This document shows, piece after piece, positions 1-64,000 of a stretch of 64,000 nucleotides of DNA. The stretch lies in NCBI GenBank assembly GCA_019873655.1, contig JAIOAU010000004.1:124001-188000 (forward strand). Reading direction: 5' to 3'. This DNA comes from Chloroflexota bacterium (GTDB taxonomy: Bacteria; Chloroflexota; Anaerolineae; Anaerolineales; Villigracilaceae). Each line of letters starts with the position of its first letter. Positions within the stretch are counted from its first letter, which is position 1. A model generated the notes under the pieces. That model was not told the origin of the DNA. It was given only the letters and a program-made list of their open reading frames with translations, and did not search any database. The translations under genes were made by a program, and so were the position numbers.

Positions 1-845
1 TCCTGGGCATTCCCTACCCGCCGCCGTCGGTCGCCCCGCCCGCCGAAGAAGACGGGCCTCCGCGCGGCCGGGTCGCCTCCTATGCCTGGGGCCAGGACTA
101 CCACCTCGTCCTGCCGGAGCGGCTGCGCGCCCTGGTCGCCTTCATCGAGGCGCAGGCCGGAGGTCCGCTGCCGCACCGCATCTACACCGATACCGTCCCG
201 CTCCTCGAGCGCGACCTAGCCCAGCGCGCCGGCCTGGGCTGGATCGGCAAGAACACCTGCCTCATCAACCCGCGCTTCGGCTCGACCTTCTTCCTGGCCG
301 AAATCCTGCTCGGCCTCGACCTGGAACCCGACCCGCCCTTCGAGGCCGACCGCTGCGGAACCTGTCGGCGCTGCATCGAAGCCTGCCCCACCGGCTGCAT
401 CCTGCCCGACCGCACCCTCGATGCCCGCGCCTGCATCTCTTACCTGACCATCGAAAACAAAGGCGAGATTCCGGAACGCCTGCGGCCGGCGCTTGGCGAG
501 TGGGTCTTCGGCTGCGACATCTGTCAGGCCGTCTGCCCCTGGAACCGCTTCGCCCCGCCCGAGGTGGACCCGGCCTTCGCCCCCCTCCCCGGCCTGCCGC
601 GCCCCGACCTGATCGCCGCCCTGAACCTCGACCCGCAGACCTTCAACCGCCAGTTCAAGACCAGCCCGATTCAGCGCGCCCGCCGGCGCGGCTACCGGCG
701 CAACGCCGCCGTGGCGCTGGGCAACCTCGGCCGCGCCGAGGCCATCCCGGCGCTCGCCCAGGCCTGTCAGGACGAGGACGCCCTCGTCCGCGCCCACGCC
801 GCCTGGAGCCTCGAACGAATCCACACAACCCAGAGCGATCCATGA
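1..845 (+). CDS. queG: Epoxyqueuosine reductase QueG, 5' end cut by the window
   Basis: This enzyme reduces epoxyqueuosine to queuosine in tRNA, the last step of queuosine synthesis, using cobalamin and two 4Fe-4S clusters. The readable frame begins at base 3 with no start codon, so the N-terminal part lies outside the window. Two ferredoxin-type cysteine groups are visible: CGTCRRCIEACPTGC (about 357-402) and CDICQAVCPW (about 514-543). The upstream segment RAGLGWIGKNTCLINPRFGS is typical of the family. The C-terminal 60 residues form a HEAT-like repeat (AVALGNLGRAEAIPALAQA), also typical of QueG. The stop codon overlaps the rdgB start (ATGA), so the two are co-transcribed. The identification is firm; only the start is missing. 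Confidence 0.93.
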   Translation, partial: LGIPYPPPSVAPPAEEDGPPRGRVASYAWGQDYHLVLPERLRALVAFIEAQAGGPLPHRIYTDTVPLLERDLAQRAGLGWIGKNTCLINPRFGSTFFLAEILLGLDLEPDPPFEADRCGTCRRCIEACPTGCILPDRTLDARACISYLTIENKGEIPERLRPALGEWVFGCDICQAVCPWNRFAPPEVDPAFAPLPGLPRPDLIAALNLDPQTFNRQFKTSPIQRARRRGYRRNAAVALGNLGRAEAIPALAQACQDEDALVRAHAAWSLERIHTTQSDP

Positions 846-1441
846 AAAAACGACTGCTGATTGCCACCAACAACCGCGGCAAAGTGAAAGAAATCCAGGC
901 CTTGCTGGCCGACCTCGACCTGGAACTGGTCACCCCCGAGCAGATCGGCCTGCGGCTGGACGTCGTCGAAGACGGCCAGACCTACGCCGAGAACGCCCGC
1001 CTCAAGGCGCTGGCCTTTGCCCAGGCCAGCGGCCTGGTCGCCCTGGCCGACGACTCGGGCCTGGAGGTGGACGCCCTGGGCGGCCGGCCCGGCCTGCATT
1101 CGAACCGCTTCGGGCCGCAGCCCTCCAGCGAAGCGAGTCGACGCGCCTTCCTGCTGACCCAACTGGCCGGTCTCCCCCGCCCCTGGACGGCGCGTTTCCG
1201 CGCCACCGTCGTCATCGCCCGCCCCGATGGTCAACTCTGGCTGACAGAGGGAATCTGCGAAGGAGAGATCATCCCCGAAGAGCGCGGCTCACACGGCTTC
1301 GGCTACGACCCGCTGTTCCTGATCCCGGAGATGGGCCGGACGATGGCCGAACTGGGCCTGGAAGAGAAGAACCGCCTGAGCCACCGCGCCCGGGCGGTCC
1401 GGCAGGCCATCCCCTTTCTGTTCGCCGCCCTGGAAATGTAA
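842..1441 (+). CDS. rdgB: RdgB/HAM1 family non-canonical purine NTP pyrophosphatase
   Basis: This cytosolic house-cleaning enzyme hydrolyses dITP, XTP and ITP to monophosphates so deaminated purines are not incorporated. The 199-residue length is normal for the family. Diagnostic motifs are TNNRGKVKEIQ near the N-terminus, the DDSGLEVDALGGRPG segment around residue 78, and GFGYDPLF around residue 150. The ATG at 842 overlaps the queG stop and gives the natural N-terminus MKKRLLIATNN. The frame stays open far upstream, but that extension is the queG gene read in another frame. The neighbouring gene is convergent and only 9 bases away. Confidence 0.95.
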   Translation: MKKRLLIATNNRGKVKEIQALLADLDLELVTPEQIGLRLDVVEDGQTYAENARLKALAFAQASGLVALADDSGLEVDALGGRPGLHSNRFGPQPSSEASRRAFLLTQLAGLPRPWTARFRATVVIARPDGQLWLTEGICEGEIIPEERGSHGFGYDPLFLIPEMGRTMAELGLEEKNRLSHRARAVRQAIPFLFAALEM

Positions 1442-1450
1442 GATTGGCGG

Positions 1451-2221
1451 TCAAACCGGCCAGCGAATCGTCTGCAAGAAGAGGCTGAGTAGAGCCGCCA
1501 CGCGCCGCGGTTGTTCGAGCATCAGCATGTGGCCGGCGCCGTCGAGCGTCTGCAGGGCCGCGCCGGGAATGCCGCTGGCCAGGGCTTCCGAAAAAGACAA
1601 GGGGGTGAGACGATCCTCGGTGCCGCACAGGACCAGGGTCGGGACGTGCACTTTGGAGAGGCGCTTCGAGAGATCGAGGCGGTCGCAGGCCAGCAAGTCG
1701 CCATAATAAACGGTCGGGCGCGTCTCGGTCATGACCCGCCGCAGCAAGGTCTTCGCCTGTTCGGGGGCATGGGGGCCAAAAGCGCCTCGCTGCGCCTCTG
1801 CAAGGATGGTCGAATACAGGGAGGGATTGGCCGCCGCCTCCAGGCGGGCCGAGGCGACCGGCAGACGGGCGCCGCTGGCCAGCAGGGCGATTCCAGCCAC
1901 CCATTTGGGGCGCTCGATCGCCATATCCAGAGCGATGGCCCCGCCCAGGTCGTGGCCGGCGATGACCGCCTGGTGCAAGCCGACGGCTTTCATGAAGGCC
2001 GCCACGCTGCGGGCGTAATCGGCGACCGATTGCAAACCGGGGCCTTCGGACTTGCCATGCCCCGGCAGGTCGAGGGCCAGGACGCGCTGGCCCGCCATGC
2101 GGCGGATTTCCGGCGGCCAGACCTGATAATTGGCCCCCGCCCCATGAATCAAAAGGAGAGGCGGCCTGTCGGCGCCGCCAGCCTCGTGAAGGAAATAGTA
2201 CAAATTGGCAGCGACGGGCAT
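1451..2221 (-). CDS. Alpha/beta hydrolase with Asp at the nucleophile position
   Basis: This is a 256-residue single-domain alpha/beta hydrolase. The oxyanion region is LLIHGAGANYQVW (about residues 24-35) and the strand-turn LALDLPGHGKS follows. The nucleophile elbow reads AGHDLGG, with Asp91 where esterases and lipases carry Ser. Asp203 (GTEDRLTP) and His231 (GAGHMLMLEQP) complete the triad. An Asp nucleophile is characteristic of epoxide hydrolases and haloalkane or fluoroacetate dehalogenases, so an esterase annotation would probably be wrong. The substrate cannot be named. It starts 4 bases after the histidine kinase stop, so the two are probably co-transcribed. It converges with rdgB. 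Confidence 0.85.
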   Translation of the reverse strand: MPVAANLYYFLHEAGGADRPPLLLIHGAGANYQVWPPEIRRMAGQRVLALDLPGHGKSEGPGLQSVADYARSVAAFMKAVGLHQAVIAGHDLGGAIALDMAIERPKWVAGIALLASGARLPVASARLEAAANPSLYSTILAEAQRGAFGPHAPEQAKTLLRRVMTETRPTVYYGDLLACDRLDLSKRLSKVHVPTLVLCGTEDRLTPLSFSEALASGIPGAALQTLDGAGHMLMLEQPRRVAALLSLFLQTIRWPV

Positions 2222-2225
2222 GGCC

Positions 2226-3995
2226 TCAATAGCGCTGGCGGGTGGCGTGATGGAGGCGGTCGGCGGCCTCCTCGGTCAGCGGGATGACGACCTGGACGCG
2301 CGTCCCCTGGCCGGGCGCCGACTCGATGTGGAGCAAGCCGTTGACCAGTTCGGCGCGCTCGCGCAGGTTGATCATCCCCAAACTGCCGCGTTTGTCGTAG
2401 GCGCGCATCGTCTCGGCCACATCGAAGCCGACGCCGTCATCCTTGACCTCGAGCAAGGCCAGGTCGCGCGCGATCAGGCGAAAATTGACCCAAATATGAG
2501 GGGCCTGGGCGTGTTTGCGGGCGTTGTTGACCGCCTCTTCGACCAGGTAGAAGATGACGCCCTGTTTGCCCATTTCGATGTCTTTGAGCGCGTTCTCGTC
2601 CACCTGAATCAGCACTTCCTGCCCGAACGTTTCCTTCATCTTATCGGCCATGGCCTGAAGGGCCGCCACCAGGCCCTGCGATTCGAGGACGAGCGGCCGC
2701 AGGGTGAAGAGCATGTGGCGGATTTCTTTGGTCGTGCGGCGAGCCAACTCTTCGATCTTGAGCAATTCCTGGCTGGCAGCGGCAGGGTCCTTCTCCAGCA
2801 TCCGGCGGGCCAGATTGACGCGCATGGCCATCGCCGCCACCGACTGGGTCGGGCCGTCGTGCAGGTCGCGCGCCAGTTTCTTGCGGGCCTCCTCCTGGAC
2901 CTCGATCATGCGGTCGCGTTCATCCACCAGTTCTTGATACAGACGGGCGTTCTGGATGGCGATCATGGCCTGACGGCCGATGATGTCCAGGACTTCGCGG
3001 CGGTCGGCGGTGAAAAAGCCGGCCTCGGGGTGGCCGAAGATCAACACGCCGAACACGGAAAAGCCGCTGCGCAAGGGGAAACAATAGACCTCGGCGCAAC
3101 TGTGCAGGGCAACGATGCGGCTCAGTTCGGGGTCTTGGCTGACTTCGGCAACCAGAATCGGCTGATCGTCCTCGAGGGCGCGGGCCAGAGCGCCTTCGGC
3201 GGCCGGCAAGGTGATGCGCAGGTCGGCCGGGGCCAGGCGGCGGGCCGAACCGACCTCCAGGACTTCCTCGGCGTTGAACAGGAGGGCCGCGCTGACCAGC
3301 CGGTCGTCGGCGACGCTTTCGGAGTCCTCCGACTGCGAGCGCAGGGCGGTCAGGCTCAAGTCGAGGGCGGTGTCGAGGACGCGCTGGTAGTTGAGGGTGG
3401 TCGTCAGGGTGGAGGTCAAGTCATAGATGGCGCGCAGGCGTTCGTTCTCGACCTGTTGACGGCGCTGCTGGGCCTCGAGCATTTCCTGGCGCGAGCGGCG
3501 CAGCGATTCGATCAGCCGCCGGCTCCAAAGTCCAAACAAGGCGGCCAGGATCAGGGTGGGGACAGCCATCGCCGCCAGCGCCGGCCAGGCCAGCGAAAGC
3601 GGCCCCCGCAACGCTGTGAGGGCGACCTGCGCCAGCAAGAAGGAGACGGCAACGATCACCGCTCCGCCGAACTCGAAATACAGGGCCGCCGTGAGAATGG
3701 GGAGCAAGCCGGCCCAGAAAACCGGGCCATAGACGCCGGCCGACAAGACCTGGAGCAAAATCATTCCGCCCAAGTCCACGGCCAGGCTGATGGGGCGATG
3801 AAAACGGAAACGGCGGTTGAGACCCGCCAGGAGGGTCAGGACGGCGTTCCAGACGGCCAGGGCGGCCAGGACGAGCGCGGCCGGTTCGCGCAAACTCTCC
3901 CCCAACGCCAGAGAGACGACCAGGCCCAACAGAACCAGCCAGCGCAGGGAGACGGTGAACCAATCAGCGACAAAGGGCGAGTCCGCGGTTCGCAC
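2226..3995 (-). CDS. Membrane sensor histidine kinase, NarL/HisKA_3 type with GAF domain
   Basis: This 589-residue kinase has four to six hydrophobic segments in residues 13-157, a short coiled coil (about 160-190), a GAF domain (about 190-350), a HisKA_3 dimerisation domain and a HATPase. The phosphorylated histidine is His379 in KLARDLHDGPTQSVA, the NarL-family motif. The ATP lid includes EEAVNNARKHA (about 486-496), DDGVGFD (519-525) and GSLGMINLRERAEL (537-550). No response regulator is adjacent, so the partner is elsewhere. The start is a GTG with no Shine-Dalgarno sequence, located about where transcription from the promoter at 4002-4029 should begin, which suggests a leaderless transcript. 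The alpha/beta hydrolase follows after 4 bases. The signal sensed is unknown. Confidence 0.92.
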   Translation of the reverse strand: MRTADSPFVADWFTVSLRWLVLLGLVVSLALGESLREPAALVLAALAVWNAVLTLLAGLNRRFRFHRPISLAVDLGGMILLQVLSAGVYGPVFWAGLLPILTAALYFEFGGAVIVAVSFLLAQVALTALRGPLSLAWPALAAMAVPTLILAALFGLWSRRLIESLRRSRQEMLEAQQRRQQVENERLRAIYDLTSTLTTTLNYQRVLDTALDLSLTALRSQSEDSESVADDRLVSAALLFNAEEVLEVGSARRLAPADLRITLPAAEGALARALEDDQPILVAEVSQDPELSRIVALHSCAEVYCFPLRSGFSVFGVLIFGHPEAGFFTADRREVLDIIGRQAMIAIQNARLYQELVDERDRMIEVQEEARKKLARDLHDGPTQSVAAMAMRVNLARRMLEKDPAAASQELLKIEELARRTTKEIRHMLFTLRPLVLESQGLVAALQAMADKMKETFGQEVLIQVDENALKDIEMGKQGVIFYLVEEAVNNARKHAQAPHIWVNFRLIARDLALLEVKDDGVGFDVAETMRAYDKRGSLGMINLRERAELVNGLLHIESAPGQGTRVQVVIPLTEEAADRLHHATRQRY

Positions 3996-4001
3996 GGTTT
4001 A

Positions 4002-4029
4002 ATGATACTGATTTTCTCTGGAAAGGCAA
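4002..4029 (-). promoter_or_regulatory. Sigma70-like promoter for the histidine kinase, leaderless
   Basis: Read on the minus strand, TTGCCT (4024-4029) and TATCAT (4002-4007) are separated by 16 bases. The GTG start codon begins 6 bases after the -10 box, close to the expected transcription start. With no Shine-Dalgarno sequence in front of the GTG, this predicts a leaderless message. It rests on sequence match only. Confidence 0.5.
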
Positions 4030-4074
4030 GCGAAAGCGCGCCCGTTTGCGTTGCAATTTCGAGACGAAAATCCG

Positions 4075-4848
4075 CTATTCCTCCCGCCGGCGCATGCGCG
4101 CCTTCAGACGCAGACGCCAGAGCGGGCCGATGGCCTTGCGGATGATGTATTTGGCGGTGATGATCGAGAACCACGAACCGCCGTCGCGAAAGTGGACGCG
4201 CAGCATCTCGGGCCAGCAGCGGTCGTCGGCGACGAAGGTCTTGCCGCTGGCGTGCAGGCGGAAGTTGGCCCACAGGCGGCGGGTGTAGTAGAGCGGGGCT
4301 ACCTGGGCCAGCCGCACCCACAGGTCGTAATCCATGGCGAAGTAGAAGGATGGATCGAGCGGCCCGACCTGCCGCCACAGGTCGGCACGGAAGAAACTGG
4401 CCTGCTGGGGAATGTGAACGTAGCCGCGCCGCAGGCGGGCCAGGTCGGTCTGGGCGGCGGGGAAACGACCGATGACGCGGCCCTGCTCGTCGATGAAGTT
4501 GGCGTCGCCGTAGACCAGGCCGGCGTCTGGATGCGCCTGGAAGAACGCCACGGCCTCGGTCACCGCGCCGGGGAGGTAGGTGTCGTCGGAGTTGATCCAG
4601 GCCAGGATGTCGCCGGTGGCGCGGGCGAAGCCCTTGTTGATGGCGTCGGTCTGGCCGCGGTCGGGTTCGGAGACCCACCAGGCAAGGCGGTCGGCGTATT
4701 TCTTGATGATGTCCACGCTGCCGTCGGTGGAGCCGCCGTCCACGATGATGTATTCGATGTCGGGGTAATCCTGTTCGAGGACAGAGCGGATGGTGGCTTC
4801 GAGAAAACGAGCCTGGTTATAGGAGGGGGTGACGATCGAGACGCGCAT
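4075..4848 (-). CDS. Family 2 glycosyltransferase (GT-A)
   Basis: This 257-residue soluble transferase has the classic GT2 beginning [20 protein letters not shown], then VDGGSTDGS for nucleotide-sugar binding and a metal-binding NSDD (about residue 88). The acceptor-side segment [10 protein letters not shown] is the usual ED/D-like motif of WcaA-type enzymes. It probably adds one sugar to a lipid-linked glycan at the inner membrane; donor and acceptor cannot be told. GGAG stands 5 bases before the ATG. It is the last gene of the operon that contains the GT-C, FkbM and other GT2 genes. It is a close paralog of the GT2 at 7166-8101, sharing the segment SVLEQDY and an RGQ(T/G)DAINKG motif. Confidence 0.92.
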
Positions 4849-4862
4849 GGGAACTCCGTGTA

Positions 4863-6383
4863 TCAGGGCAGAGGATGCTGCAAGTCGAAGATGATGTAGC
4901 CCTGGCCCTGTTCGAGGATGGGGTAGTGGGCGTAGAGGTATTCTTTCAACTGCGGCTGGGCGTCGAATTCATCCAGGTCGGTGACCAGGAAATAATGCCG
5001 GCCGGAGACGAACGTTTCGAACTGGACGGCGAATTCGGGCGTCGAAAGGCCCGCCATGGCGCGCAAGGCGGTGTCGCCGGTCTGCGGCCAGTAGGCAGGC
5101 TGAATCCAGCCCCAGTAGGCCAGGGGGTAGCCGTAATCCTGGACGAGGGCCACGCCGCGGCTGTCGTAGTCGAGGGCGCGGCCGATCTCGGCCCAGAATT
5201 GGGCCTGCGGGCGGTAGTCGACGCGGTGGAAGGTCTGGCGCAGGTTCCACAGGTTGAATAGCAGACCGGCGGCGAGGATGAGGAAAATGAACGCGCGCCC
5301 CAAGCGGCCGGGGTCGAGGTCGAGCAGGCGGCGGGCGGTCAGGTCGCCGAGGGGAGCCAGGGAGAGGGCCACGATGGGGACGAGGGAGAGGTGGTAATAG
5401 TCATGGGTCATGAAGTAATAGGCGAAGACCAGCAGGAAGAGCAGGTAACCGCCCCACAGGCCGGCCAGGAAGACGCGTTTTTCGCCCTTTTCGAGCAGGA
5501 AGAAGCCCAGCAGGCCGAGAATCAGCGGCAGGAGGCCGACGACGCGCTCGACGTTGGCTTCGGTCACCAAATAGAAGATGGGGTCGAGCAGCAGGTTGGG
5601 GAAGAAGCGCAGGCTGAACTGCGTACCGAGCGTCCCCTTGACGAAGAAGCCGTAGTACATCCAGATGAGAATGGGGACGGCCATGAGCAGCCCCATGACC
5701 CAGAATTTGATCTGGCGGACGGATTGGCGCAGGGGGCGGGCGAAAAAGACCCCGGCCAGGCCGCCCAGCAGGGAGAAGGCGGCCAGCGACTTGACCAGCA
5801 TGGCCAGTCCGCCGAGCAGGCCGGCGGCGACCGCCCAGCCCCAGCGATCGCTTCGATACCAGCGGCGCATGGCCCACCAGGAGAAGAGGATGAGCGAGAG
5901 CATCAGGGGATCGGGCTGGAAGGCGCGACTGGCAATGACGCCGTAGGGAGCAAAGAGATAGAAAGCCAGGGCGACCGTCGCGCCGTCGGCCGAGACCAGG
6001 TCGCGGGCGAGGAAATAGACGGCCAGTCCGCCCAAGACCCAGAAGATGGCCGAGTAGAGGCGCGGGTAGAAGAGGTCTTCGCGGCCGATCAGGCGGTAGG
6101 TGAGGACGGCCAGGGCGTCGATGGAGGGCGGTTCGGTCTCCTCGGATTTCCACATGGCGACGGCGCGCTCGCGCTGCCAGGCCGGGGCGGAGTCGAGGTG
6201 TTCGTAGTACATGCCGCGGGCGACGATGGCCGTGAACACCTGACGGGTGGGATGAAAGTCGAGGGGCGCGTCGGTCAGGTCATAGACGCGGATGGCCAGG
6301 GCGGCGGCGAAGAGGACGAGGAGCAGGAGGAGATGTCCGGTTCGAGAACGAGCAAAGAGGGAGGAGGATGTTGCAGTGGTCAT
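4863..6383 (-). CDS. GT-C membrane glycosyltransferase, ArnT/PMT-like
   Basis: A 506-residue integral membrane protein with about ten hydrophobic segments, the first at residues 17-33 ([20 protein letters not shown]). The first periplasmic loop carries LDFHPTRQ in place of the usual acidic motif of polyprenyl-phosphate-dependent transferases. [18 protein letters not shown] and the [20 protein letters not shown] helix resemble the ArnT/PMT (GT39/GT83) superfamily. Such enzymes use undecaprenyl-phosphate sugars on the outer face of the cytoplasmic membrane. The acceptor may be a lipid, glycan or S-layer protein. The start overlaps the stop of the FkbM gene by 4 bases. The family-level call is firm, the substrate unknown. 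Confidence 0.85.
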
Positions 6384-7159
6384 GGTTCTTTCCGTCGGAT
6401 GAACAGGCCGTCGGCCTGGAGGATGGATCCATCGAGGGGGGAGAGAAGGGAATCGAAACTGCCGGCGAAGCGGAAGCCCGAGTCGGCGAGCAGGGCGTAG
6501 AGGTCGTCGAAGAGGGGTTGGCCGGCGTAGAGTTCGGCAAAGGAGAGTTCGCAGAGCAGGTAATCCACCCGGGCGAGGGTCTCGGCTGCGCCGCGCAGGA
6601 CGGCCGCTTCGTAGCCCTGGACGTCGAGTTTGAGCAGGACGGGAGGCTGGAGATCCATCTGGTCGAGGTAGTCGTCCAGGCGGGCGAGGGGGACGGTCAC
6701 CCGGACCTGGTTCCCGGTCTGGGGAAAGGCGCGGCGGTGCAGGTCGGCCATTGCGAGGACGGAGGAGGAAGCGGAGAATTCGTTCTGGTAGAAATCAATC
6801 GTACCGGTTGTCTCGCCGAGGGCGGTCTGGAAAGCGCGGAAGCGGCCGAGGGGCGAGAGGCGGCGAAGCAGGGCGCGATAATTGGCCTCGAGCGGCTCGA
6901 AGGAGTAGATTTGGGCCTCGGGCAGGATGAGGCGCATGGCGTAGGCAAACGAGCCGATATACGCGCCGACGTCGAGGACGGTGCGGATGCCCGCCGCCTG
7001 CAGCCAGCGGCGGTGGGGGGTCAGGCGCGGCAGTTCGTGGAGCAGGCGGCGGTCGGCGAGCAGGTCCGCCAGGAGAGGCCAGAAATGCCGCGGATACTGA
7101 AACGGCAGGGAGGCGTATTCGATGCCCTTGATGAGCAGGTCGGAGAGGGATCGGGGCAT
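6380..7159 (-). CDS. FkbM family SAM-dependent methyltransferase
   Basis: This 259-residue enzyme probably O-methylates a sugar in the surface glycan. The SAM-binding motif is TVLDVGAYIGSFAYAMRL (about residues 60-77), followed by IYSFEPLEANY, the standard motif II of FkbM proteins. LLKLDVQGYEAAVLRGA (about 174-190) is the hallmark C-terminal motif of the family. It sits between two glycosyltransferases with a 4-base overlap downstream and a 6-base gap upstream, as expected for a tailoring enzyme translated with its glycosyltransferases. Which hydroxyl is methylated cannot be told. Confidence 0.92.
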   Translation of the reverse strand: MPRSLSDLLIKGIEYASLPFQYPRHFWPLLADLLADRRLLHELPRLTPHRRWLQAAGIRTVLDVGAYIGSFAYAMRLILPEAQIYSFEPLEANYRALLRRLSPLGRFRAFQTALGETTGTIDFYQNEFSASSSVLAMADLHRRAFPQTGNQVRVTVPLARLDDYLDQMDLQPPVLLKLDVQGYEAAVLRGAAETLARVDYLLCELSFAELYAGQPLFDDLYALLADSGFRFAGSFDSLLSPLDGSILQADGLFIRRKEP

Positions 7160-7165
7160 GCGCGG

Positions 7166-8101
7166 TCACCTTTGTTGGGTCAGTCTCTGGCGGCGGCGGG
7201 CGAGATAGAGCGCCTTGAGGCGCTGGAGGCCAAAGAGGCCCAACAGGGCCAGGAGGATGCGCCGCCAGGCGCGCAGGATGGTGGGGGGATGGGCGATGAG
7301 ACCGCGCCCATAATCCCCCAGGGCGGCGGCAAACTGGCCGCCCTCGACGAGGTAGAAGGCGCTCAAATTGTACAAGCCGGCGCGGATGCGCTTTTCGTTC
7401 CGGCGCACGAGGTCGGCCAGGACGGGCTGGGTTTTCATCCAGTCGGCGATGCGGTAGGCCTCGCGGGCGAATTCGACCGGCCGGGCGATGTTCTTGGCGC
7501 TGGAGTGATAGCGGGCGGCGGCCAGGGTTTTGGGCAGGTAATATATCTCGGCCCGCTGGGCGATGCGCAGCCAGAGATGATGATCGAGCAGGCAATGGTA
7601 AGAAATGTCGAGCGGCCCGGCCTCGACCTGGACAGAACGGCGCATGAAGACAGCCGGCTGGCCAATAATATGAAAGGACATCAATTCTTCGAGTCCCCAG
7701 CGGCCGTATTTCAAGAGATTGATGGGGCGGCCCTGCTCGTCCACGGCCAGGACGTCACCAAAGACCAGGCCGACGCGGGGGTTTTCCTCGAAGACGCGCA
7801 CCGCTTCGGCGACCGCGCCCGGGAGGTAGTAGTCGTCGGAGTTGAGCCAGGCGACGATCTCGCCGCGGGCGCGGGCCAGGCCCTTGTTGATGGCATCGCC
7901 CTGGCCGCGGTCTTTTTCGGAGACCCAGCCCGCCAGCCGGTCGGCATATTTTTCGATGATGGCCTGGCTGCCGTCGGTCGAGCCGCCGTCGATGACGAAG
8001 TATTCGATGGGCGCGTAGTCCTGCTCGAGGACAGAGCGGATGGTCTGCTCGAGGAACTGGGCCTGGTTATAGGAGGGGGTGATGATGGAAACGGTGGTCA
8101 A
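7166..8101 (-). CDS. Family 2 glycosyltransferase with a TTG start inside a repeat
   Basis: A 311-residue GT2 enzyme: [45 protein letters not shown] and the metal site NSDDYYLPG. It is a paralog of the GT2 at 4075-4848 with a longer, basic C-terminal tail (residues about 240-311). The only usable start is TTG at 8101. That codon lies within the first unit of the tandem repeat at 8099-8311, and no convincing Shine-Dalgarno sequence precedes it. The repeat may have replaced the original leader, which could lower expression of this gene and the three genes after it. The donor sugar is unknown. Confidence 0.88.
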   Translation of the reverse strand: MTTVSIITPSYNQAQFLEQTIRSVLEQDYAPIEYFVIDGGSTDGSQAIIEKYADRLAGWVSEKDRGQGDAINKGLARARGEIVAWLNSDDYYLPGAVAEAVRVFEENPRVGLVFGDVLAVDEQGRPINLLKYGRWGLEELMSFHIIGQPAVFMRRSVQVEAGPLDISYHCLLDHHLWLRIAQRAEIYYLPKTLAAARYHSSAKNIARPVEFAREAYRIADWMKTQPVLADLVRRNEKRIRAGLYNLSAFYLVEGGQFAAALGDYGRGLIAHPPTILRAWRRILLALLGLFGLQRLKALYLARRRQRLTQQR

Positions 8102-8311
8102 CGGACTTTTTCACGGAATCACGGATGGAAACGGATTTGTCAACGGACTTTGTCACGGAAAAACGGATTTGTCAACGGACTTTTTCACGGAATCACGGAC
8201 GGAAACGGATTGGGACAACGGACTTTGTCACGGAATCGCGGATGGGAACGGATTGGGGTCAACGGACTTTGTCACGGAATCACGGATGGAAACGGATTTT
8301 TTGAATCACGG
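8099..8311. repeat. Degenerate 42-44 bp tandem repeat, CACGGAT family
   Basis: Five imperfect units begin with CAACGGACT at 8099, 8141, 8173, 8216 and 8260, spaced 42, 32, 43 and 44 bases. Each unit contains sub-words such as TCACGGAATCACGGATGG and AAACGGATTT. The array fills the whole spacer between a GT2 gene and a DUF115-type gene and reaches into the GT2 start codon. There are no spacers of CRISPR type and no dyad symmetry that would make a terminator. Confidence 0.9.
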
Positions 8312-8313
8312 AT

Positions 8314-9135
8314 TTAGTGTTGGAAGAGGGAATTGTAATCAACTTTGGGGAAGACGGTCAATTTGCCGCCGATGGTGGCATCGAGAATTTGACGATGGGC
8401 GGACTGGTAGGCAGCCCGGGCCATGCGGTAGGCGCGCTCGGAGGTCTCCAGGTCGGGCAGTTGCCAGCGGAAGCCTTTGCCAAAGTAGTTGGGGGCAAAG
8501 TGGTTGGGGTCGTCGCCCTCGGAGACGACCGTCTGATTGGCCTGGCCCTGGGTGACGAAGTTGTGGTCGACGCCGACGAGGATGATCTGCTCGAAGCCCA
8601 TGTGAAAGGCAAGTTGCAAGGCCACGTAGGTGACCGTCGCGCCCTCCCACAGACGATGACGGGCGTCGCGGGCAAAACGCGGACCGGTGTAGGTGGTGTA
8701 GAGGAAGGTGGGCAGGTCTGGCAGGGAGGTTTGCGGGGGGAAGAAGCGGTGGGCGCGCCAGGTCAGGAATTTGGGGATGGGAAGGGCCAGAATCTCGTCG
8801 CGGCACTGCTCGATGACCAGGTCGTTGATCGAGACGAGATAGGTGGTGGGGAAACCGAGTTCGGGGAAGAGCAGGTAAATCCGGTTGAGGCCGAAGGTGA
8901 TCTCGCCGCGCAGTCTGGTCAGGTCGGTGCGCCGCAGACTGGGGCCGTTGCCGAGGATGAAGCCGCGCTGACCGCGGTGGATGTCCTTAAGGGCGGCCAA
9001 ACGGTGCAGGCTTTCGCGCCGCCAGGGATGGAGGTAGGCAGGCCCCAAGTCGGGGAGGCGGCGGAGGGCGTCGTAGGAATCGCGGGCGAAGTCCCAGAGG
9101 GCGGGAGGCAGGGCAGATTTGATGGCGTGTTTCAT
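8314..9135 (-). CDS. DUF115/MptE-like protein, possible GT42-like sialyltransferase
   Basis: This 273-residue protein carries GFILGNGPSLRRTDL (about residues 57-71), then TFGLNRIYLLFPELGF and TTYLVSINDLVIEQC, and later the GVDHNFVTQG segment. The NGPSL motif with a downstream DH pair is found in the 6-hydroxymethylpterin pyrophosphokinase MptE-like (DUF115) superfamily. A similar NGPSL motif occurs in GT42 sialyltransferases. In a locus with two NeuB and several CMP-sugar synthetase genes, a nonulosonate transferase role is attractive but unproven. The ATG at 9135 overlaps the upstream SDR stop by 4 bases. A close paralog is at 24738-25499. Confidence 0.72.
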   Translation of the reverse strand: MKHAIKSALPPALWDFARDSYDALRRLPDLGPAYLHPWRRESLHRLAALKDIHRGQRGFILGNGPSLRRTDLTRLRGEITFGLNRIYLLFPELGFPTTYLVSINDLVIEQCRDEILALPIPKFLTWRAHRFFPPQTSLPDLPTFLYTTYTGPRFARDARHRLWEGATVTYVALQLAFHMGFEQIILVGVDHNFVTQGQANQTVVSEGDDPNHFAPNYFGKGFRWQLPDLETSERAYRMARAAYQSAHRQILDATIGGKLTVFPKVDYNSLFQH

Positions 9136-9914
9136 TCGGTGCTCAATCTGGCCGTCGCGCCGCCGTCCACGATCATCGCCTGGCCGGTCATGAAGGAGGA
9201 TTGCGTTTCGTCGGCCAGGAAGTAGATGGCATGGGCGATTTCCTCGGGCTTGCCGATGCGGCCGTTGACGGTCTTGCGGGCCAGGTTTTCGAGGCGCTTG
9301 AAGATGTCGTCGCCGGCGACATGGCCGCGGCCGAGGCCGGCGCGCAGCATGGGCGTGTCCACCGCGCCGGGCAGGATGGCGTTGACGCGGATGTTGTCGG
9401 GGGCGAATTCGATGGCCATGGCGCGCGTCAGGGCCAGCAGGCCGCCCTTGCTGGCGGCGTAGGCGGCAATGTTGGCCGAGGTCTGCACTGCATGGACCGA
9501 GGAGACGTTGACGATCGCCCCGCCGCCCGCCGCCTTGAAGAGCGGATAGGCCAGTTTGGCGCTCAGGAAGACCGACCGCAGGTTGGAAGCCATGACGGCG
9601 TCCCATTCCTCGACGGTGGTATCGAGCAGCGGCTTGGCAATCTGCAGGGCGGCGTTGTTGATGAGGGCATGCAGACGGTCGCTGAAGCCGCGCGCCTGCA
9701 GGAAGATGGCCTCCAGCGCGGCAGGGTCGGAAATGTCGGACTGGATGAAGAGGCCGTTTTCGGGAAAGGGGGATTGGAAGGGCGCCCGGTCAACGCCGAT
9801 GACGCGCCAGCCGCAATCGGCAAACAGGGAGACGGTGGCGCGGCCGATGCCGCCCGCCGCGCCGGTGATGAGGACGGTCTTGGGATGATGGGTGAAATGG
9901 GAAGAGGCGTTCAT
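9132..9914 (-). CDS. Short-chain dehydrogenase/reductase (SDR)
   Basis: A 260-residue classical SDR. The cofactor site is TVLITGAAGGIGRAT (about residues 13-27), with NNAALQIAKP following. The catalytic residues are Ser in VNVSSVHA and Tyr/Lys in YAASKGG. A preference for NAD over NADP is suggested by an acidic residue after the second strand (VIGVDRAPF). It lies between a D-2-hydroxyacid dehydrogenase and a DUF115-type gene, in an operon with a CMP-sugar synthetase. SDRs of this type (the PtmA group) recur in nonulosonate loci, so a sugar oxidation or reduction step is likely. The substrate is not identifiable. Confidence 0.88.
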   Translation of the reverse strand: MNASSHFTHHPKTVLITGAAGGIGRATVSLFADCGWRVIGVDRAPFQSPFPENGLFIQSDISDPAALEAIFLQARGFSDRLHALINNAALQIAKPLLDTTVEEWDAVMASNLRSVFLSAKLAYPLFKAAGGGAIVNVSSVHAVQTSANIAAYAASKGGLLALTRAMAIEFAPDNIRVNAILPGAVDTPMLRAGLGRGHVAGDDIFKRLENLARKTVNGRIGKPEEIAHAIYFLADETQSSFMTGQAMIVDGGATARLSTE

Positions 9915-9920
9915 TCCTTG

Positions 9921-10880
9921 CTATTCTCCAAGAAGATCATCGGATGGGAGTCCCAACCCATCGAGCAGGTTGCGGATGGTGTTCCAGTGGACGCGTTCCC
10001 AGGCGGCCGGGCTGGAATTGGCGTTGTGCGGCGCGAGCAGGACGTTGTCCATGCGGCAGAGCGGACTATCGGGGGGCAGCGGCTCGACCTCGAACACGTC
10101 CAGCGCCGCCCCGGCAATTGTACCGCTTTCCAGGGCGGCGACGAGGGCGGGTTCGTCCACGATGGGGCCGCGGGCGGTGTTGATGAGCACGGCCGTCGGG
10201 CGCATGAGGCTCAGGGTGCGGGCGTTCATCAGGTGGAAGGAGGTCGGGTTGAGGTCGCAGTTGAGCGAGACGAAGTCGGCGCGCCCCAGCAGGTCGTCGA
10301 GGCTGGTCATCTGGACGCCGACCTCGGCCAGGAAGACGTGGTCGATCTCGACGATGTCGTTGCCGAGGACGGTCATGCCGAAGGCGCGCGCCCGGCGGGC
10401 GACGGCCTTGCCAATCGTCCCGACGCCGACGATGCCGAGGGTGCACTCGTGCAGGGCGCGGCCGGGAATCTTCCGCCAGTCGCCGGACTTGACAGCGCGG
10501 TCCATCCACGGCAGGCGGCGGGCGAAGGCCAGCAGGTAGCCGAGGACGCTGTCGGCGACCGGCAAGGTGAAGGCGTTGGGGGTGCGGCCGACGCGGATTC
10601 CGAGGCGGGCGGCGGCCTGCAGGTCGATCGAGTCTACGCCGGTGCCCCATTTGGAGATGACCTTCAGGCGCGGGGCGCAGGCCTCCAGGACGCGGGCGGT
10701 GTAGCGGTCGTCGCCGCAGATCGCGCCATCGAATTGACCGGCGTAGCGCAGCAGGTCGGCCTCTTCGAGCCGTTCGCGCACCTCGGGGACGATGAGTTCG
10801 AGGCCATAGCGCGCGAAGACCGGGCGGAAGCGGTCGAGGAAGGGAATCATGTAGGGGGCGGAAAAGAGAACGACAGGCAT
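9921..10880 (-). CDS. D-isomer-specific 2-hydroxyacid dehydrogenase
   Basis: A 319-residue NAD-dependent dehydrogenase of the phosphoglycerate-dehydrogenase family. The Rossmann motif is TLGIVGVGTIGKAVARRA (about residues 147-164). Catalytic residues are Arg in NTARGPIVDE, Glu in VFEVEPLPPDSP and His in LAPHNANS, the usual Arg-Glu-His set. It lacks the regulatory ACT domain of SerA. It is preceded by a CMP-sugar synthetase (10-base gap) and followed by an SDR (6 bases). A role in making or modifying an alpha-keto sugar acid would fit, since nonulosonates are themselves 2-keto acids. That is inference. Confidence 0.88.
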   Translation of the reverse strand: MPVVLFSAPYMIPFLDRFRPVFARYGLELIVPEVRERLEEADLLRYAGQFDGAICGDDRYTARVLEACAPRLKVISKWGTGVDSIDLQAAARLGIRVGRTPNAFTLPVADSVLGYLLAFARRLPWMDRAVKSGDWRKIPGRALHECTLGIVGVGTIGKAVARRARAFGMTVLGNDIVEIDHVFLAEVGVQMTSLDDLLGRADFVSLNCDLNPTSFHLMNARTLSLMRPTAVLINTARGPIVDEPALVAALESGTIAGAALDVFEVEPLPPDSPLCRMDNVLLAPHNANSSPAAWERVHWNTIRNLLDGLGLPSDDLLGE

Positions 10881-10890
10881 GGGTCTCCTC

Positions 10891-11559
10891 TCACGAACTG
10901 CGCTGACGCATGAGGAAGTCGGCGATGGCGAAGTCGAGTTCCTCGTCGATGTCCCAGGCTTCGGCGGGGTCGATTTCGAACAGGAGCGGGCGCTCGCCGA
11001 TGCGGTGACGCCGCCGGACGAGGTTCTGACGGGTGAAGAGGTAAATGCAGGAATTTTCCTCGTAGACCGGCGGCAGGTCCTGGGTCTGGAGCAGTTCGTT
11101 GGGGTTGTGATTGATGGCGCGTCCCTGGGCGTCGTAGAGGCGGGTCTGGAGGCGCGTCACCGAGAAGAGCGAGTCGAAACGCGGATAAGCGGCCAGGAAG
11201 GTCTGAATGGCGCGCGAAATGGTCTCGGCGCGCAGGAGCGGGTTGGTGCTGTGGGTCTGGAGGTAGAAATCGGCCTCCACCTGGGCAGTGTCGTAGAGCA
11301 GGATGTCGTTCATGGGGATGTCGTCGGCGCGCAGATGCTCCGGGCGGACGATGACCTGCACCTGGGGGAAGTCGGCCCGCAGCCCGGCGATGACCGGCTC
11401 GGAATCGGTGTCCACCAGGATGGTCGAGATTTCCGGCACGGCGAGCAGGGTCTGGATGATGTGCTGGTAGAGTGGCTTGCCGGCCAGCGGGCGGTAGTTC
11501 TTGCCCGGCACGCGCTGGCTGTGGTGGCGCATGGGGACGAGGGCGGCGAGTGAAGTCAT
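10891..11559 (-). CDS. CMP-nonulosonate synthetase family (acylneuraminate cytidylyltransferase)
   Basis: This 222-residue enzyme is expected to activate a nonulosonic or related 2-keto-3-deoxy sugar acid with CTP. The CTP-binding start ALVPMRHHSQRVPGKNYRPL (residues 6-25) contains the P-loop-like RxPGKN. ILVDTDSEPV, FYLQTHSTNPLL and WDIDEELDFAIA near the C-terminus match the NeuA fold. The usual LIPARGGSK start is replaced by VPMRHHSQR, which marks a divergent subfamily. It lies in an operon with a D-2-hydroxyacid dehydrogenase and an SDR but without its own NeuB. The upstream GT2 gene ends 3 bases before this start. Confidence 0.85.
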   Translation of the reverse strand: MTSLAALVPMRHHSQRVPGKNYRPLAGKPLYQHIIQTLLAVPEISTILVDTDSEPVIAGLRADFPQVQVIVRPEHLRADDIPMNDILLYDTAQVEADFYLQTHSTNPLLRAETISRAIQTFLAAYPRFDSLFSVTRLQTRLYDAQGRAINHNPNELLQTQDLPPVYEENSCIYLFTRQNLVRRRHRIGERPLLFEIDPAEAWDIDEELDFAIADFLMRQRSS

Positions 11560-11562
11560 AGG

Positions 11563-12507
11563 CTACTCATTATACCGAATCGGCTCGATCTCGCGTTTGG
11601 AAGAAGTCGCTTTCTCCCAACCGACGTGATAATAGAAGGTCTGGCGCAGTTCGGGGGTCAGGGGGCTGGCGCGGCGGTAGCCCTGGTAGGTGCCCCAGAA
11701 TTGATTCCAGCGGAACCAGAAAATGCTCCCCAGGCTGCGCCAGAAGAGGCGGGCGCGGGCGGCGTGGAGCAGGTCGAAGAAGACGCTGGCGCTCAGGTTG
11801 CGCAGGAAATCGTAGAAATTGAAGTGCGCTTCGGGGAAGATGCGCTTGAAGGCCATCGCCTCGCGGCGGTAGCGGTTGCGGACGGCGCGCGGGGTCTCGT
11901 GATGGACGTGAATCACCTCCGCCTCGGCGACGTAAGCGATGGCGTAGCCCTGGGACTGCGCCCATTTGGCCCATTCGAGGTCTTCCAGGCCGGTCAGGGT
12001 CTCGTCGTAGGGGCGGGTCTGCCAGAGGGCGCGACGGACGGCGGCGTTGGCGTTGTTGCAGAAAGGGTGAGCCTGCCGCGCCGCCGACTGGTCGGGGTAC
12101 CAGCGGGCGAAGATTTGCTGTTCGGAGAAATGCGCCGTCGCCGGGCCGCGCTGTTTGCCGTAGGTCAGGGCCACCTGCGGGTCGGCGAACGGTTCGAGCA
12201 GGCGCTCCAGCCAGTCGGGATAGACCGGATAGACATGGGCGCTGGCAATGACGACCAGGTCGCGGCTGGCGGCGGCCAGGCCGAGGTTGAGGGAACGCCC
12301 GAAGGTGAACTCCTCGGGCGGGATGCGGACGAGGCGCGCCCCGTAGCGGGCGGCGATGGAAACGGTCGCGTCGGTCGAGCCGGAGTCGACCAGGATGACC
12401 TCCACGTCGCGGACCGTCTGGTGGCGGACGCCCTCCAGCAGGCGGCCGATGTGGGCCTCCTCGTTGTAGGCGCGGATGACGAGGGAACAGGCCGTCTTCT
12501 CAGTCAC
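11563..12507 (-). CDS. Family 2 glycosyltransferase
   Basis: A 314-residue GT2 enzyme with CSLVIRAYNEEAHIGRLLEG, VDSGSTDATVSIA and a donor or metal region around ASAHVYP. The acceptor motif LEDLEWAKWAQSQGY is clear. The C-terminal half has amphipathic helices that probably bind the membrane. The GTG at 12507 is chosen because it gives the conserved start directly and overlaps the upstream peptidase stop by 8 bases. The frame is open further upstream, but that part is the peptidase gene in another frame. The sequence is rhamnosyltransferase-like in general shape; donor unproven. Confidence 0.88.
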   Translation of the reverse strand: MTEKTACSLVIRAYNEEAHIGRLLEGVRHQTVRDVEVILVDSGSTDATVSIAARYGARLVRIPPEEFTFGRSLNLGLAAASRDLVVIASAHVYPVYPDWLERLLEPFADPQVALTYGKQRGPATAHFSEQQIFARWYPDQSAARQAHPFCNNANAAVRRALWQTRPYDETLTGLEDLEWAKWAQSQGYAIAYVAEAEVIHVHHETPRAVRNRYRREAMAFKRIFPEAHFNFYDFLRNLSASVFFDLLHAARARLFWRSLGSIFWFRWNQFWGTYQGYRRASPLTPELRQTFYYHVGWEKATSSKREIEPIRYNE

Positions 12508-13879
12508 CAACGGCCTCCAGCAAGCCGCCGGCCAGCAATTTCTCGGCCGCCTGATGCAACTGGCGCAGCGGCAGGCCGGTCTTTTCGGCGACCTCGAGCA
12601 GGGAGGTCTGCCCATCGGCGTAGAACAGGACCCAGCGCAGGGCGTCCAGTTCGCTGCCGTAGAGGATGTTGCCCTCGTCCACGACGTAGCGGCGCTCGCC
12701 GTGGGCGGCGGACGAGGCGACCTTCTGTTTGATGGCCCCACCCGTCTTCGGGTACAGGCCGCGCTTGCCAAGCATCGGCTCGCCGATGGGGTTGAGCGAG
12801 CGGTAACAGCGGTCGTATTCGAGTTTTTCGATGGCCAGCAGGTACAGTTTCAGGGTCTCGACCAGGTTTTCGGCGCTGATGAAGTCCAGGTTGTCGAGGG
12901 AGGTGTGGTAGTAGGGGTACTCGTAGTATTTGTCCTTGCAAATCGTGCCGACCGGGATGCGCAGACCCGGCTGGGAGTACTGGCGCTCGTCCGAGCCGTT
13001 GACGTCGAAGGGGTATTCGATGTAGTCCAGGCCGAGTTCGCGGAAGGTCAGGCGGACGACACGGTCGATGACGTCGTCGCCGCGGAAAGTCTGTTTGTAG
13101 CCGAACTTGCCGGGACCGGCGACCGTGGTCGCCACGAATCCGCCCGTCAGCGCCCGGACGGCGGCTTCGTTGCGGGCGATGTAGGCCAGGGCGCCGATCG
13201 TCTCCGGGGCGATGACGAAGCGGTAGGCGTGGCGCAGGGGACGGCGGCGCAACTCGGCCAGCAGGAGGGTCCACAAGACCGGGCCGGAGAGGTTGTCGTT
13301 GGCCAGCGAGGGGTGGCAGACGTAGGTCGAGAGGAGGTACTCGCGGCCCGACACGCCCGGCAGGAGCGCCTCGCCGTAGGTCAGCGCGCCGGGGGCCAGG
13401 GTGGTATCCACCACGACGCGGTAAGTCGCCTGGCGGTCGAGGCGCTGGAATTGTTCGTGGGTCAGGCAGAAGCCCCAGGCGCGGTGGTAGTACGTCGTCC
13501 GGTAGGGGATGGCGGTGGGCAGGTCGGGCAGGGTGTGCAGGTGCGGGGCGAGTTCGTCGAAGGTCAGCGTCCCCTCGAAGGGACAGGAGTAATTGACCAG
13601 GTGGATGTTGCTGGCGCGGAAGTCGATCAGCCGCCGGCCGGAGGAATCGGCCACGTAGGCGTCGCGGACGTTCCACTCGTCGGGGATGGTCCAGTCGTAG
13701 CAGACCGTGCCGGAGGGGACTTCGACCAGGTCGAAGGGGGTCACTTCGGCCAGGGCGCGCAGGGTCTGGCGCAGGCCGTCGCCGGTGATGGAGCGGCAGA
13801 GCGGGAAGAGGCGGCGCAGCAATTCGTCGGCGCGGGCCGTCAGGGCGGCCCAATCGGGCTGGAAGAGGGGCTCGGTCAT
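12500..13879 (-). CDS. DUF4910 M28-like zinc peptidase with C-terminal winged helix
   Basis: This 459-residue protein has an M28-type aminopeptidase fold with an inserted domain and a C-terminal winged-helix segment (about 380-459). Probable metal ligands are visible: His189 (VCHPSL), Asp195 (ANDNLSG), Glu226 (APETIG), Asp297/Glu298 (GSDERQYS) and His325 (YYHTSLDN). Members recur in polysaccharide loci with no settled function; amide hydrolysis on an amino sugar is one possibility. The ATG at 13879 is chosen over a start 48 bases upstream because AAGGTGA lies just before it. It is the first gene of the leftward operon and diverges from the methyltransferase at 13952. The cytosolic location is inferred from the absence of a signal peptide. 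Confidence 0.85.
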   Translation of the reverse strand: MTEPLFQPDWAALTARADELLRRLFPLCRSITGDGLRQTLRALAEVTPFDLVEVPSGTVCYDWTIPDEWNVRDAYVADSSGRRLIDFRASNIHLVNYSCPFEGTLTFDELAPHLHTLPDLPTAIPYRTTYYHRAWGFCLTHEQFQRLDRQATYRVVVDTTLAPGALTYGEALLPGVSGREYLLSTYVCHPSLANDNLSGPVLWTLLLAELRRRPLRHAYRFVIAPETIGALAYIARNEAAVRALTGGFVATTVAGPGKFGYKQTFRGDDVIDRVVRLTFRELGLDYIEYPFDVNGSDERQYSQPGLRIPVGTICKDKYYEYPYYHTSLDNLDFISAENLVETLKLYLLAIEKLEYDRCYRSLNPIGEPMLGKRGLYPKTGGAIKQKVASSAAHGERRYVVDEGNILYGSELDALRWVLFYADGQTSLLEVAEKTGLPLRQLHQAAEKLLAGGLLEAVGD

Positions 13880-13888
13880 CGGGTCACC

Positions 13889-13918
13889 TTGGAGGGCGGG
13901 CAGGCCTCGTGATATACT
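13889..13918 (+). promoter_or_regulatory. Promoter for the divergent methyltransferase
   Basis: TTGGAG (13889-13894) and TATACT (13913-13918) are 18 bases apart and precede the gene at 13952. GAGAGGAG at 13937-13944 is the ribosome binding site. Sequence match only. Confidence 0.5.
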
Positions 13919-13951
13919 TGCCCGCAAGCAAAAATCGAGAGGAGTAGTCTC

Positions 13952-14677
13952 ATGACTGACAAGAAGAAAGCCGTTTCGGCCGTCGGCCCGATCTGGGAGG
14001 GCATTTACAGCGAGGGCAAGGCCTTGAACCGCTATCCTTTTGACCAGGTCGTTTCGTTCATCTATCGCAACTATTCACGCGCCAAGCCGCGCGCCGAGAC
14101 GAAGATTCTCGAAATCGGCTGCGGGGCGGGCAACAATCTGTGGTTCGCCGCCCGCGAGGGGTTCACCGTCGCCGGCGTGGACGGCAGTCCGAGCGCCATC
14201 GAGTTCGCCCGCAAACGCTTCGCCGAAGAGGGCCTGGAGGGCGACCTGCGGGTGGCGGATTTCATCCACCTGCCCTTCGCCGACAACACCTTCGACTTCG
14301 TCATCGACCGCGCCGCCCTGACCTGTTCCGGGACGAGCGCCGCCCGCAAGACGATCGCCGAGGTGCGCCGCGTGCTCATCCCGGACGGCAAATTCTTCTT
14401 CAACCCGTACAGCGACCATCACAGCAGTTGCGTCGCCGGCAAGCCCGGCCAGGACGACCTGACGGTGGACATCCGCGGCGGGACGCTGGTGGACATCGGC
14501 CCGCTGCGCTTCTACGGCAAGCGCGACATCCTGGACATGTTCCGCGACGGCTGGCGGGTGCTCAGTCTGCGGCATATCGAGATCGTCGAGGAACTCGAAC
14601 CGCTCTACAACTGCCACGCCGAGTGGATTCTGATCGCCCAGAAGGTCGTCAACGTGCTGCAAGGCGTGCAGGATTGA
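13952..14677 (+). CDS. Class I SAM-dependent methyltransferase
   Basis: A 241-residue Methyltransf_11/25-type enzyme. The SAM motif I is KILEIGCGAGNNLWFA (about residues 50-65), motif II is VAGVDGSPSAIEFAR, and the motif IV region is LPFADNTFDFVIDRAAL. It is the only minus-to-plus switch inside the glycan locus and forms a monocistronic unit with its own promoter and terminator. Such lone methyltransferases often modify a sugar or lipid carrier; the substrate is not visible. Glycine- and aromatic-rich segments after residue 150 may form the substrate lid. A GAGAGGAG ribosome binding site stands 7 bases before the ATG. Confidence 0.88.
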   Translation: MTDKKKAVSAVGPIWEGIYSEGKALNRYPFDQVVSFIYRNYSRAKPRAETKILEIGCGAGNNLWFAAREGFTVAGVDGSPSAIEFARKRFAEEGLEGDLRVADFIHLPFADNTFDFVIDRAALTCSGTSAARKTIAEVRRVLIPDGKFFFNPYSDHHSSCVAGKPGQDDLTVDIRGGTLVDIGPLRFYGKRDILDMFRDGWRVLSLRHIEIVEELEPLYNCHAEWILIAQKVVNVLQGVQD

Positions 14678-14700
14678 ACCCTCCCTGCGCTCGCGCAACA

Positions 14701-14724
14701 GCCGCCGCCGAGGCGGCTTTTTTG
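14701..14724 (+). terminator. Rho-independent terminator after the methyltransferase
   Basis: GCCGCC (14701-14706), a five-base loop, GGCGGC (14712-14717), then six T residues. It works only in the plus direction, since the other strand lacks a T run after the stem. Confidence 0.9.
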
Positions 14725-14732
14725 TCTACTCG

Positions 14733-14805
14733 CGCAGACCGAACCGCCAAGACACGAAGAACGCCATCGTTTGTATCAAGACGCCAGGCATCCCCGGCGA
14801 AACTT
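14733..14805. repeat. Partial copy of the CGCCAAG dispersed repeat
   Basis: CGCAGACCGAACCGCCAAGA followed by GAACGCCA and GACGCCA matches, word for word with small changes, the start of the element at 48203 onwards. The right part (CCCCGGCGAAACT) is worn. It lies between the terminator and the stop codon of the AAC(3)-family gene. No terminal inverted repeat is preserved here. Confidence 0.75.
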
Positions 14806-14808
14806 TAC

Positions 14809-15606
14809 TTAATCGGCTCCCATTTTGCCCTGCCCGCCGACCGGGCGGTTCTTGACCAGCGCCCAGGGATCGGCTCGCAGCAGTTCCTCTTCGACGGCGG
14901 CAAAATCGCGCAGGCGGCAGGAGGCCACCCGGCCGTAGTTGAGCGGGACGCTGGTCCACAGGCCGCGGCGCTCGAGTTCGCGCTGCACGGGGGCGGCGTC
15001 CACATCCGGGTCGAGGTCGAGGTCGCGGACGAACATGCGGTAGGTGCGCGTTTCGGGCGGGCGCCCGATCAGGCGCACCTCGCCGGTAAACTCTTTCCAG
15101 TAACGATAGGGAACCTGCAGGCGCTGTTCGGGCAGATGCACCATCGAGGTGAAGCGGACGTCCGCGCCCAGCAGAAGCAGTTTGAAATCCAGTTCGAGCA
15201 TGCGCTCGAAGGCCGAGCCGGGATCGAAGGCCGAGGATGTGTCGCGCCCGCACAGGTCGGCGGCGTGACGCCCGACCGCGGCGACCGACTGCATCGGGTG
15301 CGGCGAGCGCAGCACGCCCGGCTGGCGGCGGACGTATTCGGGAAAGACGCCCATCTCCTCGGCCGGGGTCTCGGCCTGGTCGAACGGCTGGCCGCGGGCG
15401 AAGCCGAAGTTGAAGGTCGGGACGACCAGCGTGCCGAGGTTCTCGTCGAGTCCGAGGACGGTCCGCAGGGCGTCGTAATAGATGCCGATTCCGCCCTCCG
15501 GCAGGCCGAGGAATTGCAGGGCGGCGTGGGCCATGACGCCGTCGCCGGGCTTCAATCCGACGGCGCGCAGGGTGGAAACGATCTGGTCGAGGGTGACTTT
15601 GAGCAT
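14809..15606 (-). CDS. AAC(3)-family N-acyltransferase, glycan-associated
   Basis: This 265-residue protein belongs to the aminoglycoside 3-N-acetyltransferase fold. The family marks are VMAHAALQFLG (residues about 24-34), VVPTFNFGF, LRSPHPMQSVAAVG (about 98-111) and FTSMVHLPEQRLQVPYR. The family transfers an acyl group from a phosphopantetheine thioester (normally acetyl-CoA) to an amine. Many members are in sugar loci rather than resistance loci. The two genes before it are an aminoacyl-carrier-protein ligase and its probable carrier protein, whose prosthetic group is the same as the business end of CoA. I infer that this enzyme transfers the aminoacyl group to an amino sugar. Plain N-acetylation is the alternative. 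It is the last gene of the operon. Confidence 0.85.
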   Translation of the reverse strand: MLKVTLDQIVSTLRAVGLKPGDGVMAHAALQFLGLPEGGIGIYYDALRTVLGLDENLGTLVVPTFNFGFARGQPFDQAETPAEEMGVFPEYVRRQPGVLRSPHPMQSVAAVGRHAADLCGRDTSSAFDPGSAFERMLELDFKLLLLGADVRFTSMVHLPEQRLQVPYRYWKEFTGEVRLIGRPPETRTYRMFVRDLDLDPDVDAAPVQRELERRGLWTSVPLNYGRVASCRLRDFAAVEEELLRADPWALVKNRPVGGQGKMGAD

Positions 15607-15689
15607 GTTTCAGAATCTGACGAGGTATCTAAGGTGTCTGATGGGACATCGCGTGTCGCGCCATTGGCGCAATTCGATGCGATGAACCC

Positions 15690-16877
15690 TCAGGCCACGG
15701 CTTTGCGGACGGCCTCCGGCCAGGCCGCCGTCTCCAGCCCGTACTGGGCCAGGAAGGCGTAGGCCATGCGTTCCAGCCCGAAGGCGATGCAGCCGGTGTG
15801 GACGGGGGAGCCGTCGGGCAGGGTGATGTTCAGCGCCCGGCCGAAGAAATCCTGGTGATAATTGTACGAGCCGACCGCCAGGGTGCTGTCCTTGAAGGGC
15901 AGGCGGGCGCGAATCTCGAACTTCAACTGGAAGGCGCTCTGGAAGGCGGCCTGCTTCTTGAACTCGCCGATGAAGAACGGGTCGTTGGCGCTCTCGACGT
16001 GATAGGCCAGGCCGATCTGCTCGAAGAAATCGCGCATGCGCTGGCGGCCGGTCTCGCGGTTTTGCAGGACGAAGTCCTTCGGCCCGACGAAGATGACCTC
16101 GCGCATGGTGAAATTCCACATCCGCTCCAGCGAGGCCAGGTTGAGCGATTCGTAGCGGAAGCAGTTGCCGACCGCCGTCGCCGCCAGGCTGCCGCCGGGC
16201 AGCGGCCGGTCGGCCAGCGAAAAGTACAGGTGATAGCAGACCGCCGGCGAGAGCAGGGTCTGGATGGGAGCGAACGACTCGGGCGGCGCGTTCAGGCCGT
16301 CCTCGCCGCAGGCGGCGTGCTGGGCGAAATCGTCGATCACATCCAGGTCTTCGCGCAGGTGGGTGACGAAGGTCAGCGAGTGCGGGAAGGCGCGGAAGTA
16401 GTGGACGCGCTCCAGGAAACGGGCCGGGATGAGGGTCGGGAAGCGGTAGGGGGCCGCCCCGAACGAATCGGCCAGGGCCACGAACTGCGCCTCGAAGAAG
16501 GCGATCAGGCGGGAGACCAGCGGGCCGAGGGTGAAGATGCCGGCCGCCTCCTGGAACATTTCGCCGCGCTCCAGCAGGCCGGCGTTGGGGTCGCCGCGGT
16601 AGGGGACGGGGCGGTCGGAGTAATCTTCGAGAACCTGGACCTTGGGCTTGAACGCGCCCGCGACCATCGCCTGCACGACGCGCTGCACCTTGGCCTCCAG
16701 CGCTTGCCGGTCCGGACCCTCGACCGGCCGCCGCAGCGTGAGCGTGATGACCTCCCCCTGGGCGCTCAGGCGCGCCGCGGCGATGTTTTCGTCCACATAG
16801 GCCAGTTTGGACTGCACCTCGCCGACCAGAAAGGCCGGGATGGGCAGGGCCGGTGCGATTTCGATTTGCTGACTCAT
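15690..16877 (-). CDS. Amino acid:carrier-protein ligase (class II aaRS homolog)
   Basis: This 395-residue protein is a truncated class II aminoacyl-tRNA synthetase homolog of the amino acid:carrier-protein ligase group. These enzymes adenylate an amino acid and load it on the phosphopantetheine of a carrier protein instead of a tRNA. Motif 2 is GNCFRYES (237-244) and motif 3 CIAFGLERM (363-371). Cys214, Glu260 and Cys363 fit the zinc ligands of the family, which as I recall are Cys131, Glu176 and Cys279 in the Bradyrhizobium enzyme; the spacings agree closely. No tRNA-binding domain is seen. About 100 extra N-terminal residues precede the catalytic core. The start overlaps the carrier-protein stop by 4 bases, so the pair is translationally coupled. 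The amino acid is unknown. Confidence 0.87.
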   Translation of the reverse strand: MSQQIEIAPALPIPAFLVGEVQSKLAYVDENIAAARLSAQGEVITLTLRRPVEGPDRQALEAKVQRVVQAMVAGAFKPKVQVLEDYSDRPVPYRGDPNAGLLERGEMFQEAAGIFTLGPLVSRLIAFFEAQFVALADSFGAAPYRFPTLIPARFLERVHYFRAFPHSLTFVTHLREDLDVIDDFAQHAACGEDGLNAPPESFAPIQTLLSPAVCYHLYFSLADRPLPGGSLAATAVGNCFRYESLNLASLERMWNFTMREVIFVGPKDFVLQNRETGRQRMRDFFEQIGLAYHVESANDPFFIGEFKKQAAFQSAFQLKFEIRARLPFKDSTLAVGSYNYHQDFFGRALNITLPDGSPVHTGCIAFGLERMAYAFLAQYGLETAAWPEAVRKAVA

Positions 16878-17122
16878 GCTTTGTCTCCCGTTTTGCTCAG
16901 ATACTCACAGATGGCCGGCACGCTGGTCAGGGCGGCGATCACCTCGGCGTCGATAGGGACGCCGAAACGCTCCTCCAGCAGGAGCATGACGCCCATGTGG
17001 CCCATCGAATCCCACTGTTTGACGCCGCCGAAGGCCAGGTCGGGCGGAATCTCCTCTTTGGGCAGGCTGAACGCCTCCGCCAACAGAGCGCGCACGTTTT
17101 CCAATAATTCGACGTTCTCCAT
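16874..17122 (-). CDS. Acyl/aminoacyl carrier protein
   Basis: An 82-residue phosphopantetheine carrier protein. Ser39 in KQWDSMGHMGVML is the attachment site for 4'-phosphopantetheine, and the surrounding acidic helices (LLAEAFSLPKEEIPPD, LLLEERFGVPID) are typical. The fabD, fabG and fabF genes that usually sit beside fatty-acid ACP are absent. Instead it overlaps the aminoacyl-CP ligase gene by 4 bases and follows the polymerase gene by 6 bases. It therefore looks like a dedicated carrier for an amino acid on its way to a glycan. A phosphopantetheinyl transferase must come from elsewhere in the genome. Confidence 0.9.
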   Translation of the reverse strand: MENVELLENVRALLAEAFSLPKEEIPPDLAFGGVKQWDSMGHMGVMLLLEERFGVPIDAEVIAALTSVPAICEYLSKTGDKA

Positions 17123-17128
17123 CCAGAA

Positions 17129-18607
17129 TCAATCCTTTCGAACGGTCTCTTCGGCGGCCTGGCGGCGGGCCAGGAAACTGGCCGAGACGACCAGGCCGAA
17201 TGTCGTCCAGGTGTAAGGAAGCGCAAACGAATCCACGCTGAAGCCCTCGCCGAGCAGGGCGATCACGCCCAGCATCCCCATCCAGCCGAGGGCGCGCCAG
17301 AGCGCCTCGCCGCGGCGTTGCAAGGTCTGCGCCGAGGCGAAGAGAATGGACAGCCAGGAGACGAACAGGGCAAACCCGACGACGCCGGTCTCGGCCAGCA
17401 GGCGCAGCCAGAGATTCTTGGGGTTGACCAGGAAGGTGTTTTCCAGGTAAATCTTCTGGAACTCGTTGAGCGCCCAGCCGAACTGCGGCAGATGGCTCTC
17501 GAAATAGAAGCCGGTGTTGCCCAGCCCGACGCCCAGCCAGGGGAAAGCAGTGAAGACGTTCCAGCCCAGGCCCCAATAGGCCAAGCGCTCGGCGAGCGTC
17601 AATTGATTGGCCAGGTAGAAGAAATTCCCGCCGCCGTACGTCAGCGTGAAGATGGCCGCCACGCGCGCGTCCAGCCGCGAGAGCAGATAGACGCCCAGCG
17701 CCGCCAGCGCGGCGAAGGAGGCCAGCATCCCGGCCCGGACGAGCGCCGGCCGCCGGCCGCCGCCCAGCCGTCCCGCCAGCGCGCCGCTCACCCTCCAGAC
17801 CAGGAAGGCCAGGACGAGCAGGAGGGTCAGATAGCCGATGCGCGACAGGCTGGCGTACGAGAGCAGAATCCCAGCCGCCAGCAGGACATTCTCGACCGAC
17901 AAGCGCCCCAGGCGGAAGCGCCAGGCCGAGTAACCGGCCAGCGAAGCGCCCAGCCAGTAGGGCAGGTAGAGCATGTTCAACTGGTGGGCCAGCCAGGAGG
18001 GTTCGAAGGCAAAGCCCGCCACCCGTTTCATGCGCAGAAATTCGAGCAGCGACCCCAGCGAGAGCACGCGGTGAACCGCCAGGACGGCCGGCGGGAAGAA
18101 TTCGCTGCCATGCAGGTAAATGTAATACAACTGGAACAGGCACCAGGCGACGATGAGAACGCCGCCCATGTTGATGAGCGCCAGCAGGGGCCGGTATTCG
18201 GCCGGATCGCGCAGGGCGACCGCGAAGAAGAGGAAACAGGCGCAGCCGACCAGCAGGGTCAGCAGGGCCGAGAGGACTTCGCGCGGCGGGTTGATGCCTT
18301 TGTAGAACGGCAGATCGGCAGAGAAGAAAGACAGCAGCGAAGACAACAGCGCCGCGCCCGCGAAAGCCGCCAGCGGGACGATTTCGCCCGGCCAGCGCTC
18401 GCCGCCCAGCCAGACCGTCGGCAGGTAGAACGCCAGCCCCAGGGCGACGAAGACCAGCGAGGGCGGCGCGACCATCGTCCCGCCCATCAGCCGCGAGAGG
18501 AGGGGCAGGCTGGTCAGCGGCAGGAGCAGGACGGCCGCCAGGGCGCAGAACCGCGTCAGCGGGCGCGCCAGGTGGGCGTACCCCTCGAGGGCGGCGCGCA
18601 GCCTCAT
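17129..18607 (-). CDS. O-antigen polymerase/ligase (Wzy-like) membrane protein
   Basis: A 492-residue protein with ten or more transmembrane helices, beginning near residue 19. A long hydrophilic loop (about 330-410) contains GVGLGNTGFYFESH and NPKNLWLRLLAETGVVG, a region typical of the Wzy/WaaL (Wzy_C) family. It should join lipid-linked repeat units on the outer face of the membrane or ligate glycan to a final acceptor. The start at 18607 overlaps the stop of the Wzz-like gene (ATGA). The frame is open further upstream but only as an antisense or out-of-frame read of the next genes. Polymerase versus ligase cannot be told from sequence. Confidence 0.85.
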   Translation of the reverse strand: MRLRAALEGYAHLARPLTRFCALAAVLLLPLTSLPLLSRLMGGTMVAPPSLVFVALGLAFYLPTVWLGGERWPGEIVPLAAFAGAALLSSLLSFFSADLPFYKGINPPREVLSALLTLLVGCACFLFFAVALRDPAEYRPLLALINMGGVLIVAWCLFQLYYIYLHGSEFFPPAVLAVHRVLSLGSLLEFLRMKRVAGFAFEPSWLAHQLNMLYLPYWLGASLAGYSAWRFRLGRLSVENVLLAAGILLSYASLSRIGYLTLLLVLAFLVWRVSGALAGRLGGGRRPALVRAGMLASFAALAALGVYLLSRLDARVAAIFTLTYGGGNFFYLANQLTLAERLAYWGLGWNVFTAFPWLGVGLGNTGFYFESHLPQFGWALNEFQKIYLENTFLVNPKNLWLRLLAETGVVGFALFVSWLSILFASAQTLQRRGEALWRALGWMGMLGVIALLGEGFSVDSFALPYTWTTFGLVVSASFLARRQAAEETVRKD

Positions 18608-19407
18608 GCGGCCCTCCCCCGGCGCGGCAGGCCGGCCGCGACCAGCAGGACGCCCGCCAGCCAGCCCAGGGCCGCTCCCGCCAGTAACAAAACGCCCGCC
18701 GCGTGGCGCTGCGGCGCAGCCGGGACCTCGGCCAGGCGCACCAGTTCGAGGCGGATGGCCGGGTCGAGGCGGCGGCTGGCGGCGCGCTCCCGCTCCAGGC
18801 GGGCAGTCGCCTCGTTCAGGCGGGCGCTGACCTCGGCGGCGGAGGCAAAATTCGTCCCGGCGCAGGCGTTGCCGGCGGCCAGGTCGCCGCCGGAGAAACA
18901 GGTCTCCAGCAGAGCCAGTTCGAGGCTCGATTCCCAGGCGGCGACAGCGTGGCCGTAGGCCTCCTGCAGGACGGGATCGGCGGCCTGCGCCCAGGCGTTC
19001 GCCAGGCGGGCGGCCGTCTGCGGGTCGGCGGCGCGGGCGGTGAACATCCAGGTGGTGTAGTAGCGGTCGAGGCGGACGCGGGCGCGGAATTCGTCCTCCG
19101 AGATCGAGAGGCCCTCCGCCTGCAAGCGCCGGACGGCCCCGGCGATGACGTCGTCGGCGTAAATCAGGTCGTCCACCGCGCCGAGCGGCTCTCGCAGGTC
19201 GAGCGCGACGATGTACTCCAGGTGATGTTCGGCGGCGAACAATTCGAAATCGAAGGAGACGTAATACTCGGCCTGCGCCACATAGACGGGCGGCAGGAAG
19301 GCGGCCGCGGCGCGCCCCAGCAGGGCGCCCAGGACGGCCAGGAGGACCATCAGCCACCAGCCGCGCAGGAGACGGTTCAGGACGGTCAGCGGGTCAAATG
19401 CGTTCAT
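18604..19407 (-). CDS. Wzz-like chain-length regulator (polysaccharide co-polymerase)
   Basis: A 267-residue protein with two membrane helices, residues 15-38 (GWWLMVLLAVLGALLG) and about 234-258 (VLLLAGAALGWLAGVLLVAA), flanking a large outer domain. A proline-containing segment precedes the second helix (VPAAPQRHAAG). This is the Wzz/KpsE layout without a tyrosine-kinase domain. Two cysteines (ETCFSGGDLAAGNACAG) could form a disulfide in the outer domain, which is unusual for the family. It lies between the initiating transferase and the polymerase, with 14- and 4-base overlaps. It would set the length of the polymer. Confidence 0.82.
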   Translation of the reverse strand: MNAFDPLTVLNRLLRGWWLMVLLAVLGALLGRAAAAFLPPVYVAQAEYYVSFDFELFAAEHHLEYIVALDLREPLGAVDDLIYADDVIAGAVRRLQAEGLSISEDEFRARVRLDRYYTTWMFTARAADPQTAARLANAWAQAADPVLQEAYGHAVAAWESSLELALLETCFSGGDLAAGNACAGTNFASAAEVSARLNEATARLERERAASRRLDPAIRLELVRLAEVPAAPQRHAAGVLLLAGAALGWLAGVLLVAAGLPRRGRAA

Positions 19408-20449
19408 TGCGAATCCCCAACCACAGAATGAGTCCGCCGCCCGCCAGACAGACCGCCAGGAAGATGAGGTTGGCCGTCAGCGGACTCTGGCCGAGGGCGA
19501 TGAAGGCGATGCAGCCCAGGACGATCGTCTGCATGTGCATGACCATCACGGCGCGCTTGGAATCCAGCCCCAGGGCGACCAGGCGGTGGTAGGTGTGGTC
19601 GCGGCCAGCCTTGTAGATGGGCATGCGGCGCAGCAGGCGCGAGAAGGTGACCAGGGTGGTGTCGAAAATCGGCAGGCCGAGGATGAGAATGGGCACGAAC
19701 CAGGAGGACGCCAGCGGACGCTGGCCGGGGGTGAAGAGAATCGCGATCGCCGCCAGCCAGAAGCCGAAGGTCTGCGCGCCCGAATCGCCCAGGAAGAGGC
19801 GGGCCGGGGTGGTGTTGTAGAAATACAGGCCCAGGCAGATGCCCAGCAGGAGGGTCATCAGATGCAGTAGCGGCTCCTGCGACCCCAACAGGCCGACCAG
19901 AATCATGAAGGCCAGGGCGATGCCGCTCGTGCCGATGACGATGCCGTCCATGCTGTCGATCAGGTTCATGGCGTTGGTGATGCCGATCAGCCAGAACAGC
20001 GTGATGAACCAGTTGCCCCAGTCGAGGATCGCGCCGCTCAGGCCGAGGAAGCCAGGCTGAAGGATTTGCACATAGACCCCCAGCCAGATGAGCAAGACGC
20101 TGGCAAGCGCCTGGCCGATCAGTTTCAGCCAGGGAGGCAGGCGCTTGTAGTCATCCCACAGCCCGAAGGCAAAGACGACCAGCCCGGGCAGCAGAATCCG
20201 CCACAGGGCCGACATGGCCGCCGCGCCGACGACCAGCCCGCCCAGGACGACCGAGGCGACCAGGGCGACGCCGCCCGCCAGCGGGGTGGGCGCATCGTGC
20301 TGTTTGTGCGGCAGGACGCCCGGCACGTCCATCGGGCCGACGCGCCGCGCCAGCCGGATGGCCAGCCAGCCCATGACCAGCGCCAGAGCCATTCCAACCA
20401 GAATGTTGATGAACAAATATGAAGGAAAGACAAGCGTTGGGTCGTCCAT
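19394..20449 (-). CDS. WecA/MraY-family polyprenyl-phosphate sugar-1-phosphate transferase
   Basis: A 351-residue membrane enzyme with about ten helices that starts a lipid-linked glycan by moving a HexNAc-1-phosphate to undecaprenyl phosphate. Motifs in order are VLPHKQHDAPTPLAGG, VFAFGLWDDYKRLPPWLK (the DDxxD-type site), NAMNLIDSMDGI, RLFLGDSGAQTFGFW and the histidine-rich loop AGRDHTYHRLVALGL. All are diagnostic of the WecA/TagO group. The ATG at 20449 gives the natural N-terminus. Its stop overlaps the Wzz-like gene by 14 bases. Because it heads the wzz-wzy-carrier-protein group, it probably begins the glycan that the aminoacyl cassette modifies. Confidence 0.92.
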   Translation of the reverse strand: MDDPTLVFPSYLFINILVGMALALVMGWLAIRLARRVGPMDVPGVLPHKQHDAPTPLAGGVALVASVVLGGLVVGAAAMSALWRILLPGLVVFAFGLWDDYKRLPPWLKLIGQALASVLLIWLGVYVQILQPGFLGLSGAILDWGNWFITLFWLIGITNAMNLIDSMDGIVIGTSGIALAFMILVGLLGSQEPLLHLMTLLLGICLGLYFYNTTPARLFLGDSGAQTFGFWLAAIAILFTPGQRPLASSWFVPILILGLPIFDTTLVTFSRLLRRMPIYKAGRDHTYHRLVALGLDSKRAVMVMHMQTIVLGCIAFIALGQSPLTANLIFLAVCLAGGGLILWLGIRNERI

Positions 20450-20451
20450 TC

Positions 20452-21573
20452 TCACAGACCTTTCAGCCCGGCGCGGGCGTAGATGCGCAGGGTCTCCTCG
20501 TTGACGCGGGCGGTGGAAAATTCGGCCTCGACCATCCGGCGCCCGGCCGCGCCCATCCGCTGACGCAGGGCGGGATCGGCGATCAGCGTCTTCAGCGCCT
20601 CGGCCAGGGCGCGGGCGTCGCGCGGCGGGACCAGCAGGCCGGTCTCGCCGTGGCGGACGGCGTGACGGCAGCCCGGCGCATCGGTCGCCACCACCGGGCG
20701 TCCGCAGGCGGCGGCCTCGATGATCGTCGTCGGCAGGCCCTCGCGGTAGGAGGGCAGACAGAAGATGTGCGCCTCGGCCAGCACTTTCTCCATGTCGCTG
20801 CGCCAGCCCCAGTACTCGACCGCGCCCTCGGCGTCCCAGGCCTGGAGTTGTTCCTCCGAAATCGAGGCCGGATTGCCCGGGTCCGGGCGGCCGACCAGGG
20901 CGACGCGCGCCTGGAGGCCCTCCGCCCTCAACAGGCGGGAGGCCTCCACCAGTTCGCGGATGCCCTTGTCCCACAGCATGCGCCCGGCGAAGACGATCAG
21001 CGGCGCGCCCGGCGGCTCCGGCTGCGGACGGTAGGCCTCGATGTCCACGCCAGCGCTGCGCACCACGTGCGAGCGTTCGGGGCCGGTCAGCCGGCGGGCG
21101 ATGAAGAACTGGCGGTCTTCTTCGTTGTCGAAGACGGCCTGGGTGCGCGCCAGCGCCAGCCGGTACCAGGTCTCGGCCAGCCAGCGCAGGGCGGCGCGCC
21201 CGGCCCCGCCCTGGCCGAAGACGTAGCCCAGGCCGGTCACGCCGTTGATGACGCAGTCCACGCCTGCCAGCCAGGCCGCCAGCGAACCGTAGAGGACGCA
21301 CTTGATGGTGAAATGATGCACGAGGACGGGCCGCTCGCGGCGGTAGAGGCGCGTCAGCGCCAGGATGGCGCCAGCCTCGCGCAGCGGGTTCATGCTGGTG
21401 CGCGTCAGCGGGAGGGGCAGCCAGCGGAAACCGGCCTCCTGCAGGGCGGCGACGTACTCGCCCGGCGGCGAGACCAGAATCACCTCGGCCCCGCGGGCGC
21501 GCAGGAAATGCGCCTGCGCCTGGCGGAAGCGGTAGAGGTACCAGTCGGTGTTGGCGACCAGGGCAATCTTCAT
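20452..21573 (-). CDS. Family 4 glycosyltransferase, PglA-like
   Basis: A 373-residue GT-B enzyme. VHHFTIKCVLYGSLAAWLA (about residues 85-103) matches the TIKPxxYG stretch of PglA-type enzymes, which add the second sugar to a polyprenyl-diphosphate HexNAc. FAGRMLWDKGIRELVEA and CLPSYREGLPTTIIEAAACGRPVVAT are the donor-binding motifs. It lies 2 bases upstream of the WecA-like gene in the same direction, fitting a role as second transferase in the pathway. The start at 21573 is the first ATG with a natural N-terminus (MKIALVANTDWYLYRF). Confidence 0.88.
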   Translation of the reverse strand: MKIALVANTDWYLYRFRQAQAHFLRARGAEVILVSPPGEYVAALQEAGFRWLPLPLTRTSMNPLREAGAILALTRLYRRERPVLVHHFTIKCVLYGSLAAWLAGVDCVINGVTGLGYVFGQGGAGRAALRWLAETWYRLALARTQAVFDNEEDRQFFIARRLTGPERSHVVRSAGVDIEAYRPQPEPPGAPLIVFAGRMLWDKGIRELVEASRLLRAEGLQARVALVGRPDPGNPASISEEQLQAWDAEGAVEYWGWRSDMEKVLAEAHIFCLPSYREGLPTTIIEAAACGRPVVATDAPGCRHAVRHGETGLLVPPRDARALAEALKTLIADPALRQRMGAAGRRMVEAEFSTARVNEETLRIYARAGLKGL

Positions 21574-21578
21574 GGCGG

Positions 21579-22721
21579 TCACAGTCGGCCTTCTATTATA
21601 TCCTCGTACAGGCGGGCGTAAGCGGCGGCCATCTTTTCCAGGCTGTAATGGTCTTCGACGCGCTGACGGGCGGCGCGCCCGAGCGCCTGCCGGGCCGACG
21701 GCGGGAGGGCGAGCAGCGCCTCCCAGGCCTCGGCCAGCGCTTGGGGATGGCGCGGCGGAACGACCCGCCCCGTCTCGCCGAGGAGGAGGGCGGCGTCGCC
21801 GACGTCGGTCGAGACGCAAGGGACGCCGCAGGCCATGGCCTCGCCCAAGACGAGCGGAAAGGCCTCGCCCCACGAACTGAGCGTCGCCAGGTCGAGGGCG
21901 GCGGTCAGGGACGGGGCGTCGGCGCGCAGGCCGAGCAAATGGACGACGCCCTCCAGCCCTTCCTCGCGCACCCAGGCGGCCAGGCCGGGATTGTCGGGCG
22001 CGACGTCCCTGCCCCACAGGACGAAGCGGACCTCCGGCCGCCGGCGGCGCAACAGGGCGGCGGCGCGCAGGAAGTTGCGATGGTCCTTGTGCGGGTCGAA
22101 GCGGGCCGCCATGCCGATGAGGAGCGTCTCGGCGGGCAGGCCCAGTTCGGCGCGCAGACGCGCCCGCGCCGCCGGGTCGGGCCGGAAACGTCCCAGGTCG
22201 ATGCCGTTGGGGATGACCGTCATGCGCGCCGCGGCGTAGCCGATGGCCGCGTGGGTGCGGCGCGCCGCCTCGGCACAGCAGACGATGGCCCGCGGCAGGC
22301 GGCGCGACAGGCGGGCGTTCAGGCGGATGATGAGGCGGGTGGCCGGTTTGAGGCCGCTCATCTCGCCGACCGTCAGATGAACGCCCCAGACGACCGGCGG
22401 ACGGCCGGCCAGCGGCGCGGCCAGGCCGCCGAGGAAGTCGGCGTGGTACATCCAGGTCTGGACGAGGGCCGGGCGAAAGCGGCGCAGGTGGGCGACCAGG
22501 CGCAGGTAGCCGCGCGGGTCGGGCGCGCCCGGCTTCATGTCCAGGAGGTGAACCGGCACGCCCAGGGCGCGGATTCGCTCGGCCAGCGGCGCTTCGGCGG
22601 AGAGCGAGAAGACCTCGCATTCGAACCGCCGGCGGTCGAGGCGGGTCAGCAGGTTGAGCAGGGTCATCTCAGCGCCGCCGACTCCCAGGCCGGTGGCGAC
22701 GTGGGCGAGGCGGAGGCTCAT
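21579..22721 (-). CDS. Family 4 glycosyltransferase
   Basis: A 380-residue GT-B enzyme. The start HVATGLGVGGAEMTLLNLL is the glycine-rich loop of GT4 proteins that act on lipid-linked acceptors. VIPNGIDLGRFRPD and GMAARFDPHKDHRNFLRA introduce the donor domain. SWGEAFPLVLGEAMACGVP holds the conserved Glu pair spaced for nucleotide-diphosphate sugar binding. It overlaps the preceding GT4 gene by 4 bases and is separated by 5 bases from the PglA-like gene. The retaining mechanism follows from the family; the sugar is unknown. Confidence 0.9.
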   Translation of the reverse strand: MSLRLAHVATGLGVGGAEMTLLNLLTRLDRRRFECEVFSLSAEAPLAERIRALGVPVHLLDMKPGAPDPRGYLRLVAHLRRFRPALVQTWMYHADFLGGLAAPLAGRPPVVWGVHLTVGEMSGLKPATRLIIRLNARLSRRLPRAIVCCAEAARRTHAAIGYAAARMTVIPNGIDLGRFRPDPAARARLRAELGLPAETLLIGMAARFDPHKDHRNFLRAAALLRRRRPEVRFVLWGRDVAPDNPGLAAWVREEGLEGVVHLLGLRADAPSLTAALDLATLSSWGEAFPLVLGEAMACGVPCVSTDVGDAALLLGETGRVVPPRHPQALAEAWEALLALPPSARQALGRAARQRVEDHYSLEKMAAAYARLYEDIIEGRL

Positions 22722-23821
22722 GAACCGCCTCCCAGGAGCAAGGGCAGGTAACGTTTCAGGGCGGCCTCGACCGAAAAATCCTGCGCCCGCGCCTGCAGGG
22801 AGTCGACCGGCAGAGGCAGGTCGAGCGCGGCCTGGATGGCCCCCGCCAGGGCGGCGGCGTCGCCGACCGGCGCGAGGCGGCCGTAGCGCCCTTGGGCCAG
22901 AATCTCGGCCGGGCCGGACGGGCAGTCGGTGGCGACGACCTGCGTCCCGCAGGCCAGGGCCTCGACCAGGACGTTGCCGAAGCCCTCCCAGGCGGAGGAG
23001 AGCGCCAGCACGGCGCTGCGTTTCATGTAGCGGTAAGGGTTGGGGTCGAATCCGGCGAACTGCGCCTCGTCGGCGAGGCCGAGCGAGGCGGCCAGGGCCT
23101 GCAACTCGTCCCGCAACTCGCCCTCGCCGAGGATGAGCAGCCGCGCTGGCCGGCGGGCGCGCAGCAGAGCGAAAGCGCGCAGGAGGGTGGGATAATCCTT
23201 GGCCGCCGTCAGGCGTCCGACCGCCAAGATGACCGGCGGCGCGCCGGGCGCGAACCAGGGATGGTCGAGCGGGGCTTTGGCCAGGGCTGCAATTTCGGGC
23301 GAGAGGACGGGATTGTAGATGACGCTCACCTTTTCCGGCTTCAGGCCGAGGGCGGTCAGACCCGCCGCCACGCCGCGCGAGACGGCCGCCACGCCGTCGG
23401 CGCGCGGATAGAGCCAGCGCACCAGCAGGGGGAAAAACCGCTCCCAGCGCCGGACGCCATGCCGGGCCGCCGGGGCCAGGTCGTTGTGTTCGACCAGAAT
23501 CAGGCGCGCCGCCGAGCCTGCCCAAGCGCGGGCCAGGACGGCCAGGAGGTTGAGGTAGGTCAGGTTCGACAGCAGGGCGCGGGGACGCTCGCGGCGCAGG
23601 TAGCGGACCAGGGCGGGCAGCGCCGCGAGGGCGCGGCGGGCGCCCAGGTCGACGCGGCGGACGCGCCGGTCGAGGAGGGGCAGGAAATCCCCTTCGGCGC
23701 GGAGAAGCAGCATATCCACGGCGTGGCCGCGCTCGACCAGGCCGCGCGCCAGGTTGAGCATCACGCGTTCCGCGCCGCCCGCGCCCAGGCCGGGCAGGAG
23801 GATGGCGAGACGGCCGCTCAC
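22718..23821 (-). CDS. Family 4 glycosyltransferase
   Basis: A 367-residue GT-B enzyme: LAILLPGLGAGGAERVMLNL at the start, VSVIYNPVL at the interdomain hinge, AVGRLTAAKDYPTLLRAFAL and SSAWEGFGNVLVEALACGT in the donor domain. The sequence is of the GalNAc-alpha-GalNAc type found in N-glycan-like and O-antigen loci, but the specificity is not assignable. ATGA overlaps on both sides tie it to the GT2 gene upstream and the GT4 gene downstream. Confidence 0.9.
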   Translation of the reverse strand: MSGRLAILLPGLGAGGAERVMLNLARGLVERGHAVDMLLLRAEGDFLPLLDRRVRRVDLGARRALAALPALVRYLRRERPRALLSNLTYLNLLAVLARAWAGSAARLILVEHNDLAPAARHGVRRWERFFPLLVRWLYPRADGVAAVSRGVAAGLTALGLKPEKVSVIYNPVLSPEIAALAKAPLDHPWFAPGAPPVILAVGRLTAAKDYPTLLRAFALLRARRPARLLILGEGELRDELQALAASLGLADEAQFAGFDPNPYRYMKRSAVLALSSAWEGFGNVLVEALACGTQVVATDCPSGPAEILAQGRYGRLAPVGDAAALAGAIQAALDLPLPVDSLQARAQDFSVEAALKRYLPLLLGGGS

Positions 23822-24741
23822 TGCAGCGCGCCTCCCCGCGCCAGGCGGCGCAACGCGTAGCGGAGAAAGGTCAGGGCGAAGAGCGGGTCGCGGCGGAAGC
23901 CGGCGCGCAGGCCCTCGAGGGCGTAGGACCAGCGGCGGTGGTAGAGGGCGGTGGCGGCCAGGCGGTAGGCGTATTCGCCGTGAGCGCGCCGCATCGCCCG
24001 CCGGGCCTCGGCGGGCAGGTCGGGGCGGGCCAGGAAGGCAGCCAGCATGCGCAAATCCTCGCGGTTGACTTCCATCCGCCGCGCCCCGTAGACCGGGTGG
24101 CGGGAATCTTCGAGATGAAAGGTGGCCGAGCCGGCGTGCTGGCAGTAGCGGTACACCGGCCGTTCGAGCGGCGCGGGACGGACGCCGGCCAGGGCCAGGC
24201 GGATGAGGAGGTCGCGGTCGGCGACCAGGCGGAAGTCGGGGTTGAAGAGGCCCACCTGCTCGAAGACCGTCCGGCGGAAGAACCAGCCGTTGGGGACCGG
24301 GGCCTCGACGATGCGCCGCCAGAAATCCTCGTCGGAGACGGGCGGATCGACGCGCAGCAGCCGCTCGCCGGAGGCGGTCTGCTCGAAGGTCTCGGCCGCG
24401 CCGGAGACGGCCAGCGCCTCGGGATGCGAGTCGAAGACCCCGGCGATGGCGGCAAACGCCCCGGGCGGGTAGAGGTCGTCGGTGTTGAGCCAGGCGATCA
24501 CCTCGCCGCGCGCCAGGCGGATGCCCTTGTTGATGGCGTCGTACATGCCGCGGTCCGGTTCGCTGACGATGCGCAGGTGGGGGTAACGCGCCAGGACGTC
24601 GAGCGTGCCGTCGGTCGAGCCGCCGTCCACGACGATGTGCTCCCAGCGCGGATAGTCCTGCGCCAGGACGCTTTCGATGGCGGCGGGGATCATGCCGGCG
24701 CGATTGTAAGAGGGGGTGATGATGCTGAAGAAGAGGCTCAT
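23818..24741 (-). CDS. Family 2 glycosyltransferase
   Basis: A 307-residue WcaA-type GT2. [45 protein letters not shown] and the metal site NTDDLYPPG are followed by LVADRDLLIRLALAG, the acceptor-side motif. The C-terminal 90 residues are helical and basic. It is preceded, with a 4-base overlap, by the DUF115-type gene at 24738. The same GT2/DUF115 pairing occurs at 7166-9135, so the pair appears to have been duplicated as a unit. Confidence 0.9.
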   Translation of the reverse strand: MSLFFSIITPSYNRAGMIPAAIESVLAQDYPRWEHIVVDGGSTDGTLDVLARYPHLRIVSEPDRGMYDAINKGIRLARGEVIAWLNTDDLYPPGAFAAIAGVFDSHPEALAVSGAAETFEQTASGERLLRVDPPVSDEDFWRRIVEAPVPNGWFFRRTVFEQVGLFNPDFRLVADRDLLIRLALAGVRPAPLERPVYRYCQHAGSATFHLEDSRHPVYGARRMEVNREDLRMLAAFLARPDLPAEARRAMRRAHGEYAYRLAATALYHRRWSYALEGLRAGFRRDPLFALTFLRYALRRLARGGALQ

Positions 24742-25499
24742 GCGAAGAGCGAGTCGTACTCCACTTTGGGGAAGACGGTCAACTTGCCGCCGATGGTGGC
24801 GTCCAGCACCTGGCGGCCGGCGCGCTCGTAGGCCTGCCGGGCCAGGCGGTAGGCGATTTCGGAGGTCTCAAGGTCGGGGAGTTCCCAGCGGAAACCCTTG
24901 CCGAAGTAGTGGGGCGAGAAGTGGTTGGGATCGTCGCCCTGCGAGGTGACGGCCTGCCCGGCCGGCCCCTGGGTGACGAAGTTGTGGTCCACGCCGACCA
25001 GGATGACCTGCTCGAAGCCCAGATGGTAGGCGATCTGCAGCGCCACGTAGGTGACGGTCGCCCCCGGCCAGAGCGGGCGGCGGACGTCGGCGGTGAAGCC
25101 GCGCCCGGGGCAGGAGGCGTTGAAGAAGACCGTATCGGCGGTCACGCCCGGCAGGTCGCGGCGCGACCCCCAGGGCAGGAACTTGGGCATGGGCAGGTCG
25201 AGAATCTCGGCCGCGCACTGACGGATGACGAGGTGATTGACCGAGACGAAATAGGTGGTGTGGAAACCGAGTTCGGGGAAGAGCAGGTAGACGCGGTTCA
25301 TCCCGAAGGTGTATTCGCCGCGCAGTTTGCTCAGGTCGGTGCGGCGCAGGCTGGGGCCGTTGCCTAGGATGAAGCAGCGTTTGCCGCGCTGGCTGTCCTT
25401 CCATTCCGTCAGCAGGCGGCGGCTCTGGCGGCCCCAGGGATGAACGGCCATGTCCAGGCGGTGCTTGAGGCAGCGCGCCAGTTCGAGGGGCAGGTTCAT
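24738..25499 (-). CDS. DUF115/MptE-like protein, second copy
   Basis: A 253-residue paralog of the protein at 8314-9135. Shared words include CFILGNGPSLRRTDLSKLRG, TFGMNRVYLLFPELGF, EQVILVGVDHNFVTQG and DATIGGKLTVFPKV. Over most of the length the two differ only by conservative changes. The N-terminus is shorter by about 20 residues. The fold is probably Rossmann-like with nucleotide binding at NGPSL. Candidate roles are a GT42-like transferase or a motility-associated-factor-like glycosyltransferase; neither can be proven here. It overlaps genes on both sides by 4 bases. Confidence 0.72.
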   Translation of the reverse strand: MNLPLELARCLKHRLDMAVHPWGRQSRRLLTEWKDSQRGKRCFILGNGPSLRRTDLSKLRGEYTFGMNRVYLLFPELGFHTTYFVSVNHLVIRQCAAEILDLPMPKFLPWGSRRDLPGVTADTVFFNASCPGRGFTADVRRPLWPGATVTYVALQIAYHLGFEQVILVGVDHNFVTQGPAGQAVTSQGDDPNHFSPHYFGKGFRWELPDLETSEIAYRLARQAYERAGRQVLDATIGGKLTVFPKVEYDSLFA

Positions 25500-27088
25500 A
25501 CGCTCTCCTTCAACAGGAAATCGCCGTCGTGCAGGATGCCGTCCACGATCGTCCGCAGGGTGGGGTGATTGAGGCTCAGGCGGGCGAGGGCCCCGGCCTT
25601 GAGGTGCACATAGCCGCGCTGACCGGAGGGGGTCAGGAAATCGTTGCAGGGCAGCGAGGTGCGGAACAGTTGATAGTAGAGGAAGCGGCGGGCGTGACGG
25701 CGGTGTTCGGCGGGCGGCGCGAGGCGCTCGGCCTGCAGGAAATCCTCCAGCATCCGCCGGTATTCCTCCACGCTGGAGGGGAAGAAGACGGTCGGATACT
25801 GGGTGAAGCGCGCCTTGCCGGCGCACAAGACCGCCGCGCCGAGAATCGAAGCCTCCAGGCCGATGGTGGAGTTGTAGATCATGACGAACTTGGACCGCTG
25901 AATCAACTCGTAGGAACTCACGTACTGGTCGGAGGGGATGAAGACCAGATTGGGCAGGGCGGTCGCCCGGCGGGCCGCGACCCAGTCGGCCACGCTCTCG
26001 CGGCTGGCCTTGCCGGGACGGGTCTCGTCGGGGTGGGCGCGCAGGACGAAGAGCGTCTCCGGATGCGCCCGGACGACCTCCAGCACCAGGTCGAGCCAGG
26101 TGAACATGTCGGGGAAGAGGACGTTGGAGTGCGGCTGGCTGGTGTCGAAGATGACGTTGGTGAAGACCGGCACGATCTGGCGGAAGGCGGCCGCCTTTTC
26201 GAGAAAGGCGGCGTCCAGGCCGCGCATTTCCGGCCAGAACTGGATGCCGGCCATGGTGAAGCGGCCCTGGAAGCGCTGCTCCAGGTAGGCGTCCAGGCGG
26301 GCGTTCTGGGCCGGGCTGAGGTCGAAGGAGTCGGGGATGGCGATGGGGTAGGCGGTCGCCTCGCCGAGGGTGAAGTAGGCGCTGAGGGGCTGCAGGCCGA
26401 CCTCGTGGGTCGCCGTACGGATGCCGCGCCGCCGGGCCAGGAAGGCGGCGGTCGCTTCGGGGAAGAACTGGCCGTTGAAGACCACCACCGCCTGCGGGTC
26501 GGTTTCGTCGAGCAGGCGCTCGAAGGCGCGCGCCACGCTCCAGGCCGAGAGGAGGAACTGGCGGAAGAGGAAACGGGTCGCTTCGTCATCGGCCAAATGA
26601 TGGCGGCGCAAGCGCCAGCGGACCGAGGGCAGGACCAGCGCGCCGAGCGGAATCCCCTCGTGGGCGACCTGGGCCAGTTCGTCCACCGAGAGCGGTTCGA
26701 GGCGGGCGGCCAGGGCGGGGTCGGGCTGGTAGCCGAAGAAGCGGGTCGGCGCGCCGACGGCCTGGACGGAACTCTGGCGGATGCACAGGCGGCAGGGCGG
26801 CGGCGACTCGGGGCGGTCGGGGTCGGCGCCCAGCACGCAGCGGGTCATGCCGGCGCGGCAGACGAAGTGGACGACCGGGGTTCCGGTCAGCCGCACCGCC
26901 CAGGCGGCCAGCAGCGAAAAGGCGGCGTTGAGGCTGAGTTCGTCGAGGCGGGTGGAGGCGTGGAAGAAGATCACCGGCCGCGCCCCGCGCCGGGGACGGG
27001 CGCGCAGGGCCAGCGCAGCCGAGAAGAGCGCCAGGCGTCCCTTGCCGCGCCAGAAATTCTGCAGCCGCCGGAGAGACCAGGCTCCCAT
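25496..27088 (-). CDS. Capsule-synthesis-like GT-B protein with a cysteine cluster
   Basis: A 530-residue protein related to the Capsule_synth/KpsS and surface-carbohydrate families. The C-terminal domain holds LFVLRAHPDETRPGKA, FIPSDQYVSSYELIQRSKFV and YNSTIGLEASILGAAVLC, the last being the sugar-nucleotide site of these GT-B enzymes. An N-terminal segment (about residues 77-105) has four cysteines, CRAGMTRCVLG and PPPCRLCIRQS, that could bind a metal; this is uncommon in the family. It starts 1 base after the NeuB stop and is followed by the second DUF115-type gene. It may transfer a CMP-activated sugar acid, as KpsC/KpsS do with Kdo. That is inference. Confidence 0.7.
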   Translation of the reverse strand: MGAWSLRRLQNFWRGKGRLALFSAALALRARPRRGARPVIFFHASTRLDELSLNAAFSLLAAWAVRLTGTPVVHFVCRAGMTRCVLGADPDRPESPPPCRLCIRQSSVQAVGAPTRFFGYQPDPALAARLEPLSVDELAQVAHEGIPLGALVLPSVRWRLRRHHLADDEATRFLFRQFLLSAWSVARAFERLLDETDPQAVVVFNGQFFPEATAAFLARRRGIRTATHEVGLQPLSAYFTLGEATAYPIAIPDSFDLSPAQNARLDAYLEQRFQGRFTMAGIQFWPEMRGLDAAFLEKAAAFRQIVPVFTNVIFDTSQPHSNVLFPDMFTWLDLVLEVVRAHPETLFVLRAHPDETRPGKASRESVADWVAARRATALPNLVFIPSDQYVSSYELIQRSKFVMIYNSTIGLEASILGAAVLCAGKARFTQYPTVFFPSSVEEYRRMLEDFLQAERLAPPAEHRRHARRFLYYQLFRTSLPCNDFLTPSGQRGYVHLKAGALARLSLNHPTLRTIVDGILHDGDFLLKESV

Positions 27089-27089
27089 C

Positions 27090-27980
27090 TCAGTCTTCGG
27101 CCTCCGGGATGACGCGGCGCAGTTTGCGCAGGGAGGGCAGTTCGCTCTCGTAGACGCGCTTCACGCCGTCGCCGAGGGCGGCCTCGGTGACGCGGATGTA
27201 CTTGACCAGGCGCTCGAATCCGCCCGGCTCGACCGAGGCGGCCTGGTCGCTGCCCCACATGGCGCGGTCGAGGGTGAGATGGCGCTCGACCATGCAGGCG
27301 CCCAGCGCCACCGCCACCGCCGACGGCACCAGCCCGACCTCGTGGCCGGAGTAGCCGATCGGCGTTTCGGGGAATTCGCGGCGCAGGGTCTCGATCATGC
27401 GCAGGTTCAACTCGTCCGGCTCGCAGGGATAGGTGCTGGTGCAATGCATGACGACCAGGTCATGGCGGCCCAAGACCTCGACGGCCCGGTGAATCTGCTC
27501 CATGGTGGACATGCCGGTCGAGAGGACGACCGGCTTGCCGGTGCGGCGCACGTAGCGCAGCAGATTGTGGTCGGTCAGCGAGGCGGAGGGGATTTTGTAG
27601 GCGGGCGTCTCGAACTGTTCCATGAAGTCCACCGAGGGTTCGTCCCAAACCGAGACCAGCCAGGGAATGCCCTTGAGGCGGCAGTAGCGGTCGATCTCGC
27701 GGTATTCGGCCTCGCCGAATTCCACTTTGCGGCGGTATTCCAGGTAGGTGATGTAGCCCCAGGGCGTCTCGCGCATCTGCTTTTGCTGCTCGGGGGGCGT
27801 GCAGATTTCGGGGGTGCGCTTCTGGAATTTGACCGCGTCCACCCCGGCGTGGACGGCGGCGTCGATCATCTGCTTGGCGATTTCGAGGTCGCCGTTGTGG
27901 TTGATGCCAATCTCGGCGATTATGAAGGCGGGGTGGCCGTCGCCGACGAGTCGGTTGCCGATTTTGATTTCGCGTGACAT
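27090..27980 (-). CDS. neuB: NeuB-family nonulosonate synthase lacking the SAF domain
   Basis: A 296-residue aldol-type synthase that condenses phosphoenolpyruvate with a hexose or hexosamine to make a nine-carbon keto-sugar acid. FIIAEIGINHNGDLEIAKQM, AVKFQKRTP, PAYKIPSASLTDH, VVLSTGMSTMEQI, YPCEPDELNLR, IGYSGHEVG and VERHLTLDR are the TIM-barrel motifs. NeuB proteins are usually about 340-350 residues with a C-terminal antifreeze-like SAF domain. Here the chain ends at PSLRKLRRVIPEAED, just where SAF would begin. AGGAG stands 6 bases before the ATG. The next upstream gene is a cytidylyltransferase-phosphatase fusion, which suggests the product is first made as a 9-phosphate. Confidence 0.9.
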   Translation of the reverse strand: MSREIKIGNRLVGDGHPAFIIAEIGINHNGDLEIAKQMIDAAVHAGVDAVKFQKRTPEICTPPEQQKQMRETPWGYITYLEYRRKVEFGEAEYREIDRYCRLKGIPWLVSVWDEPSVDFMEQFETPAYKIPSASLTDHNLLRYVRRTGKPVVLSTGMSTMEQIHRAVEVLGRHDLVVMHCTSTYPCEPDELNLRMIETLRREFPETPIGYSGHEVGLVPSAVAVALGACMVERHLTLDRAMWGSDQAASVEPGGFERLVKYIRVTEAALGDGVKRVYESELPSLRKLRRVIPEAED

Positions 27981-28000
27981 AGGGTCTCCTGTAAAAAAGG

Positions 28001-28072
28001 TTTGCATCGAATGATACGAATTGAATATTTTGTGCATCGAATGGCGCGAATTGTACGAAGCGGAATGATTCG
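28001..28072. repeat. CATCGAATG-family repeat in front of neuB
   Basis: Two units with GCATCGAATG at 28004 and 28034 (30 bases apart), each followed by CGAATT. They match the longer array at 45979-46238. Both arrays lie directly upstream of a neuB gene, within about 30 bases of its ribosome binding site. Confidence 0.85.
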
Positions 28073-28078
28073 TGCAAA

Positions 28079-29311
28079 TTACGGCCGGGCGGCCAGTCTG
28101 GCCAGAATCATCTCGCACATTTCGCGCAGCGCGCCCTGACCGCCGGCGGCGCGCAGGACGTAATCGGCGGCGCGGCGCACCTCGGGGTAGGCGTCGGCGA
28201 CGGCCACGGCCCAGCCGACGACCTCGAAGCAGGGCAGGTCGTTGACGTCGTTGCCGAGGTAGATGACCTCGGCCGGGTCCAGGCCGCGCTCGTTCAGCAG
28301 GGCGCGCAGGGCCTCGCCCTTGCCGTGAATGCCGACGCCGTGAACCGCCTGGACGCCCATCTTGCGAGCGCGGGCGGCGACGACCGGATTCGGCTCGGAC
28401 GAGAGAATCAACATCTCGACGCCGCGCCGCTCCAGTTCGCGCAGGTACATCGAGTCGGAGCGGTTGGCGGCCACCATCTCGCGGCCGGTCTCGTCGGTCC
28501 AGACGCGGTTGTCGGTCAGGACGCCGTCGAAGTCGCAGACGAGCAGGCGAATCCGCTCGGGCATCGGGCGGCGCGGGGCGGGGGTCACGATGTCCAGCCC
28601 GCTCCAGGCCAGGGCTTCGTAGCGCGCCCAGTCCTGGAGGTTGTCGATGTCCACCGTGTAACGCGGGTCGATGATCAGGGGGTAGACGACCTCGCCGGTC
28701 AGGGAATGTTTCTGGCGGATGGAGGCGGCGCGGATGGCGTCGATGTGGCCGGTCTGCCAGTAGGTGGGCGGCAGGGATTGGCGCGGGGCGTTGTAGGGTT
28801 CGGCCACGCCCTCCAGGCTGAGAAGGGGGCGCATCGGACGGTCGGGGCCGTCCACCCGCCACATCTTGAAGGGATTTTGGGCCGAGGGCACCACGCCGCG
28901 CACGCAGTCGGCGTCGGGATGGGCGCGCAGGAGGCGCACGGCCTCGTCCACCAGGCCGCGCGGGCGGATGGGCGAAGTGGGGCGCAATTGTACCACCACT
29001 TCCGGATGGTAATCCTCGTGCTCGGCCAGCCAGTCGAGGGCGTGCTCGAAGACCGGCAGGTCGGTGGTGTCGTCGCGGGCCAGTTCGGCGGGGCGCAGGA
29101 AGGGGGTCTCGGCCCCGAAGGCGCGGGCGACGGCGGCGATCTCCTCGTCGTCGGTGCTGACCAGGACGCGCGTCACCGTCTGCGCCTGGCGGGCGGCGGC
29201 GATGCTCCAGGCGATGAGCGGGTATCCGGCAAAGTCGCGGATGTTCTTGCGCGGGATGCCCTTCGAGCCGCCGCGCGCCGGAATGAGAGCCAGAACAGAA
29301 TCAGGGTTCAT
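28079..29311 (-). CDS. CMP-nonulosonate synthetase fused to a KdsC-like HAD phosphatase
   Basis: A 410-residue two-domain enzyme. Residues 1-235 are an acylneuraminate cytidylyltransferase: LALIPARGGSKGIPRKNIRD, VLVSTDDEEIAAVA, VVQLRPTSPIRP, YWQTGHIDAIR and VDIDNLQDW. Residues 253-410 are a HAD phosphatase of the KdsC type: LLVCDFDGVLTDN with Asp260/Asp262, then LSSEPNPVVAARA and YLGNDVNDLPCFEVV. The second domain should remove the phosphate from a nonulosonate-9-phosphate and the first then activates the sugar with CTP. The same order of domains is known from vertebrate CMP-sialate synthetase. The start at 29311 lies 4 bases after the GT-C gene stop. Confidence 0.92.
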   Translation of the reverse strand: MNPDSVLALIPARGGSKGIPRKNIRDFAGYPLIAWSIAAARQAQTVTRVLVSTDDEEIAAVARAFGAETPFLRPAELARDDTTDLPVFEHALDWLAEHEDYHPEVVVQLRPTSPIRPRGLVDEAVRLLRAHPDADCVRGVVPSAQNPFKMWRVDGPDRPMRPLLSLEGVAEPYNAPRQSLPPTYWQTGHIDAIRAASIRQKHSLTGEVVYPLIIDPRYTVDIDNLQDWARYEALAWSGLDIVTPAPRRPMPERIRLLVCDFDGVLTDNRVWTDETGREMVAANRSDSMYLRELERRGVEMLILSSEPNPVVAARARKMGVQAVHGVGIHGKGEALRALLNERGLDPAEVIYLGNDVNDLPCFEVVGWAVAVADAYPEVRRAADYVLRAAGGQGALREMCEMILARLAARP

Positions 29312-29315
29312 AGAA

Positions 29316-31328
29316 TCACCGGTGAGGATAACGGTAGAGGGTGTAATCGCCAAACTCGTCGAGCGGTTCGATACGGCGGGCGAACATCTGTTGATAGGGG
29401 TCGGTCTCGGTCAGAACGACCGGATGGCCGAAGACGTAGTCCAGGCCGAGGCAGTCGAGGAACTGGTCGCCGCGGCCGGCGCGCAGGCTGTGGAAGTACT
29501 CCGGGCTGTTGATGAGGCCGTCCAGGTTGACGACGACCCGGTCTTCGATGAAATAGCCCATCGCGCCGCTGCCGGTCAGGCCGATCAGCGACCCCGGTTC
29601 GGTGTGGGCCTCGAGGTAGCGGACGTAGGTAAAGTATTCGTGCTCGTCCGCCGGCCGGACGGGGAAACGGCGGACGGTCATGGCCGTAAACGAGGCCAGC
29701 ACGCCGACGAACAGGACGGCCAGCAGGCCGTTCCAGGCCAGCCGGCGCGCCGCCCCATCCCGCGCCAGCAGCAGGCGCAAACTCTCGAGCAGCAGGGCCG
29801 CCAGCGTCACCGTGAAAAGCATCTCGCCGATCCAGTACCAGGTACGAATATGGACGTAACTGGTGGCGGTGTAACTGAAGATGTGGGCGCACAGGCCGAG
29901 GCCCCAGGCAAACAGCCCCATCTCGCCCGCCGCCTGGCCGAACCATCGGCGATTCGGATAGATCAGGGCCGCCGCCAGCCCGGCCAACACCAGCAGGCCG
30001 GGGAGGAAAGCCAGATCAGCGGGGAGGAGACGGGAGGCGATGGCCTCCAGCCATTCGAACGGCGAGAGGGCCAGCAACCAGGGGCCGCGCGCCCCGAAGC
30101 CCAGCAGGGCCGCCAGGTCGCGGCGCGGCGCGCCGTAGAGGGTGAACGGCAGTTCGCCCCACCAGCGCTTGACCTGCCCGCTGACCGGCGTCCACAGGCC
30201 GACGGCCGCGTGACTCCACAACAGGTAGCCGCCCAGCAGGACGGTCACGGGGGCCAGACAGACCGCCGCCCGCTGGAAGGTCTCCTTCCAGAACGACCGC
30301 GCCGCGGTCGTCTCCCCCGGCGAGGGGACGGCCAGCAGACGAATCAGCAGACTGCCGCCGAAGACCAGCGCCCCGGCGATGGGAATCACCGAGCGGGGCA
30401 GCGACTCGAAGACGCCCAGGCGCTGCAAAGCGAGGAGCACGCCGCCGAGGACGAACGTCGCTGCCAGGACGGCAACCGCCAGGGCGCGGACTTGCCTCCC
30501 GCGGCCGCCCGCCCCGGCCGGGCGGTAGAGTCCGAGCGCCAGAAAGGCCAGCGGATAGAGCAGGAAACCCAGCCCCACCAGCCAGGGGAGCGAGACGCTG
30601 TTCTGGAGGTACACCGCCCCCGCTTCCAGGCGGATGTAGTAGGCCAGCAGCCCGGCCAGGAAGACGACGCCCAGGTCGCCGATCAGCGCCGTCCGCAAGA
30701 AGCGGCCATAGGGGGCCAGGACCGCCCAGGCGCACAGGATCAGGACGAGGAAGATGTTGTCGAGGCGGGCCAGGACGGCCAGGCCGCCCGCCAGGCCGAC
30801 GAGCGCCAGGCGGCGCGGCGAGATTTGCGCCTCGGTCGCCAGAGACGCCAGCCAGACGAGAGTCAGGGCGTTGACGGCGCTCTCCAGTCCCTGCTGGGCG
30901 ACGACGCCGTGGATGGGCGGGGCGAAGACCCAGACGACCGCCGCCAGCGCCGCCACCCAGCCCGAAACCGCCCGCCGCAGCAGACGCGCCAGCAGGACGC
31001 CCGTCCCGGCGTGGAGCAGCGAGGCGACGACCACCAGGACGCGCAGCGGCAGAATCAGGTCGAAGCGGGCCAGGGCGAAGACCGGCAGGCAGATCAGCAT
31101 CCAGAGCGGATGGAAGCCGTTGGTCGGGTTGATTCCGTCGAAGGTCAGGCCGCGGCCGGCGACCACATTTTCGGCGACCTTGTAATAGTAGAAGGCGTCG
31201 TCGCTGGAGTACCAGTTGAGCAGACTGTCGGCAGGCAGGAGGGCCACGTAGAGGCCGGCAGCCAGGCCGAGGGTCAGCAGGCCGATTTCGAACCAGCGGG
31301 GGGCGAGTCGCTTCCAGTCCATCTTCAT
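29316..31328 (-). CDS. GT-C membrane glycosyltransferase (ArnT/DUF2029-like)
   Basis: A 670-residue membrane protein with about twelve helices. The first outer loop carries SLLNWYSSDDAFYYYKVAEN and GINPTNGFHPLWM; the paired acidic residues are the catalytic mark of GT-C enzymes that use polyprenyl-phosphate sugars. The soluble C-terminal part (about 555-670) includes YLEAHTEPGSLIGLTGSGA and NLDGLINSPEYFHSL, common in this group. It would work on the outer face of the membrane. It lies 3 bases after an SDR gene and 4 bases before the synthetase-phosphatase fusion. Confidence 0.85.
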   Translation of the reverse strand: MKMDWKRLAPRWFEIGLLTLGLAAGLYVALLPADSLLNWYSSDDAFYYYKVAENVVAGRGLTFDGINPTNGFHPLWMLICLPVFALARFDLILPLRVLVVVASLLHAGTGVLLARLLRRAVSGWVAALAAVVWVFAPPIHGVVAQQGLESAVNALTLVWLASLATEAQISPRRLALVGLAGGLAVLARLDNIFLVLILCAWAVLAPYGRFLRTALIGDLGVVFLAGLLAYYIRLEAGAVYLQNSVSLPWLVGLGFLLYPLAFLALGLYRPAGAGGRGRQVRALAVAVLAATFVLGGVLLALQRLGVFESLPRSVIPIAGALVFGGSLLIRLLAVPSPGETTAARSFWKETFQRAAVCLAPVTVLLGGYLLWSHAAVGLWTPVSGQVKRWWGELPFTLYGAPRRDLAALLGFGARGPWLLALSPFEWLEAIASRLLPADLAFLPGLLVLAGLAAALIYPNRRWFGQAAGEMGLFAWGLGLCAHIFSYTATSYVHIRTWYWIGEMLFTVTLAALLLESLRLLLARDGAARRLAWNGLLAVLFVGVLASFTAMTVRRFPVRPADEHEYFTYVRYLEAHTEPGSLIGLTGSGAMGYFIEDRVVVNLDGLINSPEYFHSLRAGRGDQFLDCLGLDYVFGHPVVLTETDPYQQMFARRIEPLDEFGDYTLYRYPHR

Positions 31329-31331
31329 GTC

Positions 31332-32162
31332 TCACCAGGCGGTCCAGCCGCCGTCCACGATGAGATTGCCGCCGGTCATGTAGGAGGAGGCGTCGGAGGC
31401 CAGGAAGAGCAGGGCGCCGTTCATCTCGTCCTTGCGCGCCATCCGCCCGAGGATGGTCTTGGCCGAGTAGTTGGCGACGAAGGTCTCATCGTGGTTGTTG
31501 TAGACGCCGCCGGGGGTCAGGGCGTTGACGCGGATTTCAGTGCCCATGTAGTAGGCGGCCAGGTACTTGGTGAAGCCGAGCACGCCGGCCTTGGTGACGG
31601 TGTAATAGACCGGCTTGTAGGCCAGGCGCTTGCCGTCTTTGATGTAGATGCGCTGGTCGGGGCCGTTCAGGCCGTAGGTGGAGCAGATGTTGATGATGCT
31701 GCCCTTCTTGCCCTGGGCCAGCATCGGCTTGACGCAGGCCTGGGTGACCAGGAACATGCCGGTCAGGTTGACGTCCAGGGCGGCCCGCCACTGCTCGAGG
31801 GGGTAGTCCTCGAAAGCGCCGGGGGTCAGGCCGCGCGCCAGGGCTTCGGGGTCGAACTTGGGATCGAGGGCGGCCGAGTTGACCAGGATGTCGAGGCGGC
31901 CGAAAGCGTCCAGGGTCGCCTCGACCAGGGCGGCGCAGGAGGCCGGGTCGGCGACGTTGAGGGGGAACGACATCGCCCGATGACCGGCCGCGCCCAGGGC
32001 GCGCGCCGTCTCCTCGGCCGGACCCGCCGCCAGGTCGGCGACGACGACCGCCGCGCCGGCCTCGGCCAGGGTGCGGCAGAACTCGCGGCCGAGTTGCCCC
32101 GCCCCGCCGGTGACGACCGCGACGCGGTCTTTGAGGCTGAATTTATCGAAGATGGTGCTCAT
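31332..32162 (-). CDS. SDR oxidoreductase, PtmA-like
   Basis: A 276-residue classical SDR: VAVVTGGAGQLGREFCRTLA for the cofactor, NSAALDPKFD, Ser in INICSTYG, and Tyr/Lys in YTVTKAGVLGFTKYLAAYY. An Asp after the second strand (VVVADLAAG) points to NAD. The start MSTIFDKFSLKDRVAVVTGG resembles PtmA-type proteins of legionaminic-acid loci. The neighbours (Gfo/Idh/MocA oxidoreductase, hexapeptide acyltransferase, NeuB, synthetase fusion) fit a shared pathway to a CMP-nonulosonate. The exact oxidation step is not known to me. Confidence 0.87.
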   Translation of the reverse strand: MSTIFDKFSLKDRVAVVTGGAGQLGREFCRTLAEAGAAVVVADLAAGPAEETARALGAAGHRAMSFPLNVADPASCAALVEATLDAFGRLDILVNSAALDPKFDPEALARGLTPGAFEDYPLEQWRAALDVNLTGMFLVTQACVKPMLAQGKKGSIINICSTYGLNGPDQRIYIKDGKRLAYKPVYYTVTKAGVLGFTKYLAAYYMGTEIRVNALTPGGVYNNHDETFVANYSAKTILGRMARKDEMNGALLFLASDASSYMTGGNLIVDGGWTAW

Positions 32163-32166
32163 GAGT

Positions 32167-32853
32167 TCACTCCTTTGGATTGCGTTCGCGCCGCCAGGTG
32201 ATGCCTTCCTTGATGACGCCGGCCGGGTTGCCGGCCAGGATGACGCCCGGCGGGCAGGATTTGGTCACCACCGCGCCGGCGGCGATGACGGAGTCGCGCC
32301 CGATCTCGACGCCCTTCAAGACGATAGCGTGGGCGGCGATCCAGACGTGATCGCCGATGACGATGTCGCGGGCCGGGTTGAGGCGCTGGCCGCTGGCGGC
32401 GTCGAGGATGGCGTGGCTGTCGCTGGCGCGGAGTTCGATGTCGTTGGCGAACATGCAGTCGCGGCCGATGACCACCTTCGTGCCGGGTTCGTCCACCACG
32501 ATGTGGGCCTCGACCATGGTGGTGTTGTCGCCGATTTCGAGCCGGCCGTTCTCGTCCTCGAACCAGAAGACGCCGCCGCGGCTGACGCGGCAGTTGCGGC
32601 CGAAGATCAGTCGGTGGCCCGAACCGCGCATGCGGACCTTCAGATGAGCGAGGTAACTGCCCTCGCCGACGATGATTTCATTGTCGTCGCCGACGATGTC
32701 CAGTTCGACGCGGATGAGCGTCGCCCCCTCGGCCTGCAGGCGGTTGCCGCGCCCGCGGATGAGCGGCAGGACCGGGCCGCCGAAGGTCTGCCAAAAGCGG
32801 TGGCCCCAAGAGGGAAAGTATTTCAGCAAAAAGCGCAAGACGAAGGCGGACAT
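32167..32853 (-). CDS. Left-handed beta-helix acyltransferase (hexapeptide repeat)
   Basis: A 228-residue WbbJ/CysE-type acyltransferase. Imperfect hexapeptide turns run from about residue 60 to 210, ending in IVIGDHVWIAAHAIVLKGVE and DSVIAAGAVVTKSCPPGVI. The catalytic His is probably in DSHAILDA or in the DHVWI turn. It should O-acetylate or N-acetylate a sugar using acetyl-CoA. A hydrophobic N-terminus (FVLRFLLKYFPSW) may bind the membrane. It is 4 bases from the SDR gene and 5 from the Gfo/Idh/MocA gene. Confidence 0.88.
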   Translation of the reverse strand: MSAFVLRFLLKYFPSWGHRFWQTFGGPVLPLIRGRGNRLQAEGATLIRVELDIVGDDNEIIVGEGSYLAHLKVRMRGSGHRLIFGRNCRVSRGGVFWFEDENGRLEIGDNTTMVEAHIVVDEPGTKVVIGRDCMFANDIELRASDSHAILDAASGQRLNPARDIVIGDHVWIAAHAIVLKGVEIGRDSVIAAGAVVTKSCPPGVILAGNPAGVIKEGITWRRERNPKE

Positions 32854-32858
32854 TCTTC

Positions 32859-33857
32859 TCAGTCCTCTCCTCTCAGGGGAATCAGGCGTCCTTCCGCCGC
32901 CGACTGCAAAGCCGCCAGCGAGAGGCGCAGGGCGGCCAGGCCGTCGTCCAGGGTGCAGAGCGGCTGGGCTTGGCGGCGCGCCACCGCCAGGAAATGGCGC
33001 ATTTCTTCGAGGAACATGACGTTGCGCTCGAAGTCCGGCGGGGCGGGGTAGTCCTCCCAGGTCTTGCTCGCCGGCAGGTAGCGGCGCAGCAGGCCGCTGG
33101 CGTTGTCCCAGGTCAGCGTCCCTTCGCTACCGATGATCTCCCAGCGGTGACTCGGCGGCTGCTGAATCATGTTGAGGTGAATGCTGCCCAGCGCGCCGCT
33201 GGCGAAGCGCAGGCCGATCTCGGCCGTGTCGTCCACGTCCACGCCCAGGCCGCCGAGGGTGTCGGCGAAAGCCCAGAGCGAAGCGACCGGCCCGACCAGC
33301 CAGGGGATGTAGTCGAGCGAGTGGCATTGGGTCAGCACGACGCCGCCGCCCAGGTCGGCGCGGGCGGCGTAGCCCTGGCGGTAGTCCTCCCAGGGATGCC
33401 AGGCGGGGAGGTACTCGCCGAAGTGGACGCGCGCCGCCAGGACGCGGCCGATGGCCCCCTCGGCGAGGAGTTGGCGCGCCTTCTGCAGGGTGGGATGGAA
33501 GCGGAACTGAAAGCCGACCAGGATGGGGCTGCCGCTGCGCGCCGCCGCGGCGGCCAGGTCGTCCACCCGCGCCAGGGAGTGCGAGACCGGCTTTTCGAGC
33601 AGGATGGCGCAGCCCGCCTCGGCGGCCGGGATGGCGACGTCGAGGTGCAGAGCGGTCGGGTTGGAGACGATGACGGCGTCCGGTTTGCGGGCCAGGGCGG
33701 CGCGCAGGTCGGTCTCGACCGGCAGGCCGGCCAGTTCGTCGTCCGGCAGGGTGGCGCGGCCGGTGCGGTAGAGCAGGATGTCGTCCTCGCCCAGGGCGCG
33801 CAGGTTGCGCAGGTGACGGCGTCCGATGGAACCGAGTCCGGCGATCAGGAATTTCAT
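32859..33857 (-). CDS. Gfo/Idh/MocA family oxidoreductase
   Basis: A 332-residue NAD(P)-dependent sugar dehydrogenase. The N-terminal Rossmann domain begins FLIAGLGSIGRRHLRNLRAL. The hallmark EKPVSHS (Lys in the catalytic position) appears near residue 97. GGGVVLTQCHSLDYIPWLVG carries the His/Asp pair of the active site. Such enzymes oxidise or reduce ring carbons of nucleotide or free sugars. PtmF of legionaminate loci is, as I recall, of this type. The start at 33857 overlaps the upstream stop by 4 bases. Confidence 0.88.
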   Translation of the reverse strand: MKFLIAGLGSIGRRHLRNLRALGEDDILLYRTGRATLPDDELAGLPVETDLRAALARKPDAVIVSNPTALHLDVAIPAAEAGCAILLEKPVSHSLARVDDLAAAAARSGSPILVGFQFRFHPTLQKARQLLAEGAIGRVLAARVHFGEYLPAWHPWEDYRQGYAARADLGGGVVLTQCHSLDYIPWLVGPVASLWAFADTLGGLGVDVDDTAEIGLRFASGALGSIHLNMIQQPPSHRWEIIGSEGTLTWDNASGLLRRYLPASKTWEDYPAPPDFERNVMFLEEMRHFLAVARRQAQPLCTLDDGLAALRLSLAALQSAAEGRLIPLRGED

Positions 33858-35308
33858 GAGGCGGTCCTTTCGAGGAATTGCAGGAAGTATTCGCCCGTGC
33901 GGCGGCCGGCCGAACCGTCGGTGAAGGTGCATTCGGCTTCGATGAAGCGGCGGCGCGCCGCGCTGTCGGCTTGCGGGTCGCGCAGGTAAGCGTTGACGTG
34001 CTGGCGGATTTGCTCGCGGTCGACGGCCACCCGCCCCGCCCCGGCCTGGCGGAAGCGCAGGTGGGTCGGCCAGTCGCCGATGGCGGTGAGGGGCAGCGAA
34101 TAGACCCCCGGCAGATTCCAGCCGCCGGGCGTGTCGATGGTCACGCTGACGATGGGGCGGTCGTGGATGGCGGCCTCGACCACCATGGTGGAATAGACGG
34201 TCAGGAAGACATCAGCGTAGGCGAGCATGGAGGCCTTTTCGGGCATGTCCTCGCCCGAATAGTGGCCCAGGCTGGCGGTCAGCGGGGCCGGTTCGACCAG
34301 GTGGACGTGCGGCGTCTGCCGGACGAGGGCGCGGACGCGCTCGGCCTCCTGTTCGAAGCGCGAGCCGGGGCGGAAGTGGTTGGGGTGCAGGCGGATGAGC
34401 AACTGGCAGGGGAAGTCCAGTTCGTCGCGGCTGACCAGGTCGGCCAGGGCGGCGATGTTGGGGAAGTTGGGCGAGAAGGTCTCGAAACTGCAGGCATAGG
34501 CCAGGAGTTTGCGCTGCGGGTCGAGGCCGTGCTGGCGGAAGTACTCGTCGCGGCCGATGAGCCAGGAGCGGCGGAAGTAGCCGTCGTAGGAGGGGATGCC
34601 GGTGATGGCCACCCGCTCCGGCGGCCAGTCCGCGCCGAGGACCAGTTCTTCCTTCTGGACCTCCGACCAGCAGGTGATGGTATCCACCGGCGCGCCGTTC
34701 AGCCGGTAACTGGAGGGATTGTCCCAGCCGACGATGACCGCCGCGGTCGGGACGCCGCGGGCGGCGGCTTCGCGCAGCAGGTAACGATCCCAGCGCCAGC
34801 CGGGGGTGCTGGCGATGACCAGGGCCGGGCGGTGCTGCTCGAACAGGTCGGCGTACAGGTTGGGCTGGAAGCGGTTCTGGGCGCGCACGACCAGGCGGCG
34901 GGCCAGGCGGGAGCGGCGCATCAGCCAGACGGCGGCGCGCACGTAGGGCAGAATCCAGCGGTCGCGCTGACGCATGCCGCTGATGGCCATGTTGAAATTG
35001 CCATCGATGGCTTTGACATTCACCCGCTTCGAGCCGCCCACCCAGCGCAGGAGGTGCAGCCACTGCTGAAGAACTGGCTGATAAGTCTCGTAATAGGTCT
35101 GGCACTGGCGGGCGCGCATGCCGACCACCGTCAGGCCGGGGCGGCCGAACTTGCGGGCGATGACCTCCTGCGAGTCGTCTTCCACCAGCAGGATGACCTC
35201 CACGCCGGCCTCCAGCAGCGTCGCAACGACCTCGGACTGGAGGAAATAAATCAGAGCCAGGCCGTGGTCGGCGCAGATGAAGACGCGTTTGCCTTTCACA
35301 GACGACAT
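33854..35308 (-). CDS. Putative GT-B glycosyl- or glycerophosphotransferase
   Basis: A 484-residue protein without membrane helices. RVFICADHGLALIYFLQSE at the start and VIVGWDNPSSYRLNG, AYACSFETFSPNFPNIA and LIRLHPNHFRPGS in the middle suggest a GT-B fold. FLTVYSTMVVEAAIHDRPIV is the nucleotide-sugar site seen in CDP-glycerol glycerophosphotransferases and UDP-GlcNAc 2-epimerase relatives. It is not assignable to one reaction. The ATG at 35308 is preferred to one 18 bases upstream because GGAG precedes it and the other has no ribosome binding site. It overlaps the next gene by 4 bases. Confidence 0.72.
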   Translation of the reverse strand: MSSVKGKRVFICADHGLALIYFLQSEVVATLLEAGVEVILLVEDDSQEVIARKFGRPGLTVVGMRARQCQTYYETYQPVLQQWLHLLRWVGGSKRVNVKAIDGNFNMAISGMRQRDRWILPYVRAAVWLMRRSRLARRLVVRAQNRFQPNLYADLFEQHRPALVIASTPGWRWDRYLLREAAARGVPTAAVIVGWDNPSSYRLNGAPVDTITCWSEVQKEELVLGADWPPERVAITGIPSYDGYFRRSWLIGRDEYFRQHGLDPQRKLLAYACSFETFSPNFPNIAALADLVSRDELDFPCQLLIRLHPNHFRPGSRFEQEAERVRALVRQTPHVHLVEPAPLTASLGHYSGEDMPEKASMLAYADVFLTVYSTMVVEAAIHDRPIVSVTIDTPGGWNLPGVYSLPLTAIGDWPTHLRFRQAGAGRVAVDREQIRQHVNAYLRDPQADSAARRRFIEAECTFTDGSAGRRTGEYFLQFLERTAS

Positions 35309-35315
35309 GTCGTCT

Positions 35316-36263
35316 CTACTCCACATTATGGAAGAACAACTCGAACAGCCGTTGATAGAGCCACAGCAGGACGTGGCGGACGCCCGGCAGGTGAACCAGC
35401 CGCCGCAGGAGTTTCGGCCGGCGGCGCGGCGCGGACGGCCGGGCGGCGGTCTCCGGCTGGTTGCCCAGGTGGCGGACGTAGGCGCGGGTGCCGGTCAGGC
35501 GCAGGTAGCCCAGGTCGTTGATCCTCTGGTCGAGGATGCGTTCGCCGCGCATCGGCGCGCCGGAGGGCAGCGGCAGGATTTTCTGCAGGACTTCGCGCGG
35601 GGCAACGAATTGGAAATGTCCGGCCCCGATCAGGGCCTGGCGGCCGCCGTATTCGAGCAGATAATCTTTGCCGGCCTGGTACATCTGGCGGGCTTTGGCC
35701 TCGTCCCAGCCCAGGCTGAGGGCGTGCGCCAGATAGTCTTCCCACAGGATGAAAACGCCCTCCCGCAAGACGTTCTGGCTTCGGCCCCACTCCTGCGAGG
35801 CGGTCAGGACCTCGGGCGGGTTGCGCACCGGACAGCCGGTGACCATGCCCACGTTGGGGAACGCCTCGAAGATCGAGAGGGCATCCTCGAACCAGCCGGG
35901 GCGGAAGAGGATGTCAGCATCGGCGTAGGCGATGTACTTGCCCTGGGCGGCGCCGAACATGTAGTTCCAGGCGCCGATCTTGCCGATGTTGGTGTCGGAG
36001 AGGACCAGGTACTGGATGCGGTCGGCGGTCAGTTCGTCGAACAGGTAGCGGCGCGCCTCGGCGCAACTGTGATTGTCGAAGACCATCAGGTCGAACGGGA
36101 CAGAGGTCGCAGCGCGGATGCTTTCCAAGCAAGTCTTGAGGACTTCCAGGCTCTGGGCGTGATAGCCGGCCAACACCGGAATGAAGTTGACGACCACGAT
36201 GGAGAGGTCTTTGGGCTGGGCCACCCCAAAGATTTGCTTGGCAGGATTCTGACCGACCCGCAT
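35316..36263 (-). CDS. Family 2-like glycosyltransferase
   Basis: A 315-residue GT-A enzyme. DLSIVVVNFIPVLAGYHAQS, VFDNHSCAEA, LVLSDTNIGKIGAWNYM and the metal site YADADILFRPGW are its motifs. ADAD replaces the common DDD. It is a paralog of the protein at 40393-41364, which shares the NIGKIGAWN segment, the GAGHFQF stretch and the C-terminal arginine-rich tail. AGGTAA stands 6 bases before the ATG at 36263. The donor sugar is unknown. Confidence 0.87.
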   Translation of the reverse strand: MRVGQNPAKQIFGVAQPKDLSIVVVNFIPVLAGYHAQSLEVLKTCLESIRAATSVPFDLMVFDNHSCAEARRYLFDELTADRIQYLVLSDTNIGKIGAWNYMFGAAQGKYIAYADADILFRPGWFEDALSIFEAFPNVGMVTGCPVRNPPEVLTASQEWGRSQNVLREGVFILWEDYLAHALSLGWDEAKARQMYQAGKDYLLEYGGRQALIGAGHFQFVAPREVLQKILPLPSGAPMRGERILDQRINDLGYLRLTGTRAYVRHLGNQPETAARPSAPRRRPKLLRRLVHLPGVRHVLLWLYQRLFELFFHNVE

Positions 36264-36267
36264 GCGG

Positions 36268-37170
36268 TTACCTCCGGGGGATGGTCGAATAGGGAATCTG
36301 GGCCCGCACCAGCCAGAGGGCAATCACCCAGCGCCAGCCCTGCTGATTTTCGGGCGTCACCCAGCGCTCCAGGCGGCGCAGGAAGCGCGCCAGGGTCGGG
36401 CGCGGGCGGCGGACTTTGCCGCGAATCAGTTCGCGGTTGGTATCCAGGATGTTGTAGACGCGCTTGCGTCCGCCGGCCTTGGCCAGGTTCGACTTGGCGA
36501 CCTCCGAGCCGTAGGGCGGCTTGTTGCCGGGCAGGTGGCTGTAGTCGTGGTTCTGGTGGACGGCCATCACCTGGCGGGTGGCGTCGACGGCCATGCCCCA
36601 GGTGTGGACGGCGGTGTACACCATCCAGTTGTCCCAGGCCGGGCGGCCGATGGTGAAATCGGGGACGTTCTCGGCGTACATGTGGCGCGGGAAGACGAAG
36701 TAGTCGATGCCCCAGGGCGAATAGAACTGGCCGCGCTGCTCGACCTCGGCCCGCAGGCGCGCCTCCCAGTCGCCGCTGAAGTCGAACGGTTCGGTCAGGT
36801 CGAGGTTCCAGCGCTGGCTGACCATCAGGAAGTCCCTGGCCTGGGCGGCGACCTGGCGCAGGGCGGTCAGCATGTCAGACATCAGAATCATGTCGGCGTT
36901 GGCGTAGCACAGGAAGGGGCTGTCGCTGTAGGTGTGGCCCTTCTCCATCACCGAACTGACCAGCGGGACGCCCTTCTCGTCGCGTTTCACCTCGGGGACG
37001 TTGCGGACGCCCAGTTCGCGCGCCGTTTCGGGGATGCCCGGTTCGTCGCCGATGAGGAGGACATCCACCTCCGGCAGCGACTTCCAAGCCTGGATGGCGT
37101 TGCGCTGAATAATAGCGATGTGCGGGTTGGTAAAAGGCTTCGGGGCAGTGAAAATAGTAAGGAAAGACAT
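36268..37170 (-). CDS. GT-A-like putative glycosyltransferase
   Basis: A 300-residue protein starting with LTIFTAPKPFTNPHIAIIQR, then VDVLLIGDEPGIPETARELG and the metal-like site FLCYANADMILM. This pattern belongs to an uncharacterised GT-A-like family common in Chloroflexota and cyanobacteria. The segment SPWGIDYFVFPRHMY and PAWDNWMVYTAVHTWG are strongly conserved within it as far as I recall. It is followed after 4 bases by a GT2 gene. A good AAAGGAG ribosome binding site precedes the ATG. Role: probable sugar transferase, unproven. Confidence 0.75.
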   Translation of the reverse strand: MSFLTIFTAPKPFTNPHIAIIQRNAIQAWKSLPEVDVLLIGDEPGIPETARELGVRNVPEVKRDEKGVPLVSSVMEKGHTYSDSPFLCYANADMILMSDMLTALRQVAAQARDFLMVSQRWNLDLTEPFDFSGDWEARLRAEVEQRGQFYSPWGIDYFVFPRHMYAENVPDFTIGRPAWDNWMVYTAVHTWGMAVDATRQVMAVHQNHDYSHLPGNKPPYGSEVAKSNLAKAGGRKRVYNILDTNRELIRGKVRRPRPTLARFLRRLERWVTPENQQGWRWVIALWLVRAQIPYSTIPRR

Positions 37171-37236
37171 GCTTGCTCCTTTACGCTCTGTATTTGATCT
37201 TCACAGACATATTACCGCTCAAATGCGCTGTACCTC

Positions 37237-37965
37237 TCAGTCTGGTTTGACGAAATAGTATTTCCCGGAGGCCTCATCTCGGACGATGTCCACTTTGATG
37301 CCTCGCCCTGCCAGGAATTCATCCACTGCTTTTTTCGCGCCCGGAAAGTTGTAATGATCAAAGGTTCCCATGTATTCGTCGAGGGCAATAACGCCGCCTT
37401 TGGCGACCTTATCATACAGAGTCTCGAGCGCGGTTTTATACGATTGGTAGAGATCGGCATCGATATGCAACAAGGCAATCTGTTTTCCCATGTATTTCGG
37501 AAGGCTTTCTTCGAAGAACCCTTTCACCAAGGTGATGGTGGAACAGATCCAATGATAAGAAAGGCCCGCCGAAACCAGCATTTCATGGATTTTCTGCATG
37601 GACGCCACATCCCATTCCCCTTTTTGTGCCTGGCGGGGACTGGCGTCTTCCTGGGTGGGTTCGGGAAACCCTTCGAACGAGTCAAACCCCCATATGTGTC
37701 TTTGACGGCCTTCATCGTAACAAAGCAGGGTCCAGAAGAACAATGTTCTTCCCTTGCCAACGCCGCATTCGACAATATCGCCCTCCAAATGGCGGATCTT
37801 ATTGAAGAGGCGCTGCTGATAGAGGAACATGACGGCGTTCCTGACATCGAACGATGGCAGACTCAACTTCATCTTCGACACGCCAAAGAACTTGCCGAGG
37901 AATCGATAGAATTTGTTCCACGCTCTGCCTATCGCAAGGTATATTTTTATCGATAATGCGCTCAT
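37237..37965 (-). CDS. TylF/MycF family O-methyltransferase
   Basis: A 242-residue SAM-dependent, metal-dependent sugar methyltransferase. GDIVECGVGKGRTLFFW is the SAM site, IWGFDSFEGFPEP the second motif and LLHIDADLYQSYKTALETLY the metal-binding Asp-rich motif of the TylF group. YMGTFDHYNFPGAKKAVDEF completes the family signature. TylF and MycF methylate deoxysugars on macrolides; in a glycan locus the target is a surface sugar. The gene is visibly less GC-rich than most of the window, which hints at recent transfer. AGGAG lies 8 bases before the ATG. Confidence 0.92.
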   Translation of the reverse strand: MSALSIKIYLAIGRAWNKFYRFLGKFFGVSKMKLSLPSFDVRNAVMFLYQQRLFNKIRHLEGDIVECGVGKGRTLFFWTLLCYDEGRQRHIWGFDSFEGFPEPTQEDASPRQAQKGEWDVASMQKIHEMLVSAGLSYHWICSTITLVKGFFEESLPKYMGKQIALLHIDADLYQSYKTALETLYDKVAKGGVIALDEYMGTFDHYNFPGAKKAVDEFLAGRGIKVDIVRDEASGKYYFVKPD

Positions 37966-37975
37966 GGATGATCTC

Positions 37976-38959
37976 CTACGGGATGGAGATGCCCAGTTTC
38001 TTGGCCACCTGCTGTTCGATCCAGGCGTAGGTGCGGGCCAGGCCCTCTTCGAGGGAGAGTTGCGGCTCCCAGCCGAGGACTTCGCGCAGGCGGGTGTTGT
38101 CCGAGTTGCGGCCGCGCACGCCCATCGGCCCGGGGACGTGCTTGATGGTGATCTCGATGCCGGCGATGCGGGCGATGATGTGGGCCAGTTCGTTGATGGT
38201 CACCATGCGGTCGGAGCCGAGGTTGAGCGGGAAGGGGTAGTCCGAGCGCATCAGGCGGTAGATGCCCTCCAGGCAGTCGGAGATGTGGCAGAAGGAGCGC
38301 GTCTGCTCACCGTCGCCCCACATTTCGATTTCGTGATTGCCGGTCAGTTTGGCGACGGCGATCTTGCGGCACAGGGCGGCGGGGGCTTTTTCGCGCCCGC
38401 CCTCCCAGGTGCCTTCCTCGCCGAAGATGTTGTGGAAGCGCACGATGCGGGTCTGCAGGCCGTAGTCCTCGCGGTAGTGGGTGCAGAGACGCTCCATGAC
38501 CAGTTTCTCCCAGCCGTAGGCGTCCTGGGGCTGGGCCGGGTAGGCGTCTTCTTCTTTGAGGGGGACGACGTTGGCCTCGGTCTGGCGGTATTCGGGATAG
38601 ACGCAGGCCGAGGAGGTGTAGAAGTAGCGCTTGACGCCGTTGATGCGGGCCGCTTCGAGGGTGTGGATGTTGATGAGCGAATTGTTGTGCAGGATTTGCG
38701 AGTGATGGGAGGAAATGAAGCCCATGCCGCCCATATCGGCGGCCAGGCCGTAGACCTCGTCGATGCCGCGCGTCGCCTGCAGACAGTTGTCCCAGCGGCG
38801 CAGGTCGAGGATCTCGAACTCGTCGGCGTCCACTTCGCTGAACTCGGGGTATTTGATGTCCACGCCGCGCACCCAGTACCCTTTCTTTTTCAAGAAAGTG
38901 ACCAGGTGATGGCCGATGAAGCCGCCGGCGCCGGTAACGAGAACTTTGGTTTGAGACAT
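37976..38959 (-). CDS. GDP-mannose 3,5-epimerase
   Basis: This 327-residue SDR-type epimerase converts GDP-D-mannose to GDP-L-galactose and GDP-L-gulose. It matches the plant enzyme closely in characteristic stretches: AADMGGMGFISSHHSQIL, SSACVYPEYRQTE, FGEEGTWEGGREKAPAAL and GPMGVRGRNSDNTRLRE. The catalytic acid/base residues Cys119 and Lys191 and the Tyr148/Lys152 pair are present. It should supply an unusual L-hexose to the glycan. The ATG at 38959 has AAGGAG 6 bases before it; an upstream TTG lacks such support. Its neighbours are a GT4 gene (10-base gap) and a TylF-like methyltransferase (10-base gap). Confidence 0.92.
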   Translation of the reverse strand: MSQTKVLVTGAGGFIGHHLVTFLKKKGYWVRGVDIKYPEFSEVDADEFEILDLRRWDNCLQATRGIDEVYGLAADMGGMGFISSHHSQILHNNSLINIHTLEAARINGVKRYFYTSSACVYPEYRQTEANVVPLKEEDAYPAQPQDAYGWEKLVMERLCTHYREDYGLQTRIVRFHNIFGEEGTWEGGREKAPAALCRKIAVAKLTGNHEIEMWGDGEQTRSFCHISDCLEGIYRLMRSDYPFPLNLGSDRMVTINELAHIIARIAGIEITIKHVPGPMGVRGRNSDNTRLREVLGWEPQLSLEEGLARTYAWIEQQVAKKLGISIP

Positions 38960-38969
38960 GTTCAACTCC

Positions 38970-40229
38970 TTATGCGTGTGATTTGGCTACTGTAGTGTAA
39001 ATGTCGGCCATTCGATGAGCAATGGCCTCGGGGTGATGCCTGCCCATCGCTGTTTGACGGGCTTGCCTTCCTAAAGTTATTCCGATCTCAGGATTGTCGA
39101 GCAAGTATGCAATGTGAGAAGCAAGTTCGACATCACTCTTGTGGGAATATAGCATACCATTGTCGTTATGTTTGATTAAACTGGGGGTTCCTCCTGCATC
39201 TGACGCTATACATGGGATTCCCATCAGCATGGCTTCACATAGACTGTTCGAACTATTTTCCATGTGAGACGGCAAAACGAAGAGCGAAGCCTCACCGATC
39301 TCTTTGCAGATTTGACTCGGCGATAAACGTCCCAATAGAACGACTCGCTCTTGAAGTTCGTGTCGTTTCACTAATCTTTCGATTAATTTTCCGGTCTCGC
39401 TTGTTGGATTGACGCCGCCGATGCGGACTTGTATGTCCTGCCTGCCTCGCTTTTTGAGTTCACAAACAGCGCGCACGAGAGTCAGCGCGCCTTTGAAGAG
39501 CGCATCTCCAGAGGTTGCATAAATGGTTTTTCCTTTTTGTGAGTTCGGTCTCCATTCCGACTGAGAATAAATCGGGTTGAGAATTTCGTTGCATTCAAAA
39601 TAGTTTGCTTTTGGATTAAGAGACAGGACTTGATCCCGGTCCCATTGCGTTCTGCCGATAAAATTCGGGCATCTCGCAAAAATCCCTCGCTCCACTCGAC
39701 TGTACTTCTTCTTCGTCAGCCATTCATGAAATACTCCGCTTCCTACAACGAAGTTTTTACTGAACAACAGGATCAAGATCTCTTGCCAGGTCAGCCCGTC
39801 AAACACATGATTCGCAATGGCGCTGACAATGCCCTGGATGTAGAGAATCACCGGACAATCTACTTGACCACTGATGAGTCCAAATGGATTCTCGCTTCCA
39901 AATACCATAATGACGTCGGGGCGGAAATCTTGCACCAGTTTCAGATATTGCTCGACCTCCGAAAACGCATACAAGTCATGCCGCCATTGGTCGAATACTC
40001 GCTGAAAGCGGCTGCGCGGTTGAGAAACAGGACGATGAATGCTGTAGTAATAAGCATTTCCTTCCCGAAACGGAGCAAAAGAAGTCGGAGAAACAGACGC
40101 AATCCCAAGTTCGATCTCGGGATGATAGATTTCCAGCGCTTTACGCAACTCCTCTTGCCAGTTCGCGCGAGTCAAGTTCTGACCAGAGACGGCGGGTAAT
40201 TGAACTCCTGTAAACCAGAGCACTTTCAT
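38970..40229 (-). CDS. Family 4 glycosyltransferase, lower GC
   Basis: A 419-residue GT-B enzyme. The N-terminus VLWFTGVQLPAVSGQNLT and the donor-domain motifs TSGDALFKGALTLVRAVCEL, VLLGRLSPSQICKEIGEASL and PSHMENSSNSLCEAMLMGIP place it in GT4. The codon and base composition is far more AT-rich than its neighbours, so transfer from another host is likely. GAGAGG stands 7 bases before the ATG at 40229. It is followed by the GDP-mannose epimerase gene and may use that product. That link is inference from position. Confidence 0.88.
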   Translation of the reverse strand: MKVLWFTGVQLPAVSGQNLTRANWQEELRKALEIYHPEIELGIASVSPTSFAPFREGNAYYYSIHRPVSQPRSRFQRVFDQWRHDLYAFSEVEQYLKLVQDFRPDVIMVFGSENPFGLISGQVDCPVILYIQGIVSAIANHVFDGLTWQEILILLFSKNFVVGSGVFHEWLTKKKYSRVERGIFARCPNFIGRTQWDRDQVLSLNPKANYFECNEILNPIYSQSEWRPNSQKGKTIYATSGDALFKGALTLVRAVCELKKRGRQDIQVRIGGVNPTSETGKLIERLVKRHELQERVVLLGRLSPSQICKEIGEASLFVLPSHMENSSNSLCEAMLMGIPCIASDAGGTPSLIKHNDNGMLYSHKSDVELASHIAYLLDNPEIGITLGRQARQTAMGRHHPEAIAHRMADIYTTVAKSHA

Positions 40230-40254
40230 TGTTGATCCTCTCTTTCGAGCAGGT

Positions 40255-40386
40255 TTACCAGATGACAACCTCTCTGGTCCATTGCCGGAAAGCGGTTTCG
40301 AACTGCGCCCGTCTCGCTTCTCTCAAGACGCAGGCCAAACGGGGGTCCCGGTGCCCAATCGGCAGGCGATTTCTTTGTGCTCGCAT
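40255..40386 (-). other. Small open frame between glycosyltransferases, possible gene remnant
   Basis: A 43-codon frame begins with ATG at 40386 and ends with TAA at 40255. The predicted end (RRAQFETAFRQWTREVVIW) has coding-like composition, but I recognise no family. It fills the 163-base gap between the GT2 at 40393 and the GT4 starting at 40229. It may be the tail of a deleted gene. There is no strong ribosome binding site. Confidence 0.25.
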
Positions 40387-40392
40387 AACCGT

Positions 40393-41364
40393 TCAATCCA
40401 GGTTTAGGAAATAGAGCCGGAAAATTCGGTTATTCAGCCAGAGCAACACTTTGCGGATAAGGCGAAGGTAGAGAATCCGCTTGAGCAGGGAGCGACGCTT
40501 CGGAGAGGAGGCAGGCGCGAGGTCCACGCTGAGGCGGTTGCCAAGGTGTACAACCATCGGCTTTTCCGTCATCAGACGCAGGTATCCCAACTCGTTGATC
40601 ACAATATCCAGGCGATGCTCGCCGCGCATCGGCTGTTTGGAGGAGAGGGGAATGATTTTTTGCAGGACTTCCCGCCGGGCCATGAACTGGAAGTGCCCCG
40701 CGCCGACAAAGGCCGTTTGTCCGCCATAATTCAGACGATACATGGTCAGATGATCATAAATCTTTCGGCCTTCGTCTTCGGTCATGCCCAGACTGCCGGC
40801 GTGTTCCCAGAAAGTCTCCCAATCCAGGAGGCGGCCCTCCTCCAGGCAGCCCATCTGGCGCGCCCACGCCAGGGTGGTGGTAGAGTATTCGACGAGGGTC
40901 TCGACCGGCAAAGGCACATGCGGCCGCGCGGTCACCATGCCCACATTCGGGAACGCTTCGAAAAGCGCCAGCGAGGCCGAAAGCCAGCCAGGGCGGAAGA
41001 GGATGTCGCTGTCGCTGAAGACCACGTACTCGCCCGGCGCAGCGCTGAACATAAAGTTCCATGCGCCGATCTTGCCGATGTTGGTATCCGACAGAATCAG
41101 ATATTGAATCTTGCCCTCGTCGGCAGCCTGCTTGAGGTAGGCGCGCACTTCGACGCAAGAACGGTTATCGAAAACCATCACATCATAGGGATGTTCAGGC
41201 TCGCGAGTGGCGTTCAGGCTCTCAATGACGGCTTTCAAGACATCCAGGCTCTGTTCGTAATATCCGGCCAAGAAGGGAATGCAGTTGACCACTGCCACCG
41301 TGATCTCGGCGGGCTGGGCGACTTTCTCGACGAAACGGGCCGGGTTGTGACCTGCACGCGGCAT
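40393..41364 (-). CDS. Family 2-like glycosyltransferase, paralog of 35316-36263
   Basis: A 323-residue GT-A enzyme: ITVAVVNCIPFLAGYYEQS, MVFDNRSCVEV, LILSDTNIGKIGAWNF and the metal site FSDSDILFRPGW. The match to the protein at 35316 extends through FEAFPNVGMVT, GAGHFQF and the C-terminal LLWLNNRIFRLYFLN. The metal site is DSD here and DAD there, so they may use different donors or have diverged after duplication. GGAGGAGAGG lies just before the ATG at 41364. The upstream 184 bases look like a decayed gene. Confidence 0.87.
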   Translation of the reverse strand: MPRAGHNPARFVEKVAQPAEITVAVVNCIPFLAGYYEQSLDVLKAVIESLNATREPEHPYDVMVFDNRSCVEVRAYLKQAADEGKIQYLILSDTNIGKIGAWNFMFSAAPGEYVVFSDSDILFRPGWLSASLALFEAFPNVGMVTARPHVPLPVETLVEYSTTTLAWARQMGCLEEGRLLDWETFWEHAGSLGMTEDEGRKIYDHLTMYRLNYGGQTAFVGAGHFQFMARREVLQKIIPLSSKQPMRGEHRLDIVINELGYLRLMTEKPMVVHLGNRLSVDLAPASSPKRRSLLKRILYLRLIRKVLLWLNNRIFRLYFLNLD

Positions 41365-41552
41365 ATCCTCTCCTCCTTGGAAAGATTCCCAGCGGGACTC
41401 GCAGCCAGCGCAACCGAAAGAAGGTGGTCTCGGCCCCAACTCGTCGGGCGACTTCGTAGACAGTCCGCGCCTCGCGGCGGCAGCATTTCTGCCACTCGAA
41501 GCGATGGGGAGGCAGGCAAATGAAAATCCAGACGGATGAAAATCGTCTTCAT
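41365..41552 (-). pseudogene. Probable decayed gene start with a frame change
   Basis: An ATG at 41552 overlaps the upstream methyltransferase stop (ATGA) exactly like true genes here and gives MKTIFIRLDFHLP. After about 12 codons the coding-like reading moves to another frame, which encodes CLPPHRFEWQKCC and then TVYEVARRVGAETTFF. No single frame gives a credible protein before the GT2 start at 41364. I do not recognise the family. A truncated and frameshifted gene is the likeliest reading; random sequence cannot be excluded. Confidence 0.35.
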
Positions 41553-42454
41553 ACCTTGGGAGTATCCTGATAAGAATTGACGTCAATCAACAGCCACCAG
41601 CGTTTGGGGAAGCGCTGGGTGACGAAAATCTGAAAAATCGCGCCGAGCAAGCGTTTGCGGGCCGCGCCGCGCTCCGGGCGGATGCGGAAGCGGCGCGGCG
41701 GGCCGGCGAGCGGACGGGCCAGGGCGGTGATGTAGAAAGGGAACAGTTGCGAAATCGGCCGTCCCTGGATGCGGACCGCGACGAGGCGGAAGCCGGCCTT
41801 GCGGAGCGTCTCGGTCAGGGTGCGGCGGCTGAAGGAGTACAGGTGTTCGTACTCGAAGGAGGTGTGGATGTACACGTTCGGCACCTCGACCAGCAGCCAG
41901 CCGTCGGCGGCGAGCAGCCGCTCCCGCAGGCGGGTCAGGTAACCGACCGGGTCGGGGAGATGCTCGAGGACGTGAATCAGGCTGACGAGGTCGAAGCGCC
42001 GCCCGCCGGCCTCCACCTCGTCCAGGCTGGCGTGGACCTCGAGGCCGCGTTCGCGGGCGTAGGCGCGGTAGGCCTCGCTCGGTTCGACGCCGACGACCTG
42101 CGCGCCGTAGGCCTCCTGCACCCGCTGCAAGAAGAGGCCGGACGAGCAGCCGATGTCGAGGCAGCGCTCGAGGCGGCGCACCTTGCGCTGCAGGAAAGCC
42201 GTCAACAGCGCCGCCCGCCGGCTCTGGAAGTCCAGGTCTTTGTCGGTCGGGCCTTCGCGGCCCTGGACGGCGCGGCGGTATTCGGCGGCGTAGTGGGCCT
42301 CGGCTTCGGCGGCGGTCATGCGCGGCGACTGGAAGATGAGGCCGCAGCGGCTGCACAAGCGGTTGCAGACCAGGCGGCCCAGGTGTTCGCGCCGGTCGAA
42401 GAGGGTGCTGTGGTCGTGTCCGCACAGCGGGCAGAGGCGAATCTCTTCGGGCAT
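41549..42454 (-). CDS. SAM-dependent methyltransferase with N-terminal zinc ribbon
   Basis: A 301-residue protein. Residues 7-42 hold a zinc ribbon, CPLCGHD and CNRLCSRCGLIFQSP. The methyltransferase core begins CLDIGCSSGLFLQRVQEAYG, with VVGVEPSEAYRAYAR and DLVSLIHVLEHLPDP as motifs II and IV. This Methyltransf_23 layout resembles NovU/TylC3-type sugar C-methyltransferases, which act on keto-deoxy sugars. A C-methyl group on a branched sugar is therefore possible. GGAG precedes the ATG by 8 bases, and the SpsF-like gene ends 1 base upstream. Confidence 0.88.
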   Translation of the reverse strand: MPEEIRLCPLCGHDHSTLFDRREHLGRLVCNRLCSRCGLIFQSPRMTAAEAEAHYAAEYRRAVQGREGPTDKDLDFQSRRAALLTAFLQRKVRRLERCLDIGCSSGLFLQRVQEAYGAQVVGVEPSEAYRAYARERGLEVHASLDEVEAGGRRFDLVSLIHVLEHLPDPVGYLTRLRERLLAADGWLLVEVPNVYIHTSFEYEHLYSFSRRTLTETLRKAGFRLVAVRIQGRPISQLFPFYITALARPLAGPPRRFRIRPERGAARKRLLGAIFQIFVTQRFPKRWWLLIDVNSYQDTPKV

Positions 42455-42455
42455 G

Positions 42456-43274
42456 TCAATGCTCCTGCTGACGAGAATCGACGTCGAAGGCGGTTCGGTG
42501 AATCACGCTGGCGTTGATTTTCGCGAGTTCCGGCTCGCGCTCGAACAGGGCCAGCACCTCCTGCCAGGAGAAATCGTCGCGGCCGCCGAAGCGGGCATAG
42601 ACGGCGCGCATCAAGGCCAGGTCTTCGGGAGTGTCCACCGTCCAGCGCAGCGCGCCGTAATCGGGGTCGTGGTTGAGTTGGGCGATGCGGAAGCCGCGCT
42701 GCGAGACGCCGCGGGCGACGGGGGCCTGGTCGAGGACGACGCCCTCGTAGAGGTAGGGCAGGACGTGTTCGCGCTGGTAGGGCTGGTCGGCCTCCTTCCA
42801 GGCGCGTTCGAGGGCGGCGAAGGTGCAAACTTCCACGTCCAGACCGATGGGGTAGGTGCGCTTCCAGGGCGGGGGCAGGCGGGTGGCGGTGAAGTCCAGG
42901 GCGTTCTGCGGCCAGCCTTCCGTCAGCAGGGCGACGGCGGCGTCGATGAGGGCCGGGTCGATGACCGGGCAGTCGGCGGTGATGCGGACGATGACCTCGG
43001 CCTGCCGCCAGCGGGCAGCCTGGTAGAAACGGTCGAGGACATCGTGGAGGCTGCCGCGGTAGAACGGGACGCCCGCCGCCTGGCAGTCGTCGGCGATGGC
43101 GGCGTCTTCAGCCTCGGTGGTGGTGGCCACGATGACCTCGTCCAGCAGGCGGGCGCGGCCGGTGCGGGCGACCACGCGCCGGAGCATGGGCTGTCCGCCC
43201 AGGTCGAGCAGCGGTTTGCCGGGCAGGCGCGAGGCGCCCATGCGGGCCTGGATGATGGCAATGGTTCTAGGCAT
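42456..43274 (-). CDS. SpsF-like cytidylyltransferase
   Basis: A 272-residue nucleotidyltransferase: IAIIQARMGASRLPGKPLLD is the NTP site, VIVATTTEAEDAAIA the second strand, VRITADCPVIDPALID the metal site, and DVEVCTFAALERAW the sugar-binding stretch. This is the SpsF group of Bacillus spore-coat loci, related to PseF, and is expected to make a CMP-linked nonulosonic acid. In Bacillus, spsF is next to spsE, a NeuB homolog; here the SAF-containing NeuB lies 1.6 kb upstream in the same direction. It overlaps the GT4 gene by 8 bases. Confidence 0.88.
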   Translation of the reverse strand: MPRTIAIIQARMGASRLPGKPLLDLGGQPMLRRVVARTGRARLLDEVIVATTTEAEDAAIADDCQAAGVPFYRGSLHDVLDRFYQAARWRQAEVIVRITADCPVIDPALIDAAVALLTEGWPQNALDFTATRLPPPWKRTYPIGLDVEVCTFAALERAWKEADQPYQREHVLPYLYEGVVLDQAPVARGVSQRGFRIAQLNHDPDYGALRWTVDTPEDLALMRAVYARFGGRDDFSWQEVLALFEREPELAKINASVIHRTAFDVDSRQQEH

Positions 43275-44364
43275 ATGGTTTTACCATTCGAGCATACACG
43301 TCCAGCAAGGTCTGGAAGCCCACTTTCCAGTCGGCGCGGGCCTCGACGGTGCGCCGGGCGGCCTGGCCGAGGCGGCGCAGGGCGCGGCGGTCGTCGGCAG
43401 CCTGCAGGATTTTGGCCGCCAGGGCGTCGGCGTCGCCGTCGGGGAAGAGCCAGCCGTTGACGCCGTCCTCGATCCACTCGCGGTTGGTGGGAATATCGGA
43501 GACCAGGCAGGGCAGGCCGCAGGCCATCGCCTCGAGCAGGGAAACGGAGGAACCGTCCACGTGGGAAGGCGAGAGGTAGAGATCGGCCATGTGGTAGAAG
43601 CGCGGCAGGCGGGTCTGCGAGATTTGACCGGCGAAGGTGACGCGTTCGCTGACCCCGCCCTGCTCCAGAATCTGGCGAATCTGCCTGCTCTGGCTGCCGT
43701 CGCTGAGCAGGAGCAGACGCAGGTCGGGGCGCTGACGGGCGGCCTGGACGAAGGCGCGGGCGAGCAGGTCGACGCCGTAGCGCGGCTCCCAGGCGCGGTT
43801 GCAGAAGAGCGTGAAGCCGGCCGAGGCGCGGCGAGGGACGGGAGAGGGAGCGAAATGCTGCAAGTCCACGCCCCAGGGGAAGACGACGGTGCGGGCCGGG
43901 TCCATGCCGAGGGCGACGGCGCGCTGGCGGGTCGCCTGGCTGTCGCTGATGAAGTAAGAGGCCCGCCGCAGGACGAAGCGCGTCGCCCAGCGCCACCAGG
44001 CGTTGCGGTCGCAGTCTTCCATCAGGTCGAAGCCCCAGGACATGATGAGGCGCGGGCGGAAGCCCGTCAGCGTGGCAATCAGGCCGCAGGTCTGAATCGG
44101 GCCGGCGTGGATGAGGTCGGGTTTGATCTGGCGAATCAAGCGTTGAAGGTCGAGGGTCAGGCGCGGCAGGTCGCGCCAGGCGAAGGGGCGCTTGCCGCCC
44201 GCCCAGCGAATCTGTCGGACGGCCGCCGGCAGAGGCCGGTCTTCGGTCTGGCGCGGGCCGCGCTGCAGGCGCAGGTAGAAGACCTGATGCTCCGTCTCCG
44301 CAAGGGCGGAAAGGAAGCGGTGGTCGTGAGGGGTGTAGTCGAGGCTGAAGTAGATGATTCTCAT
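43267..44364 (-). CDS. Family 4 glycosyltransferase
   Basis: A 365-residue GT-B enzyme. The start IIYFSLDYTPHDHRFLSAL is typical of GT4 proteins acting on cell-surface glycans. VVFPWGVDLQHFAPS begins the donor domain, and HVDGSSVSLLEAMACGLPCL carries the Glu residues for donor binding. It lies just after the S23-type element, with the low-complexity repeat starting 8 bases beyond the ATG. The downstream SpsF-like enzyme could supply a CMP-sugar, but GT4 enzymes normally use NDP-sugars, so the link is unsure. Confidence 0.9.
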   Translation of the reverse strand: MRIIYFSLDYTPHDHRFLSALAETEHQVFYLRLQRGPRQTEDRPLPAAVRQIRWAGGKRPFAWRDLPRLTLDLQRLIRQIKPDLIHAGPIQTCGLIATLTGFRPRLIMSWGFDLMEDCDRNAWWRWATRFVLRRASYFISDSQATRQRAVALGMDPARTVVFPWGVDLQHFAPSPVPRRASAGFTLFCNRAWEPRYGVDLLARAFVQAARQRPDLRLLLLSDGSQSRQIRQILEQGGVSERVTFAGQISQTRLPRFYHMADLYLSPSHVDGSSVSLLEAMACGLPCLVSDIPTNREWIEDGVNGWLFPDGDADALAAKILQAADDRRALRRLGQAARRTVEARADWKVGFQTLLDVYARMVKPYA

Positions 44365-44372
44365 GGTTAAGT

Positions 44373-44413
44373 GTGCGGGGTGCGGGGTGCGAGGTGCGAG
44401 GTGCGAGGTGCGG
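44373..44413. repeat. Low-complexity GTGCGAG repeat, left flank of the S23 gene
   Basis: About five 8-base units of the type GTGCGAG or GTGCGGG lie between the GT4 start and the S23 stop codon. The right flank (44789-44885) carries the complementary word CTCGCAC/TTCGCAC, so the two flanks are in inverted orientation. Confidence 0.88.
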
Positions 44414-44418
44414 GGGGG

Positions 44419-44784
44419 TCAGCGCCTTGACGCAAGCGATTTTTTGAACGCGCCGATGAGCGCTTTGGTTTTGCCGGCCTGTCCATAGACGGTTTCAAAC
44501 GTTTCGGCAGAGATGCAACCCGTGTCAAGCGCCGCATACAAAAGGGATTGAACTTCGACCGCCGAGCGACGAGCGATGCCGAGGAAACGGGCGAATTCGG
44601 CGTGGGAGTCGCAATCGAACCCTTCGGCGATATTGGCCATGACCGACACGGCCGCCCGCTGCAACTGGTCGCGCAATCCGAAGTCGCGGGAAAGCGGCCC
44701 GTCTTTCGTCAGGGCATATACCTGTTGGACCAGTTCACGCGCCGCCTGCCAGGCCTGCATATCTTCAAACTTACGAACGCCCAT
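44419..44784 (-). CDS. Four-helix-bundle protein of the S23/IVP family
   Basis: A 121-residue all-helical protein. FEDMQAWQAARELVQQVY, LSRDFGLRDQLQRAAVSVMA, NIAEGFDCDSHAEFARFLGI and VQSLLYAALDTG match the S23 ribosomal-intervening-sequence protein family. Relatives are encoded in 23S rRNA insertions and, as Avd, beside diversity-generating reverse transcriptases. No rRNA or reverse transcriptase is present here. The gene has no link to sugar chemistry and sits between low-complexity repeats in inverted orientation, like the cargo of a small mobile unit. Nucleic-acid binding is the family expectation. Confidence 0.92.
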   Translation of the reverse strand: MGVRKFEDMQAWQAARELVQQVYALTKDGPLSRDFGLRDQLQRAAVSVMANIAEGFDCDSHAEFARFLGIARRSAVEVQSLLYAALDTGCISAETFETVYGQAGKTKALIGAFKKSLASRR

Positions 44785-44788
44785 CCCT

Positions 44789-44885
44789 CACCTCGCACTT
44801 CGCACTCGGCACTTCGCACTTCGCACTTGGACACTTCGCACTTTGCACTTGACACTTCGCACTTCGCACTTGACACTTCGCACTC
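44789..44885. repeat. Low-complexity CACTTCGCAC repeat, right flank of the S23 gene
   Basis: About eleven copies of words such as CTTCGCAC, ACTTGACA and ACTTGGACA form an irregular 7-10 base array from the S23 start to the neuB stop codon. Compared with the left flank it is inverted. Confidence 0.88.
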
Positions 44886-45953
44886 CTACGCGCCCAAATC
44901 CGTCCAGCGCAATTCCTTGCCCTTGGGCAAATCGGTCAGCGCCCGGGTGCCGATGACGTTGGGGATTTCGTGCGGTTTGATGGCTCCCGGCGTGGCCGGA
45001 CGCAGGACGTCGATCATCTCGCGGGTGAAGACCTCGCCAGCGCGGATATCGCGCGCCGCCCGCAGACAGCGCCGCTGGACGACCTGGGTATCTTGCTCGT
45101 TGGCAGTGATGAATTTATCGCCCGAACCGAGAGCGCGCTCCAGCAGACGGGTCTCTTCGACCATCTTGGCCCAGGTTTCGGGGTTCATGGCGAATTTGTG
45201 GTCCGGGCCTTCGCGGTTGTTGTCGTCGGTGAAGTGGCGCTCGATGACGCGCGCCCCAAGCGCCACCGCGCCCAGAATCGGCGCCAGGGCGTGGGTGTGG
45301 TCGGAGAGGCCCAGAATCACATCCGGGAACATGGAGGCGTAGGTCTTCAGGACGTTCAGATGGATGTGATCGTAGTTTTCGGGGCTGGCGGTGTAGTTGG
45401 TGTTGCACTGCATCAAGACCAGTTGCTTGTTGAGTTTCAAAATGGCGTGGACGGCGCGCTGCACCTCGCCGATGGTCGCCGCGCCGGTGGCGATGATGAC
45501 CGGCTTGCCCTTCGAGGCCATGTGTTCGAGGGCTTCGATCCAGTCGATTTCGCCGGAGCCGATCTTGAAGGCCGGGACGTAGGGATCAACATGTTCGATG
45601 GAATCGTGATCGTAGGGCGAGGTGAAGAAATCGATGCCGACTTTGTCGCACTCCTCCTTCAGAATCGGCGTCCACGACCAGGAGACCGAGGCCTCGGCAT
45701 AGACCTGCACGACCGACTTCTTCCAGGCGGCCTGGTGCGAGACCTGGGCGTTCATGTGCGAGAAGCCGTAGTCCGAGACAATCTTGGGGGCCTGGAAATG
45801 CTGGAATTTGGCGGCGTCGGCGCCGGCCTCCTTTGCCAGGCGGATGAGCATCTTGGCCCGTTCCAGGTCGCCGTCATGGTTGGCGGCGATGTCGGCGATG
45901 AAGTAGGTGGGGCGGTTGGGGCCGATCCAGTGATTGCCGATTTTGATTTCCAT
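44886..45953 (-). CDS. neuB: NeuB-family nonulosonate synthase with SAF domain
   Basis: A 355-residue synthase with the complete family layout. The TIM-barrel part includes YFIADIAANHDGDLERAKML, AAKFQHFQAPKI, PAFKIGSGEIDW, VIIATGAATIGEV, MQCNTNYTAS and IERHFTDDNNREGPDHKFAM. The C-terminal SAF domain is at about 293-355 (CLRAARDIRAGEVF to GKELRWTDLGA). The product is a nonulosonic acid from PEP and a six-carbon sugar. AGGAGG stands 5 bases before the ATG. It differs clearly from the SAF-less NeuB at 27090, so the cell may make two different nonulosonates. The SpsF-like gene downstream is the likely activating partner. Confidence 0.93.
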   Translation of the reverse strand: MEIKIGNHWIGPNRPTYFIADIAANHDGDLERAKMLIRLAKEAGADAAKFQHFQAPKIVSDYGFSHMNAQVSHQAAWKKSVVQVYAEASVSWSWTPILKEECDKVGIDFFTSPYDHDSIEHVDPYVPAFKIGSGEIDWIEALEHMASKGKPVIIATGAATIGEVQRAVHAILKLNKQLVLMQCNTNYTASPENYDHIHLNVLKTYASMFPDVILGLSDHTHALAPILGAVALGARVIERHFTDDNNREGPDHKFAMNPETWAKMVEETRLLERALGSGDKFITANEQDTQVVQRRCLRAARDIRAGEVFTREMIDVLRPATPGAIKPHEIPNVIGTRALTDLPKGKELRWTDLGA

Positions 45954-45978
45954 AGGTTCCTCCTGAAGCAGAGCGGTT

Positions 45979-46238
45979 GAAAGCATCGAATGACACGAAT
46001 GAGAAGAGGTTTTAGCATCGAATAACACGAATGGAACGAATGAGAAGATTTAGCATCGAATGGCACGAATGGAACGAATGAGAAGAGGTTTTAGCATCGA
46101 ATGACGCGAATGGAACGAATTAGAAATGTTTTAGCATCGAATGGCACGAATGGAACGAATGAGAAGAGGTTTTAGCATCGAATGACGCGAATGGAACGAA
46201 TTAGAAATGTTTTAGCATCGAATGGCACGAATGGAACG
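45979..46238. repeat. Seven-unit 40-bp tandem repeat with 81-bp higher order
   Basis: GCATCGAAT occurs at 45983, 46015, 46053, 46094, 46134, 46175 and 46215, spaced 32, 38, 41, 40, 41 and 40. The units alternate in type (ending AGAAGAGG or AGAAATG), so 46094-46174 and 46175-46255 nearly repeat as an 81-base dimer. Sub-words are CACGAATGGAACGAATG. It fills the spacer between the RmlD-like stop codon and the neuB leader. It is AT-rich relative to the genes. Two further units lie at 28001-28072. Confidence 0.93.
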
Positions 46239-46243
46239 AATTT

Positions 46244-47188
46244 TTATGCCTGCTGTTGATAACTCCTGATTTTCTGTGGAAAACCCTGCTGATATTGTGC
46301 ATAAAAGCGCTCCAGACCGGTGGAAAACGAGGGGAGAGGCCGGCCCAGGGCGGTGGATAATTTGTGAGCATCCAGGCCGAGATTGTGAGCGCGGCGAGCG
46401 GTCAAACCGGACCCTTCGACCGAGGCCGGGGCGATCAGGCCCTCGTCCAGGCCGAAGCGGCGGGCAATGGCGCAGCCGAAGTCGTACTTCGAGCAGACGT
46501 CCGCGCCGACGGTGTGGTACAGGCCGCGCAGGTCGGCGGCAAGCATGGCCAGCAACAGGTCGGCCAGGTCGCCGACGAAGGTGGGGTTGAAGGTCACGTC
46601 GGTGAAGCCGCGCACCGGCGCGCCGGCCAGCAGGTTGTTGAGGAAGAACTCGGCCAGGCTGCGCCGTCCGCTGGGACTGAAGCCGTAGAAGTTGACGCGC
46701 GCCACGATGGCCTCCGGGTTGGCCGCCAGGACAGCCTCCTCGCCCTCCAGTTTGGTGCGGGCGTACAGGCTGAGCGGGGCGGGGGCGTCCTCCTCGGTGT
46801 AGCGGCCGGCCTTCGTCCCATCGAAGACGGCGTCGGTGGAGATGTGAATCATCTTGACGCCGCGCTCGCGGCAGGCGGCGGCCAGTTCGCCGGGCAAATG
46901 GGCGTTCAGGCGGCGCGCCAGGAGGGGATTGGCCTCGCAGGCTTCCAGGTCGGCCAGGGCGGCGCAGTGAATCAGCCAGTCGGGGCGAGCCGCCTCGAGC
47001 AGACGCTCCGCCGCGCCCGGTTCGAGCAGGTCGAGGCAAATCTGCTCGAACGGCGCGCCAGACAGCGTGCAGCGGTCAGCGCCGACGACGAGATGTTCCT
47101 CGCCAGCCGCCAGCGCCAGGTTCAGGCCCAGCAGGCCGCTCGCGCCGGTGACGAGAAGCCGCTTCCTGCCGTCAACTCCCGTTGGCAT
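46244..47188 (-). CDS. RmlD-like NDP-sugar 4-keto reductase
   Basis: A 314-residue extended SDR of the RmlD substrate-binding family. LLVTGASGLLGLNLALAA is the cofactor site, IHISTDAVFDGTKAG carries the catalytic Ser/Thr, and YARTKLEGEEAVLA the Tyr/Lys pair. It would reduce the 4-keto group of a 6-deoxy sugar nucleotide. The adjoining PseB-like dehydratase (17-base overlap) makes just such a UDP-4-keto-6-deoxy-HexNAc. The pair therefore may yield a UDP-linked N-acetyl-6-deoxyhexosamine, as WbvB/WbvR-type pairs do. The start at 47188 is the first ATG with a natural N-terminus. Confidence 0.87.
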   Translation of the reverse strand: MPTGVDGRKRLLVTGASGLLGLNLALAAGEEHLVVGADRCTLSGAPFEQICLDLLEPGAAERLLEAARPDWLIHCAALADLEACEANPLLARRLNAHLPGELAAACRERGVKMIHISTDAVFDGTKAGRYTEEDAPAPLSLYARTKLEGEEAVLAANPEAIVARVNFYGFSPSGRRSLAEFFLNNLLAGAPVRGFTDVTFNPTFVGDLADLLLAMLAADLRGLYHTVGADVCSKYDFGCAIARRFGLDEGLIAPASVEGSGLTARRAHNLGLDAHKLSTALGRPLPSFSTGLERFYAQYQQGFPQKIRSYQQQA

Positions 47189-48173
47189 ACGCCTCCTCGA
47201 AGGGCGCGATGAACTTCTTGATTCCCTCCACATCCAGCCATTCGGTGTTGTTGTCGGAGGCGTAGCGGAAGCCCTCCGGCAAGGCCTTGCCGCGCGAGCG
47301 CCAGTCGAAGACGAACCACATCGCCTCGGGCGGCAGGACGACGTACATGTCTTCCAGTTCGACCGTGCTGCGGGCCTCGTCATCGGAGATGAGCACCTCG
47401 TGCAGTTTTTCGCCGGGGCGGATGCCGATGTTCTCGATGCGCGCCCGCGGGGCGATCGCCCGCGCCAGGTCGATGACCTTCATGCTGGGAATCTTGGGGA
47501 CGAACACCTCGCCGCCCTGCATGATCTCAATGCAGCGGATGACGAACTGGACGCCCTGTTCGAGCGAGAGCCAGAAGCGGGTCATGCGCTCGTCGGTGAT
47601 GGTCACCCGCCCCGACTTGCGCTGGGCGAGGAAGACCGGCACAACCGAACCGCGCGAGCCGACCACGTTGCCGTAGCGGACGCACGAGAAGCGCGTCTGG
47701 CTGCCGGCCGCGTAGGCGTTCGACTGGACGACCAGTTTCTCGGCGGCCAGTTTGGTCGCCCCGTAGAGGTTGACTGGGTTGACGGCCTTGTCGGTGCTGA
47801 GGGCCATCACCTTGCGGACGCCGGCGTCCAGGGCGGCCTCGATGACGTTACTGGTGCCCATGATGTTGGTCTTGATGGCCTCCATCGGGTTGTACTCGCA
47901 GGCCGGGACCTGTTTGAGGGCCGCGGCGTGGACGACGATGTCCACCCCTTGCATGGCCCGCCGCAGGCGGTCGGCGTCGCGCACGTCGCCGATGAAATAG
48001 CGCAGCGAGGGGTGGTCGAATCCGCCGACGCGCATCTCGTGCTGTTTGAGTTCATCGCGGCTGAAGATGATCAGGCGGCGCGGATGATATTCCTTCAGCA
48101 TGACCTCGACGAACTTCTTGCCGAAGGAACCGGTGCCGCCGGTGACGAGGATACTTTGTTCTTTCCAGTCCAT
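47172..48173 (-). CDS. pseB: PseB-like UDP-N-acetylglucosamine 4,6-dehydratase
   Basis: A 333-residue soluble dehydratase of the PseB/CapD family, without the membrane domain of FlaA1-type enzymes such as PglF. The cofactor site is LVTGGTGSFGKKFVEVML, and FSRDELKQHEM is diagnostic. Catalytic residues are Asp128/Lys129 (STDKAVNP) and Tyr137 (YGATKLAAEK). It forms UDP-4-keto-6-deoxy-HexNAc, the first step to pseudaminic acid or to L-QuiNAc/L-FucNAc. No PseC, PseH or PseG follows, so the reductase next door is the more likely next step. It begins 21 bases from the MITE-like element. Confidence 0.9.
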   Translation of the reverse strand: MDWKEQSILVTGGTGSFGKKFVEVMLKEYHPRRLIIFSRDELKQHEMRVGGFDHPSLRYFIGDVRDADRLRRAMQGVDIVVHAAALKQVPACEYNPMEAIKTNIMGTSNVIEAALDAGVRKVMALSTDKAVNPVNLYGATKLAAEKLVVQSNAYAAGSQTRFSCVRYGNVVGSRGSVVPVFLAQRKSGRVTITDERMTRFWLSLEQGVQFVIRCIEIMQGGEVFVPKIPSMKVIDLARAIAPRARIENIGIRPGEKLHEVLISDDEARSTVELEDMYVVLPPEAMWFVFDWRSRGKALPEGFRYASDNNTEWLDVEGIKKFIAPFEEAYANGS

Positions 48174-48194
48174 GCTACCTCTCTGCTTTAATGA

Positions 48195-48446
48195 CAGGAT
48201 TTACGCAGACCCAACCGCCAAGACTCGGAGAACGCCAAAGTCCGGAGCGAGACGCCAAGCACTCTTGGCGAACTCTCGAAAACGTTGGCGTCTTGGCAAC
48301 CCAGCGGTGAGTCGACCAAACCGCCAAAACTCGGAGAACGCCAAAGTCCGGAGCGAGACGCCAAGCACTCTTGGCGAACTCTCGAAAACGTTGGCGCCTT
48401 GGCGTCTTGGCGGTGATGAAATGAACGTCATTTTGCATAAGTCCTG
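48195..48446. mobile_element. MITE-like element with terminal inverted repeats
   Basis: CAGGATTTACGCA (48195-48207) and TGCATAAGTCCTG (48434-48446) are 13-base inverted ends with two mismatches. TTAATGA (48188-48194) and TTAGTGA (48447-48453) flank them as an imperfect 7-base direct repeat, like a target duplication. Inside are two copies of a unit of about 100 bases starting at 48213 and 48319 (106 bases apart). Each contains the palindrome CGCCAAG-CACT-CTTGGCG. There is no coding frame, so any transposase acts from elsewhere. A partial copy of the interior is at 14733-14805. Confidence 0.78.
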
Positions 48447-50057
48447 TTAGTGAAAAGTCCAATCGATTGGCTCGCCCGCCAGGTAATCGAAGACGCGGCC
48501 GAAGCGCGCTTCCCCTTCCGGGCCGAGGACGCGCTTCAGCGGCCAGGCCTCCAGGTCTTTCGGGAAGGTGGTCAATTTCCAGGGGAACGGCAGCGGATAG
48601 ACGAAGAAGAAGAGATAGGCGTAGCGCCAGGCCAGTTCGACCTGTTCGGGCGTCAGGCGCGGGGCGGCGCGGCCGGAGATGTGCTGGTCGAGCAGGGCGA
48701 AGTACTCGTCCCACGTCTGCGGGTCGAGGGTGAAGCCGCGGCCGCGGTAATGGGTCTGCCCGGCGACGATGACCGGGATGCCGTTCATCGCCATCTCCAG
48801 GCCGGTGGTGGTGGTGTAGGCCAGCCCCAGGCGGGTCAATTCCATCAAATCGTAGGTGTTGACCTTTTCCATCGGCCCGACCAGGTGGATGTGTTCGGGG
48901 AAACGCTCGAGCGCCGCCTGGGCCACCTCGGCCATCGAGGGGCCGGTGTTGAAGCGCTCGCCGGGGTGGATGCGCACCACCAACTGGACCTCGGGCCGGT
49001 CGGCCAGGAAGCGGATGGTGCGGGTGATCCATTCGGCCATCGACTCGGCGAAGAGGTTGCGCCCCAGCGTCAGGCTGTCGCCCAGGACGTTGGTGGCCAT
49101 CAGGATGACCGGGCGGTCGTCCAGGCCGAGCAGACGGCGGACGCGCTCGCCGCCGGCGGTGGGCACGTCCTGCCAGAGGCGGTCGGAGTTGCCGAAGGTG
49201 CGGGCGCCCATGCGGGCGGCTTCCAGGTCGCGGATCTGCTGCCATTGTTCCGGGGTGAGCGGCTGGGCGCCGCGCGCCTGCCAGAGCGAATCGGTGTTCT
49301 GGCGCATGACGTCGTCGTTCTGGGCGATCCAGATTTCGCCCTGGTTTTCGCTGAATTCGTACGTGTTGACCGGAATGCCCAGCCAGCGCGCCGCCCGGTA
49401 CACCATGCTGTATTCCTGAATCGAGCCATTGGGGACGATGAGCAGGTCGGGGCGGTCGGCCTCCAGCCAGGCCAGGGCCAGGCGCGCCGCCAGCCGGTTG
49501 CGTTCGTAGCGCAACTGATAGAGGTCCGAATGCGGATCGGTTTCCTCGGTCTGCAGGGTGTATTGCGTGTCGTAGAGCGCCACCTGCCGGGCGGCCTCCT
49601 CCAATTCCGGCGGCAAGTCCCGGCCCTTGAGATGCCGCAGCGAGACGGGTCGCAGCCAGGGGCGCAGGCGGTTGAGCCGGTCGCGCGTGTACAGGTCGTG
49701 GATGCGCAGTTCGAAGGGCGTGCTGGGAGAGTAGAATTTCTTGTAGGGCAAGTAACCCAGGCTGAGGCGATGACCGCGGGCGGCCAGCGCCAGGCCCAGC
49801 ACGGCGGAGAAATCGATCCAGTAATGCCAGGAACTGAACAGGTGAATCTTGCGTCCGCCGGAGGCGGGGACGGGATGGGACGCCAGCGCCGCCAGCATCT
49901 CGGCGGTGTGGGCCTCCAGCATGTAAAAATAATAGTAGCCGCGATAGCGCCGGCGGCAATTCCACCAGTACAGTTCGGTCGCCAGCGGCAGGTTGACCAG
50001 CAAGCGCTGGCCGCGCGGCCCGATCAGGTCGGGGTTGTTGAGACGCGAATCGCTCAT
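48447..50057 (-). CDS. Capsule-polysaccharide-synthesis-like GT-B protein
   Basis: A 536-residue soluble protein of the surface-carbohydrate/Capsule_synth type. The middle has LIVPNGSIQEYSMVYRAARW and GIPVNTYEFSENQGEIW; the C-terminal domain has VVRIHPGERFNTGPSM, VNTYDLMELTRLGLAYT and TTTGLEMAMNGIPVIVAGQT followed by HYRGRGFTLDP. The GLEMAM stretch is the donor site seen in KpsS-like proteins. It may add a linker or terminal sugar to the ABC-exported polymer. The ATG at 50057 overlaps the wzt stop. The stop codon lies directly at the end of the MITE-like element. Confidence 0.75.
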   Translation of the reverse strand: MSDSRLNNPDLIGPRGQRLLVNLPLATELYWWNCRRRYRGYYYFYMLEAHTAEMLAALASHPVPASGGRKIHLFSSWHYWIDFSAVLGLALAARGHRLSLGYLPYKKFYSPSTPFELRIHDLYTRDRLNRLRPWLRPVSLRHLKGRDLPPELEEAARQVALYDTQYTLQTEETDPHSDLYQLRYERNRLAARLALAWLEADRPDLLIVPNGSIQEYSMVYRAARWLGIPVNTYEFSENQGEIWIAQNDDVMRQNTDSLWQARGAQPLTPEQWQQIRDLEAARMGARTFGNSDRLWQDVPTAGGERVRRLLGLDDRPVILMATNVLGDSLTLGRNLFAESMAEWITRTIRFLADRPEVQLVVRIHPGERFNTGPSMAEVAQAALERFPEHIHLVGPMEKVNTYDLMELTRLGLAYTTTTGLEMAMNGIPVIVAGQTHYRGRGFTLDPQTWDEYFALLDQHISGRAAPRLTPEQVELAWRYAYLFFFVYPLPFPWKLTTFPKDLEAWPLKRVLGPEGEARFGRVFDYLAGEPIDWTFH

Positions 50058-51334
50058 GCCAGCCTCTCGATTTGCCAGTCCAGGCGCGGGCGGACGACGC
50101 CCTGGCGGTTTTCGGCCCAGTGCATGCCGGGCGCGCCAGCCGGGTCCACGTTGAAGTCGAGGGCCTGGTCGTCCTCGAAATAGCGCCGGATGTGATAGGA
50201 ACTGGCGTTGACGCCCAGCGTGTAGCGGCCCTGATTGAGCAGGTCGGCCGGGACGACGCAGCGGCTGAGATAATGCCCGGCGGGGCGGTCGGTGTGGCGC
50301 TCGAACATGGCCGGTTCGTCGGTGTCGAAGGAGGTGAAGACCGGCTCGCCGCGCCCGGTGTAGAGGTACACGCCGACCCGCAGACCGGTCACCGGCGCGG
50401 TCAGGCGGTACTCGACCTCGACCGTGAACGGCTCGACCGAGCGGACGGTATCCACCACCGCGCCGCGCCGGTCGCGCAGGCGCAGGGCGATCGGCTGGAA
50501 GGGCGCGGCCTCGGCTGGAATCTCGTCCGCCTCCCACAGGCGCTCGCCGGCGCGGGCGTGGCCGGCCGAAAGGTAGTAGTCCACCGCCTCGGGCGAGGCG
50601 GCCCGCATCACCAGCCGGCCCTTGTCCAGCACGATGGTCTCCTGCGTCAGGCGCAGGATGGCCGACATGTTGTGGCTGACGAACAGCACCGTGCGGCCCT
50701 GCTGGGCCACGTCGCCCATCTTGCCCAGGCATTTCTTCTGGAATTCGGCGTCGCCGACCGCCAGGACTTCGTCCACCACCAGGATTTCGGGTTCAAGGTG
50801 GGCGGCCACGGCGAAGGCCAGGCGCAGGTACATGCCGGAGGAGTAACGCTTGACGGGCGTGTCGATGAACTGCTCGACCTCGGAGAAGGCCACGATTTCA
50901 TCGAACTTGCGGTCAATCTCGCTGCGCTTCATGCCCAGGATGGCGCCGTTCAGGTAGATGTTCTCGCGGCCGGTCAATTCGGGATGGAAGCCGGTGCCGA
51001 CCTCGAGCAGCGAGCCAACCCGGCCGCGAATCGTCACCGTCCCCTCGGTTGGGTCGGTGATGCGCGAGAGAATCTTGAGCAGGGTGCTCTTGCCGGCCCC
51101 GTTGCGTCCGATGACGCCCAACACCTGGCCGCGCTCGACCTCGAAGGAGACGTGGCGCAAGGCCCACAGCGTGCTGGCCGCCTGCTCGGACGGATCAGCG
51201 CGGCGGGCCAGCCGGCGGACGAGCCGCCCGCCGAAATCCACGAGTTGGTCGCGCAGGGTGTCGTTGCGCTGCGCCAGCGCCCCGATGCGGTAGCGTTTGC
51301 CCAAATCTTCGACTCGAATGGCCACGTTGCTCAT
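50054..51334 (-). CDS. wzt: ABC transporter ATPase for polysaccharide export (Wzt)
   Basis: A 426-residue ATPase. Walker A is VIGRNGAGKSTLLK (about residue 80), the signature is KRYSSGMYLRLAFAVAAHLE and Walker B is ILVVDEVLAVGD. Residues about 260-426 form a Wzt-type carbohydrate-binding domain that recognises the finished, often capped, glycan chain. Together with the Wzm-type permease it exports a completed polymer on its lipid carrier. The two genes are 15 bases apart. The downstream capsule-type gene overlaps it by 4 bases, consistent with an ABC-dependent glycan operon. Confidence 0.95.
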   Translation of the reverse strand: MSNVAIRVEDLGKRYRIGALAQRNDTLRDQLVDFGGRLVRRLARRADPSEQAASTLWALRHVSFEVERGQVLGVIGRNGAGKSTLLKILSRITDPTEGTVTIRGRVGSLLEVGTGFHPELTGRENIYLNGAILGMKRSEIDRKFDEIVAFSEVEQFIDTPVKRYSSGMYLRLAFAVAAHLEPEILVVDEVLAVGDAEFQKKCLGKMGDVAQQGRTVLFVSHNMSAILRLTQETIVLDKGRLVMRAASPEAVDYYLSAGHARAGERLWEADEIPAEAAPFQPIALRLRDRRGAVVDTVRSVEPFTVEVEYRLTAPVTGLRVGVYLYTGRGEPVFTSFDTDEPAMFERHTDRPAGHYLSRCVVPADLLNQGRYTLGVNASSYHIRRYFEDDQALDFNVDPAGAPGMHWAENRQGVVRPRLDWQIERLA

Positions 51335-51349
51335 CGAATCCCTCGCTCC

Positions 51350-53226
<1,877 letters not shown>

Positions 53227-53236
53227 TCAGGCTCCA

Positions 53237-54250
53237 TTACTGAACGATAAATTGCGCGTTGCGGTAGCGCTCGTCGTGCGGGTTGCGAATCAGGCCCGAG
53301 CGCAGGGCGTGGACCACCTCGCGCACGCCGTCGTCCACGCTGCGGGTGGCCTGAAAGCCCAGCCGCCGGCGCACCTTCTCGAATGAAACGGTGATGTCGC
53401 GCATGTCGCCGCCGAAGGTCAGGTCTTTGTAGAGCACCTCGGTCTCCGGCAGGCGCTTGATGACCAGGGCGACGATCTCGTCCTTGGTGTAGTTGCCGTC
53501 GTCGCTGCCGAGGTTGTAGACCTGGCCGCGAATCTTCTGTTCGCCGGCCTTCAGGCCGAGCAGGATGCCCCGCACCACATCCTGGACGTGCAGGAAAGAG
53601 CGCGAGTAGCCGCGCTGGTAGATGATCAACTGGCGGCGGGTGAAGGCGTCCAGCACGAACTGGTTGACGATCAAATCGAAGCGGGTGCGCGGCGAGACGC
53701 CGTAGAGGGTGGCCAGGCGGAAGATGAGCGGCGCGCAGGGGGCGTCCTTCTGCGCCAGCAGGAACTGCTCGGCGGCGATCTTGGTCTCGGCGTACAGCGA
53801 CTGGGGGTTGAGCGGCGACTCTTCGGTGACCGGCTTGCCGTCTGGCGAGAGGCCGTAGCAACTGTAGGTGGAGGCGAAGACGAAGCGTTCCGCCCCCATG
53901 CCGGCCGCCTGCTCGAAGACCCGTTGCGTCGCCTCGACGTTGTAGCGCCAGGCCGCCTGCCGCCCGACCGCCTGACAGGCCGGGAAGCCGACGATGGCCG
54001 CCAGGTGGACCACCGCGGCCGGGCGCGGCCAGTCGCGGCGCAGGGCGGCGCGCGCCGCCCCCGGCTCGGTCACATCGGCCTTGACGAAGTGAAAGTTCGG
54101 ATGGTGCAGGAAGGCCAGCAGCGACTCGCCGCCGTACAGCAGGCTGTCCAGCACCGTCACCCGATAGCCGGCGCGCAGCAGTTCGGCGCTCAAGAGCGAG
54201 CCGATGTAACCGGCCCCGCCCGTCACCAGGATGTGCCGGGGTTCAGTCAT
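53237..54250 (-). CDS. NAD-dependent epimerase/dehydratase
   Basis: A 337-residue extended SDR. HILVTGGAGYIGSLLSAELL binds the cofactor, STYSCYGLSPDGKPVTEES and YAETKIAAEQFLL hold the catalytic residues, and SDDGNYTKDEIVALVIKR is in the substrate lobe. It resembles UDP-glucose 4-epimerase-like proteins in sugar loci but has no single clear reaction. The ATG at 54250 is preferred over the upstream GTG because GGGAGG stands 5 bases before it. It overlaps the stop of the winged-helix gene by 8 bases. Confidence 0.87.
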   Translation of the reverse strand: MTEPRHILVTGGAGYIGSLLSAELLRAGYRVTVLDSLLYGGESLLAFLHHPNFHFVKADVTEPGAARAALRRDWPRPAAVVHLAAIVGFPACQAVGRQAAWRYNVEATQRVFEQAAGMGAERFVFASTYSCYGLSPDGKPVTEESPLNPQSLYAETKIAAEQFLLAQKDAPCAPLIFRLATLYGVSPRTRFDLIVNQFVLDAFTRRQLIIYQRGYSRSFLHVQDVVRGILLGLKAGEQKIRGQVYNLGSDDGNYTKDEIVALVIKRLPETEVLYKDLTFGGDMRDITVSFEKVRRRLGFQATRSVDDGVREVVHALRSGLIRNPHDERYRNAQFIVQ

Positions 54251-54722
54251 GACCACCTCCCAAATGCAAGACCACCTTCAAGCCGACGACCTCCAGCGCC
54301 GGGGCATCCTCGTCCTCGACGACGGCCAGGCCCATCTCCAGGCAGGTCAGGCGGCAGATGTCGGCCACGTCCCCCTCGCCGATCAGGCGCACGGCGTGGT
54401 GTCCAGCGCGGCGCACCTGCTCGAGGTACTCCTTGACCCGCTGGCGGGTGTTGCGATAGAGCAGGAATTGCTGCTCGATGTAGTCCACCGTCAGGCGGGC
54501 GCGCAGAGCGATGCCTTCGGGCGTGATGATGTAGCGCAGTTTCTTGCGCTCGGCGCGCTTGATCTTGACGTAGCCCTTCTCGATCAGGCGCTTGAGATGC
54601 CAGTTGATCGTCCCGACCGCCACGCCCAACTGGGTGGCGAGCGTGGCCTGGTTGATGTCGGGGTCCTGCTCGATGGTTTCGAGCAGAGCGAGATCGCGTT
54701 GGAGGTCAGCGCTGGTGTTCAT
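54243..54722 (-). CDS. Winged-helix transcriptional regulator in the glycan operon
   Basis: A 159-residue DNA-binding protein. Residues about 10-70 form a winged helix: QATLATQLGVAVGTINWHLK and RLIEKGYVKIKRAERKKLRY. The second half (AGHHAVRLIGEGDVADICRL) may bind a ligand or dimerise. This is like the EPS-associated MarR-type regulators located in polysaccharide operons. It probably adjusts expression of its own operon, whose promoter is at 57621-57648. It lies between a GT-C gene (4-base gap) and an epimerase gene (8-base overlap). Confidence 0.88.
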   Translation of the reverse strand: MNTSADLQRDLALLETIEQDPDINQATLATQLGVAVGTINWHLKRLIEKGYVKIKRAERKKLRYIITPEGIALRARLTVDYIEQQFLLYRNTRQRVKEYLEQVRRAGHHAVRLIGEGDVADICRLTCLEMGLAVVEDEDAPALEVVGLKVVLHLGGGHD

Positions 54723-54726
54723 ACTC

Positions 54727-57602
<2,876 letters not shown>

Positions 57603-57620
57603 TCAAAATTCAGCGATTGA

Positions 57621-57648
57621 ATTATAACCGCTCCCGCCCCGGCGTCAA
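57621..57648 (-). promoter_or_regulatory. Strong sigma70-like promoter in front of gmd
   Basis: Read on the minus strand, TTGACG (57643-57648) and TATAAT (57621-57626) are 16 bases apart, one change from consensus in total. It lies 30 bases before the gmd ATG. The -35 box overlaps the stop codon of the preceding membrane-protein gene (57645), so a new transcript begins inside the operon boundary. Confidence 0.75.
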
Positions 57649-59180
57649 GCGCGCCGGCGGTCGCGAATCACCCCAACGATGACCACCAGCAGGCCCAGAA
57701 CGGCCGCCGCCCCGGCGATGACGAAGAAATGCACCTGCCCCTGAGTCCAGCCGGTGTAGCGGGCGATGTACCAGTACAGGAAGAGGGCCAGGAACAGCCC
57801 CTCGACCGTCAGCAGGCGTCCCAGCCAGGGACTGCGGCTCTCACGCTGCCAGAACCAGGCCCGCGCCGCCAGCCAGGCCTGCGGCAGCAGGAAAATCGCC
57901 CGATAGCGGGGATTGTCCCACTGGTCGCCGCCGGCGCGGAAGGCCGAGAGCGCAATCCACAGCCAGACGGCCAGCCACAGCCAGAGCCAGGCGCGCCGCT
58001 CCGGCTGACGCCAGAGCGCCAGGAGCGCCAGCAGCAGGAACGGCAGCAGGGCGTACCATCCCAGCGCCCGCAGGATGCCAATGGTCTTCCAAATCCAGAC
58101 CGCCGGTTCGACCAGCGCCGCCGGCAGGACGGGCTGCAGGATGCCGTAGGCGGTCAAGAAGGGAAAGCGCAGGCCGGCGGGCATTTCGTCGAAGAGGCGC
58201 TGAAGCCAGCCCGAACCCCTTTCGGCCTGATAGGCCTCCCAGGCCCCCGAATAGCGCAGCCATTGAGTCAGGACTTCGAGCGGCGAGCGGCCCGCTAGGT
58301 TGCCGACCGAGAGTCCCAGCCAGAGGAGCGCCAGGCCGAGGACGACGGCCCCGGCCGCGATCAAGGCAGCGCGCCAGGAAATCCGCCGCCGGTCGGCGCG
58401 CAGCCAGGCCCAGCCGCCGAAAGCGAACAGCGCAAAGAGCGCCACGCCCGGCGAAAAGAGCAGCAGGCCAAGCATCCCGCCGGCCAGCCAGGGCCAGGCC
58501 CGCCGTCCGCCCGCCAGGCCCCAGAGAAGCATGGCCAGGAAAGCGAGCAGGAACGGTTCGCGCATCTGGGCGCTGCCCTGCAGAAGCGCCTCGGGGTAGA
58601 GCGCCAGAATCCAGGCCACCCAGGCGGCCTGACGCGCCTCCCCCAGCCGTTCAACCGTCCGCCAGGCCAGGGCGACGCCGAGGGCCGCCGTCAGCGCGGC
58701 GACGGCGACCAGAAGGAGCGGGCGGTGCAGGTCGGGGGTCAGATAGCGATAGAGCAGGGCGCTCAGGGCCAGCAGGCCGCCATACTGGTCGGTGGCGTAG
58801 GATTTGTCGAAGGCGCGCCAGAGCGGCTGAGTCGATCGGGCCAGGTCCCAGGCCTGGGTGTCGCGGCGGAAGGCGTCGAAGAACAGGTAGCCGGCGTTCT
58901 GGGTCTCGGTCTCGTAGCCGGCGGCGGGCAGGAGCAGGCGGAAGGCCACTCCCAGGCCGAGGCGCAGAATCAGCGCGGCGAGCAGAATCCAGCCCAGGGT
59001 CCACGCCGAGCCGGCGGCGCGCCAGAGCGCGGCGAGGGCCATCCCTCCCAGCAAGAGAATCAGGCTGAACGCCAGCCAGCCGATCCACCACTCGCCGCCG
59101 GGATCGGGCAGGGCGAGCAGCGCGCCCGCCGCCAGGCTGACCGGCAGAATCCAGCGCAGGTCACGCAGCGATTGTTTCAT
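57645..59180 (-). CDS. Large hydrophobic membrane protein, GT-C-like
   Basis: A 511-residue protein with about twelve hydrophobic segments. The first loop is long and holds YETETQNAGYLFFDAFRRDT and DLARSTQPLWRAFDKSYATD. ATDQYGGLLALSALLYRYLT resembles the acceptor loop of GT-C enzymes of the PMT/Wzy-like type. I cannot see an unambiguous catalytic acidic pair, so a polymerase or another membrane role remains possible. Its start overlaps the next GT-C gene by 20 bases. It ends the operon that begins with the epimerase at 63972. Confidence 0.72.
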   Translation of the reverse strand: MKQSLRDLRWILPVSLAAGALLALPDPGGEWWIGWLAFSLILLLGGMALAALWRAAGSAWTLGWILLAALILRLGLGVAFRLLLPAAGYETETQNAGYLFFDAFRRDTQAWDLARSTQPLWRAFDKSYATDQYGGLLALSALLYRYLTPDLHRPLLLVAVAALTAALGVALAWRTVERLGEARQAAWVAWILALYPEALLQGSAQMREPFLLAFLAMLLWGLAGGRRAWPWLAGGMLGLLLFSPGVALFALFAFGGWAWLRADRRRISWRAALIAAGAVVLGLALLWLGLSVGNLAGRSPLEVLTQWLRYSGAWEAYQAERGSGWLQRLFDEMPAGLRFPFLTAYGILQPVLPAALVEPAVWIWKTIGILRALGWYALLPFLLLALLALWRQPERRAWLWLWLAVWLWIALSAFRAGGDQWDNPRYRAIFLLPQAWLAARAWFWQRESRSPWLGRLLTVEGLFLALFLYWYIARYTGWTQGQVHFFVIAGAAAVLGLLVVIVGVIRDRRRA

Positions 59181-60507
59181 GGACTCTCTTTCTGCTTGCA
59201 ATGAATTGAACGATTCCCCAGGCCGCCAACAGGACCACCAGCGACTGAATGGAGACCGAGAAGCGCGGGTTGTCGCCGTGATCGAGCAGCGTCTGCAGGA
59301 TCGAGGTGAACCAGACCGTCCCGAAGGCGAACCAGACGAACAGGCCGGGGGCAAGCCGCCGCCGGACCCGCTTCCACAGGAGGGCGAGCGAACCGGCCAG
59401 GAAGGTCATGTTGGCGGCGAAGAGGGCGCCGCGCTCGGCCAGGACGAGGGCGCGCAGGACCGCCTGCAGGGCCGGGCTGGCGATCGCTTCCGGCTTCCAG
59501 TAGAAGGGTACTTTCCAGAACCACCACCAGCCCTGGGCGGCGCTGACCAGGTAGCGCAGGGGATGTTCAAGAATGAGGCGAATGGACAGGCGGGCCATCA
59601 GTTGCGAGAGTTCGATGAAGCCCAGGCCGGAGGCCTCCTGGATGGCCGGGATGGCGTCCCAGATGGCGTTGTTGGGCTGGCCGGTCTCGCGGATGCGCCG
59701 TTCGCGGTACTCGATGTAGGTGTCGCGGACGGCGGCGTACTCGTCCGGCACGTACTCGAACCAGGCGCCGGTATGCTGGACGAGGTGATAGCCCGACATG
59801 ATGTCCATGCCCCAAATGCCGAAGCGCTGGTGCAGTTTGACCATCCAGCCGACGATGAAGGCCAGGCTGGTCAGGCCGAGCAGGAGCGCCGCCGCCCAGC
59901 GGACGGCCGCGGCGCGGCCGCGCCAGAGGACGACCAGCAGGAAGGCCGCCCAGAAAGGCAGGAAGATGAATTGCGGACGGGTGAGGGTCAGGACGCCGCC
60001 GGTCAGGCCGAGCAGGAAGCCCATCAGCAGGAGACGCCAGGCGGGCAGCCGCGGCGAGGCGTGCAGCAGCCAGGCCATGCCGCCCAGCAGGAGCGCCACC
60101 AGGAAGGTCGTCAGGCTCTCGGAGAGGATGTTGGCCTCGAAGAACAACTGTCCGAGGTTGAGGCTGTGCGCCAGGCCGGCCAGCGCGCCGAACCAGGCCT
60201 GGCCGCTGATCTTCCAGCCGATGTAGAAGAGCAGCAAAGTGACCGCAACGCCGAGAATCAACTGCGCGGCGTAGACGGCGCGGTCCGGGCCGAGCAGGGC
60301 CAGGAAGACCGGATAGCCCGGCGTGCGGATGTAGTTGTAGGCCGGCCAGTCGGCGGAGAGGACCGTCTCGGCGATGCCGCGGTAGGCGTTGGTGTCGCTG
60401 AAGTGGCCGACCGGGTAGGTGAAGAACAGAATCAGGCGGACCAAGACGGCGACGCCCAGCGTGATCCACAGCCAGGCGCGGAGGGAGAGGTTTCGCAGAC
60501 GGTTCAT
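59161..60507 (-). CDS. GT-C membrane glycosyltransferase
   Basis: A 448-residue membrane protein with about ten helices. The outer loop FFTYPVGHFSDTNAYRGIAE has the acidic motif SDTNAY, and YNYIRTPGYPVFLALLGPD is typical of the ArnT/dolichyl-phosphate-mannose-type family. NLGQLFFEANILSESLTTFL is the second conserved segment. A loop at about 250-310 (YHLVQHTGAWFEYVPDEY) is hydrophilic. It uses a polyprenyl-phosphate sugar outside the membrane. The start at 60507 overlaps the GT4 gene by 4 bases. Confidence 0.87.
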   Translation of the reverse strand: MNRLRNLSLRAWLWITLGVAVLVRLILFFTYPVGHFSDTNAYRGIAETVLSADWPAYNYIRTPGYPVFLALLGPDRAVYAAQLILGVAVTLLLFYIGWKISGQAWFGALAGLAHSLNLGQLFFEANILSESLTTFLVALLLGGMAWLLHASPRLPAWRLLLMGFLLGLTGGVLTLTRPQFIFLPFWAAFLLVVLWRGRAAAVRWAAALLLGLTSLAFIVGWMVKLHQRFGIWGMDIMSGYHLVQHTGAWFEYVPDEYAAVRDTYIEYRERRIRETGQPNNAIWDAIPAIQEASGLGFIELSQLMARLSIRLILEHPLRYLVSAAQGWWWFWKVPFYWKPEAIASPALQAVLRALVLAERGALFAANMTFLAGSLALLWKRVRRRLAPGLFVWFAFGTVWFTSILQTLLDHGDNPRFSVSIQSLVVLLAAWGIVQFIASRKRVHETIAA

Positions 60508-61634
60508 GGGCGGGGAAATCCTTCCAGGGCGCGCCCGGCGCGGCGGACCCAGGTGTAGTTTTCGGCGGCGGCGCGGGCGCGGCGACCGAGGTCCTGCCGC
60601 CGGGCCTCGTCGGCGAGCAGCGCCGCCAGCGCCGACTGCCAGGCGGCCGTCTCCTCCGGCGGGCAGAAGACGGCGCTCGATTCGTCCAGCACCTCGCGGA
60701 TGACCGGCAAGTCGCTGGTCAGGATGGCGCGGCCGGAGGCCATGTACTCGAACATCTTCATCGGGCTGGCGACCTGCGCCGAGTGTCCCACCCCGCTGCT
60801 GATGGCGATGGTCTTGCCGTAGGGCATGAGCAGGATGTCGGCGGCGGCCTGGTAGAGCGGCAGGCGGTCGTTGGGGACGAAGCCGGTGAAGGTCACGTTG
60901 CGCAGACGGAGCGCGCCGGCGCGGGTCTGCCATTCGAGCACGTCGGCCTGGCGGCCGCCCACCCACAGGAAATTGACCTGCGGGAAGGCCTGGGCCAGGG
61001 CGAGGAACAGGTCGGCGCCGCGGCCGGCGTACAAATGACCGGTGCAGGCCACGGTGGGCAGGTCGGGCAGGCCCAGGCGGCGGCGCGCCGCCGGAGGGGA
61101 CGGGAGGGAGTCGAAACGCTCCAGATCCACGCCGTTGGGGGCGAGAATCACGTCCTCGGGCGGCAGGCGCAGCGGATAGCGCGCTTCCAGGGCGGCGCGC
61201 AGGGCCGAGGTGATGACAAGCAGCCGCTTGCGGCCCGGCAGGCGCAGGAAGAGGCGGAACCACAGCGGGCCGAACGCGCCGGAGGGCAGGTCGTGCATTT
61301 CGAGCAGCACGGGCAGACCGGCCAGCAGGCCATAGACCGCCGCCGGCAGCGGCCAGACGTAGAGCAAGTCGGGGGTCCGCCGCCGCGCCCGCCGGACGGC
61401 CTCCCACGCGAACCAGCGCCGCGAGCGCGCCGGCAGCCAGGCGACCTCGAAGGACGTCCGCAGGCCGTAGTAGGCGGCCAGTTGCTGGACGCCGACCGTC
61501 TCCTGGCGGTTGTCGGGGACGAGCAGGGCGACCCGGTGGCCGAGCTGGGCCAACGCCTGACAGGCTTTCATGGCCTGGATGCCGTTGGCCAGTTCGGAGG
61601 GAATCTTGGCGGCAGAAATGCAGACGATGTTCAT
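60504..61634 (-). CDS. Family 4 glycosyltransferase
   Basis: A 376-residue GT-B enzyme. IVCISAAKIPSELANGIQAM at the start and VILAPNGVDLERFDSLPS and VACTGHLYAGRGADLFLALA in the donor domain are typical. The C-terminal stretch SPMKMFEYMASGRAILTSDL holds the donor-binding Glu. It overlaps both the flippase gene and the GT-C gene by 4 bases. Donor and linkage are unknown. Confidence 0.9.
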   Translation of the reverse strand: MNIVCISAAKIPSELANGIQAMKACQALAQLGHRVALLVPDNRQETVGVQQLAAYYGLRTSFEVAWLPARSRRWFAWEAVRRARRRTPDLLYVWPLPAAVYGLLAGLPVLLEMHDLPSGAFGPLWFRLFLRLPGRKRLLVITSALRAALEARYPLRLPPEDVILAPNGVDLERFDSLPSPPAARRRLGLPDLPTVACTGHLYAGRGADLFLALAQAFPQVNFLWVGGRQADVLEWQTRAGALRLRNVTFTGFVPNDRLPLYQAAADILLMPYGKTIAISSGVGHSAQVASPMKMFEYMASGRAILTSDLPVIREVLDESSAVFCPPEETAAWQSALAALLADEARRQDLGRRARAAAENYTWVRRAGRALEGFPRP

Positions 61635-62995
61635 GGCGTCACCGGCAGGGCAGACTGGAGGCGAATCTCACGCAGGCCGCGCCAGGTCATGATGCTGATG
61701 GAAACGATGAAATACGCAATCAGGATGACGGCTTCCATCCAATACGGGCTCCGCGGCAGCAAAATCACCGCCAGGAGAATCTTGGCCAGCATGCAGACGA
61801 AGGTGACCCGCAAGATATAACCGGCCCGGCCCTGGGCCAGCAGCAGCGAACGGTTCCAATAGAACAGGTTGCCGAATCCGTAACCGATCAGCAAAATCAA
61901 CAGGACCGGGTAGGCCGGCAGGTATTCAGGCTTGTAGATGCTGAACGTGCGCCCGAAGAACGTCCACGGTTCGAAGAGGATGGCCCGGCCGAACAGGAGT
62001 AGGACGAAGGCCACGAAGCCGGTCCAAGCGCCGGCCAGGACGGTGACGCGCTTCAAGAGGCTCTTCAGCCGCGCCCACTGACGGGCGGCGAAGGCGCGCG
62101 TGATCTCCGGGTAGGTCGGGCCGATCAGGGCGTCGACCGGCATCGTGATCAGCCCGATCAACGCCAGGGCGACCTTGTAGTAGCCGGAGACGACCGGCCC
62201 GAAGAAGAAGCCGACCCACTGCACCTCGCTGTCGCGCGCCAGGACGTTGATCGTCCCGCTGATGTTGGTGCTGACGGCGAAGCCGAGCGCTTCCTTCCAG
62301 GGCGGCAGGGCCGAGAAGGGCGCCCGCAGCCAGTCTGCGCCTGCCAGGCGCGGCATCCAGCGCCAGGCGACGGCCATCGGCCCCAACCCCAAAATCATCT
62401 TGCCGATCAGGTAGGCCCACAGAATTTCGATGAAGCGTCCGCCCCGCAGGGCGGCGACGAAGACCAGAACGGCCACGGCGATGCTCTGAATCAGATTGAT
62501 GAGCGCCAGGTCGCGGAAGCGCCCCGCCAGGCGCAGCACGCCGGTGGCCGTCTCGGTGACGAGGTTGGCCAGGATGGTCAGGCCGAAGAGGACGAAGAGG
62601 GGCGACAGCGTCAGGTCGCGGGCGTTGTAGCGCGCCCCGAGGGGAGCAAGCAGGACCAGGACGCCGAAGGCCGTCAGCGAGGTCAGCGCCTCGAGCAGGC
62701 CGGCGGCCTTGACCACCGCGGCGGCGCGTTCGTTCTGGCCGCGTTCGAGCGCCTCGCCCATGTACTTGACCACCACGTCGCTCATCCGAAAGGAGAGCAG
62801 GCGGTTGATGTTGGCGACGAAGTTGGTGATGATGCCCAGGACGCCGAAATCGCGCACCCCCAGCAAGCCGGCGGTGACGATCGAGAGGACCGCCCCGATG
62901 GCGTTGCTGGCGAACAAGTAGAACGAATTGCTCACCACCCGCCCCAGCAGTTTGTCCTGCATCCAGGCGGCGATTCGCTTGCGCAGACGGATCAC
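61631..62995 (-). CDS. wzx: Wzx-type polysaccharide flippase
   Basis: A 454-residue membrane protein of the MATE/polysaccharide-transport fold with 12-14 helices. VVSNSFYLFASNAIGAVLSI at the start and GVRDFGVLGIITNFVANINR mark the first two helices of Wzx/MurJ-like flippases. STNISGTINVLARDSEVQWV and ALIGLITMPVDALIGPTYPE are further conserved segments. It would flip undecaprenyl-diphosphate glycan units for the Wzy-like enzyme. The GTG at 62995 overlaps the epimerase stop (GTGA). It is far from the wzy-like gene at 17129, so partnership is inferred. Confidence 0.9.
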   Translation of the reverse strand: MIRLRKRIAAWMQDKLLGRVVSNSFYLFASNAIGAVLSIVTAGLLGVRDFGVLGIITNFVANINRLLSFRMSDVVVKYMGEALERGQNERAAAVVKAAGLLEALTSLTAFGVLVLLAPLGARYNARDLTLSPLFVLFGLTILANLVTETATGVLRLAGRFRDLALINLIQSIAVAVLVFVAALRGGRFIEILWAYLIGKMILGLGPMAVAWRWMPRLAGADWLRAPFSALPPWKEALGFAVSTNISGTINVLARDSEVQWVGFFFGPVVSGYYKVALALIGLITMPVDALIGPTYPEITRAFAARQWARLKSLLKRVTVLAGAWTGFVAFVLLLFGRAILFEPWTFFGRTFSIYKPEYLPAYPVLLILLIGYGFGNLFYWNRSLLLAQGRAGYILRVTFVCMLAKILLAVILLPRSPYWMEAVILIAYFIVSISIMTWRGLREIRLQSALPVTP

Positions 62996-63972
62996 GGCTT
63001 GACGACCTCTTTCGCCCAGGCGCGCTCGCGCTCGTACCAGTCCACGAACCGGCCGACGCCCTCGCTCAGCCCGACCTGCGGCTGCCAGTCCAGCAGGCGG
63101 CGGGCCTTGCTCACGTCGGCCCAGTTCGTCAACATGTCGGCCGGGTTGGGCGGATGAATCTCGACGACCGCCTTGCGGCCGATCCGCTCTTCGAGCATGG
63201 CGATCAGGGCGTTCATCGTGATCACCTCGTGGCCGCCCAGGTTGATGATTTCGTATCCGAGCGGACGCAGCGCCGCCAGCGTGCCGCGGGCGATGTCGTC
63301 CACGTAGGTGAAGCCGCGCGACTGTTCGCCGTCGCCGTACAACTGCACCGGCTGCCCCTCGCGAATCCACTTGGTGAAGCGGTATATGCTCATGTCGGGG
63401 CGTCCGGCCGGGCCGTAGACGGTGAAGTAGCGCACCACGCTGACGTCCAGCCCGTACAGGCTGTGATAACTATGGCACAGCACCTCGGCCGCCTTCTTGC
63501 TGGCCGCGTAGGGCTGGAGCGGATGGCTGCTGTCGGCCTCCTCGGGCGTGGGGCAGGGCGCGTTGGCCCCGTACACGCTCGAGGTCGAGGCCAGCAGGAA
63601 CTTGGGGACGCCCCGCCGCCGGCAGAACTCGAGCAGATTCAGCGTGCCGAGGACATTCGTCTCGTAGAAGACCCAGGGATTCTCGACGCTGGCGCGCACC
63701 CCGGCCCGCGCCGCCAGGTTGACGACGGCGTCGAAGGAGGACTTGTCAAGCGGAGATCGAGGCTCTAGGAGAGCGCGGTCGGCGATGTCGGCGCGCACGA
63801 AGGTGAAGCGCGGCAGGGCTTGGAGTTTCCGCAGGCGGTATTCCTTGATGCGCACGTCATAGGCGTCGTTCAGGTTGTCCACGCCGGTGACGGCGTGCCC
63901 CTGCTCGAGCAGCAGTTCGGCGACCCGCGCCCCGATGAACCCGGCCGCCCCGGTGACGAGATAATGCGCCAT
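62992..63972 (-). CDS. UDP-glucuronate 4-epimerase-like NAD-dependent epimerase
   Basis: A 326-residue extended SDR. YLVTGAAGFIGARVAELLLE binds NAD; GVDNLNDAYDVRIKEYRLRK is the signature of UDP-glucuronate 4-epimerases such as CapI. ASTSSVYGANAPCPTPEEAD and YAASKKAAEVLCHSYHSLYG provide Ser, Tyr and Lys. GPAGRPDMSIYRFTKWIREG is the substrate loop. It should interconvert UDP-glucuronic and UDP-galacturonic acid, giving an acidic sugar for the glycan. It is the first gene of the window's rightmost operon; the last 28 bases of the window hold its leader only. Confidence 0.88.
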   Translation of the reverse strand: MAHYLVTGAAGFIGARVAELLLEQGHAVTGVDNLNDAYDVRIKEYRLRKLQALPRFTFVRADIADRALLEPRSPLDKSSFDAVVNLAARAGVRASVENPWVFYETNVLGTLNLLEFCRRRGVPKFLLASTSSVYGANAPCPTPEEADSSHPLQPYAASKKAAEVLCHSYHSLYGLDVSVVRYFTVYGPAGRPDMSIYRFTKWIREGQPVQLYGDGEQSRGFTYVDDIARGTLAALRPLGYEIINLGGHEVITMNALIAMLEERIGRKAVVEIHPPNPADMLTNWADVSKARRLLDWQPQVGLSEGVGRFVDWYERERAWAKEVVKP

Positions 63973-64000
63973 CTACAACCTGACGACTTTGGGATGATCC

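Follow-up and report, generated by a model that had tools for sequence, protein, structure and literature searches.

A putative carrier-fed aminoacylation cassette in a nonulosonic-acid gene cluster of a Chloroflexota bacterium

Ligases that charge carrier proteins with amino acids have been known since 2010, and in a 2022 review their biological role is still called unknown (PMC9437257). Open-licence literature, judged by titles and the opening lines of abstracts, yielded no link between such a ligase and a glycan, which is weak evidence of absence. A choice between carrier loaders has been described for zwittermicin synthesis, wherein ZmaN/ZmaD supply a glyceryl group and ZmaJ loads serine on ZmaH to supply a seryl group (PMC6395733). 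We liken the gene set considered here to that pathway by the described roles of the parts. However, ZmaJ/ZmaH feed a polyketide synthase, whereas our set would, by proposal, feed a sugar.

Two described sugar loci are closer in gene content. The Clostridium acetobutylicum DUF4910 operon CA_C2186-2199 is reported to encode NeuB, a sugar nucleotidyltransferase, an aminosugar N-acetyltransferase, an acyl carrier protein, and an acetyltransferase+HAD protein (PMC4000134). All but the last have counterparts in our locus; the Clostridium loader, which we read as FkbH-like, is replaced there by an amino acid ligase. The same report describes the usual metallopeptidase catalytic residues as missing from DUF4910 (PMC4000134), a point that counts against the reading we favor below. 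In Campylobacter, knockout, complementation, and mass spectrometry established that Cj1295, a DUF4910-type protein like that of our locus, is needed for 5-N-dimethylglyceroyl pseudaminic acid, and hence for the carrier-type acylation of the sugar at N5 (PMC3068675). The adjacent N-acetyltransferase gene, Cj1296/7, is out of frame in each of the two flagellin variants (PMC3068675), so the transfer there may depend on another enzyme, a point that likewise counts against our reading. An FkbH-domain gene is also present in that locus (PMC7099621). An earlier note on the DNA examined here knew of no pathway of this form, a statement that was too strong, given that the Clostridium operon (PMC4000134) and Cj1295 (PMC3068675) already suggest carrier-fed N-acylation of such sugars. 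The novel element is the tRNA-synthetase-type loader.

We examined a stretch of 64,000 nucleotides (hereafter the window; contig JAIOAU010000004.1, here C4, positions 124001-188000) from a Chloroflexota bacterium. Its central genes, numbered from the first letter of the window, are as follows:

16874..17122, minus strand: carrier protein, 82 aa, phosphopantetheine site Ser39 (PF00550, 28.5 bits, cut-off 20.8)
15690..16877, minus strand: class II aaRS-like amino acid:[carrier protein] ligase, 395 aa (PRK07080, Bll0957 match, conserved residues, and model)
14809..15606, minus strand: AAC(3)-family N-acyltransferase, 265 aa (PF02522, 123.7 bits, gathering cut-off 25)
13952..14677, plus strand: methyltransferase, an opposite-strand insert between AAC(3) and DUF4910 (PF08241; 3 of 42 loci)
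12500..13882, minus strand: DUF4910/DUF2172/HTH_47 protein downstream of AAC(3), proposed N-deacylase partner (PF16254, 272 bits)

The carrier, ligase, and AAC(3) open reading frames are real, intact, and correctly named in the earlier note, and all lie on the minus strand as described. The 4-base overlap of the carrier and ligase genes (ATGA) is present, 83 bases separate the ligase from AAC(3), and the proposed attachment residue Ser39 is invariant (39 of 39 sequences). The limits drawn around this cassette (14809-17122) were too narrow, as they left out the DUF4910 gene (12500-13882) and the NeuB/NeuA genes (25-34 kb), which belong to the same conserved set.

Taken together, gene identity, gene order, co-occurrence, residue conservation, and the existence of other loader types beside related AAC(3) genes make it probable that the cassette serves as the acylation module in a pathway for a nonulosonic (sialic-acid-like) surface sugar, wherein an amino acid is moved from the carrier to the sugar. 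The ligase, as a seryl-tRNA-synthetase-like enzyme, would activate a small amino acid with ATP and charge the phosphopantetheine arm of the carrier, as its homology to Bll0957 suggests. The DUF4910 protein would strip an N-acetyl group from the sugar to leave a free amine, which is the hypothesis published for Cj1295. AAC(3) would then pass the aminoacyl group from the carrier to this amine, a role suggested by its fold, its conserved catalytic residues, and its gene association. The N-aminoacylated sugar would proceed to CMP-activation and into an exported polysaccharide, and a surface sugar that is otherwise acidic would gain positive charge from the aminoacyl groups. A GNAT protein, present in most relatives, perhaps acetylates the aminoacyl group. 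If true, this would be the first known role for the amino acid:carrier-protein ligase family, for which the gene context suggests a specific substrate and product, and the role could be tested with four proteins.

The catalytic core of the ligase is closest to class II aaRS cores of the PRK07080/Bll0957 type. PRK07080 ('amino acid--[acyl-carrier-protein] ligase') is its best NCBIfam model, and because the score of 177 bits does not reach the equivalog cut-off of 357, we regard the protein as a divergent member, a shortfall that we count against the acylation-module reading; PF00587 scores 26.9 bits, just under its cut-off of 29.3. Bll0957 of Bradyrhizobium (PDB 3mey, 4h2s) is the best PDB match (3mey, E 1.6e-40), followed by SerRS (7.9e-21). 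It shares the catalytic core and a carrier gene nearby, but the match begins only at residue 92, such that the window's ligase has about 90 extra N-terminal residues. Cys214, Glu260, and Cys363, which the earlier note had singled out as probable zinc ligands, are invariant along with Arg241 and Arg370 in 43 of 43 ligases of the phylum, and metal binding at these positions is predicted. The same Cys-Glu-Cys positions are kept in 10 of 10 aligned plasmid relatives and align with a Cys, Glu, and Cys of Bll0957 that we take to be its zinc ligands. The structure model (pLDDT 80.5) is closest to Methanosarcina barkeri SerRS and Bll0957, with rmsd values of about 8-11 over the best matches, and we left it out of any claims on the pocket given this moderate quality. 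Alignment with ten other ligases gave a common core and no residue set assignable to Gly, Ala, or Ser. To name serine as the substrate would be a guess, drawn only from the gene neighbors of the nearest Streptomyces relatives.

The surroundings of more distant ligases bear on a different explanation, that the aminoacyl-carrier is the precursor of a small molecule rather than of a glycan, comparable to the aminomalonyl-carrier route. Of the aligned ligases from beyond the phylum, the two nearest (37% and 36%) sit with genes for 3-hydroxyacyl-CoA dehydrogenase, a carrier, and acyl-CoA dehydrogenase, and the loading of ZmaH by ZmaJ (PMC6395733) sets a precedent. However, neither dehydrogenase was recognized among the scanned genes around the cassette, and in a small tree the Chloroflexota ligases group as a separate clade, so we hold this explanation to be very unlikely. 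Against the acylation-module reading we count that AAC(3) adjoins the ligase in 0 of 10 annotated neighborhoods of distant plasmid-borne relatives that were opened, from 93 records. The four opened Bll0957-like plasmid loci differ from the window in carrying the order carrier, acyl-CoA dehydrogenase, ligase, DUF1839, GH2. An AAC(3) gene and a ligase relative on a Streptomyces NBC_00335 plasmid were considered as a second pair and rejected, as they lie 10 kb apart with unrelated genes between. Separately, Tsukamurella carries a ligase, a carrier, and a phosphopantetheinyl transferase among glycosyltransferases, and the 32 kb inspected there carry no annotated AAC(3).

The predicted structure of the AAC(3) protein is of high quality (pLDDT 95.3), and its top PDB matches are AAC(3) enzymes and FrbF (TM 0.75-0.80). 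With these PF02522 proteins it shares the fold, both catalytic histidines, and the surrounding motif, but it belongs to a clade of its own that is tied to the carrier/ligase pair. The histidines, His27 (invariant in 40 of 40) and His157 (invariant in 38 of 38), were assigned from alignment end coordinates, with the H29A and H168A mutants of meta-AAC0038 named in PDB titles as the reference. Members of the close clade are 48-100% identical to the window's protein, and other AAC(3) proteins of the order do not exceed 38% over 200 residues, apart from shorter alignments with 42% (170 residues, genome G621) and 50% (115 residues, the fragment G584). The family name could suggest aminoglycoside resistance or self-protection, beside an unrelated carrier/ligase pair. 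We rejected this role, which has almost no likelihood given that the best NCBIfam resistance model scores 89.7 bits against a cut-off of 270 and that sugar-synthesis genes lie all around.

The earlier note would have taken a lack of conserved three-gene order in related genomes as refutation. The proposal survives that check, as the linkage proved widespread when 301 genomes from the window's order were searched. The ligase is present in 46 of these, and a close AAC(3) relative in 44, all of them within the 46 (Fisher p 6.6e-51, without correction for kinship). The two ligase genomes that lack a full AAC(3) are cut off by a contig end, which comes 0.7 kb behind the ligase in one and within an AAC(3) fragment in the other. 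The paired genes lie on the same contig within 2.6 kb in 41 of 44 cases, and in the other three a contig ends no more than 0.7 kb behind the ligase. This co-occurrence indicates that the grouping is more than chance. The proposal that the ligase loads the carrier and AAC(3) moves the acyl group from it to an amino sugar is therefore strengthened, though as a prediction from genes and residues, by the conserved order, the co-occurrence of the ligase with one AAC(3) clade, the retained catalytic residues, and the finding that other AAC(3) genes adjoin, or are fused to, carrier loaders of unrelated types.

Synteny was scored in 42 loci from a species collection, and the common order in relatives is NeuA/HAD, NeuB, glycosyltransferase, carrier, ligase, GNAT, AAC(3), DUF4910. 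Of the 42 loci, 38 have the carrier gene immediately upstream of the ligase, and 38 have GNAT behind the ligase. Where 3 kb of downstream sequence is available, AAC(3) is present in 32 of 32 loci, DUF4910 in 31 of 32, and GNAT in 30 of 32; where 4.5 kb upstream is available, NeuB and NeuA/HAD are each present in 27 of 32. The frequency of GNAT raises the prospect that carrier and ligase serve this or another enzyme, and that AAC(3) is an ordinary acetyl-CoA enzyme sharing the operon. AAC(3) relatives without a carrier do exist: all 11 inspected genomes from the window's family with a more distant AAC(3) have it beside or fused to DUF4910, without the ligase or a recognizable carrier, and thus the wider family can probably work from acetyl-CoA, a point against the acylation-module reading. 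However, the window's clade lacks GNAT, four loci (L009, L010, L011, L013) have none and a ligase-AAC(3) gap of only 8-28 bases, and the close AAC(3) clade is never found without the ligase (44 of 44). We regard this division of labor as improbable, and favor the carrier as the putative acyl donor for the window's AAC(3).

Because the conserved set in relatives includes NeuA/HAD, NeuB, and DUF4910, the acceptor is probably a nonulosonic acid. NeuB, DUF4910, AAC(3), and the carrier are all present in the window as in its relatives, with the window's NeuB about 10 kb from the carrier. The remaining genes of interest are listed here:

9132..9914, minus strand: SDR oxidoreductase (PF13561; in 5 of 42 loci within available flanks)
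9921..10880, minus strand: D-2-hydroxyacid dehydrogenase (PF02826; in 9 of 42 loci within available flanks)
10891..11559, minus strand: second cytidylyltransferase (PF02348; PseF 62 bits, below cut-off)
11563..12510, minus strand: family 2 glycosyltransferase (PF00535)
25496..27088, minus strand: capsule-type glycosyltransferase-like protein (no Pfam match of its own at 1e-5; the relative in L037 matches PF05159; gene order)
27090..27980, minus strand: NeuB-family nonulosonate synthase 1 (PF03102, 273 bits; NeuB_NnaB 268 bits, below cut-off 400)
28079..29353, minus strand: fusion of a CMP-sugar cytidylyltransferase with a KdsC-type HAD phosphatase (PseF 147 and KdsC 118 bits, each short of its equivalog cut-off)
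31332..32162, minus strand: SDR oxidoreductase of the nonulosonate operon (PF13561)
32167..32853, minus strand: hexapeptide-repeat protein, acyltransferase type (PF00132)
32859..33932, minus strand: Gfo/Idh/MocA oxidoreductase
42456..43274, minus strand: third cytidylyltransferase (PF02348, 107 bits)
44886..46028, minus strand: NeuB-family synthase 2 (PF03102 and SAF; below NCBIfam cut-offs)
46244..47176, minus strand: RmlD-like SDR (start set by eye; reading frame; the syntenic relative in genome G495 matches PF04321, 197 bits)
47172..48173, minus strand: PseB, UDP-GlcNAc 4,6-dehydratase (TIGR03589, 501 bits, cut-off 408)

Relatives of the glycosyltransferase-like protein at 25496..27088 precede the carrier gene. 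Of the operon labels wecA-wzz-wzy given earlier, wzy (PF04932) and wecA (PF00953, 110 bits) stand, and wzz is unsupported, its candidate at 18604-19407 having no Pfam match at 1e-5. Likewise, the three cassette genes were rightly recognized, but they are better described as the acylation part of a nonulosonic-acid operon than as members of a generic O-antigen operon, given DUF4910 and GNAT in 31 and 30 of 32 loci.

The window encodes a PseB-type dehydratase, as in canonical pseudaminic and legionaminic pathways. In a further alternative, AAC(3) could act on a UDP-linked 4-amino sugar before NeuB condensation in the manner of PseH or LegH, the latter presumably an AAC(3)-family enzyme itself, with a different role for DUF4910 and the amino acid on N7 of the nonulosonic acid. 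Within the window's family, 8 genomes have AAC(3) next to PseB and NeuB, and G495 encodes a DegT aminotransferase (PF01041, 390 bits) on the far side of PseB, about 28 kb away from the ligase. In the C. jejuni legionaminic pathway, the N-acetyltransferase is reported to be LegH (Cj1298; PMC3438082), and Vibrio vulnificus is reported to make Leg5Ac7AcAla (PMC7371886). However, DUF4910 is as constant as AAC(3), and none of the 16 matches to DegT aminotransferases (PseC/LegC) in the genome falls in C4:124001-188000, the nearest clear one on the contig being at C4:30598-31638, more than 90 kb away. We consider this order of events unlikely. The absence of DegT from the window fits stripping by DUF4910, as in the acylation-module reading, and falls short of proof.

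Other AAC(3) genes are accompanied by other carrier loaders, which suggests a general rule wherein one DUF4910/AAC(3) core and exchangeable loaders vary the acyl group on sialic-acid-like sugars. It is possible, and we advance it tentatively, that such systems are strip-and-reload editors: DUF4910 would remove the N-acetyl group, AAC(3) would add whatever the local carrier brings, and the chemistry would be set by the loader, be it FkbH, an adenylation domain, or a tRNA-synthetase-like ligase. In these Chloroflexota, a descendant of a synthetase would then attach amino acids to nonulosonic acids. The Campylobacter locus presumably also has a carrier gene. No carrier, loader, or DUF4910 is annotated near the AAC(3) of Halomontanus. 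A search for the FkbH-type loader (TIGR01686) found no match in the whole genome of the window and none in 14 named control genomes, and was positive in the Maritalea and Sinorhizobium plasmids. AAC(3)-FkbH fusions are encoded on plasmids of Maritalea (with pseB, NeuB, and DUF4910 alongside), Sinorhizobium sp. RAC02 (with NeuB, a NeuA-like gene, and DUF4910), and Erwinia; a motif search of the available stretches of these loci found no carrier gene, which we count against our main reading. Two related Solidesulfovibrio plasmids carry an adenylation domain (325 bits, cut-off 317), a carrier, an unknown protein, and AAC(3) in that order. Their carrier bears that annotation and contains a DSL motif, and its lack of a Pfam or NCBIfam match at the thresholds used is also counted against. 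Finally, AAC(3) is fused to DUF4910 in L097, L099, and L100, three further members of the window's family that lack the ligase.

The three genes that the earlier note had proposed as an aminoacyl-transfer cassette lie in a row, as it claimed, all on the minus strand, and the window sequence confirms the overlap of the carrier and ligase genes through the motif ATGA. The window corresponds to C4:124001-188000 in a genome of 3.0 Mb.

16874-17122, minus strand, carrier protein
15690-16877, minus strand, ligase, nearest to Bll0957
14809-15606, minus strand, AAC(3)-family N-acyltransferase

The best match of the ligase is Bll0957, a Bradyrhizobium amino acid:[carrier protein] ligase (E = 1.6e-40), followed by archaeal-type SerRS (7.9e-21), and its score of 177 bits lies below the NCBIfam equivalog cut-off of 357 bits. 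Its predicted structure (pLDDT 80.5) matches M. barkeri SerRS and Bll0957, and that of the AAC(3) protein (pLDDT 95.3) matches AAC(3) enzymes and FrbF. Against the NCBIfam resistance models, the AAC(3) protein scores far below the cut-offs. Invariant residues in the three proteins include carrier Ser39 (39/39), ligase Cys214, Glu260, Cys363, Arg241 and Arg370 (43/43), and AAC(3) His27 (40/40), Glu90, His103, His157 and Glu160 (each 38/38). By alignment ends, His27 and His157 equate to H29 and H168 of meta-AAC0038, mutants of which are named in PDB titles. Judging from the characterised relatives described in PMC9437257, the likely choices for the amino acid that the ligase would load are glycine, alanine and serine.

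A scan of one genome per species (84,980 species), which detects close relatives only, recovered 42 ligase loci with best-segment identities of 58-91%, all in records labelled Chloroflexota, Chloroflexi, Anaerolineales, Anaerolineae, Anaerolineaceae or Anaerolinea. The adjacency of the three families, for which the earlier note had suggested a genome search, proved to be conserved. A carrier ORF lies immediately upstream of the ligase in 38 of the 42 loci; in L014, L047 and L049 the contig starts within or just ahead of the ligase, and in L038 no carrier was found in the 1.4 kb upstream of the ligase match. AAC(3) follows the ligase in 38 of 42 loci at E = 1e-5, with a fragment seen at a looser limit in L020 and less than 0.8 kb of sequence behind the ligase in L012, L017 and L023. 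Among loci with at least 3 kb of downstream sequence, AAC(3) is present in 32/32, DUF4910 in 31/32 (exception L014) and GNAT in 30/32 (exceptions L009 and L013). Among loci with at least 4.5 kb upstream, NeuB is found in 27/32 (exceptions L009, L011, L023, L028 and L036) and NeuA/HAD likewise in 27/32. Across all 42 loci, only L009, L010, L011 and L013 lack GNAT, and the ligase-AAC(3) spacing is bimodal, at 8-28 bases in these four versus 467-2564 bases in the remaining 35. A tandem pair of GNAT genes separates ligase and AAC(3) in L033, L041 and L048. Sulfotransferase genes of two types (22/42 and 17/42 loci) occur near DUF4910 in many loci (e.g. L022:10025-11819), and none was recognised in the four GNAT-less loci.

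To evaluate co-occurrence, one search for the ligase and one for AAC(3) were made across 301 genomes from the window's order. The ligase is present in 46 genomes and AAC(3) of any kind (E = 1e-15) in 128, of which 44 form a close clade (E = 1e-59 or better; next match 2.6e-38) whose boundary was chosen after this gap had been seen. All 44 of these genomes carry the ligase, and 41 of the pairs reside on a single contig no more than 2.6 kb apart; in the other three (G564, G497 and G529) the contig stops within 0.7 kb behind the ligase. Two genomes have the ligase and no close-clade AAC(3): the 5909-base contig of G503 stops 0.7 kb behind the ligase, and the 6889-base contig of G620, identical to L030 in length and coordinates, stops inside an AAC(3) fragment. 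G584, a genome without the ligase, holds an AAC(3) fragment (50% identity over 115 residues, E = 2.5e-30) that may be a broken member of the close clade. Fisher's test gives 6.6e-51, which is not a true probability because the genomes are related. In a smaller set, the ligase occurs in 7 of 61 relatives, and one (G002) of two other genomes in the window's genus lacks it.

Upstream of the cassette, relatives carry genes for an SDR, a NeuA-HAD phosphatase fusion, NeuB and a capsule-type glycosyltransferase. Genes of these kinds recur in the window at 25-34 kb, with four glycosyltransferases, wecA, a wzz candidate and wzy between this set and the cassette, and the window also has a second set:

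42-48 kb (42456-48173), PseB, RmlD-like, NeuB, a further gene and a cytidylyltransferase, in this order

Because of these NeuB/NeuA-type gene sets in relatives and window, the acyl acceptor is probably a nonulosonic acid. The gene order of the second set is common to the window and G495, another ligase-bearing genome, in which ligase and a DegT aminotransferase are about 28 kb apart; no DegT aminotransferase is found within the 64-kb window. With no aminotransferase, 42456-48173 resembles a pathway to a nonulosonic acid in which oxygen is retained at the position of pseudaminic acid's second nitrogen. A tandem array at 45987-46241 (41/81-base unit; the 41-base unit is repeated 6.3 times) adjoins the RmlD-like and second NeuB genes, and others lie at 8129-8298 (units of 32, 44 and 87 bases) and 48208-48403 (unit of 106 bases).

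We consider it rather probable that a core formed by AAC(3) and the DUF4910 protein (12500-13882, minus strand) would alter a nonulosonic acid by exchanging its N-acyl group, and that the identity of this group would be determined by the carrier loader, which in the window would be the synthetase-descended ligase. Transfer from carrier to sugar is quite likely the task of AAC(3), and a tentative assignment would have the DUF4910 protein strip the acyl group from the sugar. The DUF4910 gene CA_C2195 has as neighbours NeuB, an aminosugar N-acetyltransferase, an acyl carrier protein and an acetyltransferase+HAD, and amino-sugar transacylation or sugar-amide deacylation were named as possible roles (Das et al., 2014; PMC4000134). 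Knockout, complementation and MS showed that Campylobacter Cj1295 is needed for a pseudaminic acid with a di-O-methylglyceroyl group on N5, and the protein was proposed to cleave the C5 acetamido group (Hitchen et al., 2010; PMC3068675). The same paper places Cj1295 in a family with C. acetobutylicum members, and in its Table 1 the adjoining N-acetyltransferase gene, Cj1296/7, is listed as out of frame for both variants. Taken together, the two papers imply that Cj1295 is a DUF4910 protein. Its locus includes the FkbH-domain gene cj1302, and dimethylglyceric acid was not shown by strain 12664, in which cj1302 is a pseudogene, or by strain 12661, which lacks cj1301 (PMC7099621). An aminoacyl nonulosonic acid, Leg5Ac7AcAla, is known from V. 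vulnificus (PMC7371886), and N-acetylalanyl or N-acetylglycyl groups occur on other sugars (PMC3210612).

Other loader types accompany AAC(3) on plasmids, for which eight records were examined among 30 matches listed of 3193, as examples and not as a rate. Three of the eight encode an AAC(3)-FkbH fusion: Maritalea (TIGR01686, 290 bits; pseB, DUF4910 and NeuB nearby), Sinorhizobium sp. RAC02 (284 bits; NeuB, a NeuA-like gene and DUF4910 nearby; FkbH part 49% identical to that of Maritalea) and Erwinia rhapontici (254 bits; stretch examined without an annotated NeuB). FkbH enzymes load glyceryl groups onto carriers. A glyceryl-S-ZmaD synthase is named in PMC6395733. A search for carrier motifs in the fusion loci found none, and TIGR01686 has no match in the window's genome, the same search being positive in FkbH-bearing control plasmids. 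Two related Solidesulfovibrio plasmids have the order adenylation domain, carrier, uncharacterised gene and AAC(3); the third gene encodes a 241-aa protein (L091:5144-5869; L149:8790-9515), and neither Pfam nor NCBIfam gave a match for the copy in L091. An Agrobacterium record combines pse genes, a short AAC(3), an IS element and DUF4910, and no such link was seen for AAC(3) of Halomontanus and Streptomyces NBC_00335.

Four of 42 DUF4910 plasmid records were examined in their own right (Shinella, Qingshengfaniella, Halorussus and Solidesulfovibrio), and none of the four has AAC(3) annotated alongside; the association of DUF4910 with AAC(3) is therefore not universal. Among 20 chromosomal AAC(3) stretches of the phylum, in which no ligase or carrier was seen, DUF4910 is adjoining or fused in 11/11 from the window's family and in 0/9 from other families. 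Eight of the 11 lie beside PseB and NeuB, and three are single-gene AAC(3)-DUF4910 fusions of 708-718 aa, suggesting that both parts act on one substrate:

L097:8492-10615, fusion, genome of the window's family
L099:1029-3152, fusion, genome of the window's family
L100:6800-8953, fusion, genome of the window's family

For distant plasmid relatives of the ligase (11 of 93 records examined, 10 annotated), AAC(3) adjoins in none. On a Tsukamurella plasmid (L148:13140-17033), an amino acid:carrier ligase, a carrier and a phosphopantetheinyl transferase lie amid glycosyltransferases, without AAC(3), possibly representing another glycan link of this ligase family.
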